Position numbers and translations under genes: made by a program. A stretch of DNA of 64,000 bases from Hyphomicrobium sp. (GTDB lineage: Bacteria > Pseudomonadota > Alphaproteobacteria > Rhizobiales > Hyphomicrobiaceae). How positions within the stretch are numbered: the stretch's first letter is position 1; each line of letters begins with the position of its first letter. The notes beneath the pieces are model-generated. The model worked only from the letters and a program-made list of their open reading frames with translations, had not been told where the DNA came from and did no database searches. The DNA is taken from the NCBI GenBank assembly GCA_013141015.1, contig JABFRT010000010.1, positions 1 to 64,000 of the forward strand. Reading direction: 5' to 3'. Below are positions 1 to 64,000 of the stretch, piece after piece.

Positions 1-473
1 CGGCTGATGGCACGCTGCCGCTTTGAAATGGCACGCGCGAGGGCCGCGCGCTCTACTACCACGCCTTCGCGGTCATGCCGCTGAGTTTGCACTGGCAGAG
101 TTAGGCGCATCACGCGGCGAAGATTGGTACGCGTTGGGCGACGGCGCGTTACATCGCCCCCCTTGTGCGAAGACAGCGAAGGCCTGAACAATCCGCGATT
201 TTCGATAAACTCGCAGGCGTGCCGCAACAGCGCCCGGTGAAACCGGAACGGTTGGGTGCGCTCTACGACGCGCGTTTTTATCGGGCGTCTCAGGACGCGC
301 GAGCAACCCAGCAAACACCGCTGGCTGGGTGGGCAAGTGGATGTGCTCGGCAAGGTGCTGGAAGAGAAAAAATAGGCGGCGACGGATTGCGATCTATCGA
401 ACGCTTTTGGCGTGGAGGCGTTGAACAGGAGTTTACCGCGCGAAACCTTTCAACACTTGAAGGATGAGGTGCC
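1..473. other. No confident gene
   Basis: No reading frame here gives a recognisable protein. Short open frames exist on both strands, including one ending in a stop near 375, but stops interrupt all frames and none shows a family signature. It may be the decayed 3' part of a gene that starts outside the window. I cannot say more from the sequence. Confidence 0.4.
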
Positions 474-905
474 ATGAGGATCAACGTCGAAACAACGGTC
501 GATGCGCCGCTGGAGCAGGTCTGGCGCGCATACACGACACCCGAAGATATCGTAAAGTGGAACGCTGCGTCTGACGACTGGCATACCACGAAAGCCAGTG
601 TCGACTTACGCGAGGGCGGCGCATTTTCCTCCCGTATGGAGGCCAAGGACGGCAGCATGGGATTCGACTTCGCCGGAACCTATACCAAGATCGTGCCGCA
701 GAAATTCATCGAATACGCCTTCGGCGACAGAAAGGCCGAGGTTGAATTTACACCGGGCCCAAATGGCGTCACAGTCCGCGTGTCGTTCGACAGCGAGCCC
801 ACGCATTCCATCGAGCAGCAGAAAGCCGGCTGGCAAGCCATCCTGACAAATTTTGCGCGGCACGTGGAAGCCAAGCAAATGAGTGCTGGACGTTCCAAGG
901 CATAG
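474..905 (+). CDS. SRPBCC-family (AHSA1-like) protein
   Basis: A 143-residue single-domain protein of the START/Bet v 1 superfamily, AHSA1-like branch. The N-terminal strand with the pattern INVETTVDAPLEQVW is typical, as is the later GTYTKIVPQKFIEY segment before a beta-hairpin and a C-terminal helix with QKAGWQAILTNF. Such proteins bind hydrophobic ligands in a deep pocket; the ligand here cannot be deduced. Length fits a complete family member. There is no signal peptide, so it is cytosolic. The start is supported by a GAGG ribosome site six bases upstream. It stands alone, followed directly by a REP element. Confidence 0.85.
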   Translation: MRINVETTVDAPLEQVWRAYTTPEDIVKWNAASDDWHTTKASVDLREGGAFSSRMEAKDGSMGFDFAGTYTKIVPQKFIEYAFGDRKAEVEFTPGPNGVTVRVSFDSEPTHSIEQQKAGWQAILTNFARHVEAKQMSAGRSKA

Positions 906-925
906 GCCTCGCCGCGTGAAACAGC

Positions 926-1157
926 CCGCGTAGCACGGATCAATCAAAGCGAAGAAATGGGCGGGTTAGGTTCCGCCCCTTCACTTGGCGGAACCGTAAC
1001 CCGCCGGCAACAAGTAAGATGTTGCATCGTTCTTTGCCGAGGCTCGGCGGATTACGGATTGGCCCCAGAAACCGTACCCAAGAATTCAGAAAACGGTGCA
1101 ACGCCAATCCTAATCCGCCCTACAATCCTTCGTTTTGAATGATCCGTGCTACGCGGG
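926..1157. repeat. Composite REP element A with terminal inverted repeats
   Basis: About 230 bp bounded by an inverted repeat of roughly 30 bp (left end 926-957, right end 1127-1157, sharing GATCCGTGCTACGCG on the right and its complement on the left). Inside are two imperfect hairpins. One pairs 960-977 with 987-1005, the other pairs GGCGGATTACGGATTGG (1046-1062) with CCAATCCTAATCCGCC (1104-1119). Related copies lie at 2022-2129 and, inverted, at 4214-4287 beside a RAYT remnant. This is the architecture of REP/BIME elements moved by RAYT transposases. Confidence 0.8.
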
Positions 1158-1163
1158 CTGAGT

Positions 1164-1997
1164 TCATTGCTGCTTTATTTCACCGGCAGCCTTCCAAGCG
1201 CGAGCAAGATTCAGTGCTTGATCTGTGATAGCGCGCCAGTCCTTCATGTAATCTGCCAAGAACTGGATATTGAACAAAAGCTCATCTGGCCTCGAATAGA
1301 AAAATCCTTGGCAGTCGAATAAGCCATGCGGAAATTTTATCCTTCGGTAGCACGTGATCCGCACTTGCTGATCGCCATCATCAAACGTGGCGTATTCGAA
1401 ATTCTCCGGAGCAGCCAAGTGCTTGAATTTCGCCAAGCCGAATTCATCTTCTTGTCTGGGCCAGCCATCAGAAAATTGTGCGCGCATTTGCTTCAGTGTT
1501 TCATAAGGCGTCAAGTTTCCGTCGCCGGGTCGAAGCGGTCTCAGCGACCGCACCATGACAACATGCTGATCGTCGCGCAGTGGTGGCCAGCCCTCTTCGG
1601 GTTTGCGCCACTTTCGGTGATTGTCAAAGCCCATGTCGCGCAGGGAAGGACGCCCGTCAGGCATCCAGAACGGAAATGCAGTAAGCGGTGCTATGTTCTC
1701 ACGTTCTGTAGTTGCCTTTAGAAGGTGCGGTCCAAAATATGCTGCAGGGATTCGGAACCGCATCGCATCGACCGTCAAAGTCACGTAAGATGCCGGATCC
1801 GCGTAACATTCGCTTGGCAAATAGAGCGACGGACTGTCGTGATTTGTACACCGGCCATTGCCGTACTGCGAATGACTATCCATGGCACGCCCAACACCAC
1901 TTTGCTGCGACAACCGATTGGCAACGCGTGTTGAGGCGAGTAGAGCAAGTGCAATCGCGGCTATTGCAGACCACAAAACTGCCCATCGCCAAACCAT
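1164..1997 (-). CDS. Hypothetical membrane-anchored protein
   Basis: A 277-residue protein I do not recognise. Residues about 5-25 form one hydrophobic segment (RWAVLWSAIAAIALALLAS), so it is probably an inner-membrane anchor with the rest in the periplasm. The soluble part is rich in Asp, Arg and aromatic residues and has two Cys near residues 50-65 (RCTNHD and SECYAD). The ATG start is preceded by an AGGCGAAAG stretch. The gene lies between two direct REP copies, and its stop is a few bases from one of them. No homologous neighbour gives a function. Confidence 0.6.
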   Translation of the reverse strand: MVWRWAVLWSAIAAIALALLASTRVANRLSQQSGVGRAMDSHSQYGNGRCTNHDSPSLYLPSECYADPASYVTLTVDAMRFRIPAAYFGPHLLKATTERENIAPLTAFPFWMPDGRPSLRDMGFDNHRKWRKPEEGWPPLRDDQHVVMVRSLRPLRPGDGNLTPYETLKQMRAQFSDGWPRQEDEFGLAKFKHLAAPENFEYATFDDGDQQVRITCYRRIKFPHGLFDCQGFFYSRPDELLFNIQFLADYMKDWRAITDQALNLARAWKAAGEIKQQ

Positions 1998-2021
1998 TTT
2001 TCTTTCGCCTTTTCGAGGCTC

Positions 2022-2129
2022 GGCGGATTACGGATTGGCGCAACGCCGGAAACACAATCAAAAAGCCATCACAAGGCCAATCCTAATCCGCCCTACATTT
2101 CTTCGCTTTGATTGATCCGTGCTACGCGG
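2022..2129. repeat. REP element B
   Basis: Same orientation as element A. GGCGGATTACGGATTGG (2022-2038) pairs with CCAATCCTAATCCGCC (2077-2092), followed by the same right end as element A (CTTCGCTTTGATTGATCCG, then TGCTACGCG, to 2129). The loop differs from that of A and C, so the stem and the right end are what is conserved. It sits immediately upstream of the minus-strand gene at 1164-1997. Confidence 0.8.
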
Positions 2130-2265
2130 CACTCACCGCCTGCGCCAGAAAGCTGCTCATCTACGCCAATACCGTACTGGCCAGAAACAACTTGGGTCAA
2201 AAATGCAGCGTCGAATCTCTAATGCTTGCTACAAGTGTCCGTTTTTATGCGGGCTACGCGGGCTC

Positions 2266-3519
2266 CTAGCTGCCTTGACCTGCGTGAAAGACGTATTGAA
2301 CTTTGTAGAAAACAAACTGGCGACCCGTGTCTCGACCCTGCCCAAGCCCCATTCCGTTTCCAATTCCATCGACCGTGTAGACGACTTGGTCTCCGAAAAA
2401 CATTGAAGCTTTGCCGCGCGTCATTGATCTATCTTGTGGATCGAGAAACGATAGATAGTCACGTCCGCAATGGGCGAACCCATTGTACTTATCGTCCACG
2501 AGGACTTTGAACTGGAACTCCTTCCAACGCCGGACATCGGCGCCGCTTGGTGAAGGGCCGCTATAGCCAGGGGTCAATATAGGAAAATAGTCCGCAGCAA
2601 AACGATCCGGGAATAGGGGCGGCTTTCCCACTGTCTTGCCGCTGCGCAAAGGCATTCCCGATACGCGCGCCAAGTCATCTGAAGGACTGGCATGATAATG
2701 GTGCCAGACTGGGTCGGCGGAAGACTTCCTGAGTTGGGGGTCATCAAGGATATTCCAGATCGATTTAATTTCTTCAGTTGGCCTAGAAGCCAACCACCAG
2801 TAGCTCGAATCTGCACGGGCGTAGCGCGTCAAAGCCGCTTGCATTGCTTCGGGCAGTTTTCGTCGAACTGAAAAATAGCACTGCCAGTACCTCCGCTGCA
2901 TGAGCGCTGCGTCATGAGCGGGACCAATTTCACCCCAAGGCCCCGGCAGGTCTCCGGCCTGAACATATTCGGCCTTGGCAGTTGCACGCCAATTGTCCCA
3001 ATCCGCTTTGGTAGCTGGCGAGATTTTCGTTCCGCCAAACTTCAGCTTCGATAGAGGGCTTTCATAAGCTGCTTCGCTGACATAGCCCCAACCATGCGAC
3101 AGGTCTTTGGCATCTTCAAACCAGACAACGAGGGGCAACACATCTTTGGGCACCCAACCACTATCAGTTGAGAGTTCGGGGTCGCCTTTGCGCGTCTGGG
3201 AACACAACGCAATCGACTTCACCATCACCGCACTGCCGTCCTTGGTCGCGCGGTACATCCTTTCAGGTTGGATCTCTGGATTCAAAACCGACGGTTTTTC
3301 AGGCGTAGGCGCCGGACCAAGAAACGGCTCGAATAGATTGCAAGCGACGATGTAGTCAAAGTCAAGGTTCTCATCGCTGTGACTAAGTTTCACTTGAACA
3401 CGATAAAAAGACTCGAGGTCTTCAAGCTCTTTTTTGTAGTCAGCGGGTTGATAGAGGCGCACGACTCCAAGTCCCCCGAGCGCGGCCAAGCAAACCATCA
3501 TAAGGAGCTTTTGTTTCAC
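2266..3519 (-). CDS. Hypothetical exported protein
   Basis: About 417 residues, not recognised. I chose the GTG at 3519 because it places GCGGAGC as a ribosome site about nine bases upstream and gives an N-terminus (KQKLLMMVCLAALGGLGVV) that reads as a signal peptide or membrane anchor. A longer frame begins 13 codons upstream. The mature part has scattered Trp, Tyr and Cys, and a Pro-rich linker near residues 70-80 (LGPAPTPEKPSVL). No catalytic motif is visible. Like its neighbour at 1164-1997 it belongs to the gene-poor accessory stretch with REP copies. Confidence 0.6.
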   Translation of the reverse strand: MKQKLLMMVCLAALGGLGVVRLYQPADYKKELEDLESFYRVQVKLSHSDENLDFDYIVACNLFEPFLGPAPTPEKPSVLNPEIQPERMYRATKDGSAVMVKSIALCSQTRKGDPELSTDSGWVPKDVLPLVVWFEDAKDLSHGWGYVSEAAYESPLSKLKFGGTKISPATKADWDNWRATAKAEYVQAGDLPGPWGEIGPAHDAALMQRRYWQCYFSVRRKLPEAMQAALTRYARADSSYWWLASRPTEEIKSIWNILDDPQLRKSSADPVWHHYHASPSDDLARVSGMPLRSGKTVGKPPLFPDRFAADYFPILTPGYSGPSPSGADVRRWKEFQFKVLVDDKYNGFAHCGRDYLSFLDPQDRSMTRGKASMFFGDQVVYTVDGIGNGMGLGQGRDTGRQFVFYKVQYVFHAGQGS

Positions 3520-3902
3520 TTTGGTATCGCTCCGCGGGCAAATGCAAGCTGGGAGCAAAGCCCCAGAAAAAAAAATCTGAAGCTAAGTACTGTGTGTGAA
3601 AAATAGCAAGTAACGCGAGAATTCTCGTGCGCAACTTGCTTCAGCGAAATATCTTGTCCAGCTGATTGAACTGCGGACGAAGCATCTTCCGTATCATGCG
3701 ATTGTCCCACTTGGTCCCTGACCAGACGTAGTCTTTAGGTTTTTCCGAACACTAGCCATTCCTTCGCACATCGCGCAAGCAAGAAATCCGTCCCCGTCTC
3801 TTTTGGTTATCGAGAGCTCACTACGACTGCGTCCTATCGAGGGTCCCGACCTTGTAGCTACCGTCCTTCGTCCGCGCGCGCTACGCGAGCTATCCAACCC
3901 GC
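3520..3902. other. Intergenic stretch without a visible gene
   Basis: About 380 bases with frequent stops in all frames and lower GC than the flanks. It contains the promoter side of the minus-strand gene ending at 2266. On the plus strand it leads into the truncated RAYT. The N-terminal half of that transposase is not recognisable here, so it was lost by deletion or replaced. Confidence 0.5.
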
Positions 3903-4223
3903 ATTAGGCTTATCAAAGCGCGGTTTTCTAAGTCGTTGCCGAAAACCGAGCGGCTAAGTGCCGTCCACGAGAAGAAGGGTGAGCGCGGCATCTGGCAGCG
4001 GCGATATTGGGAGCACTACATCCGCGATGAGCGTGATTACCGCAATCATGTCGCCTATTGCTATTACAATCCGGTCAAACACGGTCATGCCGCGCGCATC
4101 AAGGATTGGCCGCAATCCACGTTTCACCGCGACGTGAGAGCGGGCCGGTTCGAGCCTGATATCGAATTCGGGGATCGAGAATTCATGAAACTTGAAACGG
4201 GTGAAGATGCAAGGGCGGGTTAG
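3903..4223 (+). pseudogene. Truncated REP-associated tyrosine transposase (RAYT)
   Basis: The frame matches the C-terminal half of RAYT/IS200-like transposases. It begins near RLIKARFSKSLPKTERLS and runs through GERGIWQRRYWEHYIRDERD, then YNPVKHG and KDWPQSTFHRDVRAG. These are the conserved C-terminal blocks of the family, including the Tyr-rich region before NPVKHG. The N-terminal half, which carries the His-hydrophobic-His metal-binding motif, is absent, and no proper start codon precedes the homology (a TTG at 3936 is possible). I therefore call it a remnant. Its stop codon lies inside REP element C, as expected for a RAYT next to its own REP. Confidence 0.85.
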
Positions 4224-4287
4224 GATTGGCGTTGCACCGTTTCTTGAATTCTTGGCTACGGTTTCTGGGGCCAATCCGTAATCCGCC
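4214..4287. repeat. REP element C, inverted copy
   Basis: GGCGGGTTAGGATTGG (4214-4229) pairs with CCAATCCGTAATCCGCC (4271-4287). The reverse complement matches the second hairpin of element A over its whole length, including the loop, with only a few differences. A partial further copy, GGCGGATTACGCGG, follows at 4331. The RAYT stop codon (4221-4223) is within the first arm. Confidence 0.8.
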
Positions 4288-4368
4288 GTGTCTCGACAAG
4301 GAACGTGGCAACATCGCGCTTGGCTCGCCGGCGGATTACGCGGCGCGTGCAAAGCGCCGCTCCCCTCC

Positions 4369-5997
4369 TCACTTCCCTTTCAGCGCTTCCGCAGCGTCGA
4401 CAATGCCGGCGCCCATGTCTTCGGCGATCAGTTTGGGCGGTTGACGGGCGCTTTTTGAAAGACCGTCGCGGATGTCTTTTGGCGTCGCCTTGGGATTTTT
4501 CTCGAGCATCAAGGCGGCGATGCCGGAGACGTGCGCTGCAGCCATCGACGTGCCGGACGACATTTCATAGCCGCCCTTGGGTGCCGCGCCGATGATTTCG
4601 ACGCCGGGCGCTGCCACCGCAATATAGGTTCCGCGATTGGCGCTTTTGTAAATCACGTCTTTGTCGTCAATCGCCGTCACGGCGATGACGTTCGGGAATG
4701 CGCCGGGGTAAGCGGGCGGTGCGTCCGGTCCGCCATTGCCGGCAGCGGCGACGATCACGACGCCTTGCTTGACGGCCGCAGCAATCGCTTGCCCGAGCAG
4801 CGGATCATTAGGCCCGGCAAAGCTCATGTTGACGACGCGCGCGCCGTTCAACACGGCCCAATCGAGACCTTTCAAAATTGCCAGCGTGTGCGATTGCGCC
4901 GAGGGGTTGGCGCCTTTCGCAAACGCGCGCACACCAAGGATCTGGGCTTGCGGCGCGACGCCCTGCAATTGCGTCCGCGCGGCGACAATGCCGGCGATGT
5001 GGGTGCCGTGCAACTCGGCTTCGGCTTTACTTTCGCCGAGCGCATCGAACGCCGTGGTGATGGCACCGCCAAACACCGGATGGCTTGCGTCAATCGCTGT
5101 ATCAATAACCGCGATTTTAATTTTGCTGCCGGATGCGATTTTATGGGCCTCATTGAGATGCAATTTCTGCGGCGCGTATTGCGGCAGCATTTTTCCGGCC
5201 GCCGCTCCGTTTGCCGTGAACACGTAGTTCGGTTGCGCGACTTGCACGCGGGCATCCGCTGACAATTGCTGCACGACGCCGGCGACGGAGCGCGTATCGG
5301 GAATGCGCAAGCGTACGACGCGCGTGCCGAGCAAGTTTGAAACGTACAGCGTATCGCCGTCGAGACCGAGGTCTTGGCTGAGTTCATAGACGGTGTTGGC
5401 GGTTGCGCCCGGCCCAAGCGTGACGATGACTTCGCGCGGGCGGCTGTCGGGCACGATTGCGCCGGTGACGGGCGGCGGCGCGCCATCACCGCGCGGGCTG
5501 GGGCGTGGAATGAATGGCTGGCCGGGATTGATTGTTACGACGCGATTGGGAAAGCGCGGCGCGTCCGGCGGCACAGCTGGCCGGCCTGTCTGAGGTTCAG
5601 GTCCGCGATCCGGTGGGCCATCGCTATCGGTTGAGGGAACGGTGTCCGAACCAGAGCTTGGACCGATGCCTGGCCCGTGCGGCAAGCGGCGCAGAATTTC
5701 AAGCACCGTCACGGCGTCAGGGAGTCCATCGGCACTGCCGCCCTTCGGCGGGTCGCCGCGGGTTGGCCCGCCGGGTGATTGACCGTCACCTGTTCGATCG
5801 CCACGGGAGGGGCCGGTTGGAATAGGCAGAGTGGGTATCGGTATTCCGGGCCCACCGCCGGCGGGTCCACCTCCAGCCTTGGGCCCATCCGGCACGCCCG
5901 GCACGGTCCGCGATTGTGCGAACACCGCATCAGGCGCGGCCGTGCCGATCACTGCAAGCAGTGCAAGTGAAGACAACGCGAAGTTCAAGCGCGGCAT
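4369..5997 (-). CDS. Secreted S8 family serine peptidase (subtilisin)
   Basis: A 542-residue subtilase. Order: signal peptide (residues 1 to about 28, ending VFAQ), a Gly/Pro-rich low-complexity stretch to about 170, a propeptide-like segment to about 265, then the peptidase domain. The catalytic triad is visible as Asp near 299 (VIDTAID), His near 330 (LHGTHIAG) and Ser near 484 (SGTSMAAAHVSG), with the oxyanion Asn in AAAGNGGP. The ATG at 5997 has a GAGGTGG ribosome site eight bases after the anti-sigma stop. It is the last gene of a sigma/anti-sigma/protease operon. The substrate is not known; the co-regulated secreted protein at 7653 and the anti-sigma factor are candidates. Confidence 0.9.
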   Translation of the reverse strand: MPRLNFALSSLALLAVIGTAAPDAVFAQSRTVPGVPDGPKAGGGPAGGGPGIPIPTLPIPTGPSRGDRTGDGQSPGGPTRGDPPKGGSADGLPDAVTVLEILRRLPHGPGIGPSSGSDTVPSTDSDGPPDRGPEPQTGRPAVPPDAPRFPNRVVTINPGQPFIPRPSPRGDGAPPPVTGAIVPDSRPREVIVTLGPGATANTVYELSQDLGLDGDTLYVSNLLGTRVVRLRIPDTRSVAGVVQQLSADARVQVAQPNYVFTANGAAAGKMLPQYAPQKLHLNEAHKIASGSKIKIAVIDTAIDASHPVFGGAITTAFDALGESKAEAELHGTHIAGIVAARTQLQGVAPQAQILGVRAFAKGANPSAQSHTLAILKGLDWAVLNGARVVNMSFAGPNDPLLGQAIAAAVKQGVVIVAAAGNGGPDAPPAYPGAFPNVIAVTAIDDKDVIYKSANRGTYIAVAAPGVEIIGAAPKGGYEMSSGTSMAAAHVSGIAALMLEKNPKATPKDIRDGLSKSARQPPKLIAEDMGAGIVDAAEALKGK

Positions 5998-6005
5998 GAC
6001 CCACC

Positions 6006-6722
6006 TCACGGCGTTGGAGCGGCAGAAGCGGAAGCGAAGGCAAACAGATCCGTTCGGGCTTTGAGTTTGGCAATTGCCGCATCAAGGCCAGCGGCCGTCA
6101 GCACCGTGTCCGACAGGCGCACGCGGTAGACGCCGCCCGATTTCGGGCCGTCGGCAATCAGATATTTGTTGTCGGCCAGAAACGCCGACAAAGTACCGGC
6201 GGGCGCTGCCGGTTGCAGGGCGACCAGCGCGAACGACCCGCTGGCAATGTTGGCGCCAGGACCGGATGCTGTTTCATAGCCGCCGCCCACCGGACCCGAT
6301 GCCGGACGGTTCGAGAGCAGCGAGCCGATGGAGGCTGCCTGCACGGCGATGGCCAACGCAGCGGCGACACCAGCAAAGGCCAGCTGGCGCGGCGCGAGGC
6401 CGCTGATCCACACGCCAATGCGATCAATGAGCGACGCTTGCACAGCATGCAACCGCGCCGATGGCGAGGACGCCAAACTTTTCTGCAAGCGCGCAAGACC
6501 ATCTCGCGGGGCTGGTATCGACGCATTGTCGGCAAACACAACGTCGGCTTCATCACGCGCAAGCGCGATATGCTCAAGCACCTCGGGGTGCGCCTTGGCG
6601 TAGCTATCAACGCGGGCTTTATCGCTGACGCTGATCTTGCCGGAAACGTACCACGGCAACAGTGCTGCGATTTCGTCGGCTTCGCTGAGAATTCCGGTTT
6701 CGCTTTTCATGGCTTTGCTCAT
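6006..6722 (-). CDS. Anti-sigma factor, single-pass membrane protein
   Basis: A 238-residue partner of the ECF sigma factor, whose stop codon is separated from this ATG by one base. The cytoplasmic N-terminal part has the pattern AALLPWYVSGKIS followed by an amphipathic helix, as in anti-sigma factors of the zinc-finger-like fold but without the HxxxCxxC motif. A membrane segment lies near residues 113-135 (LAFAGVAAALAIAVQAASIG). The C-terminal periplasmic domain has the LVALQPAAPAGTLSAFL pattern seen in membrane anti-sigma factors. It presumably holds the sigma factor at the membrane until an envelope signal arrives. Confidence 0.85.
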   Translation of the reverse strand: MSKAMKSETGILSEADEIAALLPWYVSGKISVSDKARVDSYAKAHPEVLEHIALARDEADVVFADNASIPAPRDGLARLQKSLASSPSARLHAVQASLIDRIGVWISGLAPRQLAFAGVAAALAIAVQAASIGSLLSNRPASGPVGGGYETASGPGANIASGSFALVALQPAAPAGTLSAFLADNKYLIADGPKSGGVYRVRLSDTVLTAAGLDAAIAKLKARTDLFAFASASAAPTP

Positions 6723-6723
6723 C

Positions 6724-7290
6724 TCATGGCCACCCTCTGTCAACGCCGCGGGCTTTGAGAAGCTCAGACAGCTTCTTGCGCGCATAGAACATGCGGGTTT
6801 TAACGGTTGCCTCGGGAATACCGAGAATTTCAGCGGCCTCCGATACCGATTGCTCTTGATAGTAGACGAGATCAAGGATCTCGCGGTGTTCGGTCGAAAG
6901 GCCTTGCATCGCGGCGCGCATGGCGGCCGCTTTGTCTAATTTCTGCGAGGTGACCTCGGGCGTATCGGCATCGTCCTCGATCTGGCCCGCCGTCTCTTCG
7001 TCATAGCCGGACACCTCGCGCTTTTTGCGCAGCGAGGAGACGGCCTTGTTATGCGCAATCGAGATCAGCCACGTCGCCGGCTCTGACCGGCCCTCGTAAC
7101 GCGCCGCTGATTGCCACACACCTAGGAAAACTTCGTTCAAGAGTTCCTCCGCGACTGCCTCATTGCGCACGACCCGCGTCAGATAGCGGAACACACGCGT
7201 CTGGTTTCGAGCGAACAGGCGCTCCAGGGCTTTGGCGTCACCGCCGGCGATGGCTTTGATCAACGCTCGGTCGTCTAACGCGGCTTCCAT
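6724..7290 (-). CDS. ECF RNA polymerase sigma factor
   Basis: About 188 residues with the two ECF domains. Region 2 contains RVFRYLTRVVRNEAVAEELL and WQSAARYEGRSEPATWLISI, binding the -10 element. Region 4 contains LSTEHREILDLVYYQEQSVSEAA and PEATVKTRMFYARKKL, the -35-binding helix-turn-helix. I prefer the ATG at 7290; an in-frame GTG at 7302 would give four more residues and almost no leader. The promoter at 7315-7341 is near-identical in its two blocks to the one driving the divergent gene, which indicates autoregulation. Confidence 0.9.
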   Translation of the reverse strand: MEAALDDRALIKAIAGGDAKALERLFARNQTRVFRYLTRVVRNEAVAEELLNEVFLGVWQSAARYEGRSEPATWLISIAHNKAVSSLRKKREVSGYDEETAGQIEDDADTPEVTSQKLDKAAAMRAAMQGLSTEHREILDLVYYQEQSVSEAAEILGIPEATVKTRMFYARKKLSELLKARGVDRGWP

Positions 7291-7314
7291 GGGTGTCTGC
7301 ACTCTTGGGGCTTT

Positions 7315-7341
7315 GGTCGCGGAGAAAATGGAAAAGGTTCA
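7315..7341 (-). promoter_or_regulatory. Predicted ECF-dependent promoter of the sigma operon
   Basis: On the minus strand TGAACC (7341-7336) and GCGACC (7320-7315) are separated by 15 bases. Together with the adjacent TTT after the first block and AAGCC just after the second, the spacing and sequence equal those of the divergent promoter at 7509-7535. The predicted transcription start is close to 7308. The AAC-containing -35 and the CGAC-type -10 suit an ECF sigma factor, not the housekeeping one. The 360-base divergent region holds these two promoters and little else. Confidence 0.75.
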
Positions 7342-7508
7342 CGAAAACAGTTAATGCGGCGGCTGGCAATCATCGACGGGAGGTTGCCAGAGATGCCCGT
7401 CATCTGCCAGTGCCGCTTTGTGAGCGGCAAATTCCGGCGCGCAATTTTTTTCGAACAATACTTATCCTCCCCCCTATTGACCCGGCGTACACTCAAAGCA
7501 CGTGGCGA

Positions 7509-7535
7509 TGAACCTTTGCGGGACCCGCTGCGACC
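7509..7535 (+). promoter_or_regulatory. Predicted ECF-dependent promoter of the secreted protein gene
   Basis: TGAACC (7509-7514), then 15 bases, then GCGACC (7530-7535), followed by GAAGCC. This reproduces the sigma operon promoter on the other strand. The predicted start is around 7542, giving a leader of about 110 bases before the ATG at 7653. A small hairpin (GCAGG, TTTG, CCTGC, then TTTT) lies at the start of that leader. Confidence 0.75.
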
Positions 7536-7652
7536 GAAGCCTTGATGGCAGGTTTGCCTGCTTTTGCTGGGTCGAGGCGATGGAGAGCGGCGATGTTGGA
7601 TGATATGGTTACGGCGGATATTTTTATAGCGCAGCGCACAACGGGGCAGCCG

Positions 7653-10600
7653 ATGACGCGGAAAACATTTCAGGTTGCATCCGCCACAATTGGCGCGTGT
7701 ATGTGGTTCGTGCTTGCGGTTTTGATCGCCGCGCCCTCGCTTGCCCAAACCGCGATCATCAAACGGGGCGATGCCGTCGTCACCGGGTTCTCCGGCTCCA
7801 AGACCGCAAGGGACGTGCCGGCCGACGTGCATCCGCTCGACCGGACGTTCATCGATTTGGACGGCAGCTCCGCCCAGGTGTTCGATCTGTCGGAGCTTGG
7901 CACAGGCCCGCGCGGACAAGTTTCCGACGTTGCCGCCAAACTCAAAATCAAAGCGGCGGAAACCGGCCAGGTGTTCGGCGTGACGCTGGACGATACAGCC
8001 GCGCCGAATGCCTATGTGACGGCAACGTCGATGTTCGGCTTGCAGATTGTCGCGCGTGATCAGGATGGCAAGATAGGCCGTCTTGTCGATGGCGCAGCGG
8101 ATGGCGAATGGATGCCCGGCCAGTTCGGTCCCGGCAACAACCCCGGCGCGATTTACAAGATCGACGGCGTCACAGGAAAAGCCTCGCTGTTTGCGACGGT
8201 CAAACTCGATGGCCGCGACAATGCCGGGCCAGCGCTCGGCAATATCACGTTTGATGCGCGGACGCGCCAGCTGTTCGTCTCCGATCTCGAGACCGGCATG
8301 ATCCACCGCATTACGCTCGATGGCCAGGAACGCGACGTGTTCGATCACGGTGACGCTGGCCGCAAGGCGCAGGAACTCGATGTTGTCGCCTATGACGAGA
8401 CGCGGCGCATGGATATCAAGCGCGCCTCGTTCAAATCCGAAGATCCGGCGACCTGGGGCTATGCGGACGCGCGCCGCCGCGTGTTCGGTCTGGCGGTTTC
8501 CAAGGGCCGCTTGTACTACGGCATTGCGGAAGGCCCGTCGGTCTGGTCGGTCTCTATCGATGACGAAGGCGATTTCGGCGCGGATGCGCGCATTGAGCTG
8601 GAGCCGAAGGGCACCAACGCCGGGACCGACATCACCGATATTCTGTTCGACGGAGCTGGCGTGATGATCCTGTCGCAGCGCGGCGGCATTACCGGCAACT
8701 ACGACTACACGACATTTGCCAAGCCGCAGCAGTCGAGCGTGCTGAAATACAAGTGGAGCGAAAAAGAAGGCCGCTGGCTGGATGCGCCCGGCGAATACGC
8801 GATTGGCTTGAAAAGCGATTTCCACGCCACCCAGGGTGGCGTGGCGTTGAACTACGGCTACGACAAGTCCGGCAACATCAACTACGGCGCCTGCCGCCAG
8901 ACGCTGTGGACGACCGGCGAACATTTGCGCGAGGGCGACGACCTTGTGCGCGTCTCTAGCGGCGGGGCGCGGATCGTATCGGGCTTGCAGGGAAACTATA
9001 AAGCGCGCCTGCGCCCCGACAACGCGCCGCCATTTGAATCGTGGTTCACCGATTACGATGGCCGCCACGAAGACGCGCAAGCCTTCGGCCATATTGGCGA
9101 CGTGGCGATTTACGCGCCGTGCGAACCGTCAAAGGCTTCGCCGCCGCCAGTGGGAACCGATGGCTACGTTCCGGAAGACCCGGAATGGTATCCGCCGTAC
9201 ATTCCGCCATCCGATGAGCCGGGTCTGACACTCGAAAAGCGCTGCCACCCAGGCGCGATCGGCGGCAAAATCCGCTGCACGATTTCAGTCAAGAACCTGT
9301 CGGGTAAAATCGCTAGCCAGGACATCAAGATCACCGACGTGACCAAGACCATGTTTGGTCCAGGTGCCGGAACGGTGGTGCCGATTGCGTCCGCGATACC
9401 GCTCAACCCGGGATTCACGTGTTCAGCAACGCCAACGCTCGACTTCTGGTGCACGATGCCAGCCGCAGTTCTGCTGCCGGGTGAAGCGGCGGGCGTCGAT
9501 GTGTTCATCGATACGCATGACCTGGCGATGGCCGGAAACCTCGGCTTCCGCAACTGCGCATATCTGAAACACCCGGACGGCTACGCGAAGGCCTGCGCTG
9601 AGGGCGGCACCGATATCGTTGTCGAAAAAATCGGGCCAGGCGTCTGCTTGCCGGGGGCTAACTGTAAGTTCGGTTTGAAAATCGCCAACGTGGGCACGAT
9701 GCCCTACAATGGCGACGTGTTGCTGGCGGATGCGATGTTCGTCGGCGGCGCGGCTGTCAATGCGCCCGTCACGGCTGTCAATCCGCCGATCCCGTGCATC
9801 GCCGGTAATACCAACCAGCTGCCGTTCACGTGCGTGACGCCGCTGTCGCTGATGCCGGGCGAAGAGCACACCCACTGGGTCGACGTGACGATGCCGGCTC
9901 CTGGCGGGTATTGGGCGCACAACTGCTTCGGCGCGCTTGATCCGGCGTTGATGCCGGTTGGACCGGTGCCGCCAGGACTTGGACTTGGTGGCGCGGGCGC
10001 TGGCAACCCGAGTTGCGTCTGGGTGCACGTGCCGTTGCCGAAGCCCAACTTGAAGCTGACCAAGTCAACGCTCAATGGCGGGCTGTGCGATAAGGTTGGC
10101 GCAAACCTGCACTGCAAATATGAAATCGCAACCCGCAACCAGGATGCGATTGCATTCAACGCGCCGTTGAAAATAACGGAAACGGTTGCGGCAGGCGCAA
10201 CGTTGATTGCCGCGACTGCGCCGTGGGTGTGTGCGGGCGGGCCGCCGGACTACGTTTGCGATACCGGCGCGAATGTCGCGATCCCCGCTGGTGGCACGGT
10301 CAAGTTCAACGTGACGGTGTCGATGCCGGTCGCGGTTTCGGAAGCGTCGTTCTGCAAGGTGCCAAATACGGCCAAGATCACGACGCCGGCCGGCGGCGCG
10401 GCACCGAACCTGGATGCAGGCGACGATCAGTCTTCGGCAACGGCCTCGACGTTCGGCTTGTTCTGGGAAGACCCGGTCACGGGCATCACATTCGTGATGT
10501 GCGACCCGACCAACTTGAAGGTCGAGAAGAAATCCATCGGCGACTGCACCAAATCCGGCGACGCGTTCAGCTGCGGCTATGACGTGACCGTGACCAACAC

Positions 10601-11879
10601 AGGTCCCGATCCGTACAAGGGCCCGGTGCGGCTTGATGAGAAATTCGGAACGGCTCCGCAAAGCGTGACGTTCGGCGGCGACTTCACCTGCAATGGTGGG
10701 GCTGCTGACTACAAATGCGAGACGCCGGTCGTGACTTTGGCGAAGGGCCAGAGCCTGACGGTGACCGTCAAAGCCAAGGTTGCGGCTCAAGGCGCGTGCG
10801 ACTTGAAGAACACCGCGACGATGACCTTCCCGCCGGTCGGCTCGAAGGGCAATGGCAAGGGCGATGACGACAGCGCATCGGCGTCCGCCAACGTGCCGTC
10901 AGCCGATTGCGACCGGCCGCAGACGACGCCGGTGCCGCCAGTGCGCCGTTGCCCGGACGGATTACCAGTGCCGCGTTCGGGCAAGTGCCCGTGCCCGGAT
11001 GGCAAGGTGTGGAGCCGGTCTTCGAATTCATGCGAAGGCGATGAGCCAGACGAGCCGCAGGGTTGCACGCCGGGTCCGCACGAGTTCAAGACCGCGAAGG
11101 GCCGCTGCATCTGCGACGACGGCTATGCACGCAACGACCTGGGCAGGTGTGTACCAGAAGACAACGAGCCGCAGGGTTGCGTTCCGGGTCCGCATGAGTT
11201 CAAAACGCCGAAAGGCCAGTGCGTCTGCGAGGACGGCTACGAGCGTGCCAACAACGGACCCTGCATCAAGGAACAGGTAGAGACGACACCTGAACCGCAA
11301 GGCTGCACGCCAGGGCCGCATGAGCACAAGTCCCGCAAGGGCGCGTGCGTGTGCGACGACGGTTTCTCGCGCAACGGCAAAGGCCGGTGTGTGGCAGACA
11401 GCAACCCGGCCGGCGACTGCAAGGACAAAGGCTGGCGCTGGACGGGCTCGCGCTGCGTGCCGCCCGCTGACCCGGGTGCGGATTGCCGCAACGACGGCGG
11501 CAAGTGGACGGGATCGCGCTGTGTCTATCCGCCGAAAGATCCGCCGAAGCCTAAAGTCTGCCCGGATGGCACGCACGGCCGGTGGCCGAACTGCCAGAAG
11601 GACCGCGTCGACCCGCCCAAGCCGAAAAAGTGCCCGCGTGGCATGCTTGGTTCGCCACCCGAGTGCTACTGGCCGAAACCGGACAAGCCGAAGTACGATC
11701 CGCCGAAGATCAAGGTGCGCCCGGAAGTCATCAGGCCGCCAAAGTTCAACCCGCCGGTGTTCAAGCCGAACCTGAACTTCAAGCCGAACTTCAACCCCGG
11801 TATCGGCCGGCAAGGTCCGCCGATGCGCGGTGGCGGCGGCTTCGGCGGCGGTGGCGGCATGATGATGAAGAAGTTTTGA
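7653..11879 (+). CDS. Very large secreted DUF11 and Cys-repeat protein
   Basis: A 1408-residue exported protein. I chose the ATG at 7653 because it begins a clear signal peptide (MTRKTFQVASATIGACMWF, ending AAPSLAQ). Residues about 40-490 resemble a beta-propeller of NHL/SMP-30 type (for example GAIYKIDGVTGKASLFATV). Residues about 525-1080 hold several DUF11/isopeptide-like beta-sandwich repeats with paired Cys (LTLEKRCHPGAIGGKIRCTI; LKVEKKSIGDCTKSGDAFSC). Residues about 1136-1250 carry three EGF-like repeats of the form C-PGPHE-K-KG-C-C-DGF/Y-R-C. The tail is Pro/Lys-rich and ends GGGFGGGGGMMMKKF. It is probably a surface or matrix protein. It is divergent from a sigma/anti-sigma/subtilisin operon and shares its promoter type. 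Confidence 0.85.
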   Translation: MTRKTFQVASATIGACMWFVLAVLIAAPSLAQTAIIKRGDAVVTGFSGSKTARDVPADVHPLDRTFIDLDGSSAQVFDLSELGTGPRGQVSDVAAKLKIKAAETGQVFGVTLDDTAAPNAYVTATSMFGLQIVARDQDGKIGRLVDGAADGEWMPGQFGPGNNPGAIYKIDGVTGKASLFATVKLDGRDNAGPALGNITFDARTRQLFVSDLETGMIHRITLDGQERDVFDHGDAGRKAQELDVVAYDETRRMDIKRASFKSEDPATWGYADARRRVFGLAVSKGRLYYGIAEGPSVWSVSIDDEGDFGADARIELEPKGTNAGTDITDILFDGAGVMILSQRGGITGNYDYTTFAKPQQSSVLKYKWSEKEGRWLDAPGEYAIGLKSDFHATQGGVALNYGYDKSGNINYGACRQTLWTTGEHLREGDDLVRVSSGGARIVSGLQGNYKARLRPDNAPPFESWFTDYDGRHEDAQAFGHIGDVAIYAPCEPSKASPPPVGTDGYVPEDPEWYPPYIPPSDEPGLTLEKRCHPGAIGGKIRCTISVKNLSGKIASQDIKITDVTKTMFGPGAGTVVPIASAIPLNPGFTCSATPTLDFWCTMPAAVLLPGEAAGVDVFIDTHDLAMAGNLGFRNCAYLKHPDGYAKACAEGGTDIVVEKIGPGVCLPGANCKFGLKIANVGTMPYNGDVLLADAMFVGGAAVNAPVTAVNPPIPCIAGNTNQLPFTCVTPLSLMPGEEHTHWVDVTMPAPGGYWAHNCFGALDPALMPVGPVPPGLGLGGAGAGNPSCVWVHVPLPKPNLKLTKSTLNGGLCDKVGANLHCKYEIATRNQDAIAFNAPLKITETVAAGATLIAATAPWVCAGGPPDYVCDTGANVAIPAGGTVKFNVTVSMPVAVSEASFCKVPNTAKITTPAGGAAPNLDAGDDQSSATASTFGLFWEDPVTGITFVMCDPTNLKVEKKSIGDCTKSGDAFSCGYDVTVTNTGPDPYKGPVRLDEKFGTAPQSVTFGGDFTCNGGAADYKCETPVVTLAKGQSLTVTVKAKVAAQGACDLKNTATMTFPPVGSKGNGKGDDDSASASANVPSADCDRPQTTPVPPVRRCPDGLPVPRSGKCPCPDGKVWSRSSNSCEGDEPDEPQGCTPGPHEFKTAKGRCICDDGYARNDLGRCVPEDNEPQGCVPGPHEFKTPKGQCVCEDGYERANNGPCIKEQVETTPEPQGCTPGPHEHKSRKGACVCDDGFSRNGKGRCVADSNPAGDCKDKGWRWTGSRCVPPADPGADCRNDGGKWTGSRCVYPPKDPPKPKVCPDGTHGRWPNCQKDRVDPPKPKKCPRGMLGSPPECYWPKPDKPKYDPPKIKVRPEVIRPPKFNPPVFKPNLNFKPNFNPGIGRQGPPMRGGGGFGGGGGMMMKKF

Positions 11880-11905
11880 TCGCAGCTAAGCCCGCAATTT
11901 AATAA

Positions 11906-11944
11906 ACGGCGTTCACTCTGCCTTTGCTGGAGAGTGAGCGCCGT
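11906..11944 (+). terminator. Probable terminator hairpin after the secreted protein gene
   Basis: ACGGCGTTCACTCT (11906-11919) pairs with AGAGTGAGCGCCGT (11931-11944) across an 11-base loop, with one wobble pair. It lies 26 bases after the stop. There is no clear T run on the plus strand, so termination may be weak or aided by other factors. Confidence 0.55.
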
Positions 11945-12077
11945 CTGCACTTTGGCTCACGTGCGCAACTTCCTATCTCCGCCACGAAACTTGTTGCGCA
12001 TTTGGCGGCGCGCCGCGATTGTCACGCATCAGATATAGGATAGCATCCGCGATGCTGAGCTGGTGCGGGAGTGGAGC

Positions 12078-13241
12078 GTGATAAGCGAACAGTTGGACCC
12101 CGCGTCTAACCTAACGAACGAGGCTATTTCTCACATATATGATTGCGCATTGCGCCCGGAGAAGTGGCCGGACGCACTGACTACAATTTCCAACGCTTTG
12201 AATGCAGCCGGCACATTGCTGTATTTTCAGCGTGCCGATGGCAGCTATTCGATGCTGCACAGCCCAAGCCTCGATAATGTGGTCAACGATTTTTTCACCG
12301 GCGGATGGGCAACCCGCGACATTCGCGCGATCCGCTCGCAGGAAGCTGGCGTGTTCGGCAAGCAGACGATTGTAACCGATGCCGACGTTTTTACCGAAGA
12401 GGAAATGAACACGCTCCCCTTCTATACGGAGCTTCTGGCGCCTCACAAATTGCGCTGGTGCATGGCGGCCAGCGTGTCCCCCGACCCCAAAGAGTATGTC
12501 GTGTTCAGCGTTCAGCAGTATGCCGTGCGCGGGGCTTTCGATAAAAGCGCGCAAAAGCGGTTGGAGCTTCTGGCCAGCCACGCCGAGCGATCACTGCGGT
12601 TGAGTTGCCATCTGATGCGCGCAGAACTTGCAAACACGGCGCTAGGCGAGGCGCTCAATCGCGTCGGTTGCGCGGTCGTGCTGTTGGATGCGACGGCCAA
12701 GCCTGTCTTCTCCAATGCGCTTGGCCGCAACCTCGCTGCAAAACTTGGCCGTTACTCGATTGGCGATGCCTGGCCGAACCCGCTCCGGGCACCGCAGAAT
12801 TCATCCGGCATTGCTGCATTGGCGGCGGAAATCCAGCAGGTCAACGCGCACGGCCCATCCGCAAACAACACACCCATCCTCATGCAAAACGAGGCTGGTG
12901 AGCGAACCGTCGTCTATGTTTTGCCGGTTACGAAAGACGGACGCAGCACGCTGGAAGTCAGCTTCGGAGACGTGAATACCATCGTTGTCGCAATGACCCA
13001 GCAAGACAATCAACCCGTGGACCCGGCGATAGTCAGAGACATGCTCGGTATTACACTTGGAGAAGCCCGCGTTGCCAGCCTCGTCGGGGCCGGTTTTTCG
13101 CCGCGTGAAGCCGCCGGCAAGCTGGGCATTGCCGAAGATACGGCCCGGACGGTGCTGAAACGCGTGTTCAGCAAAGTGAATGTTTCAAAGCAAAGCCAGC
13201 TGGCGATCTTGTTGACACAGCTATCGTTCCGCCAACTCTGA
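12078..13241 (+). CDS. LuxR-family transcriptional regulator
   Basis: About 387 residues. The last 60 or so form a LuxR-type helix-turn-helix (LGEARVASLVGAGFSPREAA, then LGIAEDTARTVLKRVFSKVN). The first 330 residues form a PAS/GAF-like sensory part without a phosphorylation site. This layout is common in orphan LuxR regulators of Hyphomicrobiales. Two GTG starts are possible, at 12063 and 12078; I prefer 12078 because GGGAG lies six bases upstream. It precedes the molybdopterin oxidoreductase gene by about 190 bases and could regulate it, but nothing in the sequence proves that. Confidence 0.8.
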   Translation: MISEQLDPASNLTNEAISHIYDCALRPEKWPDALTTISNALNAAGTLLYFQRADGSYSMLHSPSLDNVVNDFFTGGWATRDIRAIRSQEAGVFGKQTIVTDADVFTEEEMNTLPFYTELLAPHKLRWCMAASVSPDPKEYVVFSVQQYAVRGAFDKSAQKRLELLASHAERSLRLSCHLMRAELANTALGEALNRVGCAVVLLDATAKPVFSNALGRNLAAKLGRYSIGDAWPNPLRAPQNSSGIAALAAEIQQVNAHGPSANNTPILMQNEAGERTVVYVLPVTKDGRSTLEVSFGDVNTIVVAMTQQDNQPVDPAIVRDMLGITLGEARVASLVGAGFSPREAAGKLGIAEDTARTVLKRVFSKVNVSKQSQLAILLTQLSFRQL

Positions 13242-13435
13242 CCCCGCAGTCCCCGGCAGACGGCCATTGCCGATTTCGCGCCGCATTCAGCCGTTGTGCG
13301 GTGCGGGATCAACTTCTGTCGGGGCGATGCGTTTGCACTTGATCACGACGGCGATGCGGGCGACGGTGCGCGCCTGATATTTGTCAGAACTCAGAGCCTG
13401 AACACAGGCCGCAAAAGTTCCTGGAGGAGCGCCGC

Positions 13436-15568
13436 ATGAACGAGCAACTTAAATCTGAAACGTTCCACGGCGCCTGCCCGCACGATTGCCCGGACACATG
13501 TTCGATGGTCTATGAGGTCAAGGGCGGAAAGCTGGTCGATGTGCGCGGCAACAAGGAGCATCCGATCACGCGCGGCGGGTTATGCGTGAAGCTGAAGGAC
13601 TTCCACGATCACCACGCCAATCCGGACCGCCTGATGTATCCGCTGATGCGCACGGGGCCGAAGGGTTCGAAGCAGTACAAGCGCATCACGTGGGACGAAG
13701 CGATCTCGACGATCGGCAAGAAGTGGCGCGAGATCATTGCGGAATATGGCGCGCAAGCCATCATGCCGCAAAGCTATCTCGGCAACATGGGCCTCGTGCA
13801 GGGCATCAACTCCGGCGACCCATTCTTCAATCGTCTCGGCACAACGGTGAACGAGAAAACCTATTGCACGTCGGGCTCATCGACCGCGTGGCTGCTGACC
13901 CACGGGCCGACCGGCGGCGTGGACCCTGAGAGCTTCGTGCATTGCAAGTATATCGTGATCTGGGCGTGCAACTCGATTTCGACCAATTTGCATCATTGGC
14001 CGTTTGTGCTGGAAGCGCAAAAGCGCGGCGCGAAAATCGTGGTCGTGGATAGCTACCGCTCGCGCACGGCGAAGGCCGGCGACTGGCACATCTGCCCGAA
14101 ACCCGGCACCGATGGCGCGCTGGCGATGGGCATCATCAAGTCGCTCGCCGATCAGGGCCTCGTCGATCAGGATTACGTCGATAAGCACGTCAACGGCTGG
14201 CCGGAACTGAAAGCCCGCGCGGCCGACTTCACGCTCGAATACGTCGAGAAAATCACCGGCGTGAAGGCCGCCGATATCAAGAAATTCGCCTATGAGTTTG
14301 CAACCGCGCAACCGTCCGCCATCCGCATTGGCGTCGCGATTGAGCGTTCGGCGGGCGGTGCGCAGGCCTCGCGCGCGATTTATGCGCTGCCAGCCCTCGT
14401 TGGATCGTGGAAGCATGTCGGCGGCGGCATGTTGCAGTTGCCGCTCTGGGACTTCCCCGTGGATTGGGTGAAGGCCGCGCGGCCCGACTGGATCCGCCCC
14501 GGCACGCGGGTCGTCAACAATTTGCGTTTAGGCCAAGCGCTGACCGGTGAAATGAAGCTCGATCCGCCGATCAAGAGCCTGTTCGTGTTCTGCACCAATC
14601 CGGTCAGCCAATCGCCCGAGACCAACAAGATCGTTGCGGGGTTGCAGCGCGAGGATTTGTTCACTGTCGTCTCTGAGCACTTCATGACGGATACGGCGAA
14701 GTACGCCGACATTATTCTTCCAGCCGCGATGGCGGGCGAAGCCGAAGACATGATGTGGTCGTGGGGCCACTTCTACTTCACTTACAATCAGAAGGCCGTC
14801 GAGCCGCCGGGCGAATGCAAGCCGACGTCGGATATGTGGCGGCTGCTCGCCAAGGAAATGGGCTTCGATGACCCGGTCTTCAAAATGACCGACAGCGAGC
14901 TGTGCGCGGCCTACATCAATTGGGACGACCCCAAGATGGGCGGCATCGACATGGAGTACTTCAAGAGGCACGGCTACTACCGCATCGACGTCGGCCCGGT
15001 CGATACCCGCACGCCGCACAAGGACGGCAAGTTCCCGACACCGACGGGCAAGGTCGATCTGTTGTTGATTGGCGCCAAAAACTTCGTCGCGCCGCCGTTC
15101 CGCGCGATGTATGAGGCCGAACAAGACGGCACAGATATAGATCCGCTGCCGGGCTATATCGCGCCACGCGAGACGCCTGAGACGAACGGCGACCTCGCCA
15201 AGCGCTATCCGCTCAACATCATCTCGCCGAAGAGCCACGCATTCCTGAACTCTTGCTACGCCAACGAAAAGCACAAGATCAAAGCCCAGGGCGAACAGTT
15301 CGTAATGATTTCGCCAACGGACGCCGAGTGCCGTAATATTCGCGAAGGCGATCCGGTGCGCGTCTCGAACGACCGCGGCGCGTTTGAAGGCGTGGCGCGC
15401 GTGACGGATGACGTGAACCCCGGCATCGTGGTCGCGACGCTCGGCTACTGGCGCTCGCTCAACCGTTCGGACGGATCGGTCAACTCGATTTCGTCGGACG
15501 CCTGGTCCAGCATCGGCCGCGCGCCGACGTTCTCGGACAATCTGGTGCAGGTCGTCAGGGTGAATTGA
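13436..15568 (+). CDS. Molybdopterin oxidoreductase, single-subunit DMSO-reductase family
   Basis: A 710-residue enzyme of the formate dehydrogenase/DMSO reductase superfamily. Cys14, Cys18, Cys22 and Cys50 (CPHDCPDTC and GGLC) form the N-terminal 4Fe-4S site. The bis-MGD domains follow, with TYCTSGSSTAW as the likely metal-ligand region (Cys or Ser, not settled) and a C-terminal molydopterin dinucleotide-binding domain (EGDPVRVSNDRGAFEG). There is no Tat or Sec signal, so it is cytosolic. No electron-transfer or membrane subunit lies beside it, and the substrate cannot be named. GGAGGA precedes the ATG. Confidence 0.85.
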   Translation: MNEQLKSETFHGACPHDCPDTCSMVYEVKGGKLVDVRGNKEHPITRGGLCVKLKDFHDHHANPDRLMYPLMRTGPKGSKQYKRITWDEAISTIGKKWREIIAEYGAQAIMPQSYLGNMGLVQGINSGDPFFNRLGTTVNEKTYCTSGSSTAWLLTHGPTGGVDPESFVHCKYIVIWACNSISTNLHHWPFVLEAQKRGAKIVVVDSYRSRTAKAGDWHICPKPGTDGALAMGIIKSLADQGLVDQDYVDKHVNGWPELKARAADFTLEYVEKITGVKAADIKKFAYEFATAQPSAIRIGVAIERSAGGAQASRAIYALPALVGSWKHVGGGMLQLPLWDFPVDWVKAARPDWIRPGTRVVNNLRLGQALTGEMKLDPPIKSLFVFCTNPVSQSPETNKIVAGLQREDLFTVVSEHFMTDTAKYADIILPAAMAGEAEDMMWSWGHFYFTYNQKAVEPPGECKPTSDMWRLLAKEMGFDDPVFKMTDSELCAAYINWDDPKMGGIDMEYFKRHGYYRIDVGPVDTRTPHKDGKFPTPTGKVDLLLIGAKNFVAPPFRAMYEAEQDGTDIDPLPGYIAPRETPETNGDLAKRYPLNIISPKSHAFLNSCYANEKHKIKAQGEQFVMISPTDAECRNIREGDPVRVSNDRGAFEGVARVTDDVNPGIVVATLGYWRSLNRSDGSVNSISSDAWSSIGRAPTFSDNLVQVVRVN

Positions 15569-15596
15569 CGAGCTTATCCCGGCACCCTCATATCCA

Positions 15597-15737
15597 CCCG
15601 TCATCCCGTGCGCGGTGCAGTGTCCTTACGCTGCTCCGCAGACACGGGATCTTTGCGGCTCGAAATGCACGTTGAACAAGATCCCGGATCAGCGGCGCAC
15701 CAATGAAGGATTGCTGCGCCGCATCCGGGATGACGGG
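15597..15737. repeat. Palindromic intergenic repeat
   Basis: CCCGTCATCCCG (15597-15608) and its complement CGGGATGACGGG (15726-15737) bound an element of about 140 bp. A second internal stem (CCGGATCAGCGGCGCA with TGCGCCGCATCCGG) is present. Elements with these CCCGTCATCCCG ends are common between genes in alphaproteobacteria. It separates the oxidoreductase gene from the convergent membrane protein gene. Confidence 0.7.
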
Positions 15738-15762
15738 TATGACGTGTTGGTTACGGAGTTCG

Positions 15763-16191
15763 CTAAGAAAAGTTGCCCATTTTCCAAATGCACGACAGTG
15801 CGAGACTTCCAACCGCCAGCGCAACGACCGTCGTTTTCTGCCATTTCGAAAATTTTTCAAACCACCACGGGCAAAAAAACCAGATGAGATTAGAAAGTCC
15901 AACAAATGGGAAGAAAACCGAAATTCCCAGAAATGCAGAGCCGTCAGCAGCGGGCCTCCCCGTGAACAGGTGCGCGGACTGAACAAACACAATAAGAAAC
16001 AGCCCAGCTGCGGCCGTCCCCACCACAAGAGTTTCTAAAAGCAGATCGATGGGCCTTGGCTTTGACCGCCGCGCCGGACATCTTGCAGCGGCATAGACGA
16101 TACCACAGCCAACGGCCAGCGCAGCGAAGTACGGCCCTGGTCCAATCAAGTAATCGAGGATTTGGCTGTCCCAAGGTCTCTCAATTGCCAT
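15763..16191 (-). CDS. Small hypothetical membrane protein
   Basis: A 142-residue protein with about four hydrophobic segments: residues 18-36 (PYFAALAVGCGIVYAAA), 49-70 (LLLETLVVGTAAAGLFLIVF), 86-106 (FLGISVFFPFVGLSNLIWFF) and 118-135 (TTVVALAVGSLALSCIW). Basic residues between the first two suggest a cytoplasmic loop. The hydrophobicity pattern is far too regular to be chance. No family is recognised, and the convergent and divergent neighbours give no functional hint. Confidence 0.55.
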   Translation of the reverse strand: MAIERPWDSQILDYLIGPGPYFAALAVGCGIVYAAARCPARRSKPRPIDLLLETLVVGTAAAGLFLIVFVQSAHLFTGRPAADGSAFLGISVFFPFVGLSNLIWFFCPWWFEKFSKWQKTTVVALAVGSLALSCIWKMGNFS

Positions 16192-16311
16192 TTCGCGTTC
16201 TCACCGTGCCCTGGAACATGTGCGTCACAGACCGCCCTGGTTCGCCGCCTGCCGATTATACCAAATTAGAAACACAAGCGGCAACCCGCCAATCATGAGA
16301 AAGGCAACGTG

Positions 16312-16340
16312 TTGTCAAACGTAACGTTACATGCTACAAT
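16312..16340 (+). promoter_or_regulatory. Housekeeping-type promoter of higBA
   Basis: TTGTCA (16312-16317), 17 bases, then TACAAT (16335-16340): near-consensus sigma-70 elements with ideal spacing. The expected transcription start falls at about 16347, which is the A of the higB ATG. The toxin message would then have no leader. Confidence 0.75.
16321..16330. promoter_or_regulatory. Predicted HigA operator
   Basis: GTAACGTTAC is a perfect 10-base palindrome sitting between the -35 and -10 elements of the higBA promoter. HigA antitoxins repress their own operon by binding palindromes in the promoter, so this is the natural operator. The assignment is by position and symmetry only. Confidence 0.65.
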
Positions 16341-16346
16341 TGCCAA

Positions 16347-16625
16347 ATGATCGGCAGCTTCCGGCACAAGGGTCTTAAGCGCTTCTATGAGCATGACGAC
16401 CCGAGGTTGTTGCCGCGCGACATGATCGAACGTATCCGGGATATCCTGACGCTGCTTGACGCTGCCAGCGGTCCCGAAGATTTGAACCGTCCGTCGCTCC
16501 GGCTTCATGCTCTCAAGGGCAATCTGAAAGGCCTTTGGGCCGTCACGGTGCGGGCAAACTGGCGGATCATTTTCCGTTTCAACAACGGCGACGCTGTTGA
16601 TGTCGATTTTCTAGATTACCATTGA
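16347..16625 (+). CDS. higB: HigB-type toxin (RelE superfamily)
   Basis: A 92-residue toxin of the HigB/plasmid-maintenance killer family, ribosome-dependent mRNA interferases. The start IGSFRHKGLKRFYE and the core block LRLHALKGNLKGLWAVTVRANWRIIFRF are family signatures; Arg and Lys residues of the core are the presumed catalytic and RNA-contact residues. Length is complete. There is no ribosome site before the ATG, and the promoter places the transcription start at the ATG itself. It is the first gene of a toxin-first operon, with higA 12 bases downstream. Confidence 0.92.
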   Translation: MIGSFRHKGLKRFYEHDDPRLLPRDMIERIRDILTLLDAASGPEDLNRPSLRLHALKGNLKGLWAVTVRANWRIIFRFNNGDAVDVDFLDYH

Positions 16626-16637
16626 ACGGAGTTGCAG

Positions 16638-16952
16638 ATGAACCGCCGAGCCCGCCCCATGTCATCGATGAAAGCTCCCGCCCATCCAGGCCGATTGCTG
16701 AAGGACGATATCGATGCTCTTGGCCTGACCATCGCAGAAGCGGCGGAAAGCCTTGGCGTCACCCGGCAGCAGTTATATCGGGTTGTCAACGGCACCAGTG
16801 CGATCAGCCCCGAAATGGCGTTCCGGCTTGAGAAGGCCATTGGCACAAGTGCGGATACTTGGCTGAGGATGCAGGCCGCGTTCGACCTCAGCAGCGTACG
16901 GCGCCAGGGTGCAAAATTGAACATCAAGCGGCTCGTGGCCAAAGTGGCCTAA
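16638..16952 (+). CDS. higA: HigA-type antitoxin
   Basis: A 104-residue XRE-family DNA-binding antitoxin. The N-terminal HPGRLLKDDIDALGLTIAEAAESLG and the following TRQQLYRVVNGTSAISPEMAFRL form the helix-turn-helix; TWLRMQAAFDLSSVR is the usual HigA C-terminal helix. The ATG at 16638 has GGAG six bases upstream, unlike the toxin, so antitoxin synthesis should be favoured. It neutralises HigB and represses the operon. Confidence 0.92.
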   Translation: MNRRARPMSSMKAPAHPGRLLKDDIDALGLTIAEAAESLGVTRQQLYRVVNGTSAISPEMAFRLEKAIGTSADTWLRMQAAFDLSSVRRQGAKLNIKRLVAKVA

Positions 16953-16967
16953 CCCCACCCCGCCCTG

Positions 16968-16988
16968 CTCCCCGCGGCGGACGGGGAG
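16968..16988 (+). terminator. Hairpin after higA
   Basis: CTCCCCG (16968-16974) pairs with CGGGGAG (16982-16988) across a seven-base loop, 16 bases after the higA stop. No T run follows. It may be a terminator or a piece of a dispersed intergenic repeat of the CTCCCC/GGGGAG type. Confidence 0.4.
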
Positions 16989-17070
16989 AGGGATCGGGGG
17001 CGCTGACCTTGCTAGGTAAAACCCGGCTTGATGCAGCGCTTTACCATGTTGCAGCGGTTTGGCCTTGGCG

Positions 17071-17090
17071 GCTGTTCCCTAGGGAACAGC
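17071..17090. repeat. Perfect 20-bp palindrome
   Basis: GCTGTTCCCTAGGGAACAGC reads the same on both strands without a mismatch or spacer. It lies in the 312-base gap between higA and the DUF3307 gene, about 175 bases upstream of the latter. The central CTAG is a rare tetramer in GC-rich bacteria. A dimeric regulator site is the simplest reading. The rest of the gap shows only the hairpin at 16968 and the ribosome site of the next gene. Confidence 0.6.
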
Positions 17091-17264
17091 TGGCGCCCGG
17101 GCGCGGCGGTAAATTGCCAAATTGGGATACCTGCGCGGCGTTTGCCGGGATACGATTTCCGGCAGCGAAACGCGGACACGCAAAGTGTAAGTCCCGGGCG
17201 GCAAGAAGGTCCTCGACGGGCCGGCATCGCCGTCTGACGTGTACGCTCGAGGAGGGGCGTCCGC

Positions 17265-17708
17265 ATGGTCAAGCTGTCAACTGCCGTCGTGGGGGATGTC
17301 CGCATCGTCCTCCTGGCGATGGCTTATCTGTTAATTAAGCATGCGGTTGCCGATTTCCTTCTGCAAACCGAAAACCAGCGCCGGACCAAAGGCGACTACG
17401 GGGCGATGGGCGGCATTACCCACGCGGCGACCCATATTTTGCTGACCGCGCCACTGTTTCTGTTCATGCCGCCCATAGGCATCGGCGCGGTGGCAGCCCT
17501 TTTGAGTGGCGAATTCGCGGTCCACTATCATCTCGATTGGGCCAAGGATCAGGCGGTCCGCCGCCACGGCTGGACATCTCACGATACGCCGTTTTGGTGG
17601 GCACTCGGGCTCGATCAGCTCGGGCATGGCTTGACCTATATTGCTCTCGTCTGGCTGGCGTTTTCGCTGAGCCAAGGGGCGCTGTCGTTGCCTGCTCCCA
17701 CACTTTGA
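17265..17708 (+). CDS. DUF3307 membrane protein
   Basis: A 147-residue protein of family DUF3307. The family's conserved N-terminal block is visible as LLIKHAVADFLLQTE, and the His-containing segments HAATHILL, HYHLDWAKD and LDQLGHGLTY follow. There are three or four membrane segments (about residues 11-30, 55-80 and 118-138). The function of the family is unknown. The ATG has GAGGAGG about ten bases upstream. It ends about 110 bases before the sigma-F promoter and is not evidently co-transcribed with the sigma factor. Confidence 0.8.
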   Translation: MVKLSTAVVGDVRIVLLAMAYLLIKHAVADFLLQTENQRRTKGDYGAMGGITHAATHILLTAPLFLFMPPIGIGAVAALLSGEFAVHYHLDWAKDQAVRRHGWTSHDTPFWWALGLDQLGHGLTYIALVWLAFSLSQGALSLPAPTL

Positions 17709-17819
17709 TGGGACGCACGCCGCTGCCCGGGCTTTATGGTTGGCAACTGCCTTCAAGGTAGACAGCGTTGGCGGCGCAGGCTACCCAGGGCGCAATGCCA
17801 GCATGCGACGCAACCGCAT

Positions 17820-17845
17820 GTAACAAAACCGCTTGGCCGCGCGAA
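17820..17845 (+). promoter_or_regulatory. Predicted sigma-F-type promoter
   Basis: GTAACA (17820-17825), 16 bases, then CGAA (17842-17845). The Caulobacter sigma-F consensus, as I recall it, is GTAACC-N16-CGAA, so this differs at one base. It predicts a start near 17852 and a leader of about 19 bases to the TTG start of the sigma gene, consistent with autoregulation. Confidence 0.7.
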
Positions 17846-17870
17846 TGACCTGATAGCAAGAGGCGGAAGT

Positions 17871-18428
17871 TTGGACCGGAAGGCGCAGGATCGGGAGTGG
17901 TCGGACCTGATGCGGGTGGCGATCGGCGGAGACAACGGCGCATATCAGCGCCTGCTGTCGGACCTGAGCCGCGCGTTGCGGATGATTGTGCGCCGCGGGT
18001 TTTCCGGTGTCAGCGCCAGGCCGAACGAGGTTGAGGACGTCGTGCAAGAGGTTTTGCTGGCCGTTCACTTGAAGCGCCACACCTGGGATCAATCGAAACC
18101 GATTTCGCCCTGGATCATGGCGATTGCGCGCAACAAGATGATCGACGATCTGCGCCGCAAAGGGCGCCGCACGGAAGTGCCGATCGACGGAATGCTCGAG
18201 TTGCTCGATGCCGGCGGGCACGAGGATGCGATCCACGCCTATGATGTTGACCGTGTGTTGACCGGCCTCAACGGGCGCAATCGCGAGATCGTGCAAGCTA
18301 TCAGCATCGACGGGCATTCGGCCCAGGATGTCGCCAAGAAATTCGGGATGACGGAAGTCGCGGTCCGCGTATCGCTGCACAGGAGTTTGAAAGCGCTGGC
18401 CGACACCTTTCAAGAGCCAAAGTCATGA
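17871..18428 (+). CDS. sigF: ECF sigma factor, SigF type
   Basis: About 185 residues. Region 2 shows PNEVEDVVQEVLLAVHLKRH and PWIMAIARNKMIDDLRRKGR; region 4 shows GRNREIVQAISIDGHSAQDVAKKF and EVAVRVSLHRSLKAL. I chose the TTG at 17871: AGAGGCGGAAG precedes it, family members begin close to DREWSDLMR, and the promoter lies between 17820 and 17845, which excludes the longer frame from 17736. The next gene overlaps by four bases and encodes NrsF, the cognate anti-sigma factor. In Caulobacter this pair responds to chromate, cadmium and similar stress. Confidence 0.88.
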   Translation: MDRKAQDREWSDLMRVAIGGDNGAYQRLLSDLSRALRMIVRRGFSGVSARPNEVEDVVQEVLLAVHLKRHTWDQSKPISPWIMAIARNKMIDDLRRKGRRTEVPIDGMLELLDAGGHEDAIHAYDVDRVLTGLNGRNREIVQAISIDGHSAQDVAKKFGMTEVAVRVSLHRSLKALADTFQEPKS

Positions 18429-19066
18429 AGACCGATGACCTGATCAAAGCGCTGGCCGCCGATAACGCCACCACCTCCCCGCCAATTTCGCGGACGGTGC
18501 AGCTTGCGCTGATCGTCGGCATGATTGCGGCGGCGGCGCATTTCTGGAGCTTGCTGCAGGTGCGGTCGGACTTCGGCTATGCAATCACCCACGAACCCCG
18601 GTTTATCTTCAAGTTCGTGTTCACGCTCGGTCTTGCCATTCCAGCGGCTATTCTGGTGCAGCGCCTCGCACGCCCTGATGGTGACCCCGGGCCGCTGAAG
18701 TGGCTGCTGGCGATACCGCTGGCTTTGCTTGCAATCGCCGTTGCCGTTGAAATGGCGTCCGTGCCTTATGATCATTGGCCGGTCAGTGCACTGGGCTCCA
18801 TGCCGGTTGCCTGCATGAAGTACATTCCGACTTTGTCGGTGGCGCCGTTCATCGCCACGCTCTTTGCGTTGCGGCACGGTGCGCCAGCCCGCCCGGCCCA
18901 GGCTGGAGCCGTGGCGGGTCTGGTGTCCGGCTCAATCGGTGCGGCGCTCTATGCCACGTTCTGCGTCGATGATAGCCCGATGTTCCTGGCTATCTGGTAT
19001 GTGGCCGGCATGGCCATCGTCGTCGCGCTCGGCGCCGTCATCGGCAGCCGGCTTCTGCGTTGGTAG
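18425..19066 (+). CDS. nrsF: NrsF-family (DUF1109) anti-sigma factor
   Basis: A 213-residue integral membrane protein with six hydrophobic segments, starting TVQLALIVGMIAAAAHFW and ending LAIWYVAGMAIVVALGAVIG. Two conserved Cys, in PVACMKYIP and in ATFCVDDSP, face the periplasmic side in the Caulobacter protein and are needed for sensing. The ATGA overlap with the sigma gene implies coupled translation. It should hold SigF inactive at the membrane until metal or oxidative stress alters the Cys pair. Confidence 0.9.
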   Translation: MKTDDLIKALAADNATTSPPISRTVQLALIVGMIAAAAHFWSLLQVRSDFGYAITHEPRFIFKFVFTLGLAIPAAILVQRLARPDGDPGPLKWLLAIPLALLAIAVAVEMASVPYDHWPVSALGSMPVACMKYIPTLSVAPFIATLFALRHGAPARPAQAGAVAGLVSGSIGAALYATFCVDDSPMFLAIWYVAGMAIVVALGAVIGSRLLRW

Positions 19067-19073
19067 ACGGCGT

Positions 19074-19373
19074 TCAATGAAATTGCATAGCTTCAAGGGT
19101 GCGTCTGGCGACGTGGCTGCTGGAATCGCCAGCGTTTTCAGCAGCCAGACTAAGGTCTGACAGCTCTGCAAGGCCCTTGCCCACGGCGCGGCTATCGGTG
19201 AAACTGATGGTGCACGTTGCCACTGCCGCCATACTGGTTCGATTGCCGGTTGGGTATGCGCAAGGGCCGCGGTCAAGTTCCGATGACACCGTTCTTTGAG
19301 GCCGGGCAATAGCTTCTAGATCACGCGTAAGTTTACTGGCGATTGCCGGCACGGTTTCAAAGTCAGCGTACAA
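19074..19373 (-). CDS. Possible small hypothetical protein
   Basis: A 99-residue open frame fills most of the 449-base gap between nrsF and the secretion cargo gene. It starts with TTG and lacks a good ribosome site. There is no family match; the middle segment (AVATCTISFTDSRAVGKG) has the look of a coding sequence. A stop codon lies just upstream, so no longer start exists. It could be noncoding. Confidence 0.25.
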   Translation of the reverse strand: MYADFETVPAIASKLTRDLEAIARPQRTVSSELDRGPCAYPTGNRTSMAAVATCTISFTDSRAVGKGLAELSDLSLAAENAGDSSSHVARRTLEAMQFH

Positions 19374-19515
19374 TTAGAACAGGCGCTCTGGTCATGGCGC
19401 GGCACACCACTCAGTTGTCAGCGATTTCAAGGCAAATGTCGTCCGGTCGTCGGGCGATGAGCCATTGCGGCGCGGCGGCGGTCGCGTTGTTTGAGAAGTG
19501 CATGGAGCGCCATCC

Positions 19516-22500
19516 ATGACTGATGACCGTGACAATGGTAACAGCGACAATGGCCAAGACGGTCACGCACCCGCAAGCCCAGCGATTGAGGACGTGAACT
19601 ACGTCGATTGGGAAGGGCTGCTGGCCGGCGCATTCTCGGACATGATGTTCGGCGGCATTAGAGAACAATCGAACGGCGATTCCCCTACTTTCAACGGCGA
19701 CATGCTGCATGCCGCATTTGACGCCATGTTGTTTGGCGACAACGTGGTGACAGTGGGCGACGCACCGCGCACGCATATCCGCGTCTATGTTGCCAATGAT
19801 GATACAGCGCCAGCCGGATTTGGCCGCATCATGCTGGCGCGCGAAGCCGGAACCGAAGCTCAGCCGCGGTTGCCGGGCGTACTCGACAGCGATGGACCGC
19901 AAATCACAGCCAACCCGGCAATCGCATCGGGCCGGGCAGCCAATGACAACGTGGTTTGGGCCGGAGCCGATAGCGATGGGTTGGCCGGCATCTATGGCCG
20001 CGACCCCAGCGCCGCCGTGTCCGCCAACGGCGACACGCTCGTCGCCTGGATCGGCGACGACGATTGCATTCATGCCGCCTTGCTGGCGGCAGCGGAAACG
20101 CCAGATGGAGCGGCGGCCGCTGCACCTCGCGGAAAGTTCGACCATGTGCTCGCAGGACTGGGCGACGCGGCGGCCGAAGGTGGTGGCAAGACTGGACGTT
20201 TGGCCGTCACGCCTATTGGGATTAACAGTTTCGCGGCTCTATGGACCTGCGATTTTGCGCTGAATTCCGTGTTGATGGGCAAAATCCTGACGTTGTCATT
20301 AGACTCTAAGGATGATGGGACCACCAGCCGTTCAGACCAGACGTCGTGGACGGTGCAGGATGTGCCTGCGGTTCCAGCCCCGCCTCACGCTGGGCCATTC
20401 ACGGTTTCGGTCACGGACGCAGGCACCGTGAGCGTAATGTTTGATGGCGATGGCGGCACGGCAGACGACGCTGGCCACGTGATCACCGTGCATTGGGATT
20501 TGGGCGGCGACTCCAGCGTGCAAATGGCAAATTTGCCCAGCGATGGCGACAGCGCCGGGCCGGCAACCCGCCCAACTGCACCACTCGCCGTTGCAGACGG
20601 CGAGGCGCGCGCATTGGTCACCGGCGATCCTGCAGATATCACGAGTGGACCATCGGTCTCTGATGGTGCAGGCGCAGTCTCGGGCCGGGCAACGGTTGGT
20701 GCAGGTGGCGACGGGCCGCAAATTGCCGTTGCCGAAACGATGACGATCGCCGGGGATGAAACCGATACCGTCCAGCAGACGATGCCGGCGATTGCCGTCG
20801 CGGACAATGGCCAGCCAACCGCGTTGCACATCATTGCGGGCGCAGAGCCGGATGCGCCGGTTACCATCATCATCACACAGCTCGATGATCGCGGCCACGC
20901 GGCGGCAGACCCGGTTGTGGTGTCAGCAAAGGCAATTGCCGCGGATGCGGATCACCCGGCACTCGATGTTGCGCCCGACATCACCGGCACCAGTGACGGT
21001 GTTGCCGTCAGCTGGATCGAAAAGCAGGGCGACGGAGACGCCTGCGTCAAGACCCTGCAGGTTCAAGCGTTCGACAACAACGCCAAACCGTTAAGCGCTG
21101 AGGCGGTGACCGTTGCCCAATGCCAGGGCGCGAACACCTCATTCTGCGATGTTGCGACGGGCTACACGGATCGGGAATCGGCTCCGGGTGCAGAGGGCGA
21201 GCATGAGGCGCCAGCCGATGCAGACGGCGGCATTCTCGCGGTAGCCTGGGTAGAAAATGCGAACCCGGTCGGCTATGGCGCGATCAAGGCGCAGCTATTC
21301 TCGGTTCCAGCCGGCGATGCGCCCGATGCAGGTGGCGGCAGCGGTCTTGAACCACTTGGTCAAGATGGTGCGGCGGGAGGCGATACGGACGGCACGTTCA
21401 ATATGCCGGCAGATGACGGTGCCGCCATTGGCCGGGCCCCGCAAGTGGAAGGCTTGGGCAGTGGCGCACTGGCTGTTGCCTGGGTCGAGCCGGACAGCAC
21501 AACACCTGGTCAGGAAGTGGTCCGCGGCTCCATCCTGACGCCTGGCAACGCCACGGCTGAGCCCGTTGCAATCGATCTTTCGCCGCTGATGCCGGAAGGT
21601 ATTGCAGCTGGCACCAGTCCGATCCTGACAAGCGATGCCGCTGGAGATCTGATCGTCGCGTGGTTGCAAGCCGCAGTGTCTGGCGGGTTTGAAGCCGCAG
21701 CCGCTATATTCAAGCACACAAGCGACGGCAAGTGGCTGCCCCCCGAAGTCCGCCAAATCCTCAACCACTTCGACGAAGTGCCAACGGACTTTGCAATCGC
21801 CGTCAGCGGCAGCGGAGAAGATGTTTCGCTGACACTCGCTTGGCGCGATGAGGACAACAACGTCAACGGCTTGACCTACGACGTCAGTGCAGGGCGAAGC
21901 GGACCGGAATTCTTGATCCATGAGGACGCAGGCCACAACGACGGCAGCGGACTTGGCATCGCCAGCGTACCGGACGGCGAAGTGCTGGTCGTTTTTGCGT
22001 CAAACGACGGTCAGGATTCCGATATTCTGGCGGCGCGGCTTGAAGTCGAGAGTTCGCCCGCCGTCACAAACACCGCGACGGCCGAACCAACGGCTGTTGG
22101 TGTGCCTGACAGTGCGGCAGCTGATCGCAATGGGCCGGCCGCACCAACGGATGCCGAGGAAGAAGCGCATCACGGGACACCGCAAGAACCGCAGCGCCGG
22201 GAGCAGCCCCAACCGGCGGCTCGGGACAATCACGTTCAAGACAGTAAGAGCCAACACGACGAAGGCTCGTCCGGCAGGGAAAATACAACAGATAAAGATC
22301 ACTCCGGCCCTGGCGGCGGCTCGGCTGAGACACATTCAGAAGCGAATTCTGAATCGAAATCTGATTCAAATTCTGAATCGAAATCTGATTCAAACTCTGG
22401 TTCGAACTCCAGGACGGGGCATGGATCGAACGCGCAAACGGATTCTGGAGATACGCACCACGACGCCGAAGCGGAGGATACTCTCGATCTCATCGTTGCC

Positions 22501-23076
22501 GCTGAGGCGAGCGACGCTGTAGCCACCGTCAACTATGAGCACGACCTGATCTACTTCGCAGGCGACGGCACATCCGAAGCGATGGACGAAGGCGGCTCTA
22601 GCGATTTGCAGATCGCGTGGGCAGAAGATACCCCGCCGGATATCGATGATCTTGGCGTGGCACCCTATGACACAGCCGCCGCCGCGTTCGATCTCTCAGG
22701 CGTCCTGACGGTCAGCTGCATCGCCGCACTCGAGGCGATGGCTCAGCCGCCGCTCGACAGTCCGGCCACTGTGAACGCGGCCGGCACGGCGTCCGCGCCG
22801 GACAACGACAACACAATCGCTGATTTGGGCGACACCTCGCTGATGTTTGCTGGTGGCTTTGGCAACGACATCGGTGACTATCTGAGCGAAGACGAACAGG
22901 CAGCCTCGGTCCCAGAGCCTATCTCAATCCTGTTTGAGGCGTTGCAGTTCGCTAACGCCTTCGACGAAGCATCCAATAGCAACGTGTTGATTTTTGATAC
23001 CGGCAACGTGGTTACGATCAGCCAGTTCCGGTTGATCGATATGAACGACCCGAAATACGACGTGCCACTGTCATAG
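19516..23076 (+). CDS. Acidic repetitive protein, predicted type I secretion cargo
   Basis: A 1187-residue protein, very rich in Asp, Ala, Gly and Glu and poor in Lys, with no N-terminal signal peptide. The N-terminus includes VNYVDWEGLLAGAFSDMMFG; the middle is a series of beta-strand-rich segments of the form PQI-V-DG-LVAWIG and LAVAWVEPDS, which resemble degenerate propeller or FG-GAP-like repeats. A Ser/Asp/Glu/Asn-rich linker lies near residues 935-980. It is encoded directly upstream of a type I ABC transporter and adaptor, which normally export a neighbouring unprocessed acidic protein. The usual GGxGxD calcium repeats are not evident. The ATG at 19516 follows GGAGCG. Confidence 0.75.
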   Translation: MTDDRDNGNSDNGQDGHAPASPAIEDVNYVDWEGLLAGAFSDMMFGGIREQSNGDSPTFNGDMLHAAFDAMLFGDNVVTVGDAPRTHIRVYVANDDTAPAGFGRIMLAREAGTEAQPRLPGVLDSDGPQITANPAIASGRAANDNVVWAGADSDGLAGIYGRDPSAAVSANGDTLVAWIGDDDCIHAALLAAAETPDGAAAAAPRGKFDHVLAGLGDAAAEGGGKTGRLAVTPIGINSFAALWTCDFALNSVLMGKILTLSLDSKDDGTTSRSDQTSWTVQDVPAVPAPPHAGPFTVSVTDAGTVSVMFDGDGGTADDAGHVITVHWDLGGDSSVQMANLPSDGDSAGPATRPTAPLAVADGEARALVTGDPADITSGPSVSDGAGAVSGRATVGAGGDGPQIAVAETMTIAGDETDTVQQTMPAIAVADNGQPTALHIIAGAEPDAPVTIIITQLDDRGHAAADPVVVSAKAIAADADHPALDVAPDITGTSDGVAVSWIEKQGDGDACVKTLQVQAFDNNAKPLSAEAVTVAQCQGANTSFCDVATGYTDRESAPGAEGEHEAPADADGGILAVAWVENANPVGYGAIKAQLFSVPAGDAPDAGGGSGLEPLGQDGAAGGDTDGTFNMPADDGAAIGRAPQVEGLGSGALAVAWVEPDSTTPGQEVVRGSILTPGNATAEPVAIDLSPLMPEGIAAGTSPILTSDAAGDLIVAWLQAAVSGGFEAAAAIFKHTSDGKWLPPEVRQILNHFDEVPTDFAIAVSGSGEDVSLTLAWRDEDNNVNGLTYDVSAGRSGPEFLIHEDAGHNDGSGLGIASVPDGEVLVVFASNDGQDSDILAARLEVESSPAVTNTATAEPTAVGVPDSAAADRNGPAAPTDAEEEAHHGTPQEPQRREQPQPAARDNHVQDSKSQHDEGSSGRENTTDKDHSGPGGGSAETHSEANSESKSDSNSESKSDSNSGSNSRTGHGSNAQTDSGDTHHDAEAEDTLDLIVAAEASDAVATVNYEHDLIYFAGDGTSEAMDEGGSSDLQIAWAEDTPPDIDDLGVAPYDTAAAAFDLSGVLTVSCIAALEAMAQPPLDSPATVNAAGTASAPDNDNTIADLGDTSLMFAGGFGNDIGDYLSEDEQAASVPEPISILFEALQFANAFDEASNSNVLIFDTGNVVTISQFRLIDMNDPKYDVPLS
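22348..22395 (+). repeat. Tandem 24-bp repeat inside the cargo gene
   Basis: Two copies of a 24-base unit starting TCTGAATCGAAATCTGATTC (22348-22371 and 22372-22395, one base different at the end), followed by a partial third to about 22410. It encodes the SESKSDSN octapeptide repeat. Local base composition is much richer in A and T than the rest of the gene. Confidence 0.85.
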
Positions 23077-23258
23077 CCGGCGGATATCGCACAGCTGTTA
23101 TGGCATGAAAAGCGCGCCAACGAGATGGAAATGCCGGGGCGATTTGGCAATCGCCGGTTGCCGCGGCGGCAATGAAGCGGCACGACGAGCGGTTCACCAC
23201 GCCTGTTACGGCCCAAGAGTTGCAGAGCTTTAGTTTTTTGTTTTAAGAGGCGGCGGCC

Positions 23259-25013
23259 ATGACGAAGTCTACAGCGGGGACAAGCGGAAAATCCGGGCAG
23301 GTACGCAGCGCACTGGGTTCGCTGGCGCCCGTTGCGCCTATGCTGATCCTTATATCGTGTGTCGTGAATATTCTGGCGCTGACCGGCTCTTTCTACATGC
23401 TGCAGGTTTACGACCGTGTGTTATCCAGCCGTTCGATCCCGACACTGATCGCACTTTCGGCACTGACCGCTGCGCTGTACCTGTTCCAAGGCGGGCTTGA
23501 AGTTGTCCGCGGCCAGATTTTTGTGCGCCTCGCCAGCCGCCTTGATCGCAAGCTGGCGGCGAAGGCTCATGACGCGGTGATGCGGCTGCCGCTGGCTGGC
23601 GGGTCGCGCGCGGAGGCCATGCAGCCGATGCGCGACGTCGATACAATCCGCACGTTCCTCGCCAGCGCCGGACCGATTGCAATCTTCGATATGCCGTGGA
23701 TGCCGGTCTATATTGGCTTTGTCTTCCTGCTTCATCCCCTGCTCGGCGTGGTCACACTTGCCGGCGCGCTGGTCATGCTCGGATTGACCTTTGCCACCGA
23801 AAAGATGCTGAAGAAGCCAAGCGTGCAGGCCACCACAGCCGCCACGGAACGCTTCGGCCTGGCACAGTCGTGCGAGCGCAACGCCGAAGTGCTGCGCGCA
23901 ATGGGCTTTGGCCACAACCTGATGAAGCGCTTTGTCGATGCCAATGAGCGGCACTTGAAGGCGCAGGAATCTCTCAGCGATGCCGGCGGCGGCTTATCGA
24001 CATCGTCGAAGGTGTTCCGCATGCTGCTGCAATCGGCGCTGCTCGGGCTCGGTGCCTATCTGACGATCAACGGCCAAATGTCGGCCGGGGCAATCATCGC
24101 GGTATCGATTGCGTCGGCACGGGCGCTTGCGCCGATTGAAATCGCGATTGCCAACTGGAAGGGTTTCGTTGCGTCGCGTCAGGCGTCTGTCCGTCTCGAT
24201 AAGGTGTTCTCAGCGCTGAACCAGGCGGAAGACCCGCTCGATCTTCCCAAACCTTGTAACTCGATAGCGCTTGAAGGCCTGACCGTTGCCGTGCCCGGCT
24301 CGCAGCGCATCGTGCTCAATGCGATCACCTTCGAAGTCAAAGCCGGGGAAGCCCTCGCCATAATCGGGCCAAGCGCTGCTGGCAAATCAACGCTGGCCCG
24401 CGCCATGGTCGGCATCTGGACCCCGATGCGCGGCAGCGTCCGCCTGGACGGCGCCAGTCTTGACCGCTGGTCGATCGAGAAGCTCGGCCATCACATCGGC
24501 TACATGCCGCAAGAGGTCGACCTGTTTGAAGGCACGATCACAGAAAACATCTCGCGGTTCGCCCCGGATCCGGCGAGCGCCGACATTGTCGCGGCCGCAC
24601 GGGCAGCAGATGTTCATGAGATGATTTTGAGATTGCCAAACGGCTATGAAACCCGCATCGGCGACCGCGGCACGACCCTGTCAGCTGGCCAGCGCCAGCG
24701 CATTGGCTTGGCGCGCGCATTGTATCGCGATCCGTTCTTCGTGGTCCTCGACGAGCCCAACTCAAACCTCGATGCCGACGGCGATGCGGCTTTGCTGCGG
24801 GCTATTCAAGCCGTCAAAGCACGCGGCGGCATTGCAGTCATCGTCGCCCACCGGCCGACCGTTTTGCAGGCCGTCGAACTGGTTGCTGTGATTGGCAACG
24901 GCCAGTTGACGGCATTTGGACCGCGCGACGACGTAATCCGCAAGGCGACAACTCAAGGCACGCTCGCCAACAAGAACCCGATGCCGCAAGCCGCCGCTGA
25001 TGCCGCCGGTTGA
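23259..25013 (+). CDS. Type I secretion ABC transporter (PrtD family)
   Basis: A 584-residue half-transporter. The N-terminal 300 residues form the six-helix membrane domain (for example VAPMLILISCVVNILALTG). The ATPase domain has Walker A GPSAAGKST near residue 370, the signature LSAGQRQR, Walker B FFVVLDEPNSNLD and the switch His in IVAHRPT. There is no N-terminal C39 peptidase, so cargo is not cleaved on exit. The next gene encodes the HlyD-type adaptor. The outer-membrane TolC partner is not in the window. Confidence 0.95.
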   Translation: MTKSTAGTSGKSGQVRSALGSLAPVAPMLILISCVVNILALTGSFYMLQVYDRVLSSRSIPTLIALSALTAALYLFQGGLEVVRGQIFVRLASRLDRKLAAKAHDAVMRLPLAGGSRAEAMQPMRDVDTIRTFLASAGPIAIFDMPWMPVYIGFVFLLHPLLGVVTLAGALVMLGLTFATEKMLKKPSVQATTAATERFGLAQSCERNAEVLRAMGFGHNLMKRFVDANERHLKAQESLSDAGGGLSTSSKVFRMLLQSALLGLGAYLTINGQMSAGAIIAVSIASARALAPIEIAIANWKGFVASRQASVRLDKVFSALNQAEDPLDLPKPCNSIALEGLTVAVPGSQRIVLNAITFEVKAGEALAIIGPSAAGKSTLARAMVGIWTPMRGSVRLDGASLDRWSIEKLGHHIGYMPQEVDLFEGTITENISRFAPDPASADIVAAARAADVHEMILRLPNGYETRIGDRGTTLSAGQRQRIGLARALYRDPFFVVLDEPNSNLDADGDAALLRAIQAVKARGGIAVIVAHRPTVLQAVELVAVIGNGQLTAFGPRDDVIRKATTQGTLANKNPMPQAAADAAG

Positions 25014-25039
25014 ATTCCAGCACCTCAAGGACACGGCCC

Positions 25040-26362
25040 ATGACGACCGCAAAGCAGAAATCATCCGATGACCGCCAACTTCTGGAGCCGCAGATCCGCC
25101 GCCGTCTCTTGGCTGGCCTTTTACTGACGACCGCACTGGTCGGCGGACTTGGCGGATGGAGCGCGTTTGCCTCCATCGCCAGTGCGGTTGTTGCTCCCGG
25201 GATTGTGGTTGTCGAAGGCAGCGACAAGAAGGTCCAGCATCCCACCGGCGGCGTGATTGGTGAAATTCTCGTCAAGAACGGCGCGCTCGTCAAAGCCGGC
25301 GACGTGATCGTCAGGCTCGACCCGACACAAGCCCGCGCCGCGCTTGGCATAGTCACGTCCGAGTTGACCCAGCTTGAAGGCCGCCAAGCCCGGCTGCACG
25401 CCGAACGCGATCAAACCGATCGAATCGACTTCTCCGAGCGCTACCTTTCGCGCTCAGACGATGCTCGCGCCATTGCCGAAAGCGAGCGCCGGTTGTTTGA
25501 CGCACGCCGCAAATCGATTGCCGGGCAGAAGTCACAGTTGCAGGAGCGCATTGGCCAGCTGCGTAAAGAGATCGAAGGGCTGCGCGCGCAACTGACAGCC
25601 AAGGGCACCGAGGTGTCGTTGATGGCCGATGAAAGCGAACGCGTTGAAGGTATGCGCGCCAAGAATCTGGTGCCGGTCACGCGCGCCCTGTCGTCGGAGC
25701 GGGATCTGACCCGGCTCAAAGGCGAGCACGGCATGCTGACATCGAACATCGCGCGTGCAGAAGGCCAGATAAGCGAAATTGGCGTGCAGATTTTAACACT
25801 CGATCAGTCGATGCTGACAGATGCCATGAAGGAACTGCGCGACGTCGAGGCGCGGCTGAGTGAACTCGCCGAACGCCGCAATGCCGCTCAGGATCAACTC
25901 AACCGTATTGAAATCAAAGCGCCACGCACCGGCATCGTCCATGAAATGCAGGTTCACACCATCGGCGGCGTGATTGGGCCGGGTGAAACGTTGATGACTA
26001 TTGTACCGAGCGAGGAAAAACTGGCGATTGAAATCCGCCTCGCGCCGACGGACCGCGACCAGGTTCAAATCGGCCAAAAGGCGTATTTGCGCTTTTCCGC
26101 GTTCAATCAGCGGACCACGCCGGAATTTGCAGGCGAAATTACCGGCATTGCCGCTGAATTAACGCGCGAGCCGCAAACCGGCGTGTCCTACTACACAGCC
26201 CACGTTGCGGTTACCGAAGCTCAGCGCGAGGAAGCCATGAACCTGAAGCTGGTGCCTGGTATGCCGGTTGAGACATTCATGGAAACCGGGCAACGCACGG
26301 CCATCAGCTATTTCATGAAGCCGTTTACCGATCAAATGGCGCGGGCGTTTAAGGAAGAATAG
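25040..26362 (+). CDS. HlyD/PrtE-family membrane fusion protein
   Basis: About 440 residues. One N-terminal membrane segment (residues about 22-45, LLAGLLLTTALVGGLGGWSAF), a lipoyl-like half (VVVEGSDKKVQHPTGGVIGE), a long coiled-coil region rich in Glu, Arg and Leu (residues about 100-290), then the second lipoyl half (IKAPRTGIVHEMQVHTIGG) and a beta-barrel domain. The ATG at 25040 lies 26 bases after the transporter stop, and the two are surely co-transcribed. It bridges the ABC transporter to an outer-membrane channel. Confidence 0.95.
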   Translation: MTTAKQKSSDDRQLLEPQIRRRLLAGLLLTTALVGGLGGWSAFASIASAVVAPGIVVVEGSDKKVQHPTGGVIGEILVKNGALVKAGDVIVRLDPTQARAALGIVTSELTQLEGRQARLHAERDQTDRIDFSERYLSRSDDARAIAESERRLFDARRKSIAGQKSQLQERIGQLRKEIEGLRAQLTAKGTEVSLMADESERVEGMRAKNLVPVTRALSSERDLTRLKGEHGMLTSNIARAEGQISEIGVQILTLDQSMLTDAMKELRDVEARLSELAERRNAAQDQLNRIEIKAPRTGIVHEMQVHTIGGVIGPGETLMTIVPSEEKLAIEIRLAPTDRDQVQIGQKAYLRFSAFNQRTTPEFAGEITGIAAELTREPQTGVSYYTAHVAVTEAQREEAMNLKLVPGMPVETFMETGQRTAISYFMKPFTDQMARAFKEE

Positions 26363-26579
26363 CCGGCCTGTGGCGGCGCCCCCTGGTGTGTTTGGGAAAA
26401 TTCACCGGCTCAGCGTTCTCTGAACAGCATTCGTTTTTCTCTTGTCCTTGTTGTACGGCGTTTGGTGTTTAGGCTATTCAAATTGTTCGCATTAATTGCT
26501 GAGAATTGTATTGGCTGTGAAGCCTGTGAAGAGTAGAGTGACACTATTGTAGTGACGGCTTTTTTGTTTGGTGCGTGAC

Positions 26580-27623
26580 ATGGCGGGTTTCGCGCAGAGT
26601 TCGAATCTTCCTATAAGAGATGCGGTGCAATCAATTGCCCCGGACCGCAGTGCTTCTGCGGCCGCTGACCGGCATTTTGAGCGCCGGATGTTCTGCGATG
26701 GACGTCTGCAGCTCCCCGATGGCGCCAACATTGCCTATTGGGGATTCGAAGACCCGGTTAATGCGCCGGGTATTAAGTCTTTTCCGTCCCCACTTATCCG
26801 CATGCGCGAAGGTGAGACCGCGCAAGTCCGCCTTGATATATTGCGAGATGCGCGGCGCGGCGCGGCCCGCAGCCCGCCACTCGGCTCAGCCCATACCGCG
26901 TCCGGCGAAGTGCTGCGCGTCGCGTCTTTTGATACCAATATCTATCAGTGGCAGCCGCGCGCGGCAGGCACTTGGCTGTATCAGAGCCACAAAAGCACAC
27001 CGCATGATTTCGAAATGGGCATGTACGGCCTGCTGATCGTCGATCCGCAACCGGAGGGTTCAGGGCGGCCATTGGCCTTTAGGCGCGGTCCTGCCTACGA
27101 CATTGAACGGCTTTGGGTACTCGACGACATCGACCCCACTTGGCACACGCCACGTCCCGCGACGGCCGCACCCGCCGGGCCAACGTTCGATCCCAAATAC
27201 TTCCTGGTGAACGGCGTGACGCAAGCGGACGCCGCACACCACAGTGATGTGGCGATTATCGCCAAGCCCGGCGAAAAATTGTTGATCCGTCTATTAAATG
27301 CCAGCTTCTCACTGCTGCGCGTATCGGTTGAGCACTTTAACGGCAATATCGTATCCGTTGATGGCACGGCGATTGACACAGCATCGAGCCCTTGGACTTC
27401 GTGGATCCCGGTTGGGCCCGGCAAGCCGGTCATCATGTCGACCGGTTCACGCCACGACCTGCTCATCGACCTCGACCCGTCGCTAAATCCGGCCGTGACC
27501 GGCCGGCCTTACAAAGTCGTTTTTGAATTCCTCGATTTGCCGCGCCGTACGATGCGAAATGCCAATGCGCCCAATCCTCTGCATATGGGCCGGATTGAGA
27601 CCACGATCACGGTGGCTGGATGA
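26580..27623 (+). CDS. Cupredoxin-domain, multicopper-oxidase-like protein
   Basis: About 347 residues with a two-domain cupredoxin layout. The segment GTWLYQSHKSTPHDFEMGM, followed by YGLLIVDP, corresponds to the GTxWYHSH...GxxGxxIV block of multicopper oxidases, but the first His of the HSH motif is Gln. The N-terminal HWHG and C-terminal HxxHxHxHxF copper motifs are not visible, so copper binding and oxidase activity are doubtful. No convincing Sec signal precedes it. The start is the ATG at 26580, or a GTG nine bases upstream. A sensor kinase follows after about 50 bases. Confidence 0.6.
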   Translation: MAGFAQSSNLPIRDAVQSIAPDRSASAAADRHFERRMFCDGRLQLPDGANIAYWGFEDPVNAPGIKSFPSPLIRMREGETAQVRLDILRDARRGAARSPPLGSAHTASGEVLRVASFDTNIYQWQPRAAGTWLYQSHKSTPHDFEMGMYGLLIVDPQPEGSGRPLAFRRGPAYDIERLWVLDDIDPTWHTPRPATAAPAGPTFDPKYFLVNGVTQADAAHHSDVAIIAKPGEKLLIRLLNASFSLLRVSVEHFNGNIVSVDGTAIDTASSPWTSWIPVGPGKPVIMSTGSRHDLLIDLDPSLNPAVTGRPYKVVFEFLDLPRRTMRNANAPNPLHMGRIETTITVAG

Positions 27624-27672
27624 TCACAACTCATCAACCGCCAGCTTATGACACGAGCCAACGGATTTGCGC

Positions 27673-29163
27673 ATGAACCGCAGCCAAGGCCAGGAAGCGA
27701 TCCGGGGCATGATGTTAACGCTCAGGACGCGCTGGCGCGCGGCGGACCTCGCGACACAGTTCGCGTTAACTGCACTGATCGTCGTCGGTTGCGGCATGGC
27801 CGTGCTCGGCTCTTGGGTTGCAGGCCGCATCGAACGCGGTGTCATTGCTCATGCTGCCGCCAGCGCGGCTCTGCATATGGATCTATTCATCGAACCGCAT
27901 CTGCAAGATCTCCACCGTGCGCCTGTCCTTTCTCCCCAAAGCCAGAAGGCGCTTCTGGACCTGGTGACGAAGACCGAGTACGGACAGTCTGTGGTGGGCG
28001 TGACAATCTGGGATGAGCAAGGAAATCCGGTTTATTCGACAAGTGCTCTGGCGCCCATCGCGGCATCATCCCAGCATCAGGCGACAATTCTCAGTGCGTG
28101 GAGCGGCGCTATTCCGAGTACATTTGAAACCTTCCACGCTCCCTCGGTCAGGGGCAATGCGCCCACGCCGGATGCTGTGTTGAAAGTCTTCGCACCGATG
28201 CACGCCGTCGGCACGAACCGCGTGATCGCGATTGCCGAACTCAACGCCGCCAGTCCAGCGCTCGCTGCGGACATTCGCCGGACCCGCTTTGACACCGCTG
28301 GCGTGGCCGGATTGTTGTCGCTGGCGATGGTTGCGTCGCTATTTGGCATTGTCCGCCGCGGTAGCCGCGTGATCGGCGATCAAAAAGTCTCGCTGCAATC
28401 GCGGGTGCGCGAATTGACGGCGTCGCTAGAGGAAAATGACCGCCTCAAATCTCATATTGTAGACATCAGCCGGCGCGCTGCCGATCACAACGACAAGGCG
28501 CTCCGGCGCGTCGGCGCTGAACTGCATGACGGTCCGGTACAGCTTATTGCCTTGTCGCTCCTGCGGCTTGAATCGCTGCGCATTCCCGAACTGAGCCGCG
28601 TCGAATTGCGCAACCACGATGACTTCGACGCCATCGAGTCAGCCTTGCGCGAGGCACTTAAAGAAATCCGCGATCTGTGTTCGGGGCTCGCGTTGCCCAA
28701 CTTGGAAAAGGCGCCGGTTGCAAAGGTCATTGAGTACGCGACGATGAATCACGAGCGGCGCACGAAGACCGTGGTGTCGCGGCTGATCGCCAAGACTCTG
28801 CCAGCCACAGCGCCGCCCCTCACGCTGATGTGCATTTATCGCTTCATCCAGGAGGGCCTGACCAATGCCACGCGCCACGGCGGCGGCAAAGACCAGATTG
28901 TGGCCGCCAGTTTCGATGGTCAAAACCTAATGATCGAAGTAGCCGATGGCGGGCCGGGCATGACGGCCAGCGACCTTGATCCGGCGCGCTTTGCCTCCGG
29001 CCATGGCCTGGGGCTCGCCGGGCTCAAGGATCGTATTGAGACACTTGGCGGCCAATTTTCAATCACGTCGGCCAAAGATCATGGCACCCGCCTGTCCGTT
29101 GTTCTCGAATTGAATGCCAATTCGCCACACACTGCGAAAAATTCGGGTATCGTTGTCCAATGA
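27673..29163 (+). CDS. NarL-type sensor histidine kinase
   Basis: About 496 residues. A first membrane helix (ALTALIVVGCGMAVLGSWVAG) and a second near residues 210-228 (AGVAGLLSLAMVASLFGIV) enclose a periplasmic sensing domain of about 160 residues. The HisKA_3 dimerisation domain has the phosphorylated His285 in AELHDGPVQL, and the ATPase domain has FIQEGLTNATRHG, DGGPGM and HGLGLAGL. The response regulator at 29160 overlaps by four bases (ATGA) and must be its partner. Confidence 0.93.
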   Translation: MNRSQGQEAIRGMMLTLRTRWRAADLATQFALTALIVVGCGMAVLGSWVAGRIERGVIAHAAASAALHMDLFIEPHLQDLHRAPVLSPQSQKALLDLVTKTEYGQSVVGVTIWDEQGNPVYSTSALAPIAASSQHQATILSAWSGAIPSTFETFHAPSVRGNAPTPDAVLKVFAPMHAVGTNRVIAIAELNAASPALAADIRRTRFDTAGVAGLLSLAMVASLFGIVRRGSRVIGDQKVSLQSRVRELTASLEENDRLKSHIVDISRRAADHNDKALRRVGAELHDGPVQLIALSLLRLESLRIPELSRVELRNHDDFDAIESALREALKEIRDLCSGLALPNLEKAPVAKVIEYATMNHERRTKTVVSRLIAKTLPATAPPLTLMCIYRFIQEGLTNATRHGGGKDQIVAASFDGQNLMIEVADGGPGMTASDLDPARFASGHGLGLAGLKDRIETLGGQFSITSAKDHGTRLSVVLELNANSPHTAKNSGIVVQ

Positions 29164-29828
29164 CAAATACATCAGCGCCGAACAATAACCGGATGCGTGT
29201 AGCGATCGTTGATGACCATCCCCTGTTCCGGGATGGCGTGGTTCTAACACTTGGCACAGATCCCGCTATTGAACTCGTCGGTCAGGGATCGACGGCCGAA
29301 CATGCAATCCAGATCGCCCAGGATATTCTGCCCGACGTGCTATTGCTCGACATCTCGTTGCCGGGTGGGGGTATCGAAGCGACGCGCGAAATCGGCCGGC
29401 TGTTCCCGTATATCAAGGTGATCATGCTGACGGCATCCGAGAACGAAGAGCACGTCTCGAGCGCGCTTGAAGCAGGTGCCCGCGGCTACATTCTCAAAGG
29501 CATCGGAGCGGCAGAGTTGATCCGCACCGTACATGCGGTTCACGAGGGAGAGAGTTACGTTTCGCCGCAACTTGCAGCCCGGTTGCTGACTACGTTGCGC
29601 ACGCGGCCGCCCGCTCCAGCGGTTGATGATCCGCTTCCGTCCCTGACGCGGCGCGAAGAGCAAATCCTTGACGCCGTTGCCAGCGGCAAGACCAACAAGG
29701 AAGTCGCCAAGCAGCTGACCATCAGCGAGAAGACGGTGAAGCACTACATGACCAACATCATGCACAAGCTTCAGGTCCGCAATCGCGTCGAAGCGGCCTT
29801 GGTCGCCAAGAAGAAATCTCTTACCTAA
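29160..29828 (+). CDS. NarL/FixJ-family response regulator
   Basis: A 222-residue regulator. Receiver domain residues about 12-130 with the acidic pair in VDDH, phosphoacceptor Asp64 in LLLDISLPGG and the conserved Lys in YILKGIG. The C-terminal LuxR-type helix-turn-helix is TRREEQILDAVASGKTNKEV followed by SEKTVKHYMTNIMHKL. It is translationally coupled to the kinase. Targets are unknown; the secretion and cupredoxin genes upstream, or the quinoprotein block downstream, are possible. Confidence 0.93.
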   Translation: MTNTSAPNNNRMRVAIVDDHPLFRDGVVLTLGTDPAIELVGQGSTAEHAIQIAQDILPDVLLLDISLPGGGIEATREIGRLFPYIKVIMLTASENEEHVSSALEAGARGYILKGIGAAELIRTVHAVHEGESYVSPQLAARLLTTLRTRPPAPAVDDPLPSLTRREEQILDAVASGKTNKEVAKQLTISEKTVKHYMTNIMHKLQVRNRVEAALVAKKKSLT

Positions 29829-29864
29829 CGCGCGCAGCGTTCTGGCCAAGCTGGCATGTGGCTC

Positions 29865-30530
29865 TCACGCCGATCCCGGCAAACTGTCCGGATCATCCGC
29901 CGCAAGGGCCGCTTCGAACAGCGTGTGTTCATGCAGCTTATGGAGAATATTGGTGAAGGTTGACGCTACGGTGCGCGGACTGACGCCGATGCTGGATGCA
30001 ATTTCGCCTACCGTCAGCCCCTGCCCGTAACGGCTAAGGATCTGTTCTTCCTTCGCCGTAATTGTCAGCCCACCTGGATCATCAGCCTCGCGCCAAGGTG
30101 CTGCAATCCCCTGCGGAGATACAAGCGCGCGCGCCAATCCCGCAGAGAACTGCGATTGACCATTGGCAATGGCCTGCAAGTCGCTGATCACACTGACGAG
30201 CGGCTGACCCTTGGTCATAAATCCGAAAGCACCTGAGGCAAACGCCGCGCTGACATGATGTTCGCTATCGTCGGACGACAGCACAACGGTCTTGACGTAA
30301 GGAGCCTCGCGATAGAGCTGGCGGACCGCCTCTAATCCACCGCCCGGCATCTGCATATCCAGAACGATCAAATCCGGCAAAAGCGCTTTGCCGCAATCGA
30401 TGGCGTCGCTGGCACTTGCCCCCCCATCCAAGACATCGAAGCCGCCGACGGACGCGAGCGCCCGCATCCAAGCCTGCCGGATCGCGGCGTGGTCATCAAA
30501 AATTGCGATGCGGATCAGTCGGCGCGCCAC
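29865..30530 (-). CDS. Second LuxR-type response regulator
   Basis: About 221 residues from the GTG at 30530, which has AAAGGA upstream; an in-frame extension to 30632 is open but lies outside the conserved fold. The receiver has FDDH, phosphoacceptor Asp58 in IVLDMQMPGG and Lys in FMTKGQP. The helix-turn-helix is weaker than that of its neighbour (AKEEQILSRYGQGLTVGEIA then SPRTVASTFTNILHKL). It faces the kinase/regulator pair tail to tail, with 36 bases between, and has no kinase of its own in the window, so the kinase may serve both. Confidence 0.88.
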   Translation of the reverse strand: MARRLIRIAIFDDHAAIRQAWMRALASVGGFDVLDGGASASDAIDCGKALLPDLIVLDMQMPGGGLEAVRQLYREAPYVKTVVLSSDDSEHHVSAAFASGAFGFMTKGQPLVSVISDLQAIANGQSQFSAGLARALVSPQGIAAPWREADDPGGLTITAKEEQILSRYGQGLTVGEIASSIGVSPRTVASTFTNILHKLHEHTLFEAALAADDPDSLPGSA

Positions 30531-30840
30531 CGGCAAAGATCCTTTCACCGGCAAAAGAGCCGGGCCCAGACCGTCAGCCGTGACACTCTCACGCCTGTTC
30601 ACTTGCGATTTCACTCCCGCGCAAAGCCCCACGCAAGCGCAGCGTTGCTCACTCGACGGACGATTTCAAGAGCCGGACACGCGTATCCTTAGCTCTAACT
30701 CAAAATAGAGTTACATCCGTGTTGCAAGGTGCTGAATTGGCACCTAGTGCGTGACATCTGACAGCAATTCATCGGACCAAAGTCTGGTCTACGCCGGGAT
30801 GTCGCAATGCAAAACGTTACAGGATGGTGGACCAGCCAGC

Positions 30841-30863
30841 AAAAGCAACCGGCGGACGGTTGC
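30841..30863 (-). terminator. Intrinsic terminator after the CXXXCW gene
   Basis: On the minus strand GCAACCG (30863-30857) and CGGTTGC (30851-30845) form a seven-pair stem with a five-base loop, followed by TTTTGCT. It lies about 64 bases after the stop of the CXXXCW gene and ends the two-gene minus-strand unit. The rest of the 396-base gap to 30531 shows no gene. Confidence 0.75.
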
Positions 30864-30926
30864 GCCCCTGTTCCGCTGCGGTGCAAGAGGCATAAGGGAA
30901 TCCGTCCGGCATTGTACGTTACGCTC

Positions 30927-31535
30927 CTATGGCTTTGTGGGTTCACGGCAGAACGCGGACGTGCCTTTAAGCGGCACTGGTACTGCCGGCACAAGTTTTC
31001 GGTCGCCCCATTCGACCCAGCCGTCCGTGCCTTCAGGAAACCAATAGATTTGGGTGTGCCCGAGCTTCGCCAGCCGCTGCACCACATTCCAGCCCATCCA
31101 GCAATCGGATTGGCAGAAAACGATGACCGGCTTTGCTGCATCGCCGTTGGTCAGCCGCAGCACGTTGGATTTGAGGTAGTTTTCAAAGCCGTCCTTCAAA
31201 CGGCCCTTGCCGACATCGGGAAGCCAGGTTGCGCCTGGGATCGTCTGATGCGGACGCGATAGGCGCCATTCGCCGGTTTGTGGATCGGCGCCTGCGCCCT
31301 CCGACGGCATCACGTCGAGCAAGACCGCTCCGGCTTTGATGAGCGCGTCTAACTTATCGCGATCAATCCGAGTGCCCCCCGGCACTGTTTCCGGTACAGC
31401 CGCGCGATAATGGGCGATGCGGTAACCCGTAATTGGATCAAAACTTTCAGCATCATTTGCGGCGCGTGCGGTGCCGCTGATGCAAAGAGCTGCGAGACAA
31501 CCTATGATGCGGTTCCGGACGGCCACAGCGATCAC
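30927..31535 (-). CDS. PQQ-dependent catabolism-associated CXXXCW protein
   Basis: A roughly 200-residue periplasmic rhodanese-like protein with a signal peptide (ending SGTARA). The hallmark FCQSDCWMGWN gives the CxxxCW signature for which the family is named. Members occur only near PQQ-dependent dehydrogenases; their exact job is not established, though a thiol or persulfide relay is plausible. A GTG at 31535 or 31526 could start it; AGGAG and GGAG stretches lie upstream. It follows the propeller gene by 31 bases on the same strand. Confidence 0.9.
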   Translation of the reverse strand: MIAVAVRNRIIGCLAALCISGTARAANDAESFDPITGYRIAHYRAAVPETVPGGTRIDRDKLDALIKAGAVLLDVMPSEGAGADPQTGEWRLSRPHQTIPGATWLPDVGKGRLKDGFENYLKSNVLRLTNGDAAKPVIVFCQSDCWMGWNVVQRLAKLGHTQIYWFPEGTDGWVEWGDRKLVPAVPVPLKGTSAFCREPTKP

Positions 31536-31566
31536 TCCACATTCTCCTGCACGCGGAAAAAGCGTC

Positions 31567-32556
31567 TCACGGCGCCGGGCGGACCGCCAGCCCCCACGGA
31601 TAACGGCCGACCTTGATCGACTTGATTGCCTTCAAACTCTTGGCGTCGATCACAGTCACATCGTTGGTGACGCCGTTGGTCGTGAACAGCAGGTCTTCCT
31701 CAGGCGTCAAATCAACGTGCCAAACGCGTTGACCCGTCACGATGTATTTGACCACCTCAGCCTTTTCAACATCTATGACGGCGACGCGCGCCGCAGGCCC
31801 AAGCGCCACGAACGCCGTCTTGCCGTCCTTGGTCAAGGTGATGCCGACAGGCTGGATATTTTCAGTTGGAATGCCGGCGATACTGAAGCTGATCTTCTTT
31901 TCAAGCCGGCGGCTGGCGACATCGATGATCGAAATCGTGCCGCCAATTTCCGACGAGACCCAAAGCTTGCGTCCATCGGGAGTGAACTCGGCGTGACGCG
32001 GACGCGGATCAACAAGAATGTTGGCGACCGTTTCCATCGATGCCGTGTCGATAATGTGGGCCATGTTGGTTGTCTCGGATGTCGTAACGAACAGCGTATC
32101 ATCGGGCGAGACAGCCATGCCTTCCGGTTCGACGCCGACATCGACCTGGCGCACAACCGCGCGACTTTGCAAATCAACGATGGTTGAAACGGCATCGTCC
32201 TCATTGGCGATATAGAGCCGCCTGCCGTCGCGCGACACAACGAACTGCTCGGGATCGCGGCCCGACGGCAGATCGTAAAGAAATTTGTCGCCGTCCGTGC
32301 TGTAGACCTGCACCGCGTCATTATCGCTGGCGCAAACGTAGAACTGCTTGTGGTCGCGGGAAAACGTGATACCGCGCGGACGTTTACCGACCTTGAACGT
32401 GCGCACAACTTCCAGCGCCACACTGTCTATCACCGAGACGGTGTTATCTTTTTCATTGGAAACATAGATCTCGTGGGCGCGAGCGGCCCCACCGCCGGGC
32501 GTCGTCGCCAGACTGGTGGCCGCAACCATCAGCAGCATTGCGGGTCGCGAAGCCAT
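31567..32556 (-). CDS. PQQ-associated YVTN beta-propeller protein
   Basis: A 329-residue secreted seven-bladed propeller. Signal peptide to about residue 27 (ending ARAHE). Blades repeat the YVTN pattern, for example IYVSNEKDNTVSVID, FYVCASDNDAVQVYS and LFTTNGVTNDVTVID. This is the PQQ-dependent catabolism-associated propeller family, found with quinoprotein dehydrogenases. GAGGG lies five bases before the ATG. The leader carries a terminator-like hairpin (32599-32640). Confidence 0.92.
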   Translation of the reverse strand: MASRPAMLLMVAATSLATTPGGGAARAHEIYVSNEKDNTVSVIDSVALEVVRTFKVGKRPRGITFSRDHKQFYVCASDNDAVQVYSTDGDKFLYDLPSGRDPEQFVVSRDGRRLYIANEDDAVSTIVDLQSRAVVRQVDVGVEPEGMAVSPDDTLFVTTSETTNMAHIIDTASMETVANILVDPRPRHAEFTPDGRKLWVSSEIGGTISIIDVASRRLEKKISFSIAGIPTENIQPVGITLTKDGKTAFVALGPAARVAVIDVEKAEVVKYIVTGQRVWHVDLTPEEDLLFTTNGVTNDVTVIDAKSLKAIKSIKVGRYPWGLAVRPAP

Positions 32557-32598
32557 TAGCCCTCACACAATTGAAGTGTTCTGTGTCACTCGCCATCC

Positions 32599-32640
32599 AA
32601 AAAAATGGGGCTTGGTTCAGCACAATCTGAATCAAGCCCC
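32599..32640 (-). terminator. Terminator-like hairpin in the leader of the propeller operon
   Basis: GGGGCTTGGTTCAG (32607-32620) pairs with CTGAATCAAGCCCC (32627-32640), 14 pairs with one wobble and a six-base loop. On the minus strand the stem is followed by seven T residues (32605-32599) after one A. It lies 43 bases upstream of the propeller ATG, and no minus-strand gene lies upstream to be terminated. It therefore looks like a leader attenuator within the 300-base divergent region. Confidence 0.7.
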
Positions 32641-32855
32641 GGCACCTTGGAGGAACCACGTGAACTGCCGCGCACGCTATCGGCAGGTGTCTGGCGGGGG
32701 AATAATACTCTGGTACAACGCGCAAATATGAATTTACGAGTTGGGTATTTTTCCCACTAATTGCCAATATGGCGGGTGTCCCGCGCCAACTACTCTAACC
32801 GGCAAAATGGGGCATGATCCCCATAAGACTAATAATCGGGAAGGAACGTCTATCG

Positions 32856-33290
32856 ATGCGCAATCGCTTACTTCTAGCGGCTGTTTTAGCTTGCCTCGGC
32901 TTTGCTTCACTTCTACCACAAGGCGCGTCCGCCCATGGCGACGTGACCCCCCAACCCATCGACACTGCCGGCCTCGACGCTCTCAAAGAGGGCGAATGGC
33001 TGAGCGAAAACCCCTATCGCGGCAACGAAAAAGCCAAGGAAATCGGCGCATCCGGCTACAACCAGAATTGCGCGCGCTGCCACGGCCTGGAAGTCATTTC
33101 GGGTGGCCTCGCACCTGATTTGCGCTATCTGGAACTTGGCAAGACTGGCGACGAGTGGTTCATCCAGCGCATCCGCCACGGCGCCAAGAAGCCGGACGGC
33201 TCAACGATGATGCCGGGCTTCGAGGGCACCTTCAACCAGGAAGCCATGTGGGCCATCCGCACCTATATTGAATCGGTTCATCAAGAATGA
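32856..33290 (+). CDS. pedF: Cytochrome c-550 PedF
   Basis: About 144 residues with a signal peptide (MRNRLLLAAVLACLGFASLL, ending GASA) and one heme site, CARCH. The axial Met is probably in STMMPGF. The family is the c-550 associated with PQQ alcohol dehydrogenases of the ped type, the electron acceptor of the quinoprotein. AAGGA precedes the ATG at 32856. It is the first gene of the plus-strand operon and overlaps the next by four bases. Confidence 0.9.
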   Translation: MRNRLLLAAVLACLGFASLLPQGASAHGDVTPQPIDTAGLDALKEGEWLSENPYRGNEKAKEIGASGYNQNCARCHGLEVISGGLAPDLRYLELGKTGDEWFIQRIRHGAKKPDGSTMMPGFEGTFNQEAMWAIRTYIESVHQE

Positions 33291-34153
33291 ACCTGCACGT
33301 CACGATGCAGGCCATTCGAGCGCCCATGATATTATCATGCGCGCTCGTTTGCGTGGCCTCGACGCTGGCCAGTGCCCGGCCACTCGACGATGTTGTTGCA
33401 TCAAAGGTTTTGAAGGTTGTCGCCTACGATGACAACGCACCATTTTCCTTTGCTGAGAATGGCGAGGTTAAAGGCATAGACATCGACCTAGGCCGCGCGG
33501 TGGCCAAAGAACTCGGTGTTAACGCCGAATTCATTCTGCGGATGCCGGGTGAAAAGGTCGATGATGATCTTCGCGTCAACGTCTGGAAGGGACCGCTGAC
33601 GGGTGGTGGCGTCGGTGACGTGATGCTGCATGTGCCGACCGACCGCGAACTCGCCATGCGCAACAAGGAAGCAGTGATCGGCAACCCCTACTTTCAGGAA
33701 ACCATTGCGCTTGCTATTGACCCGAAGCGCATTGCCAAGGGCAGCACGTTTGCAGCCTTCAAAACGCACAAGATCGGCGTCAAAATGGCGACAGTCTCGG
33801 ACTACTTTTTGATGACCTTCGAAGACGGCGCGCTGATCAACAACGTCGCTCACCACGTCAAGGGCGTGGCCGGGGCTAAAGAGTTTCTGGCTGGGGAAAC
33901 AGCAGCCCTGATGGGCGTGCGTTCAGAAACTGAGGGGCTGCTGCATAGTTTAGGCAGCAAAGCTGAATTCATAACCCCATCAATGGACGGGATTGTCCGC
34001 ACGCAGTGGGTGATTGGAACAGCCGTCGATGAAAAGAGCCGGGACCTTGGCTATGCTATCGGCGCGGCTGTGACAAAATTCAGAGAAACCGGCGAACTCA
34101 CGCGGATCTTTGCCAAACATGGCGTCACCTACTTACCGCCACCGGGAAGTTGA
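33287..34153 (+). CDS. Quinoprotein-associated periplasmic binding protein (MoxJ/XoxJ-like)
   Basis: A 288-residue family 3 solute-binding-protein fold. After a signal peptide (ending TLASA) it reads VLKVVAYDDNAPFSFAENGE and GIDIDLGRAVAKELG, the start of the type II periplasmic binding fold. No ABC permease lies nearby. Proteins of this kind sit beside PQQ dehydrogenases, where MoxJ/XoxJ are thought to help mature or activate the enzyme. The ATGA overlap with pedF implies translational coupling. Confidence 0.9.
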   Translation: MNLHVTMQAIRAPMILSCALVCVASTLASARPLDDVVASKVLKVVAYDDNAPFSFAENGEVKGIDIDLGRAVAKELGVNAEFILRMPGEKVDDDLRVNVWKGPLTGGGVGDVMLHVPTDRELAMRNKEAVIGNPYFQETIALAIDPKRIAKGSTFAAFKTHKIGVKMATVSDYFLMTFEDGALINNVAHHVKGVAGAKEFLAGETAALMGVRSETEGLLHSLGSKAEFITPSMDGIVRTQWVIGTAVDEKSRDLGYAIGAAVTKFRETGELTRIFAKHGVTYLPPPGS

Positions 34154-34188
34154 TATAAAAGCGGCGGCAAAACAGGAGAACGGCACCA

Positions 34189-35001
34189 ATGCTTCGCATC
34201 TTAGCCGCCGCACTTCTGGGACTCGTCCCAGCGCACTTGGTTTACGCTGAAACCGCGGCCGACCCGCTTCAGTCTCCTGTCTGGAATGATCTGGCGCGAA
34301 AGACCTTCGGCGATGCGGCCGTAGTTTTCGACGGGCGTGTGAAAGTCACGGTCCCAGCAATCGTCGAAAATCAGGCGCAAGTTCCAGTCAGCGCCGATGC
34401 GCGCGGCCTCGCCAACGTCGAACGGCTGATTGTTTTGACCGATCTCAACCCCATTCAACACGTTCTGACGATCACGCCCGCGCAGTCCAAGGCCGAAGCC
34501 TACATCTCGTTTAGATTGAAAATCGAACAAGCCACACCGGTGCGCGCCGCGGCATTGACATCCGATGGCGTGTGGCACGTCGGCGGCGTGTTTTTGGAAG
34601 CAGCGGGCGGGGGATGTTCGTCGCCCGCGATGGCCCGCGGCGACGCCGACTGGACCGCAACGCTTGGCAATGCACAAGGCAAAGTCTGGCGCCAAGCCGA
34701 TGGCACAGCCCGGTTGCGGTTGCGCGTGCGCCACCCGATGGATACGGGCCTCGCCAAAGATAACACGCCCGCATTTTTTATCGAAAAATTCGACGTGAAA
34801 GGCGCCTCGGGCGATCCCCTTGCAACGGTTGAAATGTTTGAACCGGTCGCCGAAGATCCAACCATCACGCTGAGCATCAAGCCGGCAGCGTCGGACGCAA
34901 GCATCAACATCGACGGGCGGGACAACAACGGCAACATCTACCGCTCGGTCGTGCCTGCACCGTGGAACCAAAGTGCACTGACAACCACAAGCGGCCATTG
35001 A
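34189..35001 (+). CDS. Quinoprotein-associated SoxYZ-like carrier 1
   Basis: A 270-residue exported fusion of SoxY-like and SoxZ-like domains. Signal peptide ends VYAE. The carrier Cys is in AAGGGCSSPA near residue 144, at the end of the SoxY-like part, and corresponds to the GGCGG swinging arm of SoxY. The SoxZ-like part follows (LRVRHPMDTGLAKDN). In Sox systems this Cys carries the sulfur intermediate. AGGAG lies upstream. The stop overlaps the next start (TGATG). Confidence 0.92.
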   Translation: MLRILAAALLGLVPAHLVYAETAADPLQSPVWNDLARKTFGDAAVVFDGRVKVTVPAIVENQAQVPVSADARGLANVERLIVLTDLNPIQHVLTITPAQSKAEAYISFRLKIEQATPVRAAALTSDGVWHVGGVFLEAAGGGCSSPAMARGDADWTATLGNAQGKVWRQADGTARLRLRVRHPMDTGLAKDNTPAFFIEKFDVKGASGDPLATVEMFEPVAEDPTITLSIKPAASDASINIDGRDNNGNIYRSVVPAPWNQSALTTTSGH

Positions 35002-36011
35002 TGCCAGTAACGATCGACACTCCCCCAGACCCGCACGATCCCAGCGATCCACAGCGCCGCCAGCTATTGCGCCTAGCAGCGGCAGCGTTTGTAGCGCCGC
35101 TATTGCCGATGTTTACGGCGCACGCCGCACCTCTCACCTATGACCTGAAGCCGGTCAAGCTTGATGACGGGGCATGGATGATCGGTGGCCGGCAAGAGGC
35201 GATCACCTTCGAGAATGGCGGCGCCATCGCCAACATCACGATCCTTGATTCAAGCGAGGGCGCGATCATCATCGACACCGGGCCATCGCGCCGCTTTGGC
35301 GAGGAACTGGCAACGCTGGCGCGCACGCTGACCGGTAAAGATATCGCGCGGGTTTATTTGACCCATTTCCACCCCGACCACGTTTTCGGAAATCAGGGCT
35401 TTGAAGCGGGTAAAATTGCAGCGCCCGCCGGCGTGATCAAAGGCTTGCAGGAGTTGGGCAACGGGTTCTCGGACGCGATGTATTACATCGCGCGCGACTG
35501 GATGCGCGGCACCGAAGTGATTCTTCCTTCAGTGACGGTCACAGAAGGTATTGAAGACATCGGCGGCCGGCGTCTGCGTCTTCTGCCACGCGCCGGACAT
35601 ACTGGCGCGGACCTGGCGCTTTTTGAGGAAAAGAGCGGCCTATTGATTGCCGGAGACCTCGCATTCCTTGATCGGGCGCCAACAACGCCCCACGCCAACT
35701 TGGCCACGTGGCGAAACACTCTTGATGAACTTTCAGCAATCGACTGCAAGCTGCTCGTGCCCGGCCACGGCCCTGCCGAGAGCAGTACCCGCGCGATCAC
35801 ACAAACCCGCGATTGGCTGACGGCCATCGAGAGCATCATCGTCCGTTGTTTTGAACAGGGCCTCGATATGACCGAAGCGATGCAGGCGGAATTACCTGCG
35901 GGTTTCGCTTCGATTGCGCTGGCGCGATATGAGTTCACGCGGTCGGTAATGCATCTTTATCCGGCGCTCGAAGCGTCGAAATTGCCCGGCGTTGGCAAGC
36001 GCTCCAATTAG
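35001..36011 (+). CDS. SoxH-like quinoprotein relay zinc metallohydrolase
   Basis: A 336-residue metallo-beta-lactamase-fold protein. RRQLLRLAAAAFVAPLLP suggests a Tat-type signal. Metal ligands are visible in THFHPDH, AGHTGAD, AGDLAF and PGHGP. This is the SoxH-related family found in quinoprotein clusters, a probable thiol-ester or persulfide hydrolase acting on the SoxYZ-like carrier; the true reaction is unknown. Its ATG overlaps the stop of the carrier gene by one base. Confidence 0.92.
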   Translation: MPVTIDTPPDPHDPSDPQRRQLLRLAAAAFVAPLLPMFTAHAAPLTYDLKPVKLDDGAWMIGGRQEAITFENGGAIANITILDSSEGAIIIDTGPSRRFGEELATLARTLTGKDIARVYLTHFHPDHVFGNQGFEAGKIAAPAGVIKGLQELGNGFSDAMYYIARDWMRGTEVILPSVTVTEGIEDIGGRRLRLLPRAGHTGADLALFEEKSGLLIAGDLAFLDRAPTTPHANLATWRNTLDELSAIDCKLLVPGHGPAESSTRAITQTRDWLTAIESIIVRCFEQGLDMTEAMQAELPAGFASIALARYEFTRSVMHLYPALEASKLPGVGKRSN

Positions 36012-36193
36012 ATCATAGAACTTTCGTATTGGAATTGTTCATTGCATTTCGCAGCTTATTTGTCTTTCGGCTCATAGACTAATTGTCAATTCGCAGGCGT
36101 ATGCCAGTCGAGATAGCTTCCGTCCGGGCAAACTTCCCTAGCGTTCCTTATAAAAATGGAAGCCGCCCCCAGGAAATAATCAAGGAGACGCCT

Positions 36194-37957
36194 ATGAAGA
36201 GTTTAAAGTGGCTCGCCACTGCGAGCGTACTTGCGCTTTCAGTCTGCGCAGCACCGGCATTCGCCGACGTTTCGATTGAAGACATTGTCAACGACGCCAA
36301 GACCACAAACGACGTTGTGACCGCTGGTCTCGGTGGTCAGGCACAGCGCTACAGCCCGCTCAAAAGCGTCAACAAGGACAACGTCGGCGGTTTGGTGCCG
36401 GCTTGGGCCATGTCGCTCGGCGGCGAAAAAATGCGCGGCCAGGAATCACAGCCGCTGGTCAAAGACGGCGTGATGTACATCACCGGTTCTTACAGCCGCA
36501 TCTGGGCCATCGACGTCAAGACCGGCCGCGAACTCTGGCAGTATGACCACCGCCTGCCTGAAGGCATTCTGCCATGCTGCGACGTCGTCAATCGCGGCGC
36601 AGCCCTCGTCGGCAAGACCGTCGTATTCGGCACGCTTGACGCGAAGCTCGTCTCACTTGATCAGAAGACCGGCAAGGTCGTCTGGACCAAGGAAATCGAC
36701 GATTTCAAGGGCGGCTATTCCTACACGGCGTCGCCGCTGATTGTCCCGTCAAAGGCCCACGGTCCGCTGATCGTCACCGGCGTCTCGGGCGGCGAATTCG
36801 GTATCGTCGGCCGCGTCGAAGCCCGCAAAGCTGAAACAGGCGATCTCGTCTGGTCGCGTCCGACCATCGAAGGTCATGTCGGCACGCTGAACGGCAAGCC
36901 GTCGACGATGACCGGCGACAAAGTCAACGCATCTTGGCCGGGCGACCTTTGGAAGACCGGTGGCGGTGCGACGTGGCTTGGCGGCACCTACGATTCCGAC
37001 ACCAACCTGATCTTTATGGGCACGGGTAACCCTGCTCCGTGGAACAGCCACATGCGCCCGGGCGACAACAAGTGGTCGTGCTCGCGTATCGCGCTTGATC
37101 CGGAAACGGGCGACATCAAGTGGGGCTATCAGACCACGCCGAACGACGGCTGGGATTTCGATGGCGTCAACGAAGTTGTAGCGTTCGATGCTGACGGCAA
37201 GAAGCTTGCTGCCACCGCCGACCGTAACGGCTTCTTCTACGTGCTTGACCGCACCAACGGCAAATATGTCAACGCGACGCCGTTTGTTGAAAAGATCACT
37301 TGGGCCAAGGAAATCGGCAAAGACGGCCGTCCGGTCTACAACGCCGACAACCGCCCAGGCGACCCGAAGGGTTCCAAGGACGGCAAGAAGGGCACTGAAG
37401 TCTTCGCAATTCCGAGCTTCCTCGGCGGCAAGAACCAGCAGCCGATGGCCTACAGCCCTGACACCAAGTTGTTCTATGTTCCGGCCAACGAGTGGGGCAT
37501 GAACATCCACAACGAACCGGTGACGTACAAGAAGGGCGCGGCTTACCTCGGCGCTGGCTTCACCATCAAGCCGACGTTTGAAGACCACATTGGCGCGCTG
37601 AAAGCGATCGACCCGGCAACCGGCAAGATCGTTTGGCAGAACAACAACAAGGCACCACTGTGGGGCGGCGTTCTCACAACCGGTGGCGGCTTGGTGTTCT
37701 ACGGCACGCCAGAAGGCGAACTGAAAGCCGTCGACGACGCGACCGGCAAGGAGCTTTGGAGCTTCAACACGGGTTCGGGCGTCGTGGCGCCGCCGATCAC
37801 CTGGGAACAGGATGGCGAGCAGATGGTCACCGTAATTTCGGGCTGGGGCGGCGCTGTTCCTCTGTGGGGTGGTGAAGTTGCCAAGACCGTTGCCAACCTG
37901 AACCAGGGCGGCATGGTCTGGACGTTCAAGCTGCCTAAGAAGGTGGCCGCAAAGTAG
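36194..37957 (+). CDS. PQQ-dependent methanol/ethanol-family dehydrogenase, predicted lanthanide type
   Basis: A 587-residue periplasmic eight-bladed quinoprotein with signal peptide (ending APAFA). Adjacent Cys128-Cys129 (LPCCD) form the ring disulfide above PQQ. Predicted metal ligands are Glu201 (GGEFG), Asn279 (GTGNPAPWN), Asp321 and Asp323 (WDFDGVNE). The second Asp replaces the Ala of calcium-type MxaF and marks lanthanide-dependent XoxF/ExaF/PedH enzymes. There is no C-terminal cytochrome domain, so PedF probably takes the electrons. The ATG at 36194 follows AAGGAG; the longer frame from 36083 has no signal peptide. Substrate is not certain. Confidence 0.93.
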
Positions 37958-38034
37958 GCCCTACCAAGAAATTCCTACAGTGCGCGGGGCGGACCACTTG
38001 TCCCGCGCGTCTGTCGTCCCCACTCAAACTTCAA

Positions 38035-38063
38035 GGCGAGCCCGATGACGGCTCGCCTTTTTT
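38035..38063 (+). terminator. Strong intrinsic terminator after the quinoprotein gene
   Basis: GGCGAGCC (38035-38042) and GGCTCGCC (38050-38057) form a perfect eight-pair stem with a seven-base loop, followed by TTTTTT. A second GC-rich stem (GCGCGGG with CCCGCGC, 37982-38008) precedes it. It ends the pedF-to-dehydrogenase unit. Confidence 0.9.
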
Positions 38064-38112
38064 ATTGACGGTACGGTAGGGTGAGCAACGCTAATGCGAA
38101 GGACTGCGAACC

Positions 38113-38925
38113 GTGTGGATACGAACCTTGGCAGCATTGATCACCTTGGTTGCGATGGCCAGCCTGGCCGTCAATGTGCGCGGCGATGAACCGGCCGCCG
38201 ACACAGCCCTGGTGATTGCCGTCGATGTGTCTCAATCCGTCGATGCCGCGCGCTATAAGATACAGATGGACGGCATAGCGTCCGCTTTCGAAGACCCGGG
38301 CGTGATTGCCGCAATAACCGGTGGAACACAGGCTCAGATCTTGATCACGCTCGTCACCTGGTCCGACACGGCTGAGACCGCGCTGCCGTGGACTCTCATT
38401 CGCTCACAAAGTGATGCGCTGAGTGTTGCGGCTGTGATCCGCGCTTTGCCGTCCCGCACCGGCGAATTCACCTGTATGGCCCGCATGCTGCGCGCGCTGC
38501 AATCGGGAGCACTTCTGCAGATTCCGATGAAGGCCAATCGCGTGGTGATCGATGTCTCGGGCGACGGCATCGACAATTGCGACGACACCCCGGCAACGGG
38601 GATTGAGCGCGACCAGATCGTCGCCGAGGGCGGCACGATCAACGGCCTGCCGATCATTCTTGCAGGCGAAAACGATCAGATCGTCGGCTCTGGCGCCTAC
38701 CGCAAGCCGGGCTACGACATTAACAGCCTCAGCCCTGACAAAGACACGACCACCCTTGATACGTGGTACAGGACCCACGTCATCGGAGGGCGCGGCGCGT
38801 TCATAATGCCCGCTAAAGGCTACGAGGATTTCGGGCGCGCCTTCCGCCAGAAATTCGTCACCGAAGTCAGCGCATATACCGTTCCCCCACCCAGAAAATC
38901 ACACAAGATTGTTGCAAATCAATAA
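38113..38925 (+). CDS. DUF1194 von Willebrand factor A-like protein
   Basis: A 270-residue exported protein of family DUF1194 with a VWA fold. The metal-ion adhesion site begins IAVDVSQSVD (DxSxS), followed later by a Thr/Asp-bearing loop and SGDGIDNCDD. The N-terminus is a signal peptide (LAALITLVAMASLAVN). The start is GTG. The gene lies between the terminator of the dehydrogenase and the second carrier gene. VWA proteins often help assemble metalloenzymes, which would fit a quinoprotein cluster, but no function is proven. Confidence 0.85.
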   Translation: MWIRTLAALITLVAMASLAVNVRGDEPAADTALVIAVDVSQSVDAARYKIQMDGIASAFEDPGVIAAITGGTQAQILITLVTWSDTAETALPWTLIRSQSDALSVAAVIRALPSRTGEFTCMARMLRALQSGALLQIPMKANRVVIDVSGDGIDNCDDTPATGIERDQIVAEGGTINGLPIILAGENDQIVGSGAYRKPGYDINSLSPDKDTTTLDTWYRTHVIGGRGAFIMPAKGYEDFGRAFRQKFVTEVSAYTVPPPRKSHKIVANQ

Positions 38926-39089
38926 CTTGCGACGCGCCCTACACCGCATGAGAAAAATTCCTGCAACGACGCGTAACGTGATCCGCGTTGCCAGCGAATA
39001 CGATATACTAATGACCAATGTTGCCGTTGCTGCACCGCGCCATCCGCGTTGGGCAGTGACCGTTTGAGATAACGCTGACGAGGACCGCC

Positions 39090-39914
39090 ATGACCGTTTT
39101 GACCCGCCTCTCATCCCTTCGCGCCCTTGTTGCGGGTGCGGCGCTGGCCGCTGGAATAACGTTCGCTGTCCCGGCCCACGCTGAGGATAGCGACATTTGG
39201 AAAGGCTTGCACAAGGATGTGTTTGGCTCTCGCGAGCTGCTCGACGGTGCGGCCGTGATGACTCTCGACGCTCCCATCCGTGCCGAGGACGCAGCTGTTG
39301 TGCCGCTGGCTGTTAAGATGCCGGCCAGCTTCGCCAGTACCGTGACCAAGCTGACGCTGGTGGTCGACAAGAACCCGATGCCGGTGGTTGGCACGTTTAC
39401 TTACGGACCCGCAGCCGGCAAAGGCGACCGGATGCTTTCGACGCGCATCCGCATGGATCAATACTCGGACGTGCGGGCCATCGCTGAAACGGCGGATGGT
39501 AAGTTGTACATGATCTCGCGCTTCGTGAAGGCCTCCGGCGGTTGCTCCGCGCCGGCCGCCAAGGATGCAGAGGAAGCCGCCAAGACACTTGGCAAGATGC
39601 AGATTAAGACAGCCATTGCCAAGGCGGCCGATGGCCTGACACCCGAAGCGCAGATCGCGATCAAGCACCCAAACACGACGGGCATGCAGATGGATCAGCT
39701 GACCGGCCTCTATGCACCCGCCCGGTATATCAACAGAATCGAAGTCAAGACCGGCGCCAACCTCGTGTTTACGGTTGAAGGCGGCATTTCGTTCAGCGAA
39801 GACCCCAACATCCGCTTCAGCTACGATGGTAATCCATCGGACCCGATGGAAGTGAAGGCGGAAGATTCCAACGGCACCAAGTTCGCCGGCAAATCGGCGC
39901 CAAGCCAGTCATAA
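39090..39914 (+). CDS. Quinoprotein-associated SoxYZ-like carrier 2
   Basis: A 274-residue second member of the fused SoxYZ-like family. Signal peptide ends PAHAED. The carrier Cys is in KASGGCSAPA near residue 153. The SoxZ-like part has IKHPNTTGMQMDQ. It is clearly diverged from the copy at 34189, so this is an old duplication, not a recent one. GAGGA precedes the ATG. A terminator follows, then soxC. Confidence 0.9.
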   Translation: MTVLTRLSSLRALVAGAALAAGITFAVPAHAEDSDIWKGLHKDVFGSRELLDGAAVMTLDAPIRAEDAAVVPLAVKMPASFASTVTKLTLVVDKNPMPVVGTFTYGPAAGKGDRMLSTRIRMDQYSDVRAIAETADGKLYMISRFVKASGGCSAPAAKDAEEAAKTLGKMQIKTAIAKAADGLTPEAQIAIKHPNTTGMQMDQLTGLYAPARYINRIEVKTGANLVFTVEGGISFSEDPNIRFSYDGNPSDPMEVKAEDSNGTKFAGKSAPSQS

Positions 39915-39936
39915 GTGGCGTTCCCATGGCAATAAC

Positions 39937-39975
39937 AACGGCGCGTCAGGCTCTGCCTCACGCGCCGTTTCTTTT
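39937..39975 (+). terminator. Intrinsic terminator after carrier 2
   Basis: AACGGCGCGT (39937-39946) and ACGCGCCGTT (39960-39969) form a perfect ten-pair stem with a 13-base loop, followed by TCTTTT. It lies about 20 bases before the soxC ATG, so soxC either relies on readthrough or has a promoter overlapping this region. Confidence 0.85.
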
Positions 39976-39990
39976 GACGGGTCGTGCCTG

Positions 39991-41280
39991 ATGACAACCG
40001 AACTCACAAGCGATGACTTACAGCCTGTTGCAGGCGGCGGGTTGCTGCATCGCCGGCTCTTTTTGAAAAGCGGGTTGGTGCTGGCAACCGCAGGTGCGGC
40101 GGGCCATGCCGCAGCTGAGCCTCCCGCAAAGTTGAGCGAAGACCTCGCGTCGCCATCCTGGATGCACGCGCCCGGCGCGCCGTTTACGCCTTACGGCAAG
40201 CCATCGAAACACGAAGCGCGCGTGATGCGCTCAATCGGCGCCAACAAGGATCTTCCCACCAACGGCGTGTCGTGGACACCGCTTGAAGAACTGGAAGGCA
40301 TCATTACGCCAAGTGGTCTGCACTTTGAACGCCACCATAACGGCGTGCCGGAAATTGACCCGGCCCAGCATCGCCTTGTCATTCACGGGCTCGTCAAACA
40401 GCCGCTGATGTTCACAGTCAACAGCCTGCTGCGCTACCCGATGCAGTCGCACCTGATTTTCATTGAATGCGGCGGCAACAGCAATGCTGGCTGGCACGAA
40501 GAACCGATCCAACGTCCACTTGGCGGCTTCCACGGATTGGTCTCGTGCAGCGAATGGACAGGCGTGCCTCTGGCGATCCTGTTCGATCAAGCGGGCATCG
40601 ACCCGAAGGCAACATGGGTGATTGCGGAAGGCGCCGACGGCGCGGTGATGAACGTATCGCTGCCACTCAAAAAGCTGATGGACGACGCGATTGTCGCGCT
40701 CTATCAGAACGGCGAACGCATTCGCCCTGAGAACGGCTATCCGCTACGTCTTGTGATCCCGGGATTTGAAGGCGTCACCAACGTAAAATGGCTGCGCCGC
40801 CTGCAGCTGACGACGGAACCGGTGATGGCGCGCAACGAAACTGCGAAATACACTGAACTTTTGCCGAGCGGAAAGGCACGCCAGTTTACGTTCGAGATCG
40901 AGGCCAAATCGCTGATCACGTCGCCGTCGGCTGGGCAGAAAATGTTCGGGCCGAACATTTACGAGATCAAGGGCCTCGCCTGGACTGGCCGCGGCAAGGT
41001 GGCCAAAGTCGAAGTCTCGGCCGACGGCGGCCAGTCGTGGGCGGAAGCCGCGCTGCAGGAGCCAGTGCTATCGCGCTGCTTCACGCGGTTCCGCATGCCG
41101 TGGAACTGGGATGGCAAGCCAACCGTCTTGAAAAGCCGGGCAACAGATGAAACCGGATACGTTCAGCCCGAGCGCGAGATGCTCGTCAAAGAACGCGGAC
41201 GCAACGGCTACTTCCACTACAACGCCATACTCTCTTGGGGCATCGACGAAGACGGAGCGATCAGCCATGTCTACGCGTAA
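39991..41280 (+). CDS. soxC: SoxC-like sulfite dehydrogenase molybdenum subunit
   Basis: A 429-residue sulfite-oxidase-family molybdoenzyme. HRRLFLKSG is a Tat-type signal. The molybdopterin domain carries the Mo-ligand Cys, probably in SHLIFIECGGNSNAGW; YPLRLVIPGFEGVTNVKWL and the C-terminal dimerisation domain (GLAWTGRGKVAKVEVSADGG) follow. In Sox systems SoxCD oxidises the sulfane sulfur bound to SoxY. Here it lies next to fused SoxYZ-like carriers but without soxA, soxX or soxB. The soxD ATG overlaps its end by 14 bases. Confidence 0.92.
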   Translation: MTTELTSDDLQPVAGGGLLHRRLFLKSGLVLATAGAAGHAAAEPPAKLSEDLASPSWMHAPGAPFTPYGKPSKHEARVMRSIGANKDLPTNGVSWTPLEELEGIITPSGLHFERHHNGVPEIDPAQHRLVIHGLVKQPLMFTVNSLLRYPMQSHLIFIECGGNSNAGWHEEPIQRPLGGFHGLVSCSEWTGVPLAILFDQAGIDPKATWVIAEGADGAVMNVSLPLKKLMDDAIVALYQNGERIRPENGYPLRLVIPGFEGVTNVKWLRRLQLTTEPVMARNETAKYTELLPSGKARQFTFEIEAKSLITSPSAGQKMFGPNIYEIKGLAWTGRGKVAKVEVSADGGQSWAEAALQEPVLSRCFTRFRMPWNWDGKPTVLKSRATDETGYVQPEREMLVKERGRNGYFHYNAILSWGIDEDGAISHVYA

Positions 41281-41803
41281 CGCCTGCGCTGTCTTCGCCA
41301 TTTTATTTTCCGCAAATGCCGCGTTCGCGGCCAGCGCGCATCCGGCGCCCCGCCTCGGCACTCCAATGACGGCCGAAGATGCCACAAAATGGGATCTGTC
41401 GATCTTTCCGGATGGCCGTGGTTTGCCACCCGGCAAAGGAGTGGCCAAGGATGGCAAGGTCATTTTCGACACTCAGTGCGCCAGTTGCCACGGCGACGGC
41501 GGACGCGGCGCTACGGCAGAGGAATTGGTCAGTATCGAACCGCAATCGTTGAAAGAAGAAGCCGCCAGCAAGGCCATTGGACCCTATTGGCCTTACGCCA
41601 CGACGGTATTTGACTTTATCCGCCGCTCGATGCCGGCCGGTGCTCCGGGATCGCTGTCAGCCGATGAACTCTATGCCGTCACCGCCTATCTGTTGGCCGC
41701 CAACAAAGTCATCGGCGACACGGACGAAATGAACGCAAAGTCGCTTCCCGCCGTCAAAATGCCCAATCGCGATGGCTTTGAGTGGGTCGGCGTGAAGAAG
41801 TAA
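41267..41803 (+). CDS. soxD: SoxD-like cytochrome c subunit
   Basis: A 178-residue periplasmic cytochrome c with signal peptide (NACAVFAILFSANAAFAAS) and a single heme site CASCHGDG. The axial Met is probably in SMPAGAPG. Canonical Paracoccus SoxD is about twice as long and binds two hemes, so this is a short monoheme form. The start at 41267 lies within the soxC coding sequence (14-base overlap), a sign of tight coupling. It takes electrons from SoxC. Confidence 0.9.
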   Translation: MSTRNACAVFAILFSANAAFAASAHPAPRLGTPMTAEDATKWDLSIFPDGRGLPPGKGVAKDGKVIFDTQCASCHGDGGRGATAEELVSIEPQSLKEEAASKAIGPYWPYATTVFDFIRRSMPAGAPGSLSADELYAVTAYLLAANKVIGDTDEMNAKSLPAVKMPNRDGFEWVGVKK

Positions 41804-41975
41804 AATCTGTCACAAAACCGAGCTTGGGCCAGCAAAACGCGGCAGACCGCTCGACTCATCTGAAGACTATTGAAATCGCGGTCCAGCTGCCCTATTCCCG
41901 CGTCGGATGCGCGCGTTACTTGCGCTGATCTCGCCCCCGGCGCGCAAGCTGGACAAACACGCATAGGAGCAGCTT

Positions 41976-43193
41976 TTGGATAGCGTACTGATCATTGGAG
42001 CGGGTGCTGCAGGTTCGGTGACGGCGCAGAAGTGCGCCATGAACCGCGACGTTTTCAAGAAGGTCCACCTTGCCTCGCGCCGCTTGGAGAGCTGCGAGAA
42101 GGTTGCCAAGCAGTGCAAGACCAAAATCGATATTTCGCAGGTTGACGCCGACAACGTCGCGGCGACCGTCAAACTGTTGAAGAAGGTCAAACCCGACCTG
42201 GTCATCAACATGGCCCTGCCATATCAAGATTTGCCAATCATGGATGCGTGCCTGGAAGCCGGCGTGCATTACATGGACACGGCCAACTACGAACCGCGCG
42301 ATGTCGCCAAGTTCACCTACAAGTGGCAGTGGCCGTATCATTCGAAATATAAGGCCAAGGGCATCATGGCCATTCTCGGCTGCGGCTTCGACCCCGGCCA
42401 GTCGAACATCTATTGCGCCTATGCGCAGGAGTTTCTGTTCGATGAAATCGAAACCATCGACATCATCGACTGCAACGACGGCAGCCACGGCAAAGCATTC
42501 GCAACCAACTTCAATCCAGAAATTAATCTGCGCGAAGTCACCCAGCGCGGCAAATACTGGAAAGACGGCAAGTGGATCGAGATCGATCCGCTGTCGATCA
42601 ACTGCATGATCGACTATCCGGAAGTCGGGCCGCGCAAGTCGTACCTTATCTATCACGAAGAAGAAGAAAGCCTTGTTAAGAACATCAAAGGTTTGAAGCA
42701 GATCCGCTTTTGGATGACGTTCTCGGACAACTACATCAAGCACCTTGATGTGTTGCAGAACGTCGGCATGACGCGCATCGATCCCGTCATGTACAAGGGC
42801 AACCCGGTCATCCCGATGGAGTTCCTGAAGGAGCTGCTGCCGCCGCCGTCGTCGCTCGGCAAGAATTACACCGGCCGCACGTCGATCGGCGTGATTTTCA
42901 CCGGCAAGAAAAACGGCAAAGCCAAGCGCACGCTGATCTATAACGTCTGCGAACACGCCCAATGCTACAAGGAAACTGGCGCGCAAGCCGTATCCTACAC
43001 AACCGGCGTGCCACCCGTCGTCGGTGCGATGATGCTGTTCAAGGGCGCGTGGGGACCAAAGCCCGGCGTATTCAATGTCGAACAATTGCCATCGAAGCCG
43101 TTCATGGATGAAATCGGCAACCAGGGCTTGCCCTGGCACGTCAAGGATCTCAAAGTCAGCGACCAGAAGGACCTGTTCGCAGTCAAAACTTAA
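41976..43193 (+). CDS. Carboxynorspermidine synthase (saccharopine dehydrogenase family)
   Basis: A 405-residue NADPH-dependent enzyme. VLIIGAGAAGSVTAQKCA is the N-terminal Rossmann nucleotide site; NMALPYQDLPIMDACLEAGV, YMDTANYEPR and CGFDPGQSN are typical of carboxynorspermidine/carboxyspermidine dehydrogenases. The reaction joins aspartate semialdehyde with diaminopropane or putrescine. The start is TTG, with AGGAG seven bases upstream. The decarboxylase for the next step lies two genes downstream, which supports the assignment over saccharopine dehydrogenase. Confidence 0.9.
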   Translation: MDSVLIIGAGAAGSVTAQKCAMNRDVFKKVHLASRRLESCEKVAKQCKTKIDISQVDADNVAATVKLLKKVKPDLVINMALPYQDLPIMDACLEAGVHYMDTANYEPRDVAKFTYKWQWPYHSKYKAKGIMAILGCGFDPGQSNIYCAYAQEFLFDEIETIDIIDCNDGSHGKAFATNFNPEINLREVTQRGKYWKDGKWIEIDPLSINCMIDYPEVGPRKSYLIYHEEEESLVKNIKGLKQIRFWMTFSDNYIKHLDVLQNVGMTRIDPVMYKGNPVIPMEFLKELLPPPSSLGKNYTGRTSIGVIFTGKKNGKAKRTLIYNVCEHAQCYKETGAQAVSYTTGVPPVVGAMMLFKGAWGPKPGVFNVEQLPSKPFMDEIGNQGLPWHVKDLKVSDQKDLFAVKT

Positions 43194-43202
43194 TGACTTA
43201 GC

Positions 43203-43231
43203 GCTCCCCGTTGCATAAGCCAGCGGGGAGC
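43203..43231 (+). terminator. Hairpin after the synthase gene
   Basis: GCTCCCCG (43203-43210) pairs with CGGGGAGC (43224-43231) across 13 bases, ten bases after the stop. No T run follows, so it is a weak terminator candidate or a messenger-stabilising stem. Confidence 0.45.
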
Positions 43232-43275
43232 ACGCCATCACTGAGACGCATGCAGCGACAACGAACGGGCGGACC

Positions 43276-43737
43276 ATGATTTTGCGACGCGCTGCGGCAA
43301 CTGTCGTCATACTCAGCACCACACTTGCCGGGTGCTCGGCGTCGAACCCGCCAAGCCTGTCGGAGGCTGCAAAGCCGTCTGCCGTTGGCACCACGCCGAC
43401 TCTCGATAACGCCACCCGCGCCAGCCCTGTCGTTGCGGCGCGGCCAGCGCGGGTCTACGTGATGACCTCTGTCGATGCCGCCTGCCGGTCATTGGACGCG
43501 CCTGAAATCACGATCACGCGCCCGCCCACCAAAGGCGACGTTTCGTTCAAGCCGGGCCAGCAAACAACGCTTGCCGCAACGGCTAAGGGCACTTGTATTG
43601 GCCGCACAGCAACGGGTACTGGAATTTACTATACGGCGCGTGCCGGACACACGGGCATAGATCAGTTCGCAATTGAGGCGAGAGCCGCCACCGGCGAAGT
43701 TGCAACGCGCGTCTTTGAAGTCAAAATTTCCGAATAA
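43276..43737 (+). CDS. Small hypothetical lipoprotein
   Basis: A 153-residue protein with a lipoprotein signal; the lipobox is LAGC near residue 20 (STTLAGCSAS). The rest is a Pro/Thr/Ala-rich linker followed by a compact beta-rich domain with two Cys (AACRSLDAPEI and GTCIGRTATG), perhaps a disulfide, ending in a Cadherin-like IDQFAIEARAATGEV segment. No family function is recognised. It lies between the two polyamine genes, possibly by chance. Confidence 0.7.
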   Translation: MILRRAAATVVILSTTLAGCSASNPPSLSEAAKPSAVGTTPTLDNATRASPVVAARPARVYVMTSVDAACRSLDAPEITITRPPTKGDVSFKPGQQTTLAATAKGTCIGRTATGTGIYYTARAGHTGIDQFAIEARAATGEVATRVFEVKISE

Positions 43738-43900
43738 GCATCAGCATTTGGCGCGGCTTAGCGCCACCGCACCCCTTCCGTCGACAGCCCGGTGATGCCA
43801 TATAACCGCAACCGGCAGCGGGCGCTGACGTGCGGCGATAGCGCTGCGTGTTTGATCACCCGCCCGGCCATTGCTTTTGCCGACAGGATCACGCCCCTCC

Positions 43901-45067
43901 ATGACAATGCACGCGCCAAAACTGCCGGCCAACATCGCGACGCCCGCCTATGTTCTCGATGAGGCGGCGCTGAAGAGGAACATGAGCGTCGCCGCCCGCA
44001 TCAAGTCAGAAGCAGGCTGTAAAATTCTGCTCGCGACCAAAGCGTTCTCGCTGCCGGCCGCGTTCCCGTTGATGCGCGACACACTCGATGGCACGACTGC
44101 CAGCGGAGAATACGAAGCGCGGATGGGGCACGAGGAATTCGGCAAAGAGGTCCACGTCTATTCACCAGCCTTCTTCCCGGGTGAAGTCGAGCGGCTGACC
44201 AAAATCGCCAAGCACATCTATTTCAATTCGGCAGAACAGGTCCGCCGTTACCTGCCGGTGGTAAAGAAAGCTCCCGGCGTCAAAATCGGCTTGCGCATCA
44301 ATCCCGGCTATAGCCAGGCAACGCTCGGCGGGCCGCTCTACGACCCGTGCGCGCCATTTTCGCGCTTTGGCGCCACACGCGACACGCTCGATGATGTGCC
44401 ATGGGACGAGGTGTCGATCTTGCACGCACACGCACTTTGCGAAGCCCGGCACACCGGATCTGCCGGCCTCATAGAACACGTCGCGAAAAACTTCGCCCCC
44501 TACATCCGAAAAGTGGACGCCGTCAATTTCGGCGGCGGGCATTTCATCAACAAGCCCGGTTACGACGTTGATGCGTTGATCAGGGCGATCAAAGCATTCC
44601 GCGCTGAATTCAAGGTAGAGGTCATTTTGGAGCCGGGTGCGGGCTTGGTTGTCGATACCGGCTATCTGGTCGCCAGCGTGATTGGCATTCATCGCAACGA
44701 AAAAGATATCGCTATTCTCGATGCGTCCGCCTCGACGCACATGCCCGATGTGCTCGAAGTGCCCTACACGCCGCATATCATCGGCGCAGACATCGTCGAG
44801 CCCGGCACCGCGCCGGCCAGGAAGCACAGCTACATCCTCGGCGGCAAGACCTGCATGACCGGAGATATCATCGGCGAATACGCGTTCAATAAACCGCTTT
44901 CAGTCGGCGATCACGTCATCTTTACCGACATGATGCAGTACTCGTTTGTGAAGAATAATACTTTCAACGGTGTGCCGCTGCCGGATCTTGCGGTTTTAAA
45001 CACAGATGGCACTTACAAAGTTCTGCGGTCGTTCGGCTATGACGAGTTCCGCCGGCGGCTCGGTTAA
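43901..45067 (+). CDS. nspC: Carboxynorspermidine decarboxylase
   Basis: A 388-residue PLP-dependent decarboxylase of the alanine-racemase fold III. Lys47 in LLATKAFS binds PLP; FGGGHFINKPGYD and LEPGAGLVV are cofactor-binding segments, and GGKTCMTGDIIGEY carries the substrate-side Cys and Asp. It forms norspermidine or spermidine from the carboxy precursor made by the synthase at 41976. The ATG at 43901 gives the usual N-terminus (TPAYVLDEAAL); the frame is open ten codons further upstream. Confidence 0.93.
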   Translation: MTMHAPKLPANIATPAYVLDEAALKRNMSVAARIKSEAGCKILLATKAFSLPAAFPLMRDTLDGTTASGEYEARMGHEEFGKEVHVYSPAFFPGEVERLTKIAKHIYFNSAEQVRRYLPVVKKAPGVKIGLRINPGYSQATLGGPLYDPCAPFSRFGATRDTLDDVPWDEVSILHAHALCEARHTGSAGLIEHVAKNFAPYIRKVDAVNFGGGHFINKPGYDVDALIRAIKAFRAEFKVEVILEPGAGLVVDTGYLVASVIGIHRNEKDIAILDASASTHMPDVLEVPYTPHIIGADIVEPGTAPARKHSYILGGKTCMTGDIIGEYAFNKPLSVGDHVIFTDMMQYSFVKNNTFNGVPLPDLAVLNTDGTYKVLRSFGYDEFRRRLG

Positions 45068-45148
45068 CCGCCGCTTCGTGCCACACTTTTGAACCCGCTT
45101 CTCAACACCATATCTCTAATATCCCCGTAATTTGAACCGAATGCACAC

Positions 45149-47797
45149 ATGAAACCTGAAACTCCGCGTCCCGTATATTTGGCGGAATACACACCGCCCC
45201 CGTACTTGATCAGCAAGGTCGATCTTTCGATTTCGCTTGATCCGGCGCGCACGCAGGTCAAAGCGAAATTCATGGTCAGCCGGAACCCCAAATCGAATGG
45301 GCCAATTGCGCTAAGGCTTGACGGTGAATTTCTGGAACTCGTCCAGCTTGCGATCAACGGCGTCGAACTTTCCATAAGCGCTTACGACATGGATGAAACC
45401 GGTATCACCATTCATGCGCCGCCGCCGCAGCCGTTTACAATCAACGTCACAACCTTCGTCAATCCCCAAGCCAACACGGCATTGCAGGGAATCTATTTGT
45501 CGCGCGGTGTCTACTGCTCACAGTGCGAAGCGCAGGGCTTCCGCCGTATCACATTCTTCATTGATCGCCCCGATGTCTTGTCGGTATATACCGTTCGTCT
45601 TGAAGCCGATCTCAAAAGCGCGCCGGTCCTGCTTGCCAACGGCAACCCAACTGAGCGCGGCACGCTTGCCGGCGGCCAGCGCCACTACGCTGTGTGGCAC
45701 GATCCCCATCCCAAGCCGTCATATCTGTTCGCCATCGTCGGCGGTGATCTCGCGCCCGTGTCATCCAATTTCCGGACAGTGTCGGGCCGCAAGGTAGACC
45801 TGAGGATCTACGTCGAACACGGCAAAGAGAGCCGCGCCCATTGGGCCATGGACAGCCTCAAGCGCTCAATGACCTGGGATGAACAGCGCTTTGGCCGCGA
45901 ATACGATCTCGACGTGTTCAACATTGTCGCCGTATCCGATTTCAACATGGGTGCGATGGAGAACAAGGGCCTCAACATCTTCAACGACCGGCTGATCTTG
46001 GCGTCCTCGGATACTGCGACCGATGGCAATTACGAAGCCATCGAAAGTGTCGTCGCGCATGAGTATTTCCACAACTGGACAGGCAACCGCATCACTTGCC
46101 GTGATTGGTTCCAGCTGTGCCTCAAGGAAGGTCTGACAGTCTATCGCGATCAGGAATTCTCAAGCGACGAACGTTCGCGCACCGTACAAAGAATTTCCGA
46201 TGTGCGGCAACTGCAAGCGCTGCAATTTCCGGAAGATCAAGGTCCGCTGGCCCATCCGGTCCGTCCGGAAAGCTATATCGAAATCAACAATTTTTATACG
46301 CCCACGGTTTATGAAAAGGGCGCTGAACTCGTGCGCATGATCGAGACCATTCTAGGTCCCGTTCTCTTCCGCGCCGGTATGGATCTATATTTCGAGCGCC
46401 ATGACGGCGATGCGGCAACAATCGAAGATTTCCTCAAATGCTTTGAAGACGCCAGCGGCCAGTCACTCGCCCACTTCAAGCTTTGGTATTCTCAATCGGG
46501 TACGCCCGAACTCGTTTGCGAATTCCGCCACGATCCGCTGAGCAAAACCGCTGAACTGATTGTCCATCAGAACGTGCGCCCAACAACCGCGCAGCCGGAA
46601 AAGCAGCCGTTGTTCATTCCGCTGCGGCTTGGACTACTCGGCGGTAACGGTCAGGATCTCGATCTCGAACTGTCGTCCGGCAAAATGCTCCGCCCTGGTG
46701 TGATCGCCATTACCGAGCGCACCCAATCCTTCACCTTCAAGAATGTCGCTGCGCGGCCCGTGCCCTCGCTGCTGCGCGGTTTCTCAGCCCCCGTCAACGT
46801 CACCATAGACTTGCCCGACGCAGACCTTGCATTTCTGATGCGCCACGACGGTGACTTGTTCAACCGTTGGAAAGCGGCCAACCGTTTTGCTACACGCACA
46901 ATCCTCAATGTATTGTCGAATGCGGCACCCGCAGCCATCGGCGCCTGCGCTGACCGTTACGCGGCAGCACTCGGCGCTGCGCTTGAAAACACCCGCGTTG
47001 ACGACGCCTACAAAGCCGAGTTGCTCAAACTCCCCTCGGTTTCGGATATCGCGCGCGAGAAGGGTAGCGCCGTCGATCACGCAGCGATCCATCAAGCGCA
47101 TCGCGCGGTAAGCCGGCAGATTGCCGCGCGCTTAGCAGCTCCGCTCGAAGCGATCTACACGTCGGCAAGCACCTCGCGCCCCTACACGCCGGACGCTGTC
47201 AGCGCCGGCCGCCGGGCGCTGCGCAACGCGGCGTTGACGTTGCTGACCAGCCGCGAGACGGCTGCTGACTATGCGCGCCTTGAAAATCACTTTTCATCCG
47301 CGACCAATATGACCGACCAAGCTCACGCACTTGCACTGTTGGCTGGCAGCGATATCCCGGCGCGCGAGAAGGCGCTCAAAACGTTCTTCGAACGCTGGCA
47401 ACACGACCACCTGGTCATCGACATGTGGTTTGCGGTTCAGGCCCAATCGCCGCTCGATGTGACACTCGACACAGTGCGCGGCCTGACCCGCCATCCGCTA
47501 TTTAAGCTTGCAACGCCAAACAAAGTGCGCGCGCTCGTCGGCTCGTTTGCGATGTCAAACCCTCTGCAATTCAACCGCCCCGACGGTGCCGGTTATGCGT
47601 TTGCCGCTGATACCGTGCTTGACGTCGATAAGCTCAATCCCCAGGTCGCGGCCCGCCTGCTCGGTGCCTTCCGCAGCTACCGGTCGCTGGAACCCGCACG
47701 CCTCGCGCTTGCAACTGCGGTTCTCAAAAAAGTTGCAGCCACGCCTAACATTTCCCGCGATCTCGGCGAGATCGCCATGCGCATGATTGAAGATTAG
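45149..47797 (+). CDS. pepN: Aminopeptidase N
   Basis: An 882-residue M1-family zinc aminopeptidase. GAMEN substrate motif at residues 268-272 (MGAMENKG); zinc site HEYFH at 304-308 with the third ligand Glu327 (LKEGLTVYRDQEF). The C-terminal DUF3458 helical domain follows. There is no signal peptide, so it acts in the cytosol on peptides. Length matches Escherichia coli PepN. It begins about 80 bases after nspC. Confidence 0.97.
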   Translation: MKPETPRPVYLAEYTPPPYLISKVDLSISLDPARTQVKAKFMVSRNPKSNGPIALRLDGEFLELVQLAINGVELSISAYDMDETGITIHAPPPQPFTINVTTFVNPQANTALQGIYLSRGVYCSQCEAQGFRRITFFIDRPDVLSVYTVRLEADLKSAPVLLANGNPTERGTLAGGQRHYAVWHDPHPKPSYLFAIVGGDLAPVSSNFRTVSGRKVDLRIYVEHGKESRAHWAMDSLKRSMTWDEQRFGREYDLDVFNIVAVSDFNMGAMENKGLNIFNDRLILASSDTATDGNYEAIESVVAHEYFHNWTGNRITCRDWFQLCLKEGLTVYRDQEFSSDERSRTVQRISDVRQLQALQFPEDQGPLAHPVRPESYIEINNFYTPTVYEKGAELVRMIETILGPVLFRAGMDLYFERHDGDAATIEDFLKCFEDASGQSLAHFKLWYSQSGTPELVCEFRHDPLSKTAELIVHQNVRPTTAQPEKQPLFIPLRLGLLGGNGQDLDLELSSGKMLRPGVIAITERTQSFTFKNVAARPVPSLLRGFSAPVNVTIDLPDADLAFLMRHDGDLFNRWKAANRFATRTILNVLSNAAPAAIGACADRYAAALGAALENTRVDDAYKAELLKLPSVSDIAREKGSAVDHAAIHQAHRAVSRQIAARLAAPLEAIYTSASTSRPYTPDAVSAGRRALRNAALTLLTSRETAADYARLENHFSSATNMTDQAHALALLAGSDIPAREKALKTFFERWQHDHLVIDMWFAVQAQSPLDVTLDTVRGLTRHPLFKLATPNKVRALVGSFAMSNPLQFNRPDGAGYAFAADTVLDVDKLNPQVAARLLGAFRSYRSLEPARLALATAVLKKVAATPNISRDLGEIAMRMIED

Positions 47798-48018
47798 AAA
47801 ATCCAGGTTTTTTGGCATTAATTTTCGAGAATGAAGTGCGGCGGAATTAACCTTTGCGCCGTTTGCCTCAATTCAACCTAAATCTTTTTGGCGTGGCCAT
47901 TATTCTCCCTCGACAGGTGAGTCGCAAATCAGCGAGTCTGATTCTCACGAACACGACAGAGCGCGTTTCTTGCTCTGCGCGCGGGGGCGCAAACTTTACA
48001 TTTTGGGGATGTTATACG

Positions 48019-49086
48019 ATGGCGTGGACTTGGTCCGCCCCTCAACGGGGAGCTGTTGCTGGCGCAGCGTTTGTGTCGAGCGGCCAACGCCTCATCCAGC
48101 GCACAACGGCTGGGCTAAGCCGGGGTGACGCTACGCGCGGCCTCAGCATCGGTTTTGCAGCCTTCTTGACGGTTGCCGGCGCCGCCGCACCAACCCTTTC
48201 GCCGGACGCGATGACCGCGCTGCTTTTCCTCAGTGGCGCGGCCATTGTGCTCTTCGCAGCCGTCGCTCCGTCCCAGGTAAACTCTATCCAGCCGCTGCTT
48301 ACCGAAACCGAAAACTGCAATCTTTCACTAAATATCGAAGCCTCACAGTCAACAGCCGCCTGCCTTGAAGAATTGCTGGCTTCTCGCAACGCGGCATCCG
48401 CCTGTGATCGCGCCGCCTTCGCCCGCCTCACCGCTCATATGAGCCACGAACTGCGCACGCCGCTGAACGCGATCCTTGGTTTTTCTGAAATGATGTCCAA
48501 TGAAGTGTTCGGCCCACTCGGCTCCGCTTCATATGCCGGCTATGCCCGCGACATCCATATGAGCGGCATCAGTCTTTTGAAATCTGCCGACGATGCGCTG
48601 GCCATCACTTCTCTGCTGACCGCGCCGGACCACCAGCACCGCTCATCTACAACCGCCGCAGCACAGGCCACGGCCGACGCCGTCGCCTTTCACGCTCAGG
48701 GCTTTGCGGCGCGCGGCATCACCGCCTGCTGCACCGTTGATGAAACGGCCGAGGTTGTTGCGGCCCCTCAGGCCGTCCGGCAATTGATGATCAATCTGAT
48801 GGCTGATGCCGCGGACCGGGTCTCGCATGGCGCAGCGCTGTCGATCGCGTCGCGCACCACAGACGACACTGTAGAATTGCTGATCACGGTTGCCGGCCGC
48901 ACGGCAGCACGGGCGCCTGCTGGCGAAAGCTTCTCGATGATGCTGGCGCGCACGCTCGCTGAATTGTCGGGCGCAACCCTCATCGCTGACCGGCCTGTCG
49001 CAACGGACGCCGGTGAATGGCACATTGCCGTCCGGTTCCTGCGCGCAAGCCAAAACGACTTCTTTGGCGCGTCATCGCATCATTGA
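48019..49086 (+). CDS. Sensor histidine kinase with degenerate ATPase domain
   Basis: About 355 residues. Two membrane segments near residues 45-75 (IGFAAFLTVAGAAAP and LLFLSGAAIVLFAAVA), then a canonical HisKA domain (FARLTAHMSHELRTPLNAIL; phospho-His in SHELRTP) and a C-terminal ATPase-like domain. The N box is altered (LMINLMADAADRVS), and the G1 and G2 boxes are not recognisable. It may be unable to bind ATP and act as a phosphatase or as a phosphotransfer partner. The ATG at 48019 is chosen because upstream sequence has no coding character. Confidence 0.75.
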   Translation: MAWTWSAPQRGAVAGAAFVSSGQRLIQRTTAGLSRGDATRGLSIGFAAFLTVAGAAAPTLSPDAMTALLFLSGAAIVLFAAVAPSQVNSIQPLLTETENCNLSLNIEASQSTAACLEELLASRNAASACDRAAFARLTAHMSHELRTPLNAILGFSEMMSNEVFGPLGSASYAGYARDIHMSGISLLKSADDALAITSLLTAPDHQHRSSTTAAAQATADAVAFHAQGFAARGITACCTVDETAEVVAAPQAVRQLMINLMADAADRVSHGAALSIASRTTDDTVELLITVAGRTAARAPAGESFSMMLARTLAELSGATLIADRPVATDAGEWHIAVRFLRASQNDFFGASSHH

Positions 49087-49117
49087 CCGGGCCGCCTTCT
49101 GCACTACTCCGTCTCTT

Positions 49118-49681
49118 TCAATCCTTGTCGCCGGCTTTGCCATCCTCACGGCCACCACGGCCAGAACCGTCGTGACGCCCAGATCCATCGTGGCGTCCGT
49201 GACGGCCGAAAATATGCGGCCGGCGTTTCTCACGCCATCCCTGCAGCTTGACGCGCTCTTCGGGCGTGAGTTTCGCCGCCGTATCGGCGAGCGACGCGGC
49301 AATCGCCGCTTTGAAACGCCCTTCGGCCTCGGTCAGGCGATCCATCGCCGCCTTATACTTGTCTTTGTCGAACGGCTCTGCCGTCAAAACCGTATTGGCT
49401 TCGCTCCACGCATCCTTTACGGTGCGGCGCAGCGGTCTGATCGCTTCACGCGCCGCCGCAATATCGTCACTTACAAGCTTCTGCCGGTCGTCCGGAAGTT
49501 GACGCACAAAGCCGAGCAGGCCGGCATCATCGCCACGGTGTCCATCGGGACCGTGGCTGTGATGCCAGAAGGCCCGCGCCGACGCCCCGATAAATAAAAG
49601 GTTCAAAGCCAGCGAGGCAATCAAGCCTGCTTTGATCCAGCTGGAGCGGTCTTTTGGCGTACCACCGGTATCCGTCGTCAT
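49118..49681 (-). CDS. Periplasmic heavy-metal sensor, CpxP/CnrX-like
   Basis: A 187-residue protein with one N-terminal membrane anchor (WIKAGLIASLALNLLFIGASA) and an all-helical periplasmic domain of the Metal_resist (CpxP/Spy/CnrX-like) type (LPDDRQKLVSDDIAAAREAI, MDRLTEAEGRFKAAI, LTPEERVKLQGW). The C-terminus is rich in His, Gly, Asp and Arg and could bind metals. It is the last gene of a sigma/anti-sigma/sensor operon and overlaps the preceding gene by four bases. Confidence 0.82.
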   Translation of the reverse strand: MTTDTGGTPKDRSSWIKAGLIASLALNLLFIGASARAFWHHSHGPDGHRGDDAGLLGFVRQLPDDRQKLVSDDIAAAREAIRPLRRTVKDAWSEANTVLTAEPFDKDKYKAAMDRLTEAEGRFKAAIAASLADTAAKLTPEERVKLQGWREKRRPHIFGRHGRHDGSGRHDGSGRGGREDGKAGDKD

Positions 49682-50178
49682 AGCAAGTCCTCATCCAAGA
49701 GACTGTCGGCACCGTCGCTTTGCGCGACCTGCTGAGCGGCGGCACTATTTGTAACAGTGCCCTCGATCATGGCATTGGCTAAGCTGCCAACCGTCGTGTT
49801 CTGCCCGGCAAAAATACCAAGCACCAGCGACGCTGCGAGTGCGGCAACTGACGCCGCATTGGCGCGCACGCTGCCAAAATGCGGCCGCACGGCCGGCACA
49901 GCTCTATCCGCAACCATCCGCGGGTGATGCGACGCGCGCGCCACGATCCGCTCAAGCAGATCGGCTTGGCGTGCGTCACTCAACTTCGGCGCAAAGCCAA
50001 GCACCTTGTCGAGCGCTTGAGCCTCAGCCACAAGACGCTTCGCCGTAGCGTTCGACGCGGCGAACGCCGTCAGCCGTGCCTGCACACGCGGCGGCCAACG
50101 CGAAGCGTCCGCGCCATACGTGTCGAGCGTCGCGCCAAGCAGTTCAAGGGTCTCTCCCTGATCTCGAGCTTCACTCAT
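49678..50178 (-). CDS. Putative membrane anti-sigma factor
   Basis: A 166-residue protein with an N-terminal cytoplasmic helical part (LELLGATLDTYGADASRWPP) and one membrane segment near residues 110-130 (AASVAALAASLVLGIFAGQ). It lies one base after the stop of the ECF sigma gene. The ATG at 50178 has GGAGG about eight bases upstream, which decides against the start at 50208. No zinc-binding motif is seen. By context it is the anti-sigma factor, linked to the CpxP-like sensor encoded next. Confidence 0.75.
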   Translation of the reverse strand: MSEARDQGETLELLGATLDTYGADASRWPPRVQARLTAFAASNATAKRLVAEAQALDKVLGFAPKLSDARQADLLERIVARASHHPRMVADRAVPAVRPHFGSVRANAASVAALAASLVLGIFAGQNTTVGSLANAMIEGTVTNSAAAQQVAQSDGADSLLDEDLL

Positions 50179-50179
50179 T

Positions 50180-50827
50180 TCAAACGCCTCCGAATTCGTC
50201 AGGTTCATCCTGCACCAGCATGGCTTTCCATTCGCCCTGCAATTCTGCCTTCAGTGCCCGTCGCGCACGCCCAAGCAGCGACTCGACGGCTTCGTCCGAA
50301 ATACCCATTGCCGTTCCCACTTCACTCTGGCTCATGCCTTCGTAGTGGAACAGCGTCAGCGCCAGTCTTTGGCGCTCGGGTAACTTTTTCAGCGCCTGAT
50401 CAACGCGGCGCTGCAAATCCTTTTGCTCCAGCGAGGTTTGCTGGCGTGGCGCTTCCGCTTGTTCGGGGAGCTCCTCCACAACCGTTAGCCTCTGCCGCCC
50501 GCGCACCCGGTCGATGCACAGGTTCGATACCACCCGGCGCAACCACGGCTTGACGCCATGCGTGCCGACCTCAAGTGTCGCGCCCGCCCGCCACAACCGC
50601 AGGAACGCTTCCTGCGCCACGTCCTCGGCCTCCGCATCGTCGCGCAACATGCGCCGCGCGATACCTGTCACCGCCGCCAGGTGCCGCTCGGTCAACGTGC
50701 GGAATGCCAACGCGTCACCGCTGGCCGAGCGCGCGACCAACCCGGTCTCATCGCTCGATTCCTGCGGCGCTGGCGCGAGACCAGAAGCGCTTTCCAAACG
50801 TGACGTTGCCACCGCACCCCTCGGCAT
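50180..50827 (-). CDS. ECF RNA polymerase sigma factor
   Basis: A 215-residue ECF sigma factor. Region 2: LTERHLAAVTGIARRMLRDD and EDVAQEAFLRLWRAG; region 4: LPERQRLALTLFHYEGMSQS and ISDEAVESLLGRARRALKAE. The N-terminal 30 residues (MPRGAVATSRLESASG) are extra and may not all be translated. It heads an operon with a putative membrane anti-sigma factor and a CpxP/CnrX-like periplasmic protein, the arrangement of metal or envelope-stress systems such as cnrYXH. Confidence 0.9.
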   Translation of the reverse strand: MPRGAVATSRLESASGLAPAPQESSDETGLVARSASGDALAFRTLTERHLAAVTGIARRMLRDDAEAEDVAQEAFLRLWRAGATLEVGTHGVKPWLRRVVSNLCIDRVRGRQRLTVVEELPEQAEAPRQQTSLEQKDLQRRVDQALKKLPERQRLALTLFHYEGMSQSEVGTAMGISDEAVESLLGRARRALKAELQGEWKAMLVQDEPDEFGGV

Positions 50828-50976
50828 GTTGCGCGTCCAGTTATCACCCCGGGCTCAATGCCGGGTGCTTCCCGGTAACGGCCGGGAGACTATTTTGCCG
50901 GTTGGCGCCGTCGTCAATCCATCGTCTCTGAATGTTCAACGAGCGGCCCAGCAAATTCCGTCGTTTTGCCCACTGC

Positions 50977-53925
50977 CTAACGAACGAGCCGGTCGTAGGC
51001 CTGATGAACAAGGTTAAGCTGGGCTTTCAGCTTGGCCTCCAACGCTTCGAAGCTATCTGCCCCGCCGGCCTTGGCAAGCAGCAGTTTCAAGCCGCCCGGC
51101 GCGGTTTTGGGATCAAAGCCGTGGTCAAGGCTGAGCCGCAGAATCTGCGTCAGATCGTGAAACAGCCGCCCGGACCGGGTCAGCTGGTCGCAATCGCTGG
51201 CTGTAATGATTCCTGCATCCCGCAGCCGGGCGAAAGCTGCCAGCGTGTTCTGGTCAAGAACGCCTGGATGCAGGGCCGCGCTGACAAGTTGCAGATACTG
51301 AGCGATAAACTCGATATCAACGAGGCCGCCGCGCACCTGCTTCAAATCCCAGATGTCGGCCGTGCCCTTCTCAGCCGCGATCCGGTCGCGCATATCGCGC
51401 ACGTCGGCGGTGATTATCGCGCGGTCCCGCGGCTTGGTCAGCACAGCGCGTATGGCCGCATCGACCTCATCTTGCAGACGGAACGACCCGGCAATCACCC
51501 GCGCCCGGGTCAGTGCCAAGTGCTCCCAGGTCCAGGCTTCCGTGTTTTGATATTCGATGAAGCTCGACAACCGCGTCGCAACAGGCCCCTTCTGGCCTGA
51601 GGGGCGCAGGCGCATGTCAACGTCGTACAACCCGCCCTCTGCCGTCTGCGCCGACAGTGCCGTGATCAGCCGCTGCGTCAGCCGCGCGTAATAGTGGCTC
51701 GGCGCCAACGGCCGGCGGCCGTCCGATTGGATGGCGTCGGGCGCACAATCATAAATCAGGATCAAGTCGATATCCGACGACGCGGTCATTTCGCGGCCGC
51801 CAAGCTTGCCCATCGCAACAACAACGGCTTCGCCGCCGGGGATGCGTCCGTGCTCCTGCTCGAACGAGCGCTGGACTTCACGCAGCAGCGCCGCAACCAG
51901 CCGCTCGGCGATCAATGCGTAATTGGCACCAGCCTCCGCCGCCGTCACGCGGCCAGCCAGCACGCGCACGCCGACCAGAAACGCCTGCTCGCTGCCGATC
52001 ACCCGCGCCGTATCGAGGATGTCCTGCATCGGATCATCGGGAAGTTTCAAACGCGCCAGGCGGAACTCGCTTGACAGAAGTTCGTCGAGTTCATCGGCAT
52101 CGATATCGGTACTCAACAACCGCGGGTCGAGCACTGCATCCAGCAAGCGGCGGCGGCGCGACAGGATGCGCGCCAAGCGCGGCGTTGACCCCATGATGCT
52201 GGCGATCAGCTGCATCAACGACGGATTGGCTTTCAACAGCGAAAACAACTGCACGCCGGCCGGCAGCTCGCTCAAAAATTGATCGAAGCTTGCGATTGCG
52301 CCATCGGGATCAACTGTGTCGGCAAGCGCGGCGATCAGCATCGGCTGGACTTCGGTCAAGCGTTCGCGCGCTTGCGGCGAGCGCACGGCGGGCGTCCGCC
52401 CGTGATGCCATCCGCGCACAATCGCCAACACTTGGGCTGGTTGAGAATAGCCAAGCCGCGCCAGTTCTTCGAGCGTCTTGGGATCGTCGGTTGCGCCAGC
52501 AAACACCATGTTGCTGCCAGAGCGCGTCAATTCAGGCGCGTCCTCGAACAGCCCCGCATAGTGGCGTTCAACGGTTTCCAGTACGCGCACCAGATCTTTC
52601 GAAAGCGCCGCGCCGTCAGGGTAGCCTGAAAACTTGGCGATCCGCTCAAGCCCTGCTTCCGTCTCCGGCATGTCGTGTGTCTGTTCGTCGGCGATCATCT
52701 GCAAGCGATGTTCAAGGCGGCGCAGATATTTATAGGCGCCGTCCAATTCAGCACGCACGTCCGGCTTGACCCACCCACGCGCCTCAAGCGCCTTCAGCGT
52801 ATCCAGCGTCGCCTTCAAGCGCAGATCGGGTTGCCGCCCGCCCGCGATCAACTGCTGGGTTTGTGCAAAAAATTCGATCTCGCGAATACCGCCGCGCCCG
52901 AGCTTGACGTTTTGCCCGAGCACGGTGATGCCGCCGATGCCCTTATGCACGTGGATCTGCCGTTTCATCGCGTGCACGTCAGCGATGGCCGCGAAGTCCA
53001 GATACTTGCGCCAAATAAACGGCGCCAACTCGCTGAGGAACGTTTCTCCAGCTTCGATATCGCCAGCGCAACTGCGCGCTTTGATCATCGCCGCGCGTTC
53101 CCAATTCTGGCCAACCGTTTCGTAATAGCCGTGCGCCGCAGCCGTTGATAGCGCCACCTGGGTTGCGCCCGCATCGGGGCGCAGCCGCAAATCGGTGCGG
53201 AACACATAGCCATCGGCGGTGCGCTGCTCGAGCAGTTCGACCATATCGCGCGTCAGGCGCACGAAAAACGATTGCACGTCTTTATCGCCCGTCACGCGCG
53301 CCCTTGAGCGGTCAAAGAACACGATCAGATCGATATCACTCGAATAGTTGAGCTCATAGGCGCCGTGCTTGCCCATCGCGAGAACGAAATATCCAGAGCC
53401 CTTCTCAGGTTCTGCCGGATCGAGCGGCTGCCATTGGCCGGACTGCGTTGCTATTCGGAATAGATAGCGCACGGACGCTTGCGTCGCGGCATCGGCGCAT
53501 TCGGCCAGCACACGCGTCACCGTCATCACCGGCCAGACGCCACCAAGATCGGCCAGCGCCGTCAGCAGCGCCACCTGATTCTTGTAGTTCCGCAGGATGC
53601 GCTTGGCGCTGGCCATGTCGCTGGCGCCGGCCATGTGCGCGTGCAGCGCCGCCGTAATGCCGGCGAATAGATTTTCCGGCACGCTTGTTAAAATGCGTTC
53701 CAGCCGCCCCATATCGCGGTGGATCAAGCCTGAGAGATATGAAGAACTCTCAAACACTCCGCTGAGCAGCCGGGCCACGCGGGCGTCACTGAGCAGCCCA
53801 TTGCGCCCGGCGTTCTCGGCTTCTGCGAGAAGACCTCTGAGATCTTCAGTAGCGCGGCCGCCATCGTCACTGACGGGCGCCTCTTGAATGCGCTCAAGGA
53901 ATATCTGGGGCTCTAGGTCTTTCAT
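50977..53925 (-). CDS. glnE: Glutamine synthetase adenylyltransferase/deadenylase
   Basis: A 982-residue bifunctional nucleotidyltransferase. The N-terminal deadenylylase domain has MGKHGAYELNYSSDIDLIVF, and the C-terminal adenylyltransferase domain has MGKLGGREMTASSDIDLIL; each carries the DxD metal motif. It controls glutamine synthetase activity in answer to PII. The ATG at 53925 lies five bases after the stop of the upstream kinase gene, so it is probably translationally coupled to the two-component system. Confidence 0.96.
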   Translation of the reverse strand: MKDLEPQIFLERIQEAPVSDDGGRATEDLRGLLAEAENAGRNGLLSDARVARLLSGVFESSSYLSGLIHRDMGRLERILTSVPENLFAGITAALHAHMAGASDMASAKRILRNYKNQVALLTALADLGGVWPVMTVTRVLAECADAATQASVRYLFRIATQSGQWQPLDPAEPEKGSGYFVLAMGKHGAYELNYSSDIDLIVFFDRSRARVTGDKDVQSFFVRLTRDMVELLEQRTADGYVFRTDLRLRPDAGATQVALSTAAAHGYYETVGQNWERAAMIKARSCAGDIEAGETFLSELAPFIWRKYLDFAAIADVHAMKRQIHVHKGIGGITVLGQNVKLGRGGIREIEFFAQTQQLIAGGRQPDLRLKATLDTLKALEARGWVKPDVRAELDGAYKYLRRLEHRLQMIADEQTHDMPETEAGLERIAKFSGYPDGAALSKDLVRVLETVERHYAGLFEDAPELTRSGSNMVFAGATDDPKTLEELARLGYSQPAQVLAIVRGWHHGRTPAVRSPQARERLTEVQPMLIAALADTVDPDGAIASFDQFLSELPAGVQLFSLLKANPSLMQLIASIMGSTPRLARILSRRRRLLDAVLDPRLLSTDIDADELDELLSSEFRLARLKLPDDPMQDILDTARVIGSEQAFLVGVRVLAGRVTAAEAGANYALIAERLVAALLREVQRSFEQEHGRIPGGEAVVVAMGKLGGREMTASSDIDLILIYDCAPDAIQSDGRRPLAPSHYYARLTQRLITALSAQTAEGGLYDVDMRLRPSGQKGPVATRLSSFIEYQNTEAWTWEHLALTRARVIAGSFRLQDEVDAAIRAVLTKPRDRAIITADVRDMRDRIAAEKGTADIWDLKQVRGGLVDIEFIAQYLQLVSAALHPGVLDQNTLAAFARLRDAGIITASDCDQLTRSGRLFHDLTQILRLSLDHGFDPKTAPGGLKLLLAKAGGADSFEALEAKLKAQLNLVHQAYDRLVR

Positions 53926-53929
53926 GATG

Positions 53930-55399
53930 TCACTTTGCTGCAACGGCCGTGCGCCCGCCGTCTACGTGTTGTCCTTTGGACCGCGCGGCCGGTCCTTGAT
54001 GCATGACAACGCGCTCCGATAGCACCAAGTCGACCTTCAGTCCGGGGGCATGGTCAGACAACCTGATTTCACCGTGATGAAGCCGCGCGACCGCCGCAAC
54101 AAGGCTGAGGCCAAGACCGGTGCCAGGTTTGGTCCGGCTCTCCTCAAGCCGCACGAAGCGCTTCAAAACGCGAGCGCGGTCTGCAGTCGAAATGCCGGGC
54201 CCTTTGTCGGCCACCGAAATCACCGCTGCTTCGCCAAGACGCCCTGATGTCACGCGGATCGCGCCATTGGCGGAACTGACGCGCGAGTATTTGATGGCAT
54301 TGTCGATCAGGTTGGCGATGGCTTGGACGATCAGCTGGCGATTGGCCATCACTTCGACGCCCTTTTCCGTTTCAACGCTCAGATCAAAGCCGTCTTCTTC
54401 AGCGGCCGGCATATAGAGTTCGGCAACGTCTTCGACCAGCGCTCCGAGGTCAAAGCGCTCCAGGCTCTCTTCAAGTGGACCCGCCTCAAGCCGCGCAATC
54501 AACAACAGCGCGTTGAACGTCTTGATCAGATCGTCGGCCTTTTCAATCGTCCCCTCTAAGCCCTCGCGATATGCCTCGCCGCCACGCGGGTCACGCAGCG
54601 CCGCTTCGGCTGAATTGCGCAAGCGGTTGAGCGGCGTTTTCAAGTCATGCGCGATATTGTCGGAGACTTCGCGCAGGCCGCTCATCAAGCCTTCGATCCG
54701 GTCCAGCATTTCATTGAGATTGGCTGACAGCGCGTCAAGTTCGCCGCCGCCCGCTTCAACCGGAATGCGCCGCGACAGATCACCTTCCATGATCGAGCGG
54801 CTGGTGGCCGTAATCCGTTCCAACCGGTTGAGCGTGAAGCGGCTGACAGCCAGCCCCCCCGCCAACCCCAGCAGCGACAACAGCCCAAAGCCGATCAGAA
54901 ACGTGCGCTTCATCGCGTCTGCAAACGCGCGCTGCTCTTCGATATCGCGGCCGATGATAAGTGTGTTGCCGCCGCCGATATCAACAGGTATGGCAACGGC
55001 CAGCCGATCAGCGCTGGCGGCACCGCGCACCGGACTATAGCGGAACACACCGCCTTGTGGCGCCACTTCCAGTTCGGGCGGCAGACGGTTGAGGTTGCCG
55101 GCGAGCTTCGTTCCCCTTGCATCGGTCAGAAAATAGAGGCCAGTGCCGTCTGGCCGGCTCAGTGCTGCAATTTTCGCGGCAATCGCCTCTGTCCCGCCAT
55201 CGCGCGCATCCGTGCGCAACAGTTGCGCTTCAGCCCGCAGCGCTGAAAGAACCTGATCTGTGAGGATCGAGTTGGTCTGCCGGAACAGCAGTCCGGTCAG
55301 CAGTGCCGCGGCCAACACCAGTGCGATCACCGCCGCCGCGGTCAGACGGAAGGCGGTGGTTGTGAATACCCTGATGATCCTTTCAGAGAGCGCCGTCAC
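53930..55399 (-). CDS. Sensor histidine kinase (OmpR-partner type)
   Basis: About 489 residues. A first helix (LTAAAVIALVLAAALLTGLL) and a second near residue 175 (FLIGFGLLSLLGLAGGLAV) enclose a periplasmic domain. A HAMP segment follows, then HisKA with NIAHDLKTPLNRL, then the ATPase domain with NLIDNAIKYS, DKGPGIS and GTGLGLSL. The GTG at 55399 overlaps the response regulator stop by 17 bases. The order RR-HK-glnE behind degP occurs in rhizobia. Confidence 0.92.
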   Translation of the reverse strand: MTALSERIIRVFTTTAFRLTAAAVIALVLAAALLTGLLFRQTNSILTDQVLSALRAEAQLLRTDARDGGTEAIAAKIAALSRPDGTGLYFLTDARGTKLAGNLNRLPPELEVAPQGGVFRYSPVRGAASADRLAVAIPVDIGGGNTLIIGRDIEEQRAFADAMKRTFLIGFGLLSLLGLAGGLAVSRFTLNRLERITATSRSIMEGDLSRRIPVEAGGGELDALSANLNEMLDRIEGLMSGLREVSDNIAHDLKTPLNRLRNSAEAALRDPRGGEAYREGLEGTIEKADDLIKTFNALLLIARLEAGPLEESLERFDLGALVEDVAELYMPAAEEDGFDLSVETEKGVEVMANRQLIVQAIANLIDNAIKYSRVSSANGAIRVTSGRLGEAAVISVADKGPGISTADRARVLKRFVRLEESRTKPGTGLGLSLVAAVARLHHGEIRLSDHAPGLKVDLVLSERVVMHQGPAARSKGQHVDGGRTAVAAK

Positions 55400-56063
55400 G
55401 AAGGGTGTATCCTGCGCCGCGCACCGTATGCAGCAGCGGCTTGTCAAAGCTCTTGTCGATCTTGGCGCGAAGCCGCGAAACATGTACGTCAATGACGTTG
55501 GTTTGCGGATCGAAGTGATAATCCCAAACGTGCTCGAGCAGCATCGTGCGCGTTACCACCTGCCCCGCGTGCTGCATTAGATATTCAAGCAACCGGTATT
55601 CGCGCGGCTGCAGCAGAATGTGTTCGCCGCCCCGCGTCACCCGATGAGACAACCGGTCGAGCACCAGATCGCCGACGGTATAGCGCGTCTGCTGTTCCTC
55701 GGGCACCGTGCGCCGGCCAAGCGCTTCGACGCGCGCCAGCAATTCGGAATAGGCATAGGGTTTGGTCAGATAATCATCGCCGCCAGCGCGCAGCCCCTTG
55801 ACGCGGTCGTCGACTTCTCCCAGCGCTGACAGGATCAATACTGGTGTGCGATTGCCGTTGGTGCGCAACGTCTTAATGACCGATAGGCCGTCGAGACGTG
55901 GCAACATACGGTCAACGATCAGCACGTCGTAGGTGCCTTCGCCCGCAAGCCCCAGACCCGTCTCACCATCGCCTGCCAAATCGGCAGTGTGGCCGCTTTC
56001 TTTGAGCGACTTCTGCAAGAATTGCGCGGTCTCGCGGTCATCTTCGATCACCAGCACACGCAT
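55383..56063 (-). CDS. OmpR/PhoB-family response regulator
   Basis: A 226-residue regulator: receiver (VLVIEDD, phospho-Asp in VLIVDRMLPRLDG, Lys in YLTKPYAYSE), then a winged-helix DNA-binding domain (LLQPREYRLLEYLMQHAGQV and TNVIDVHVSRLRAKI). The ATG at 56063 has GGAAGAG upstream. Its stop overlaps the kinase start, and a hairpin separates it from degP upstream. By analogy with rhizobial FeuPQ and other PhoPQ-like systems it may sense envelope or osmotic conditions. Confidence 0.93.
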   Translation of the reverse strand: MRVLVIEDDRETAQFLQKSLKESGHTADLAGDGETGLGLAGEGTYDVLIVDRMLPRLDGLSVIKTLRTNGNRTPVLILSALGEVDDRVKGLRAGGDDYLTKPYAYSELLARVEALGRRTVPEEQQTRYTVGDLVLDRLSHRVTRGGEHILLQPREYRLLEYLMQHAGQVVTRTMLLEHVWDYHFDPQTNVIDVHVSRLRAKIDKSFDKPLLHTVRGAGYTLRDGAL

Positions 56064-56129
56064 CGCGGTTTTCTCTTCCGGTTTCGCTTCAACGGTCACG
56101 TCTGAGACTCTCTTTACCCGCATCGCTGC

Positions 56130-56171
56130 AAAAGGTCGAGGCGGCGCCTCCTTCCAGAAGACGCCGCCTCG
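56130..56171 (-). terminator. Terminator-like hairpin between degP and the regulator
   Basis: CGAGGCGGCG (56137-56146) and CGCCGCCTCG (56162-56171) form a perfect ten-pair stem with a 15-base loop. On the minus strand it is followed by ACCTTTTG. It lies 34 bases after the degP stop. Partial readthrough into the regulator genes is possible. Confidence 0.65.
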
Positions 56172-56204
56172 CCGCAATCTTAATTCTGCTGCCGGCAGGG
56201 CGTC

Positions 56205-57818
56205 CTAGCCCTTCTTATCCTTCAGCTGCACGGCCACGAAGCGCTTCTGATCGGCCGACTTGACGTGCAGCAGAACGGCGCTGCGCTTCAAATCCTGGGC
56301 CTTCTTGACGCCAGCCACCACGTCGTCCGGCGCCGTGACGGGCTGGCCCGAGACTTCGAGGATTATGTCACCTGCCTTGAGGCCCTTTTCAGCGGCATCG
56401 GATGAGGCTTCAACTTCGGCAATGACCACGCCTTCCTTGGGGCCGCCATTGCGTGCCGGCATCAGCGTCAGCCCGAGCTGGCTCAGTTCCAGCTTCGACT
56501 TTTCAGGCTTTGCATCGTCATCGTTTCCGCCACCCTTCATCATCGCTTCCGGACTGTTCGGGAACAGGCCGAGTTTGACCTTCACAGTCTGCTCGGCGTT
56601 GTTACGCCAGACCTTGACGTCAACCATCGTTTCCGGATTGAGCTCGGCAATCTTGCGGGCAAGGTCGCGGCTGTCGGCAATCTTGTCGGCATTGATTTGC
56701 AGAATGGCGTCCTGAGCTTTGAGGCCCGACTTGGCAGCCGGACCATCAGCCGTCACTTCGCTGATCAATGCGCCCTTCGGTTCGGAAAGGCCGAGGCTTG
56801 CAGCGGTATCTTCGTCAACGTTCTGGATCTTGACGCCGAGCCAGCCGCGATTGACCGTGCCACCCGCCTTCAACTGCTTGACAACTTCGTTGACGGTTTT
56901 GGCTGGAACAGCAAAAGCAATACCCACGTTGCCGCCCGACGGCGAGTAGATCGCCGTGTTGACACCAAGCACATCACCTTCAAGGTTGAACGTCGGACCG
57001 CCCGAGTTGCCGCGGTTCACGGCCGCGTCGATCTGCAGATAGTCATAAGGTCCTGAGCCGATGTCGCGTGCGAGCGCCGAGACGATACCAGCCGTCACCG
57101 TTCCGCCGAGACCGAATGGATTGCCGACCGCCAGCGCCCAATCGCCAACGCGCGCTTCCTTGTCCGAAAGCTTGACGAACGGGAAGGTTTTGTCGCTCTG
57201 GATCTTGATCAACGCGATATCGGTGCGCGGATCCGTGCCAATCAGCTTGGCATCATACTTGGTGCCTTCGCCGCGGCCATTGTCGTCAAACTGAACCTGG
57301 ATCTTGGAAGCGTTGTCGATCACGTGGTTGTTGGTCACCACGTAACCGTCGGCCGAAATCACAAAGCCAGAACCCTGGCCTTGCACAGCCTTCGGCTTGC
57401 CACCACCGCCTTCGCCCTGTCCGAAGTCCTTGGGCAGGTTTTTGAAGAAGTCATGCAACGGGTGATCTTCCGGCAAATCCGGGACCGAGAAGCCGGGACC
57501 ACCGCCAGGTCCGCCACCGGGACCGCCCTTGCCCTTGCCGCCCTTGTTCTCAGCCATCTTTGACGCGCCGCCGTCGTTGACGACCGACACGGAGACAACC
57601 GTCGGCTTAACCTTATCGACGAGATCGGCAAACGACAGCGGTGCGCGCCCGAACGGCGTCTGCACTGAATTTGCGGCCGGCATTTCGGCGCGCACAGGCG
57701 TTGCGATGTTGGTGAAGCAGACGCCGAGCGCGCCAGCGGTGACGACCGCGGCGAGCGCTGGCCCGCTAATTGCTGAGAAGGACTTGAACGAAGCCGCAAA
57801 GCGGTTGGAAGAGCGCAT
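56205..57818 (-). CDS. degP: DegP/HtrA-family periplasmic serine endoprotease
   Basis: A 537-residue Do-type protease. Signal or anchor region to about residue 45, a Gly-rich linker (residues about 92-113), the trypsin-like domain with His165 (VTNNHVID), Asp200 (DPRTDIALIK) and Ser272 (RGNSGGP), then two PDZ domains (GWLGVKIQNVDEDTAASLGL and VVIAEVEASSDAAEKGLKAG). It degrades or refolds misfolded envelope proteins. The ATG at 57818 follows TTGGAG. Confidence 0.96.
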   Translation of the reverse strand: MRSSNRFAASFKSFSAISGPALAAVVTAGALGVCFTNIATPVRAEMPAANSVQTPFGRAPLSFADLVDKVKPTVVSVSVVNDGGASKMAENKGGKGKGGPGGGPGGGPGFSVPDLPEDHPLHDFFKNLPKDFGQGEGGGGKPKAVQGQGSGFVISADGYVVTNNHVIDNASKIQVQFDDNGRGEGTKYDAKLIGTDPRTDIALIKIQSDKTFPFVKLSDKEARVGDWALAVGNPFGLGGTVTAGIVSALARDIGSGPYDYLQIDAAVNRGNSGGPTFNLEGDVLGVNTAIYSPSGGNVGIAFAVPAKTVNEVVKQLKAGGTVNRGWLGVKIQNVDEDTAASLGLSEPKGALISEVTADGPAAKSGLKAQDAILQINADKIADSRDLARKIAELNPETMVDVKVWRNNAEQTVKVKLGLFPNSPEAMMKGGGNDDDAKPEKSKLELSQLGLTLMPARNGGPKEGVVIAEVEASSDAAEKGLKAGDIILEVSGQPVTAPDDVVAGVKKAQDLKRSAVLLHVKSADQKRFVAVQLKDKKG

Positions 57819-57953
57819 CCCGTAAATCTCCAATCTGAAAAAGGCACGTTGAGCCTTATCGCTGGGGTAACGGACGCGGGATTACCGCAGCATTTCGGCC
57901 GTCTTAACTGTTGGTAATGTCGCCCCTATTTGGGGCGGCGAGGCCGAGGGCCC

Positions 57954-58856
57954 ATGCATCACTCTCCTCCCCATTCTTTGCTATCCGCGATGCGGTTTGC
58001 GGCTGCCACCGGCCTGTTAATCGCCGCCATTTTTGCCGTCTCGACGCCAAGCGCGGCGGCCGTCTTCGGATCGGACAATCGCAGCCGCCTTGCGGCCCGC
58101 GACCGCGCCCTCAGCAGCCAAATCGGCACACTGTCCTCATCCCAAACAGGTGCGTTCTGCACAGCCTTCTGCGCCGGAGATGATCTCATCGCCACAGCCA
58201 GCCATTGTCTGTATGGCACGGCTGCCAGCGCCGGACCTGATCTCAAAGACCTAACTTTCAAGCTCGGCTCAGCCCGCACGACGGAGCACGGAACGCCCCT
58301 TTCCGGCAGCTCAAGCCTCAACCAAACAGCGAATGTCGCATCCGGGACCACGAGGCTTGCCGTCGAACCACCGATTGGAGCCGTGGCGGATTGGGCAGTC
58401 GCCCGGTTGAAAACGCCCGCATGCCGCGCTGGCCATCTGCGCTTGAGCCAGCTTGATCCAACCGCGATCCGCGCCGAAGCCGCACGCGGTAACGTCTATC
58501 AGATTGCAGTGCATGCCGATTTGCCCGATACCGATTTGCGCCGGGGCGCGCCCTGCGCCATTGGTTCGTCATTTCCGAAGGCTGACGCTGAAACCATCGC
58601 CCGCGATTTCACTGCGCCGCAATCGATCCTGTTTCATACCTGCGACACAGGCGGGGGATCATCGGGTTCGCCGTTGCTGATCGATACACCCAATGGGCCT
58701 GAAGTGGTCGGCATCAATGTCGGCACATATATTTTGTCACGCAACGTCTCGACCGCGCGGGACCCAAAGCAAGCTCCCATCAGCGAAGCGATTGCCAATA
58801 CTGCTATTTGGATCGCGGCAATTGCAGGGGCGGTGGCGGAGATGGGACGTCACTGA
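57954..58856 (+). CDS. Trypsin-like serine peptidase
   Basis: A 300-residue exported chymotrypsin-fold protein. The signal peptide lies around residues 13-35 (MRFAAATGLLIAAIFAVS). Catalytic residues are visible: His in IATASHCLYG, Asp in VADWAVARL and Ser in GGGSSGSPLL. Four Cys near the active site suggest disulfides. It is divergent from degP with a shared upstream region of 135 bases. A start at 57990 is also possible. The target is unknown. Confidence 0.85.
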   Translation: MHHSPPHSLLSAMRFAAATGLLIAAIFAVSTPSAAAVFGSDNRSRLAARDRALSSQIGTLSSSQTGAFCTAFCAGDDLIATASHCLYGTAASAGPDLKDLTFKLGSARTTEHGTPLSGSSSLNQTANVASGTTRLAVEPPIGAVADWAVARLKTPACRAGHLRLSQLDPTAIRAEAARGNVYQIAVHADLPDTDLRRGAPCAIGSSFPKADAETIARDFTAPQSILFHTCDTGGGSSGSPLLIDTPNGPEVVGINVGTYILSRNVSTARDPKQAPISEAIANTAIWIAAIAGAVAEMGRH

Positions 58857-58966
58857 CGCACCCCGGCCGGTTTTCAGGAACTCGCTTGTCAGACGGCAGT
58901 TCAAACTGCAATTCAAACTGACTGCATTGCCGCAGGAACCGTCCCTGAATATTGCAGTCACCGAAT

Positions 58967-59299
58967 TCAAAAAATGCTTTCGTCCACAGAACCACTTAAA
59001 ATCCTGCAGGGATGCCCGCTCAACACAACGCGATCACCGCTTTGAATTGCCCAGGTGAAGTGTGTGAACGACAAGCCGCCTTTATGTAACAGCCCATCAC
59101 GGGCGGCAAACGGTGGGGCAAGTTCACCTATAACAGCTAATCCTTTTCCATCAGAAAGAAAGCACATTTTGCGATAGAATCCGCGCGCAGCGGGCTCGAT
59201 ACTCCAACAGCCTACAAGTACATTGGAGGCACTTTCAGCTTTCACTGCAATTGCGCCGCCGCATAACAAAGATGCAGCAATATATGCAATCTTTCGCAT
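58967..59299 (-). CDS. Small hypothetical exported protein
   Basis: About 110 residues with a clear signal peptide (MRKIAYIAASLLCGGAIAVK). The mature part has three Cys (VGCWSIEPAA, YRKMCFLS and GHPCRIL), and Trp near residues 32 and 82; it would be a small disulfide-bonded periplasmic domain. No family recognised. The ATG at 59299 is chosen over one five codons upstream because it begins the signal peptide. It is convergent with the trypsin-like gene. Confidence 0.6.
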   Translation of the reverse strand: MRKIAYIAASLLCGGAIAVKAESASNVLVGCWSIEPAARGFYRKMCFLSDGKGLAVIGELAPPFAARDGLLHKGGLSFTHFTWAIQSGDRVVLSGHPCRILSGSVDESIF

Positions 59300-59377
59300 T
59301 GCCGGCCCCGGCAACTATAATAGGATAGTGAGTTCTGAGTGCTTGAGCATTTTGCTCATACGGAATCGCATGCACTT

Positions 59378-59520
59378 CCTTCTCCTTTTGGGAGAAGGTG
59401 GTCCGCCTGGCGCGGTAGCGCCAAATCAAGAGGACCGGATGAGGGGCTGCCACGGCACCCTTGTTGCGGGCTAAGTCCCCTCACCTGTCCCTTCGGGACA
59501 TCCTCTCCCAAAGGGAGAGG
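59378..59520. repeat. RIME-like intergenic repeat
   Basis: Two hairpins bound the element: CCTTCTCC...GGAGAAGG at 59378-59398 and CCTCTCCC...GGGAGAGG at 59502-59520, with GGATGAGGGG and CCCCTCACC between. This matches the general form of rhizobial intergenic mosaic elements (RIME). It lies between ccmH and the small exported protein. Confidence 0.7.
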
Positions 59521-59556
59521 AAAGTATAGGCTTGGTCCGTCAGATCGGAACCTGCA

Positions 59557-60045
59557 TTAGGAGTGGGTCGGGCCAAGCAGCTCATCCAGCCGTGCGCGTT
59601 CGGCGTCAGTCAGTGGTGCAGCCGCTCCGGCCTCAACCTTCGGCGCGCGCATCGCTTTGCGCCCCATCCAAATGCCACCCAACAGCAAGGCAAGCGGCGA
59701 AAGCCACAAGATCAGCGTCGAAGGCTTCAGCGGCGGCTTGAGCAGCACGAAATCGCCATAGCGTGCCACCACGTAATTCATAACAGCTTTATCGTCATCG
59801 CCAGCCTTGATGCGCTCGCGCACCAGCAGCCGCAGATCGCGGGCCAGCGGCGCATCGCTATCGTCGATCGACTGGTTCTGACAGACGAGACAACGCAAGC
59901 CTGCAGATAACGCGCGCGCGCGGCTCTCTTGCACGCCATCGGGCAATATTTCGTCCGGCTGCACGGCCTGCGCGGCAAAAGGCAATGCCACCGCCGCCAG
60001 CACTGCAATCATCCAACGCACCATAGATCCACGGCGGCGCATCAT
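59557..60045 (-). CDS. ccmH: Cytochrome c maturation protein CcmH
   Basis: A 162-residue periplasmic thiol protein (CycL in rhizobia). The active motif is LRCLVCQNQSI (LRCxxCQ). It has a signal peptide and a C-terminal membrane helix (LILWLSPLALLLGGIWMG). It reduces the apocytochrome CXXCH thiols. The ATG at 60045 has GGAG about seven bases upstream and lies four bases after the ccmF stop. It is the last gene of the ccmI-E-F-H operon. Confidence 0.95.
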   Translation of the reverse strand: MMRRRGSMVRWMIAVLAAVALPFAAQAVQPDEILPDGVQESRARALSAGLRCLVCQNQSIDDSDAPLARDLRLLVRERIKAGDDDKAVMNYVVARYGDFVLLKPPLKPSTLILWLSPLALLLGGIWMGRKAMRAPKVEAGAAAPLTDAERARLDELLGPTHS

Positions 60046-60049
60046 GGGT

Positions 60050-62032
60050 TCACTCCGCCGCAATGATCTGAGGCCGGCGGCTTTTCACCGGCGCGCCGAC
60101 GCGCAAGCGGCGATCTGCAAGCGACAGCCCGCCACCGATGAACATGATCAGCGATCCAATCCAGATAAACCGCACCAGCGGATTGAAGTAGGCGCGCACT
60201 GCATAGGCGCCGCTGCCACCTTGTTCGTCACCGATCACGATATAAAGATCGCCGCGCCAGGACGCGAGAATTCCGGATTCCGTCGTCGGCTGAGGCGGCG
60301 CGTCATAGATGCGCTTTGATGGCTCCAACTTGGTCACCGCTGCACCATTGCGCGTGATGTCGAACGCCGCGATATCCTCGCGGTAATTCGGTCCCCGTCC
60401 GGGCGTCGCGCCCTTGAACGTCGCGTCATAGCCGCCGACCGTCACCGTCTCGCCCGGCTTCATCACCAGAATGCGTTCTTCCTGATAGGCGGTGGTGCCG
60501 ACGATACCGACAACCATCAAGCCGATACCGAAGTGCGCCAGCAGCGTGCCATAGCTTGCGCGCGGCAGATTGATCGCCCGGCGGACAACTTCATCCATCC
60601 CGGCTGCACCCAGCTTAACGCGCGTTGCCCATTCGGTCAGCGCGCCGAGCATCACGAAGCAGCCGAGCGCAATGCCAAACGGCGCCAGCCACGGCCCGCG
60701 ATTGAACAGCGCGTATGCAGCAACGCCGAGCACCAGTGCCGCGACAATCGCGAAGGCCAAGCGCTGCGCTACACCCGCAAGATCGCCGCGCTTCCAAGCG
60801 AGCAGCGGACCAAATGGCATGGCCAACAGCAACGGCAGCATCAGCGGCCCAAACGTCATGTTGAAGAATGGTGGACCAACCGAAATCTTGTCGCCGGTTG
60901 TGGCTTCCAGGATCAGCGGATAAAGAGTGCCGATCAACACCGTCGCGGCACTCGTCACCAGCAGCAGGTTGTTCAAAACCAGCGTGCCTTCGCGGCTGAC
61001 CGGCTGGAACAAACCGCCGGTTCGCATGTCCTTGGCGCGCGTTGCAAACATCGCGAGGCCGCCACCCGTGAACAGCACCAGAATGCCGAGAATGAAAACA
61101 CCACGCTCCGGATCGACCGCGAACGAATGCACCGACGTCAACACGCCGGAGCGGAGAATAAACGTGCCCATCAACGACAGCGAGAAGGTCAGGATCGCGA
61201 GAAGGATCGTCCACACCTTCAAGGCTTCGCGCTTTTCCATGACAAGCGCTGAATGGACCAGTGCTGTGCCAGCCAGCCACGGCATGAACGACGCATTCTC
61301 AACCGGATCCCAGAACCACCAACCGCCCCAACCGAGTTCGTAATAGGCCCACCACGATCCCATCGCGATGCCAATTGTGAGGAACATCCAGGCGGCCAAT
61401 GTCCACGGCCTGACCCAGCGCGCCCACGCGGCATCGATGCGGCCTTCGATCAAGGCTGCAATCGCAAACGAGAACGCAATCGAAAAGCCGACGTATCCTG
61501 TGTAGAGAAACGGCGGGTGGAACGCCAACGCGGGGTCCTGCAAAATCGGGTTCAAGCCGCGCCCGTCCGCTGGCGCAGGTATCAACCGCGCAAACGGATC
61601 GGACGTCATCAGAATGAACAGCAGAAACGCCAGAGCAATCGACGCCTGCACTGCCAGCACGTTGGCTTTCAGCGTCGCTGGCAAATTGTTGCCGAACGCC
61701 GCCACCGCCGCGCCAAACAAGGCAAGGATCAGCACCCAGAGTAGCATCGAGCCTTCGTGGTTGCCCCACACGCCGGAAATTTTATACAGCATCGGCTTGG
61801 TTGAATGCGAGTTGGCCGCAACGTTGGCAACCGAGAAATCGCTTGTCACGTAAGCGTGCATCAATGCCAGAAATGCAATGCTGAGCAGGGCAAGCTGAGC
61901 CAAGGCCGCGGGCTCTGCGACGTTCATCAGCCGCACGTCGCGGGCACGCGCGCCAATCAGCGGCACAACCGTTTGCACAGCCGCGACCAGCAGGGCGAGG
62001 ATCAAAGCGAAATGTCCAAATTCAACAATCAC
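60050..62032 (-). CDS. ccmF: Heme lyase CcmF
   Basis: A 660-residue multi-pass protein (CycK). The heme-handling WWD signature is WGGWWFWDPVENASFMPW; conserved His residues lie in loops. It attaches heme from holo-CcmE to apocytochromes in the periplasm. The start is GTG with GAGGGG upstream. All c-type cytochromes of the window (PedF, SoxD) would need it. Confidence 0.97.
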   Translation of the reverse strand: MIVEFGHFALILALLVAAVQTVVPLIGARARDVRLMNVAEPAALAQLALLSIAFLALMHAYVTSDFSVANVAANSHSTKPMLYKISGVWGNHEGSMLLWVLILALFGAAVAAFGNNLPATLKANVLAVQASIALAFLLFILMTSDPFARLIPAPADGRGLNPILQDPALAFHPPFLYTGYVGFSIAFSFAIAALIEGRIDAAWARWVRPWTLAAWMFLTIGIAMGSWWAYYELGWGGWWFWDPVENASFMPWLAGTALVHSALVMEKREALKVWTILLAILTFSLSLMGTFILRSGVLTSVHSFAVDPERGVFILGILVLFTGGGLAMFATRAKDMRTGGLFQPVSREGTLVLNNLLLVTSAATVLIGTLYPLILEATTGDKISVGPPFFNMTFGPLMLPLLLAMPFGPLLAWKRGDLAGVAQRLAFAIVAALVLGVAAYALFNRGPWLAPFGIALGCFVMLGALTEWATRVKLGAAGMDEVVRRAINLPRASYGTLLAHFGIGLMVVGIVGTTAYQEERILVMKPGETVTVGGYDATFKGATPGRGPNYREDIAAFDITRNGAAVTKLEPSKRIYDAPPQPTTESGILASWRGDLYIVIGDEQGGSGAYAVRAYFNPLVRFIWIGSLIMFIGGGLSLADRRLRVGAPVKSRRPQIIAAE

Positions 62033-62054
62033 GGCGTTTGACCCCTCGTCCGTC

Positions 62055-62528
62055 TCATTGTTTCTTGACGCCGTCCGGATGCTGCGCGGTTTCGCCCAGT
62101 TTGACGCCGCGTGCTTCGAGCGATTTTTTCACTTCCGGCGGCATGTAGTTCTCGTCATGCTTGGCGAGTACGCTATCGGCTGTGAAATTGCCCGTCGTCT
62201 CAAGTTTTCCTTCAGCGACGACACCTTGCCCCTCGCGGAACAGATCCGGCAGCACGCCGGTGAATTTCACTGGAATTTCTTTGAGTGTATCCGTCACCTT
62301 GAACGACACCGTCGTGCCCTCGCCGCGCTCAACCGAGCCTTTCGCGACAAGCCCGCCAAGGCGGATGCGCTGCCCGGCCGGGATCTGCTTTTCGGCAATG
62401 TCGCTTGGAGTGTGGAAGAACACGATGCTGTCTTTGAGCGCGAACATCACCAGGATCGCAGCAACCGCCAGTGTCGCAACGCCAGCCCCAATCAAAACGC
62501 CGCGCTTCTGCTTGCGTGTCATGTGCAT
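62055..62528 (-). CDS. ccmE: Heme chaperone CcmE
   Basis: A 157-residue membrane-anchored OB-fold protein (CycJ). The N-terminal helix is VLIGAGVATLAVAAILVMFA. Covalent heme-binding His124 and axial Tyr128 are in LAKHDENYMPPEV. AAGGA lies just upstream of the ATG. It carries heme to CcmF. Confidence 0.97.
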   Translation of the reverse strand: MHMTRKQKRGVLIGAGVATLAVAAILVMFALKDSIVFFHTPSDIAEKQIPAGQRIRLGGLVAKGSVERGEGTTVSFKVTDTLKEIPVKFTGVLPDLFREGQGVVAEGKLETTGNFTADSVLAKHDENYMPPEVKKSLEARGVKLGETAQHPDGVKKQ

Positions 62529-62561
62529 TGTTTCCTTTGCGTTGCGTTGCGCGTCACCTGC

Positions 62562-63719
62562 TCAGCCCCCGACGCCGAGCGTTTTGACCATGTCGTCGAT
62601 GTCTTGCAGTGCGGCTGTGTCACCGGCAAGGCCAGCCTTCGCATCAGCCACGGCCTTAACCGCATCATCCTTGCGCCCCAGCATCTGATAGGCGCGGATT
62701 AACTTCAGCCAGCCGTCTTTATCTTTGGCATTAGCCTTCAAGCGCTCGGCCAAGTTTGAGACCATGCGATTGATCATGGCTTGGCGCTCGTCCGGGCTCA
62801 TCGCTTCCGCCGCCGCGATGTTGGCCGCCGTCGGGCCCTTGTCATTGGGCTTGGCCGATTGGGCGTTGCCGGCCACCGCGCCGGGATTTTCAATTCTGTT
62901 GAGACGGTCTTGTAGCGCTGCGCGCCACGGCGCGTCTTCAGGCGCTTCAGCAATCAACGCGCGATAATCAGATGCAGCATCGGCCGCCTTGCCGTCCTGC
63001 TCTTTGGCCAGCGCCAACCAGATCCGCGGCTCCTTGCGTTTGGGATCAGCGGCCAGCACCGTCTGCAACGCTTTGCGCGCGTCATCGGGCACAAGGCCGT
63101 TTTCTGCGCGGATGCGTGCTTCGGCAAACCCCTGCAAGCGCGGCGGCGTCTCGCCGAGAACTTTGATCGCCGACGCATAGGCAGACGCCGCATCGGAGAA
63201 CCGGCGCTGTGCCATATATACAGGAGCGATGACCTCCCAGCCCTTGCCGTCTTCGGGATGATCGCGCAGCCGCGCCTCAACCTTCGCGATCAGATCATCG
63301 GGCTTCGTGCCATCCACTTTGGCTGCGACGCGTTCGCTGAGCGGTTGACCGGGCAGTCCCGGCGCACCAAACGCCAGATACAGCCCGACGCTGGCGAGTG
63401 GCAGCAGTAGCGACGTCGCCAGATAAATTGGTTTCAAAAGTGAGCCCGGTGCCGCCGCATCGGTCGCAGCTTTGCTATCGCTTTTACCACCGCTGTGGCG
63501 CAGCACGCGCCGCCCAACCTCGGCCTTGGCGCTCCCGGCTTCGCTTTCAGTAACAACACCGCGCGCCACGTCCGCTTCGATCTCAGCCAGCTGATCGCGA
63601 TACACGGCTAGATCTGCTTCGGACGCATCCGCAAGCGGCTGATGGGTCTGCATCAAGGGGCGCGTGACGGCGTAGGTCACGGCGGCCGCCAGCGCTGCAA
63701 CGGCGATCCAAAATATCAT
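62562..63719 (-). CDS. ccmI: Cytochrome c maturation protein CcmI
   Basis: A 385-residue apocytochrome chaperone (CycH). Two N-terminal membrane helices (residues 2-20, IFWIAVAALAAAVTYAV, and about 100-120, YLATSLLLPLASVGLYLAF) flank a cytoplasmic leucine-zipper-like loop; TPR repeats follow (GWEVIAPVYMAQRRFSDAAS). The ATG at 63719 is chosen because it starts the first helix. First gene of the operon. Confidence 0.94.
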   Translation of the reverse strand: MIFWIAVAALAAAVTYAVTRPLMQTHQPLADASEADLAVYRDQLAEIEADVARGVVTESEAGSAKAEVGRRVLRHSGGKSDSKAATDAAAPGSLLKPIYLATSLLLPLASVGLYLAFGAPGLPGQPLSERVAAKVDGTKPDDLIAKVEARLRDHPEDGKGWEVIAPVYMAQRRFSDAASAYASAIKVLGETPPRLQGFAEARIRAENGLVPDDARKALQTVLAADPKRKEPRIWLALAKEQDGKAADAASDYRALIAEAPEDAPWRAALQDRLNRIENPGAVAGNAQSAKPNDKGPTAANIAAAEAMSPDERQAMINRMVSNLAERLKANAKDKDGWLKLIRAYQMLGRKDDAVKAVADAKAGLAGDTAALQDIDDMVKTLGVGG

Positions 63720-64000
63720 AGCCAGCACATCATCGTCTGCGCGCACTCTCCGGACCAAGCCCGCCTGACACCAATTGCCAGCGCGGCTTCTGCTCACTCT
63801 ATGACACGGTCAGAGATGTGGTGGCATCAAGCACAATCACAACCCGCCGCGCCCGCAATAGCGTCCGGCATAGAATTGCTACGCGGGGCGCGCAAGCGCA
63901 TCGCACAAGGCGTGGCTCAAGTGTCGCGGATGTCTACGCAATCGCCGAATGGGCGGATCGGATGCGCGGCCTCAGCCGGGGTTCCCTAGCCGATGTTTTG
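63720..64000. other. Upstream region of the ccm operon, no gene seen
   Basis: About 280 bases to the window edge with no supported gene. It should contain the ccmI promoter (minus strand). No conserved element was recognised. Confidence 0.4.

Follow-up and report, generated by a model that had tools for sequence, protein, structure and literature searches.

A fused SoxYZ-SoxC-SoxD cassette lies beside a ped-type PQQ alcohol dehydrogenase operon in Hyphomicrobium

INTRODUCTION

SoxCD is usually treated as part of thiosulfate oxidation together with SoxB. Sox-like genes also occur in other settings. The ped cluster of Pseudomonas putida KT2440 carries pedF (PP_2675), pedG (PP_2676), a SoxYZ-like gene (PP_2677), a SoxH-like gene (PP_2678), and pedH (PP_2679), along with a CXXCW/rhodanese-type helper, and SoxCD is absent from the gene table of that report (PMC12997753). 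Lucinid symbionts have SoxYZ-S2/S4 fusions, encoded next to soxH and to genes for PQQ alcohol/methanol dehydrogenases and formate dehydrogenase; the accessible text describes no SoxCD cassette, and it considers a direct part for the fusions in sulfur metabolism unlikely (PMC11237559). Methylococcus and Methylophaga have SoxYZ and SoxCD without SoxA/B(/X) (PMC8527097, PMC6548844). The role of this truncated methylotroph set was called not clear in Methylococcus (PMC8527097), or thiosulfate use was judged impossible, and the available portions of both papers present gene lists without cassette, clade, or co-occurrence analysis. A literature search by title or abstract start found nothing on a fused SoxYZ-SoxC-SoxD cassette.

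Here, we analyzed a 64,000-nucleotide window (positions 1 to 64,000 of the forward strand of contig JABFRT010000010.1, assembly GCA_013141015.1) from a Hyphomicrobium sp. genome that is 97.6% complete (GTDB lineage Bacteria; Pseudomonadota; Alphaproteobacteria; Rhizobiales; Hyphomicrobiaceae). A first-pass annotation had read eleven of its genes as one 11-kb locus in which a quinoprotein and Sox-like proteins might process an organosulfur compound.

RESULTS

Unit 1 resembles the ped operon. The first-pass gene list was borne out: all eleven named genes are open frames with family matches by profile score (paired scores are bits/model cut-off throughout). They form unit 1 (30927-37957), running from a CXXCW helper through a PQQ alcohol dehydrogenase, and unit 2 (39090-41803), the fused SoxYZ-SoxC-SoxD cassette, with a DUF1194 (VWA-like) protein between them (38113..38925, plus strand; PF06707, 171.4/27). 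Unit 1 starts on the minus strand with the CXXCW-motif quinoprotein helper (here CQSDCW; 30927..31535; TIGR03865, 180/128) and a PQQ-catabolism-associated beta-propeller (31567..32556; TIGR03866, 479.5/287.3). The plus strand then encodes a cytochrome c-550 of the PedF equivalog (32814..33290; TIGR04494, 183.4/122), a solute-binding-like periplasmic protein that occupies the PedG slot (33287..34153; SBP_bac_3 PF00497, 43.5/26.4), a fused SoxYZ-like carrier, YZ1, with arm GGGCSSP (34189..35001; TIGR04557, 216.9/140), a SoxH-like metallo-beta-lactamase-fold hydrolase with the motif HFHPDH..GH..GD..GH (34962..36011; TIGR04558, 358.2/300), and a PQQ alcohol dehydrogenase bearing a CC pair and a WDFD (DxD) motif (36083..37957; TIGR03075, 752.1/480). 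The hydrolase likely starts near 35001 and the dehydrogenase near 36194. The protein at 33287..34153 had been labeled MoxJ/XoxJ-like, the weak point of the gene list: it is over cut-off for SBP_bac_3 only, and the MoxJ models TIGR03870/TIGR03871 gave no match to it at E <= 0.001. The models did match a control (L017:4817-5986), and a MoxJ (353.9/258.1) sits on contig C7.

The best solved relatives of the dehydrogenase, 6zcv/6zcw, are listed as quinoprotein ethanol dehydrogenase, and we take them to be PedH of P. putida KT2440. The single-strand order of c550, SBP, SoxYZ-like, SoxH-like, and PedH-type dehydrogenase genes is the ped-type operon order, with the five gene kinds arranged identically in KT2440 (PMC12997753). 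The Hyphomicrobium locus differs from the KT2440 cluster in that its CXXCW and propeller genes are oriented divergently and the DUF1194 gene and SoxCD cassette come after. Family membership and gene order mark unit 1 as a PQQ alcohol dehydrogenase operon of the ped type, with the customary helper genes; its dehydrogenase is probably lanthanide-dependent.

Unit 2 is a recurring cassette with its own neighbors. YZ2, the second fused SoxYZ-like carrier (39090..39914, plus strand; TIGR04557, 266.6/140), joins SoxY and SoxZ in one chain; its arm is SGGCSAP, with Cys152 directly before a low-confidence loop between both domains. The carrier alignment has one arm cysteine in each of its 82 rows, and 78 are of the GGC type. 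A SoxC-like molybdoenzyme with Mo loop ECGGNSNAGW follows (39991..41280, plus strand; TIGR04555, 595.6/420), the one SoxC match in the genome, and straight after it a SoxD-like one-haem cytochrome c (41147..41803, plus strand), which likely starts near 41267 and overlaps the soxC end. Unit 2 itself has no SoxH gene. Downstream (41976..47797, plus strand) come a carboxynorspermidine synthase-like gene, a small gene, nspC, and pepN; the three named genes adjoin the cassette at 9/12 loci.

We compared the best 80 of 327 SoxC loci, many of them from MAGs. SoxD adjoins SoxC at 77/80, and the other 3 stop at contig edges. A fused carrier is near SoxC at 21/80 and was not found beside SoxCD at 59/80, where the 80 loci have >5 kb of upstream sequence in 62 cases and <5 kb in 18. 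At L062 the run is SoxC-SoxD-SoxH (TIGR04559, 399.2/280)-YZ-SoxH-like; at L083, SoxC-SoxD is followed by an FMN-reductase-like gene and then by YZ-SoxH on the opposite strand. Fused SoxYZ and SoxCD are thus a recurring set, as first proposed; SoxH is part of the run at L062 and a near neighbor at L083. The carriers that adjoin SoxCD do not all fall in one branch of the carrier tree (the Methylibium/Methyloversatilis grouping has support 80); all trees were quick searches with branch support by SH-aLRT only.

The two units very probably stand side by side as separate entities. After unit 1 there is a terminator-like hairpin (38033..38059, plus strand) of 10 pairs followed by TTTTATT, and a hairpin occupies the matching place in the relative L020 (8076-8099). 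Terminator-like sites were no commoner than in shuffles (4 versus 2.4 +/- 1.5; in a second scan, 2 versus 1.9), so the terminator claim is based on the 10-pair hairpin at a matching place in two relatives and not on site frequency. A sigma-70 promoter scan between units 1 and 2 found 0 sites (shuffle mean, 0.8). We rejected a single 11-kb locus with a shared chemistry because of the hairpin, because the cassette's conserved neighbors are the downstream polyamine genes, and because a PQQ dehydrogenase is rarely adjacent: among the best 80 of 327 SoxC loci, only L020 had such a match.

The SoxC belongs to a clade separate from the SoxB-linked enzymes. Unit 2 SoxC falls in a clade of 83 rows (SH-aLRT 99) that is rich in genera we take to be methylotrophs and methanotrophs. 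A separate clade of 25 rows (SH-aLRT 98) holds all 22 SoxB-linked SoxC proteins; in this tree, L141 and L143 duplicate L020 and L021. The Mo loop is CGGNSN in the methylotroph-rich clade and CAANsG in the SoxB-linked one. Unit 2 SoxC is without the Tyr (AYxMNG) and the second Arg after the Mo cysteine found in SorA and sulfite oxidase, presumably residues with roles in the active site there, and the solved SoxC 2xts likewise lacks the aligned residues. Their absence fits a bound rather than a free substrate.

As the first-pass annotation supposed, no SoxB was over cut-off: the best match in the genome reached 105.6 bits, where the cut-off is 550. There was no SoxA match, although control genomes were also silent; the model does recognize the L131 SoxA (242.5/110). 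The locus shares with canonical Sox (soxAX-YZ-B-CD) a SoxC over cut-off, an adjacent SoxD, and a carrier with a GGC arm. It differs in having no SoxB over cut-off and no SoxA match, in a carrier that is a single fused protein with an internal arm, and in a SoxC from another clade with another Mo loop. A canonical Sox remnant was rejected because its SoxC lies outside the SoxB-linked clade and no SoxB is over cut-off.

The fused carrier follows the PQQ dehydrogenase across genomes. We chose 50 genomes with unit 2-type SoxC by hand from the best 80 of 327 loci. In 21 of them the carrier adjoins SoxC, one is L030, where the sequence breaks off at soxC, and 28 are further genomes. A fused SoxYZ was present in 49/50 (27/28 among the further genomes) and a PQQ dehydrogenase in 48/50. 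SoxB was over cut-off in 17/50 (11/30 + 6/20) and in none of the remaining 33/50, where absence in MAGs could reflect incompleteness, completeness figures not being given for those genomes. Co-occurrence of SoxCD with a quinoprotein, predicted by the first-pass annotation, therefore stands for whole genomes (48/50) but not for co-location, given the single case of L020. The genomes counted are related to one another, so that no count is independent, and methylotrophy and PQQ-dehydrogenase rates are confounded in them.

In 199 genomes of the host's order, compiled into sets by hand, 70 counted as having a PQQ dehydrogenase (G009 and G140 were added from E-values to reach this tally). All 60/60 open-frame fused carriers were in PQQ-dehydrogenase genomes, and 0/129 genomes without the dehydrogenase had one. 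This count excludes 7 genomes whose TIGR04557 match over cut-off crosses stop codons, which we read as separate soxY and soxZ; 0/7 had a PQQ dehydrogenase over cut-off, and with them the count is 60/67. Carrier and SoxC were not significantly associated (22/56 versus 38/143; p 0.088). A NuoEF-like (FdhB-type) gene lies beside YZ-SoxH at 11/20 methylotroph loci and also at L062 and L083, and beside the carrier at 0/20 order loci. At L062 it is followed by a formate dehydrogenase alpha gene (771.3/666.25), a subunit checked at that locus only. The fused carrier and the quinoprotein are thus tied, apparently through alcohol/C1 oxidation, given that formate dehydrogenase genes also lie next to carrier-SoxH pairs in methylotrophs.

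DISCUSSION

The SoxCD cassette probably works on sulfur that is bound to a carrier protein. Sulfide, sulfane, or sulfite, as reactive sulfur, would attach to the fused carrier at its only arm cysteine and be oxidized there by SoxC, and the electrons would reach c-type cytochromes by way of the one-haem SoxD. The oxidized group would then be removed by a metallohydrolase of the SoxH type, instead of SoxB. In favor of this stand the SoxD and carrier genes adjoining SoxC, the separate SoxC clade with its own Mo loop, the missing Tyr and second Arg, the near-constant presence of carrier and PQQ dehydrogenase in genomes with this SoxC, and the one arm cysteine per carrier. Against it stand the 59/80 loci (best 80 of 327) where no carrier was found beside SoxCD, the lack of a SoxH gene within unit 2, and the nonsignificant carrier-SoxC association in the order sample. 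That SoxCD acts on the fused carrier has about an even chance, judging from the genes; the whole sequence through release by SoxH is our best account, held tentatively at somewhat under even. The purpose would be not organosulfur growth but shielding PQQ enzymes from nucleophilic sulfur or reactivating a carrier that serves them, and this protective or repair role is more doubtful, at perhaps one chance in three. In Hyphomicrobium denitrificans, thiosulfate plus auxiliary donors blocks growth on methanol and not on formate, probably through PQQ-sulfur adducts, and PQQ protection is one hypothesis named in the available text; RB-TnSeq of P. putida without lanthanides, in which the helpers had minimal effects, counts against it (PMC12997753). 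SoxH could stand in for SoxB in Sulfurimonas sp. CVO, a role judged improbable for Thiodiazotropha (PMC11237559). Formate dehydrogenase beside YZ-SoxH points to a carbon role and counts against sulfur on the carrier.

Alternatively, SoxCD could be a free-standing periplasmic sulfite dehydrogenase that clears sulfite, the fused carrier being a bystander or binding partner. The 59/80 loci (best 80 of 327) with no carrier found beside SoxCD would fit, as would the NCBIfam name of the SoxC family (sulfite dehydrogenase), the CGGNS loop, which is nearer to the CSGNS of SorA than to the canonical CAANs, and the reading of a Filomicrobium soxCD pair beside methanesulfonate genes as sulfite dehydrogenase (PMC4433239). 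However, the Tyr and second Arg of SorA and sulfite oxidase are replaced, as in 2xts, and the carrier is in nearly all such genomes and adjoins SoxCD in more than one carrier branch. We consider this role unlikely.

A carbon relay appears rather improbable. Here the carrier cysteine would bind the aldehyde from the PQQ dehydrogenase and a thioester would form; SoxH, with a metallo-beta-lactamase fold like that of glyoxalase II, would hydrolyze the thioester, and the resulting acid (e.g., formate) would pass to formate dehydrogenase, while SoxCD would do no more than repair sulfur-blocked carriers. The restriction of open-frame carriers to PQQ-dehydrogenase genomes, the lack of a carrier-SoxC tie in the order sample, and the FdhB-type neighbors, with the alpha subunit at L062, all favor it. 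However, no thioester-forming enzyme was identified, the 20 order loci have no FdhB-type neighbor, and we know of no sulfite-oxidase-family enzyme that oxidizes carbon. A carbon role was suggested for soxYZ-S4, reported with fdhAB and xoxF (PMC11237559), but the CXXCW helper was called rhodanese-like (PMC12997753), which suggests sulfur.

A broader version strikes us as a long shot: fused SoxYZ and SoxH, joined in methylotrophs by the SoxCD clade, would make up a periplasmic thiol-carrier system for PQQ-based alcohol/C1 oxidation. The cysteine would hold an alcohol/aldehyde intermediate (e.g., thiohemiacetal to formyl thioester), SoxH would hydrolyze it, formate dehydrogenase would take the product, and SoxCD would clear sulfur-blocked carriers. 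At L062, a single run of genes takes in SoxCD, SoxH, the carrier, and formate dehydrogenase as far as the alpha subunit.

It is very unlikely that the carrier, CXXCW protein, and SoxH help to form the adjacent-cysteine disulfide or stabilize the cofactor of the Ln/PQQ dehydrogenase: this was proposed in PMC12997753 and the unit 1 enzyme has the CC pair, but SoxCD is left without a role, and the same source, as available, places the disulfide also in Ca enzymes and in helper-less P. aeruginosa. Least probable of all is the original organosulfur pathway, in which the quinoprotein oxidizes an organosulfur compound, the carriers take up thiol or sulfur, SoxCD oxidizes it, and SoxH frees it: the parts do lie within 11 kb, no SoxB is over cut-off in the genome, and PMC11237559 cites Koch and Dahl for a link between organic and inorganic sulfur metabolism in Hyphomicrobium, but the hairpin separates the units, a PQQ dehydrogenase adjoins just 1/80 other SoxC loci (best 80 of 327), the solved relatives are listed as ethanol dehydrogenase, and SBP56/MtoX is absent from the genome (over the Pfam cut-off in 22/51 genomes, at high score in 3/51), which leaves the substrate without support.

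If the thiol-carrier system were real, Sox parts would have moved out of sulfur metabolism to serve carbon metabolism instead. What matters here is a methylotroph-rich SoxC clade in which 33/50 genomes have no SoxB over cut-off and 49/50 have the fused carrier. The tight tie of open-frame SoxYZ to the PQQ dehydrogenase in one order makes the quinoprotein helper question directly testable, and the Hyphomicrobium cassette offers a named carrier-enzyme pair open to purification and testing.

Two units in the quinoprotein-Sox locus

The first-pass annotation had joined a PQQ dehydrogenase, SoxYZ-like carriers and SoxCD into one 11-kb locus with a possible role in organosulfur metabolism. Every gene that it named is present and matches the expected NCBIfam and Pfam models. 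Only the MoxJ/XoxJ label is weak: the gene is there, but the one model whose cut-off its protein exceeds is that of a broad solute-binding family. We found that, apart from the DUF1194 gene, the genes fall into a ped-type PQQ dehydrogenase operon (unit 1, 30927-37957) and a cassette of a fused SoxYZ (YZ2), SoxC and SoxD (unit 2, 39090-41803).

Judged by sequence, unit 1 is an operon of an already known kind. The top solved relatives of its dehydrogenase are 6zcv and 6zcw (~810 bits), which we take to be PedH, and it retains the adjacent cysteines and WDFD motif, presumably marks of the lanthanide type. The order c550-SBP-SoxYZ-SoxH-PQQ dehydrogenase is that of pedF-pedG-PP_2677-PP_2678-pedH in Pseudomonas putida, and rhodanese-, SoxYZ- and SoxH-like helpers are repeatedly found with Ln/PQQ dehydrogenases; maturation and PQQ protection have been hypothesized for them, and RB-TnSeq without rare earths gave minimal effects (PMC12997753). 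The gene set has been judged to serve PQQ-dependent alcohol catabolism (PMC11582611). Directly before unit 1, 27667-30632 encodes a sensor kinase and two LuxR-type response regulators, which might be the regulatory set expected of a ped/exa-type system.

Unit 2 is separate from unit 1. We compared the best 80 of 327 relatives of the window SoxC, the closest being from Hyphomicrobium metagenome-assembled genomes. soxD lies next to soxC at 77 of these 80 loci, the remaining three stopping at contig edges, and all 77 SoxD-matching frames carry one haem motif. A fused carrier is near soxC at 21 of the 80. A PQQ dehydrogenase match occurs at a single one (L020), with more than 5 kb of upstream sequence visible at 62; a single locus shared with the quinoprotein is not supported. 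In the window, the PQQ gene and the DUF1194 gene are separated by a hairpin of 10 pairs followed by a T tail, and L020 has one at the equivalent place. The DUF1194 (VWA-like) gene itself (38113-38925) stands between the hairpin and yz2, a position it occupies only in L020 among the best 80 of 327 loci. Downstream of the cassette, carboxynorspermidine synthase is found at 9 of 12 Hyphomicrobiaceae-type loci (L020-L029, L035 and L036), accompanied by nspC and pepN if the contig is long enough; L029 is cut, and L022 and L036 lack the gene. This arrangement is most simply explained if one lineage added a ped-type operon to an older yz-soxCD-polyamine neighborhood.

A SoxC clade with its own molybdenum loop

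We built a SoxC tree of 121 rows (quick search, SH-aLRT), including the best 80 of 327 loci. The window-type SoxC form a single group of 83 rows (two repeats in addition to the 80 loci and the window; support 99), and all 22 SoxB-linked SoxC fall in another group of 25 (support 98). A third set holds 11 sequences from the window's order without SoxB nearby (support 82), and the SoxC of L146 and L176 lie outside all three groups. The Mo loop CGGNSN has Gly161 and Gly162 invariant across the 83 window-type rows, while each position is Ala in 92% of 24 canonical-clade rows. Aligned with SorA and chicken sulfite oxidase, the window SoxC has other residues in place of the AYxMNG Tyr and of the second Arg that follows the Mo cysteine, both with presumed active-site roles; they are replaced in the solved SoxC 2xts too. 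We also observed a second set of SoxCD pairs (L140, L142, L144, L145, L147 and L148), two from same-genus genomes, with no SoxB in the fetched stretches; their SoxC form a clade distinct from the SoxB-linked and window-type SoxC.

Fused carriers and the Sox inventory of the genome

An arm cysteine is present in every one of the 82 rows of the carrier alignment (80 if both window copies are set aside), and 78 rows are of the GGC type. AlphaFold models YZ2 (mean pLDDT 79.7, 21 rows) as a SoxY domain, a low-confidence loop directly after Cys152 and then a SoxZ domain. The top PDB matches are the SoxY chains of 2ox5/2oxg, and SoxZ chains matched as well. In the carrier tree, SoxCD-linked carriers turn up in several branches, nested among others that neighbor SoxH or different genes; for example, that of Methylibium (SoxCD) is next to a Methyloversatilis-type carrier (SoxH; support 80).

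The window genome (3.94 Mb, 97.6% complete; window on contig C35) has a single SoxC match and four fused SoxYZ over the cut-off, two in the window and one each on C7 and C10. No SoxB in the genome exceeds the cut-off. The SoxA search of this genome gave zero matches; no control genome gave a signal, but the model recognizes the SoxA of locus L131. C7 (L017, 4817-17064) carries two PQQ dehydrogenases, MoxJ, a pentapeptide-repeat protein, a c550-like protein and its fused SoxYZ. The C10 carrier (L018, 8506-9336) has the arm ASCSAPP rather than GGCSAP and adjoins a nuclease-domain gene; its 19-kb stretch shows neither a SoxH nor a PQQ match. On C20 (L016, 6701-9061), a separate soxY-soxZ pair has as its divergent neighbor a flavoprotein gene whose product weakly resembles the SQR type (103.7 bits versus a cut-off of 525); SoxA, SoxX and SoxB queries found no match in that 19-kb stretch.

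Co-occurrence of carrier, quinoprotein and SoxC

Across whole genomes the expected co-occurrence with this SoxC was recovered, while a PQQ dehydrogenase alongside it was seen only at L020 among the best 80 of 327 loci: among 50 hand-picked genomes with window-type SoxC, 49 have a fused carrier and 48 a PQQ dehydrogenase over the cut-off. SoxB exceeds it in 11/30 plus 6/20 of these genomes, and in 4 of the 21 with a carrier adjacent to the SoxC. Across 199 genomes of the window's order, all 60 with an open-frame carrier are within the 70 with a PQQ dehydrogenase; we dropped seven over-cut-off carrier matches with stop codons, and none of those seven genomes has the dehydrogenase. Carrier-SoxC association was not significant in this sample (22/56 versus 38/143, p 0.088), with a carrier in 19 of 53 genomes with other SoxC. 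From these counts, the carrier tracks the quinoprotein and the window-type SoxC clade tracks the carrier, both ties being confounded by relatedness and shared methylotrophy.

The separate pieces are already in print. Published sources describe the carrier-quinoprotein association (PMC12997753, PMC11582611, PMC11237559), SoxYZ/SoxCD without SoxAXB in Methylococcus (PMC8527097) or without SoxAB in Methylophaga (PMC6548844), and SoxC/D together with soxYZ in Methylotetracoccus (PMC6553558). In the literature searched, which included few subscription papers, we found neither the fused-YZ-SoxC-SoxD cassette, nor a separate SoxC clade with its own Mo loop, nor the carrier-quinoprotein nesting.

Sulfur or carbon

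Against an organosulfur role, SBP56/MtoX was not found in the window genome; of 51 genomes, 22 have a match above the Pfam cut-off, at ~580 bits in three and at 138-180 in the others. An FdhB-type gene accompanies YZ-SoxH in 11 of 20 loci from methylotrophs (L237-L256, some of them truncated) and in none of 20 loci from the window's order (L257-L276). This neighbor points towards carbon, in agreement with PMC11237559, whose authors doubt that the SoxYZ fusions have a direct part in sulfur metabolism. Because the NCBIfam matches of the FdhB-type gene (NuoF/NuoE models) are below the cut-off, its formate dehydrogenase label relies on that paper and on the alpha subunit at L062 (771.3 versus a cut-off of 666.25), where 9974-19802 reads SoxC-SoxD-SoxH (TIGR04559)-YZ-SoxH-like-FdhB-type gene-formate dehydrogenase alpha. 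L083 (1761-8317) has SoxC-SoxD, SoxH and a fused SoxYZ adjoining a NuoEF-like (FdhB-type) gene.

The enzyme family, rhodanese-like helper and arm cysteine point towards sulfur. Also counted on this side are the possible replacement of SoxB by SoxH in Sulfurimonas (cited in PMC11237559) and the block of methanol growth by thiosulfate (PMC12997753). The best compromise is that SoxCD would oxidize sulfur bound to the carrier, SoxH would release the oxidized sulfur, and the set may thereby protect PQQ enzymes or restore the carrier.
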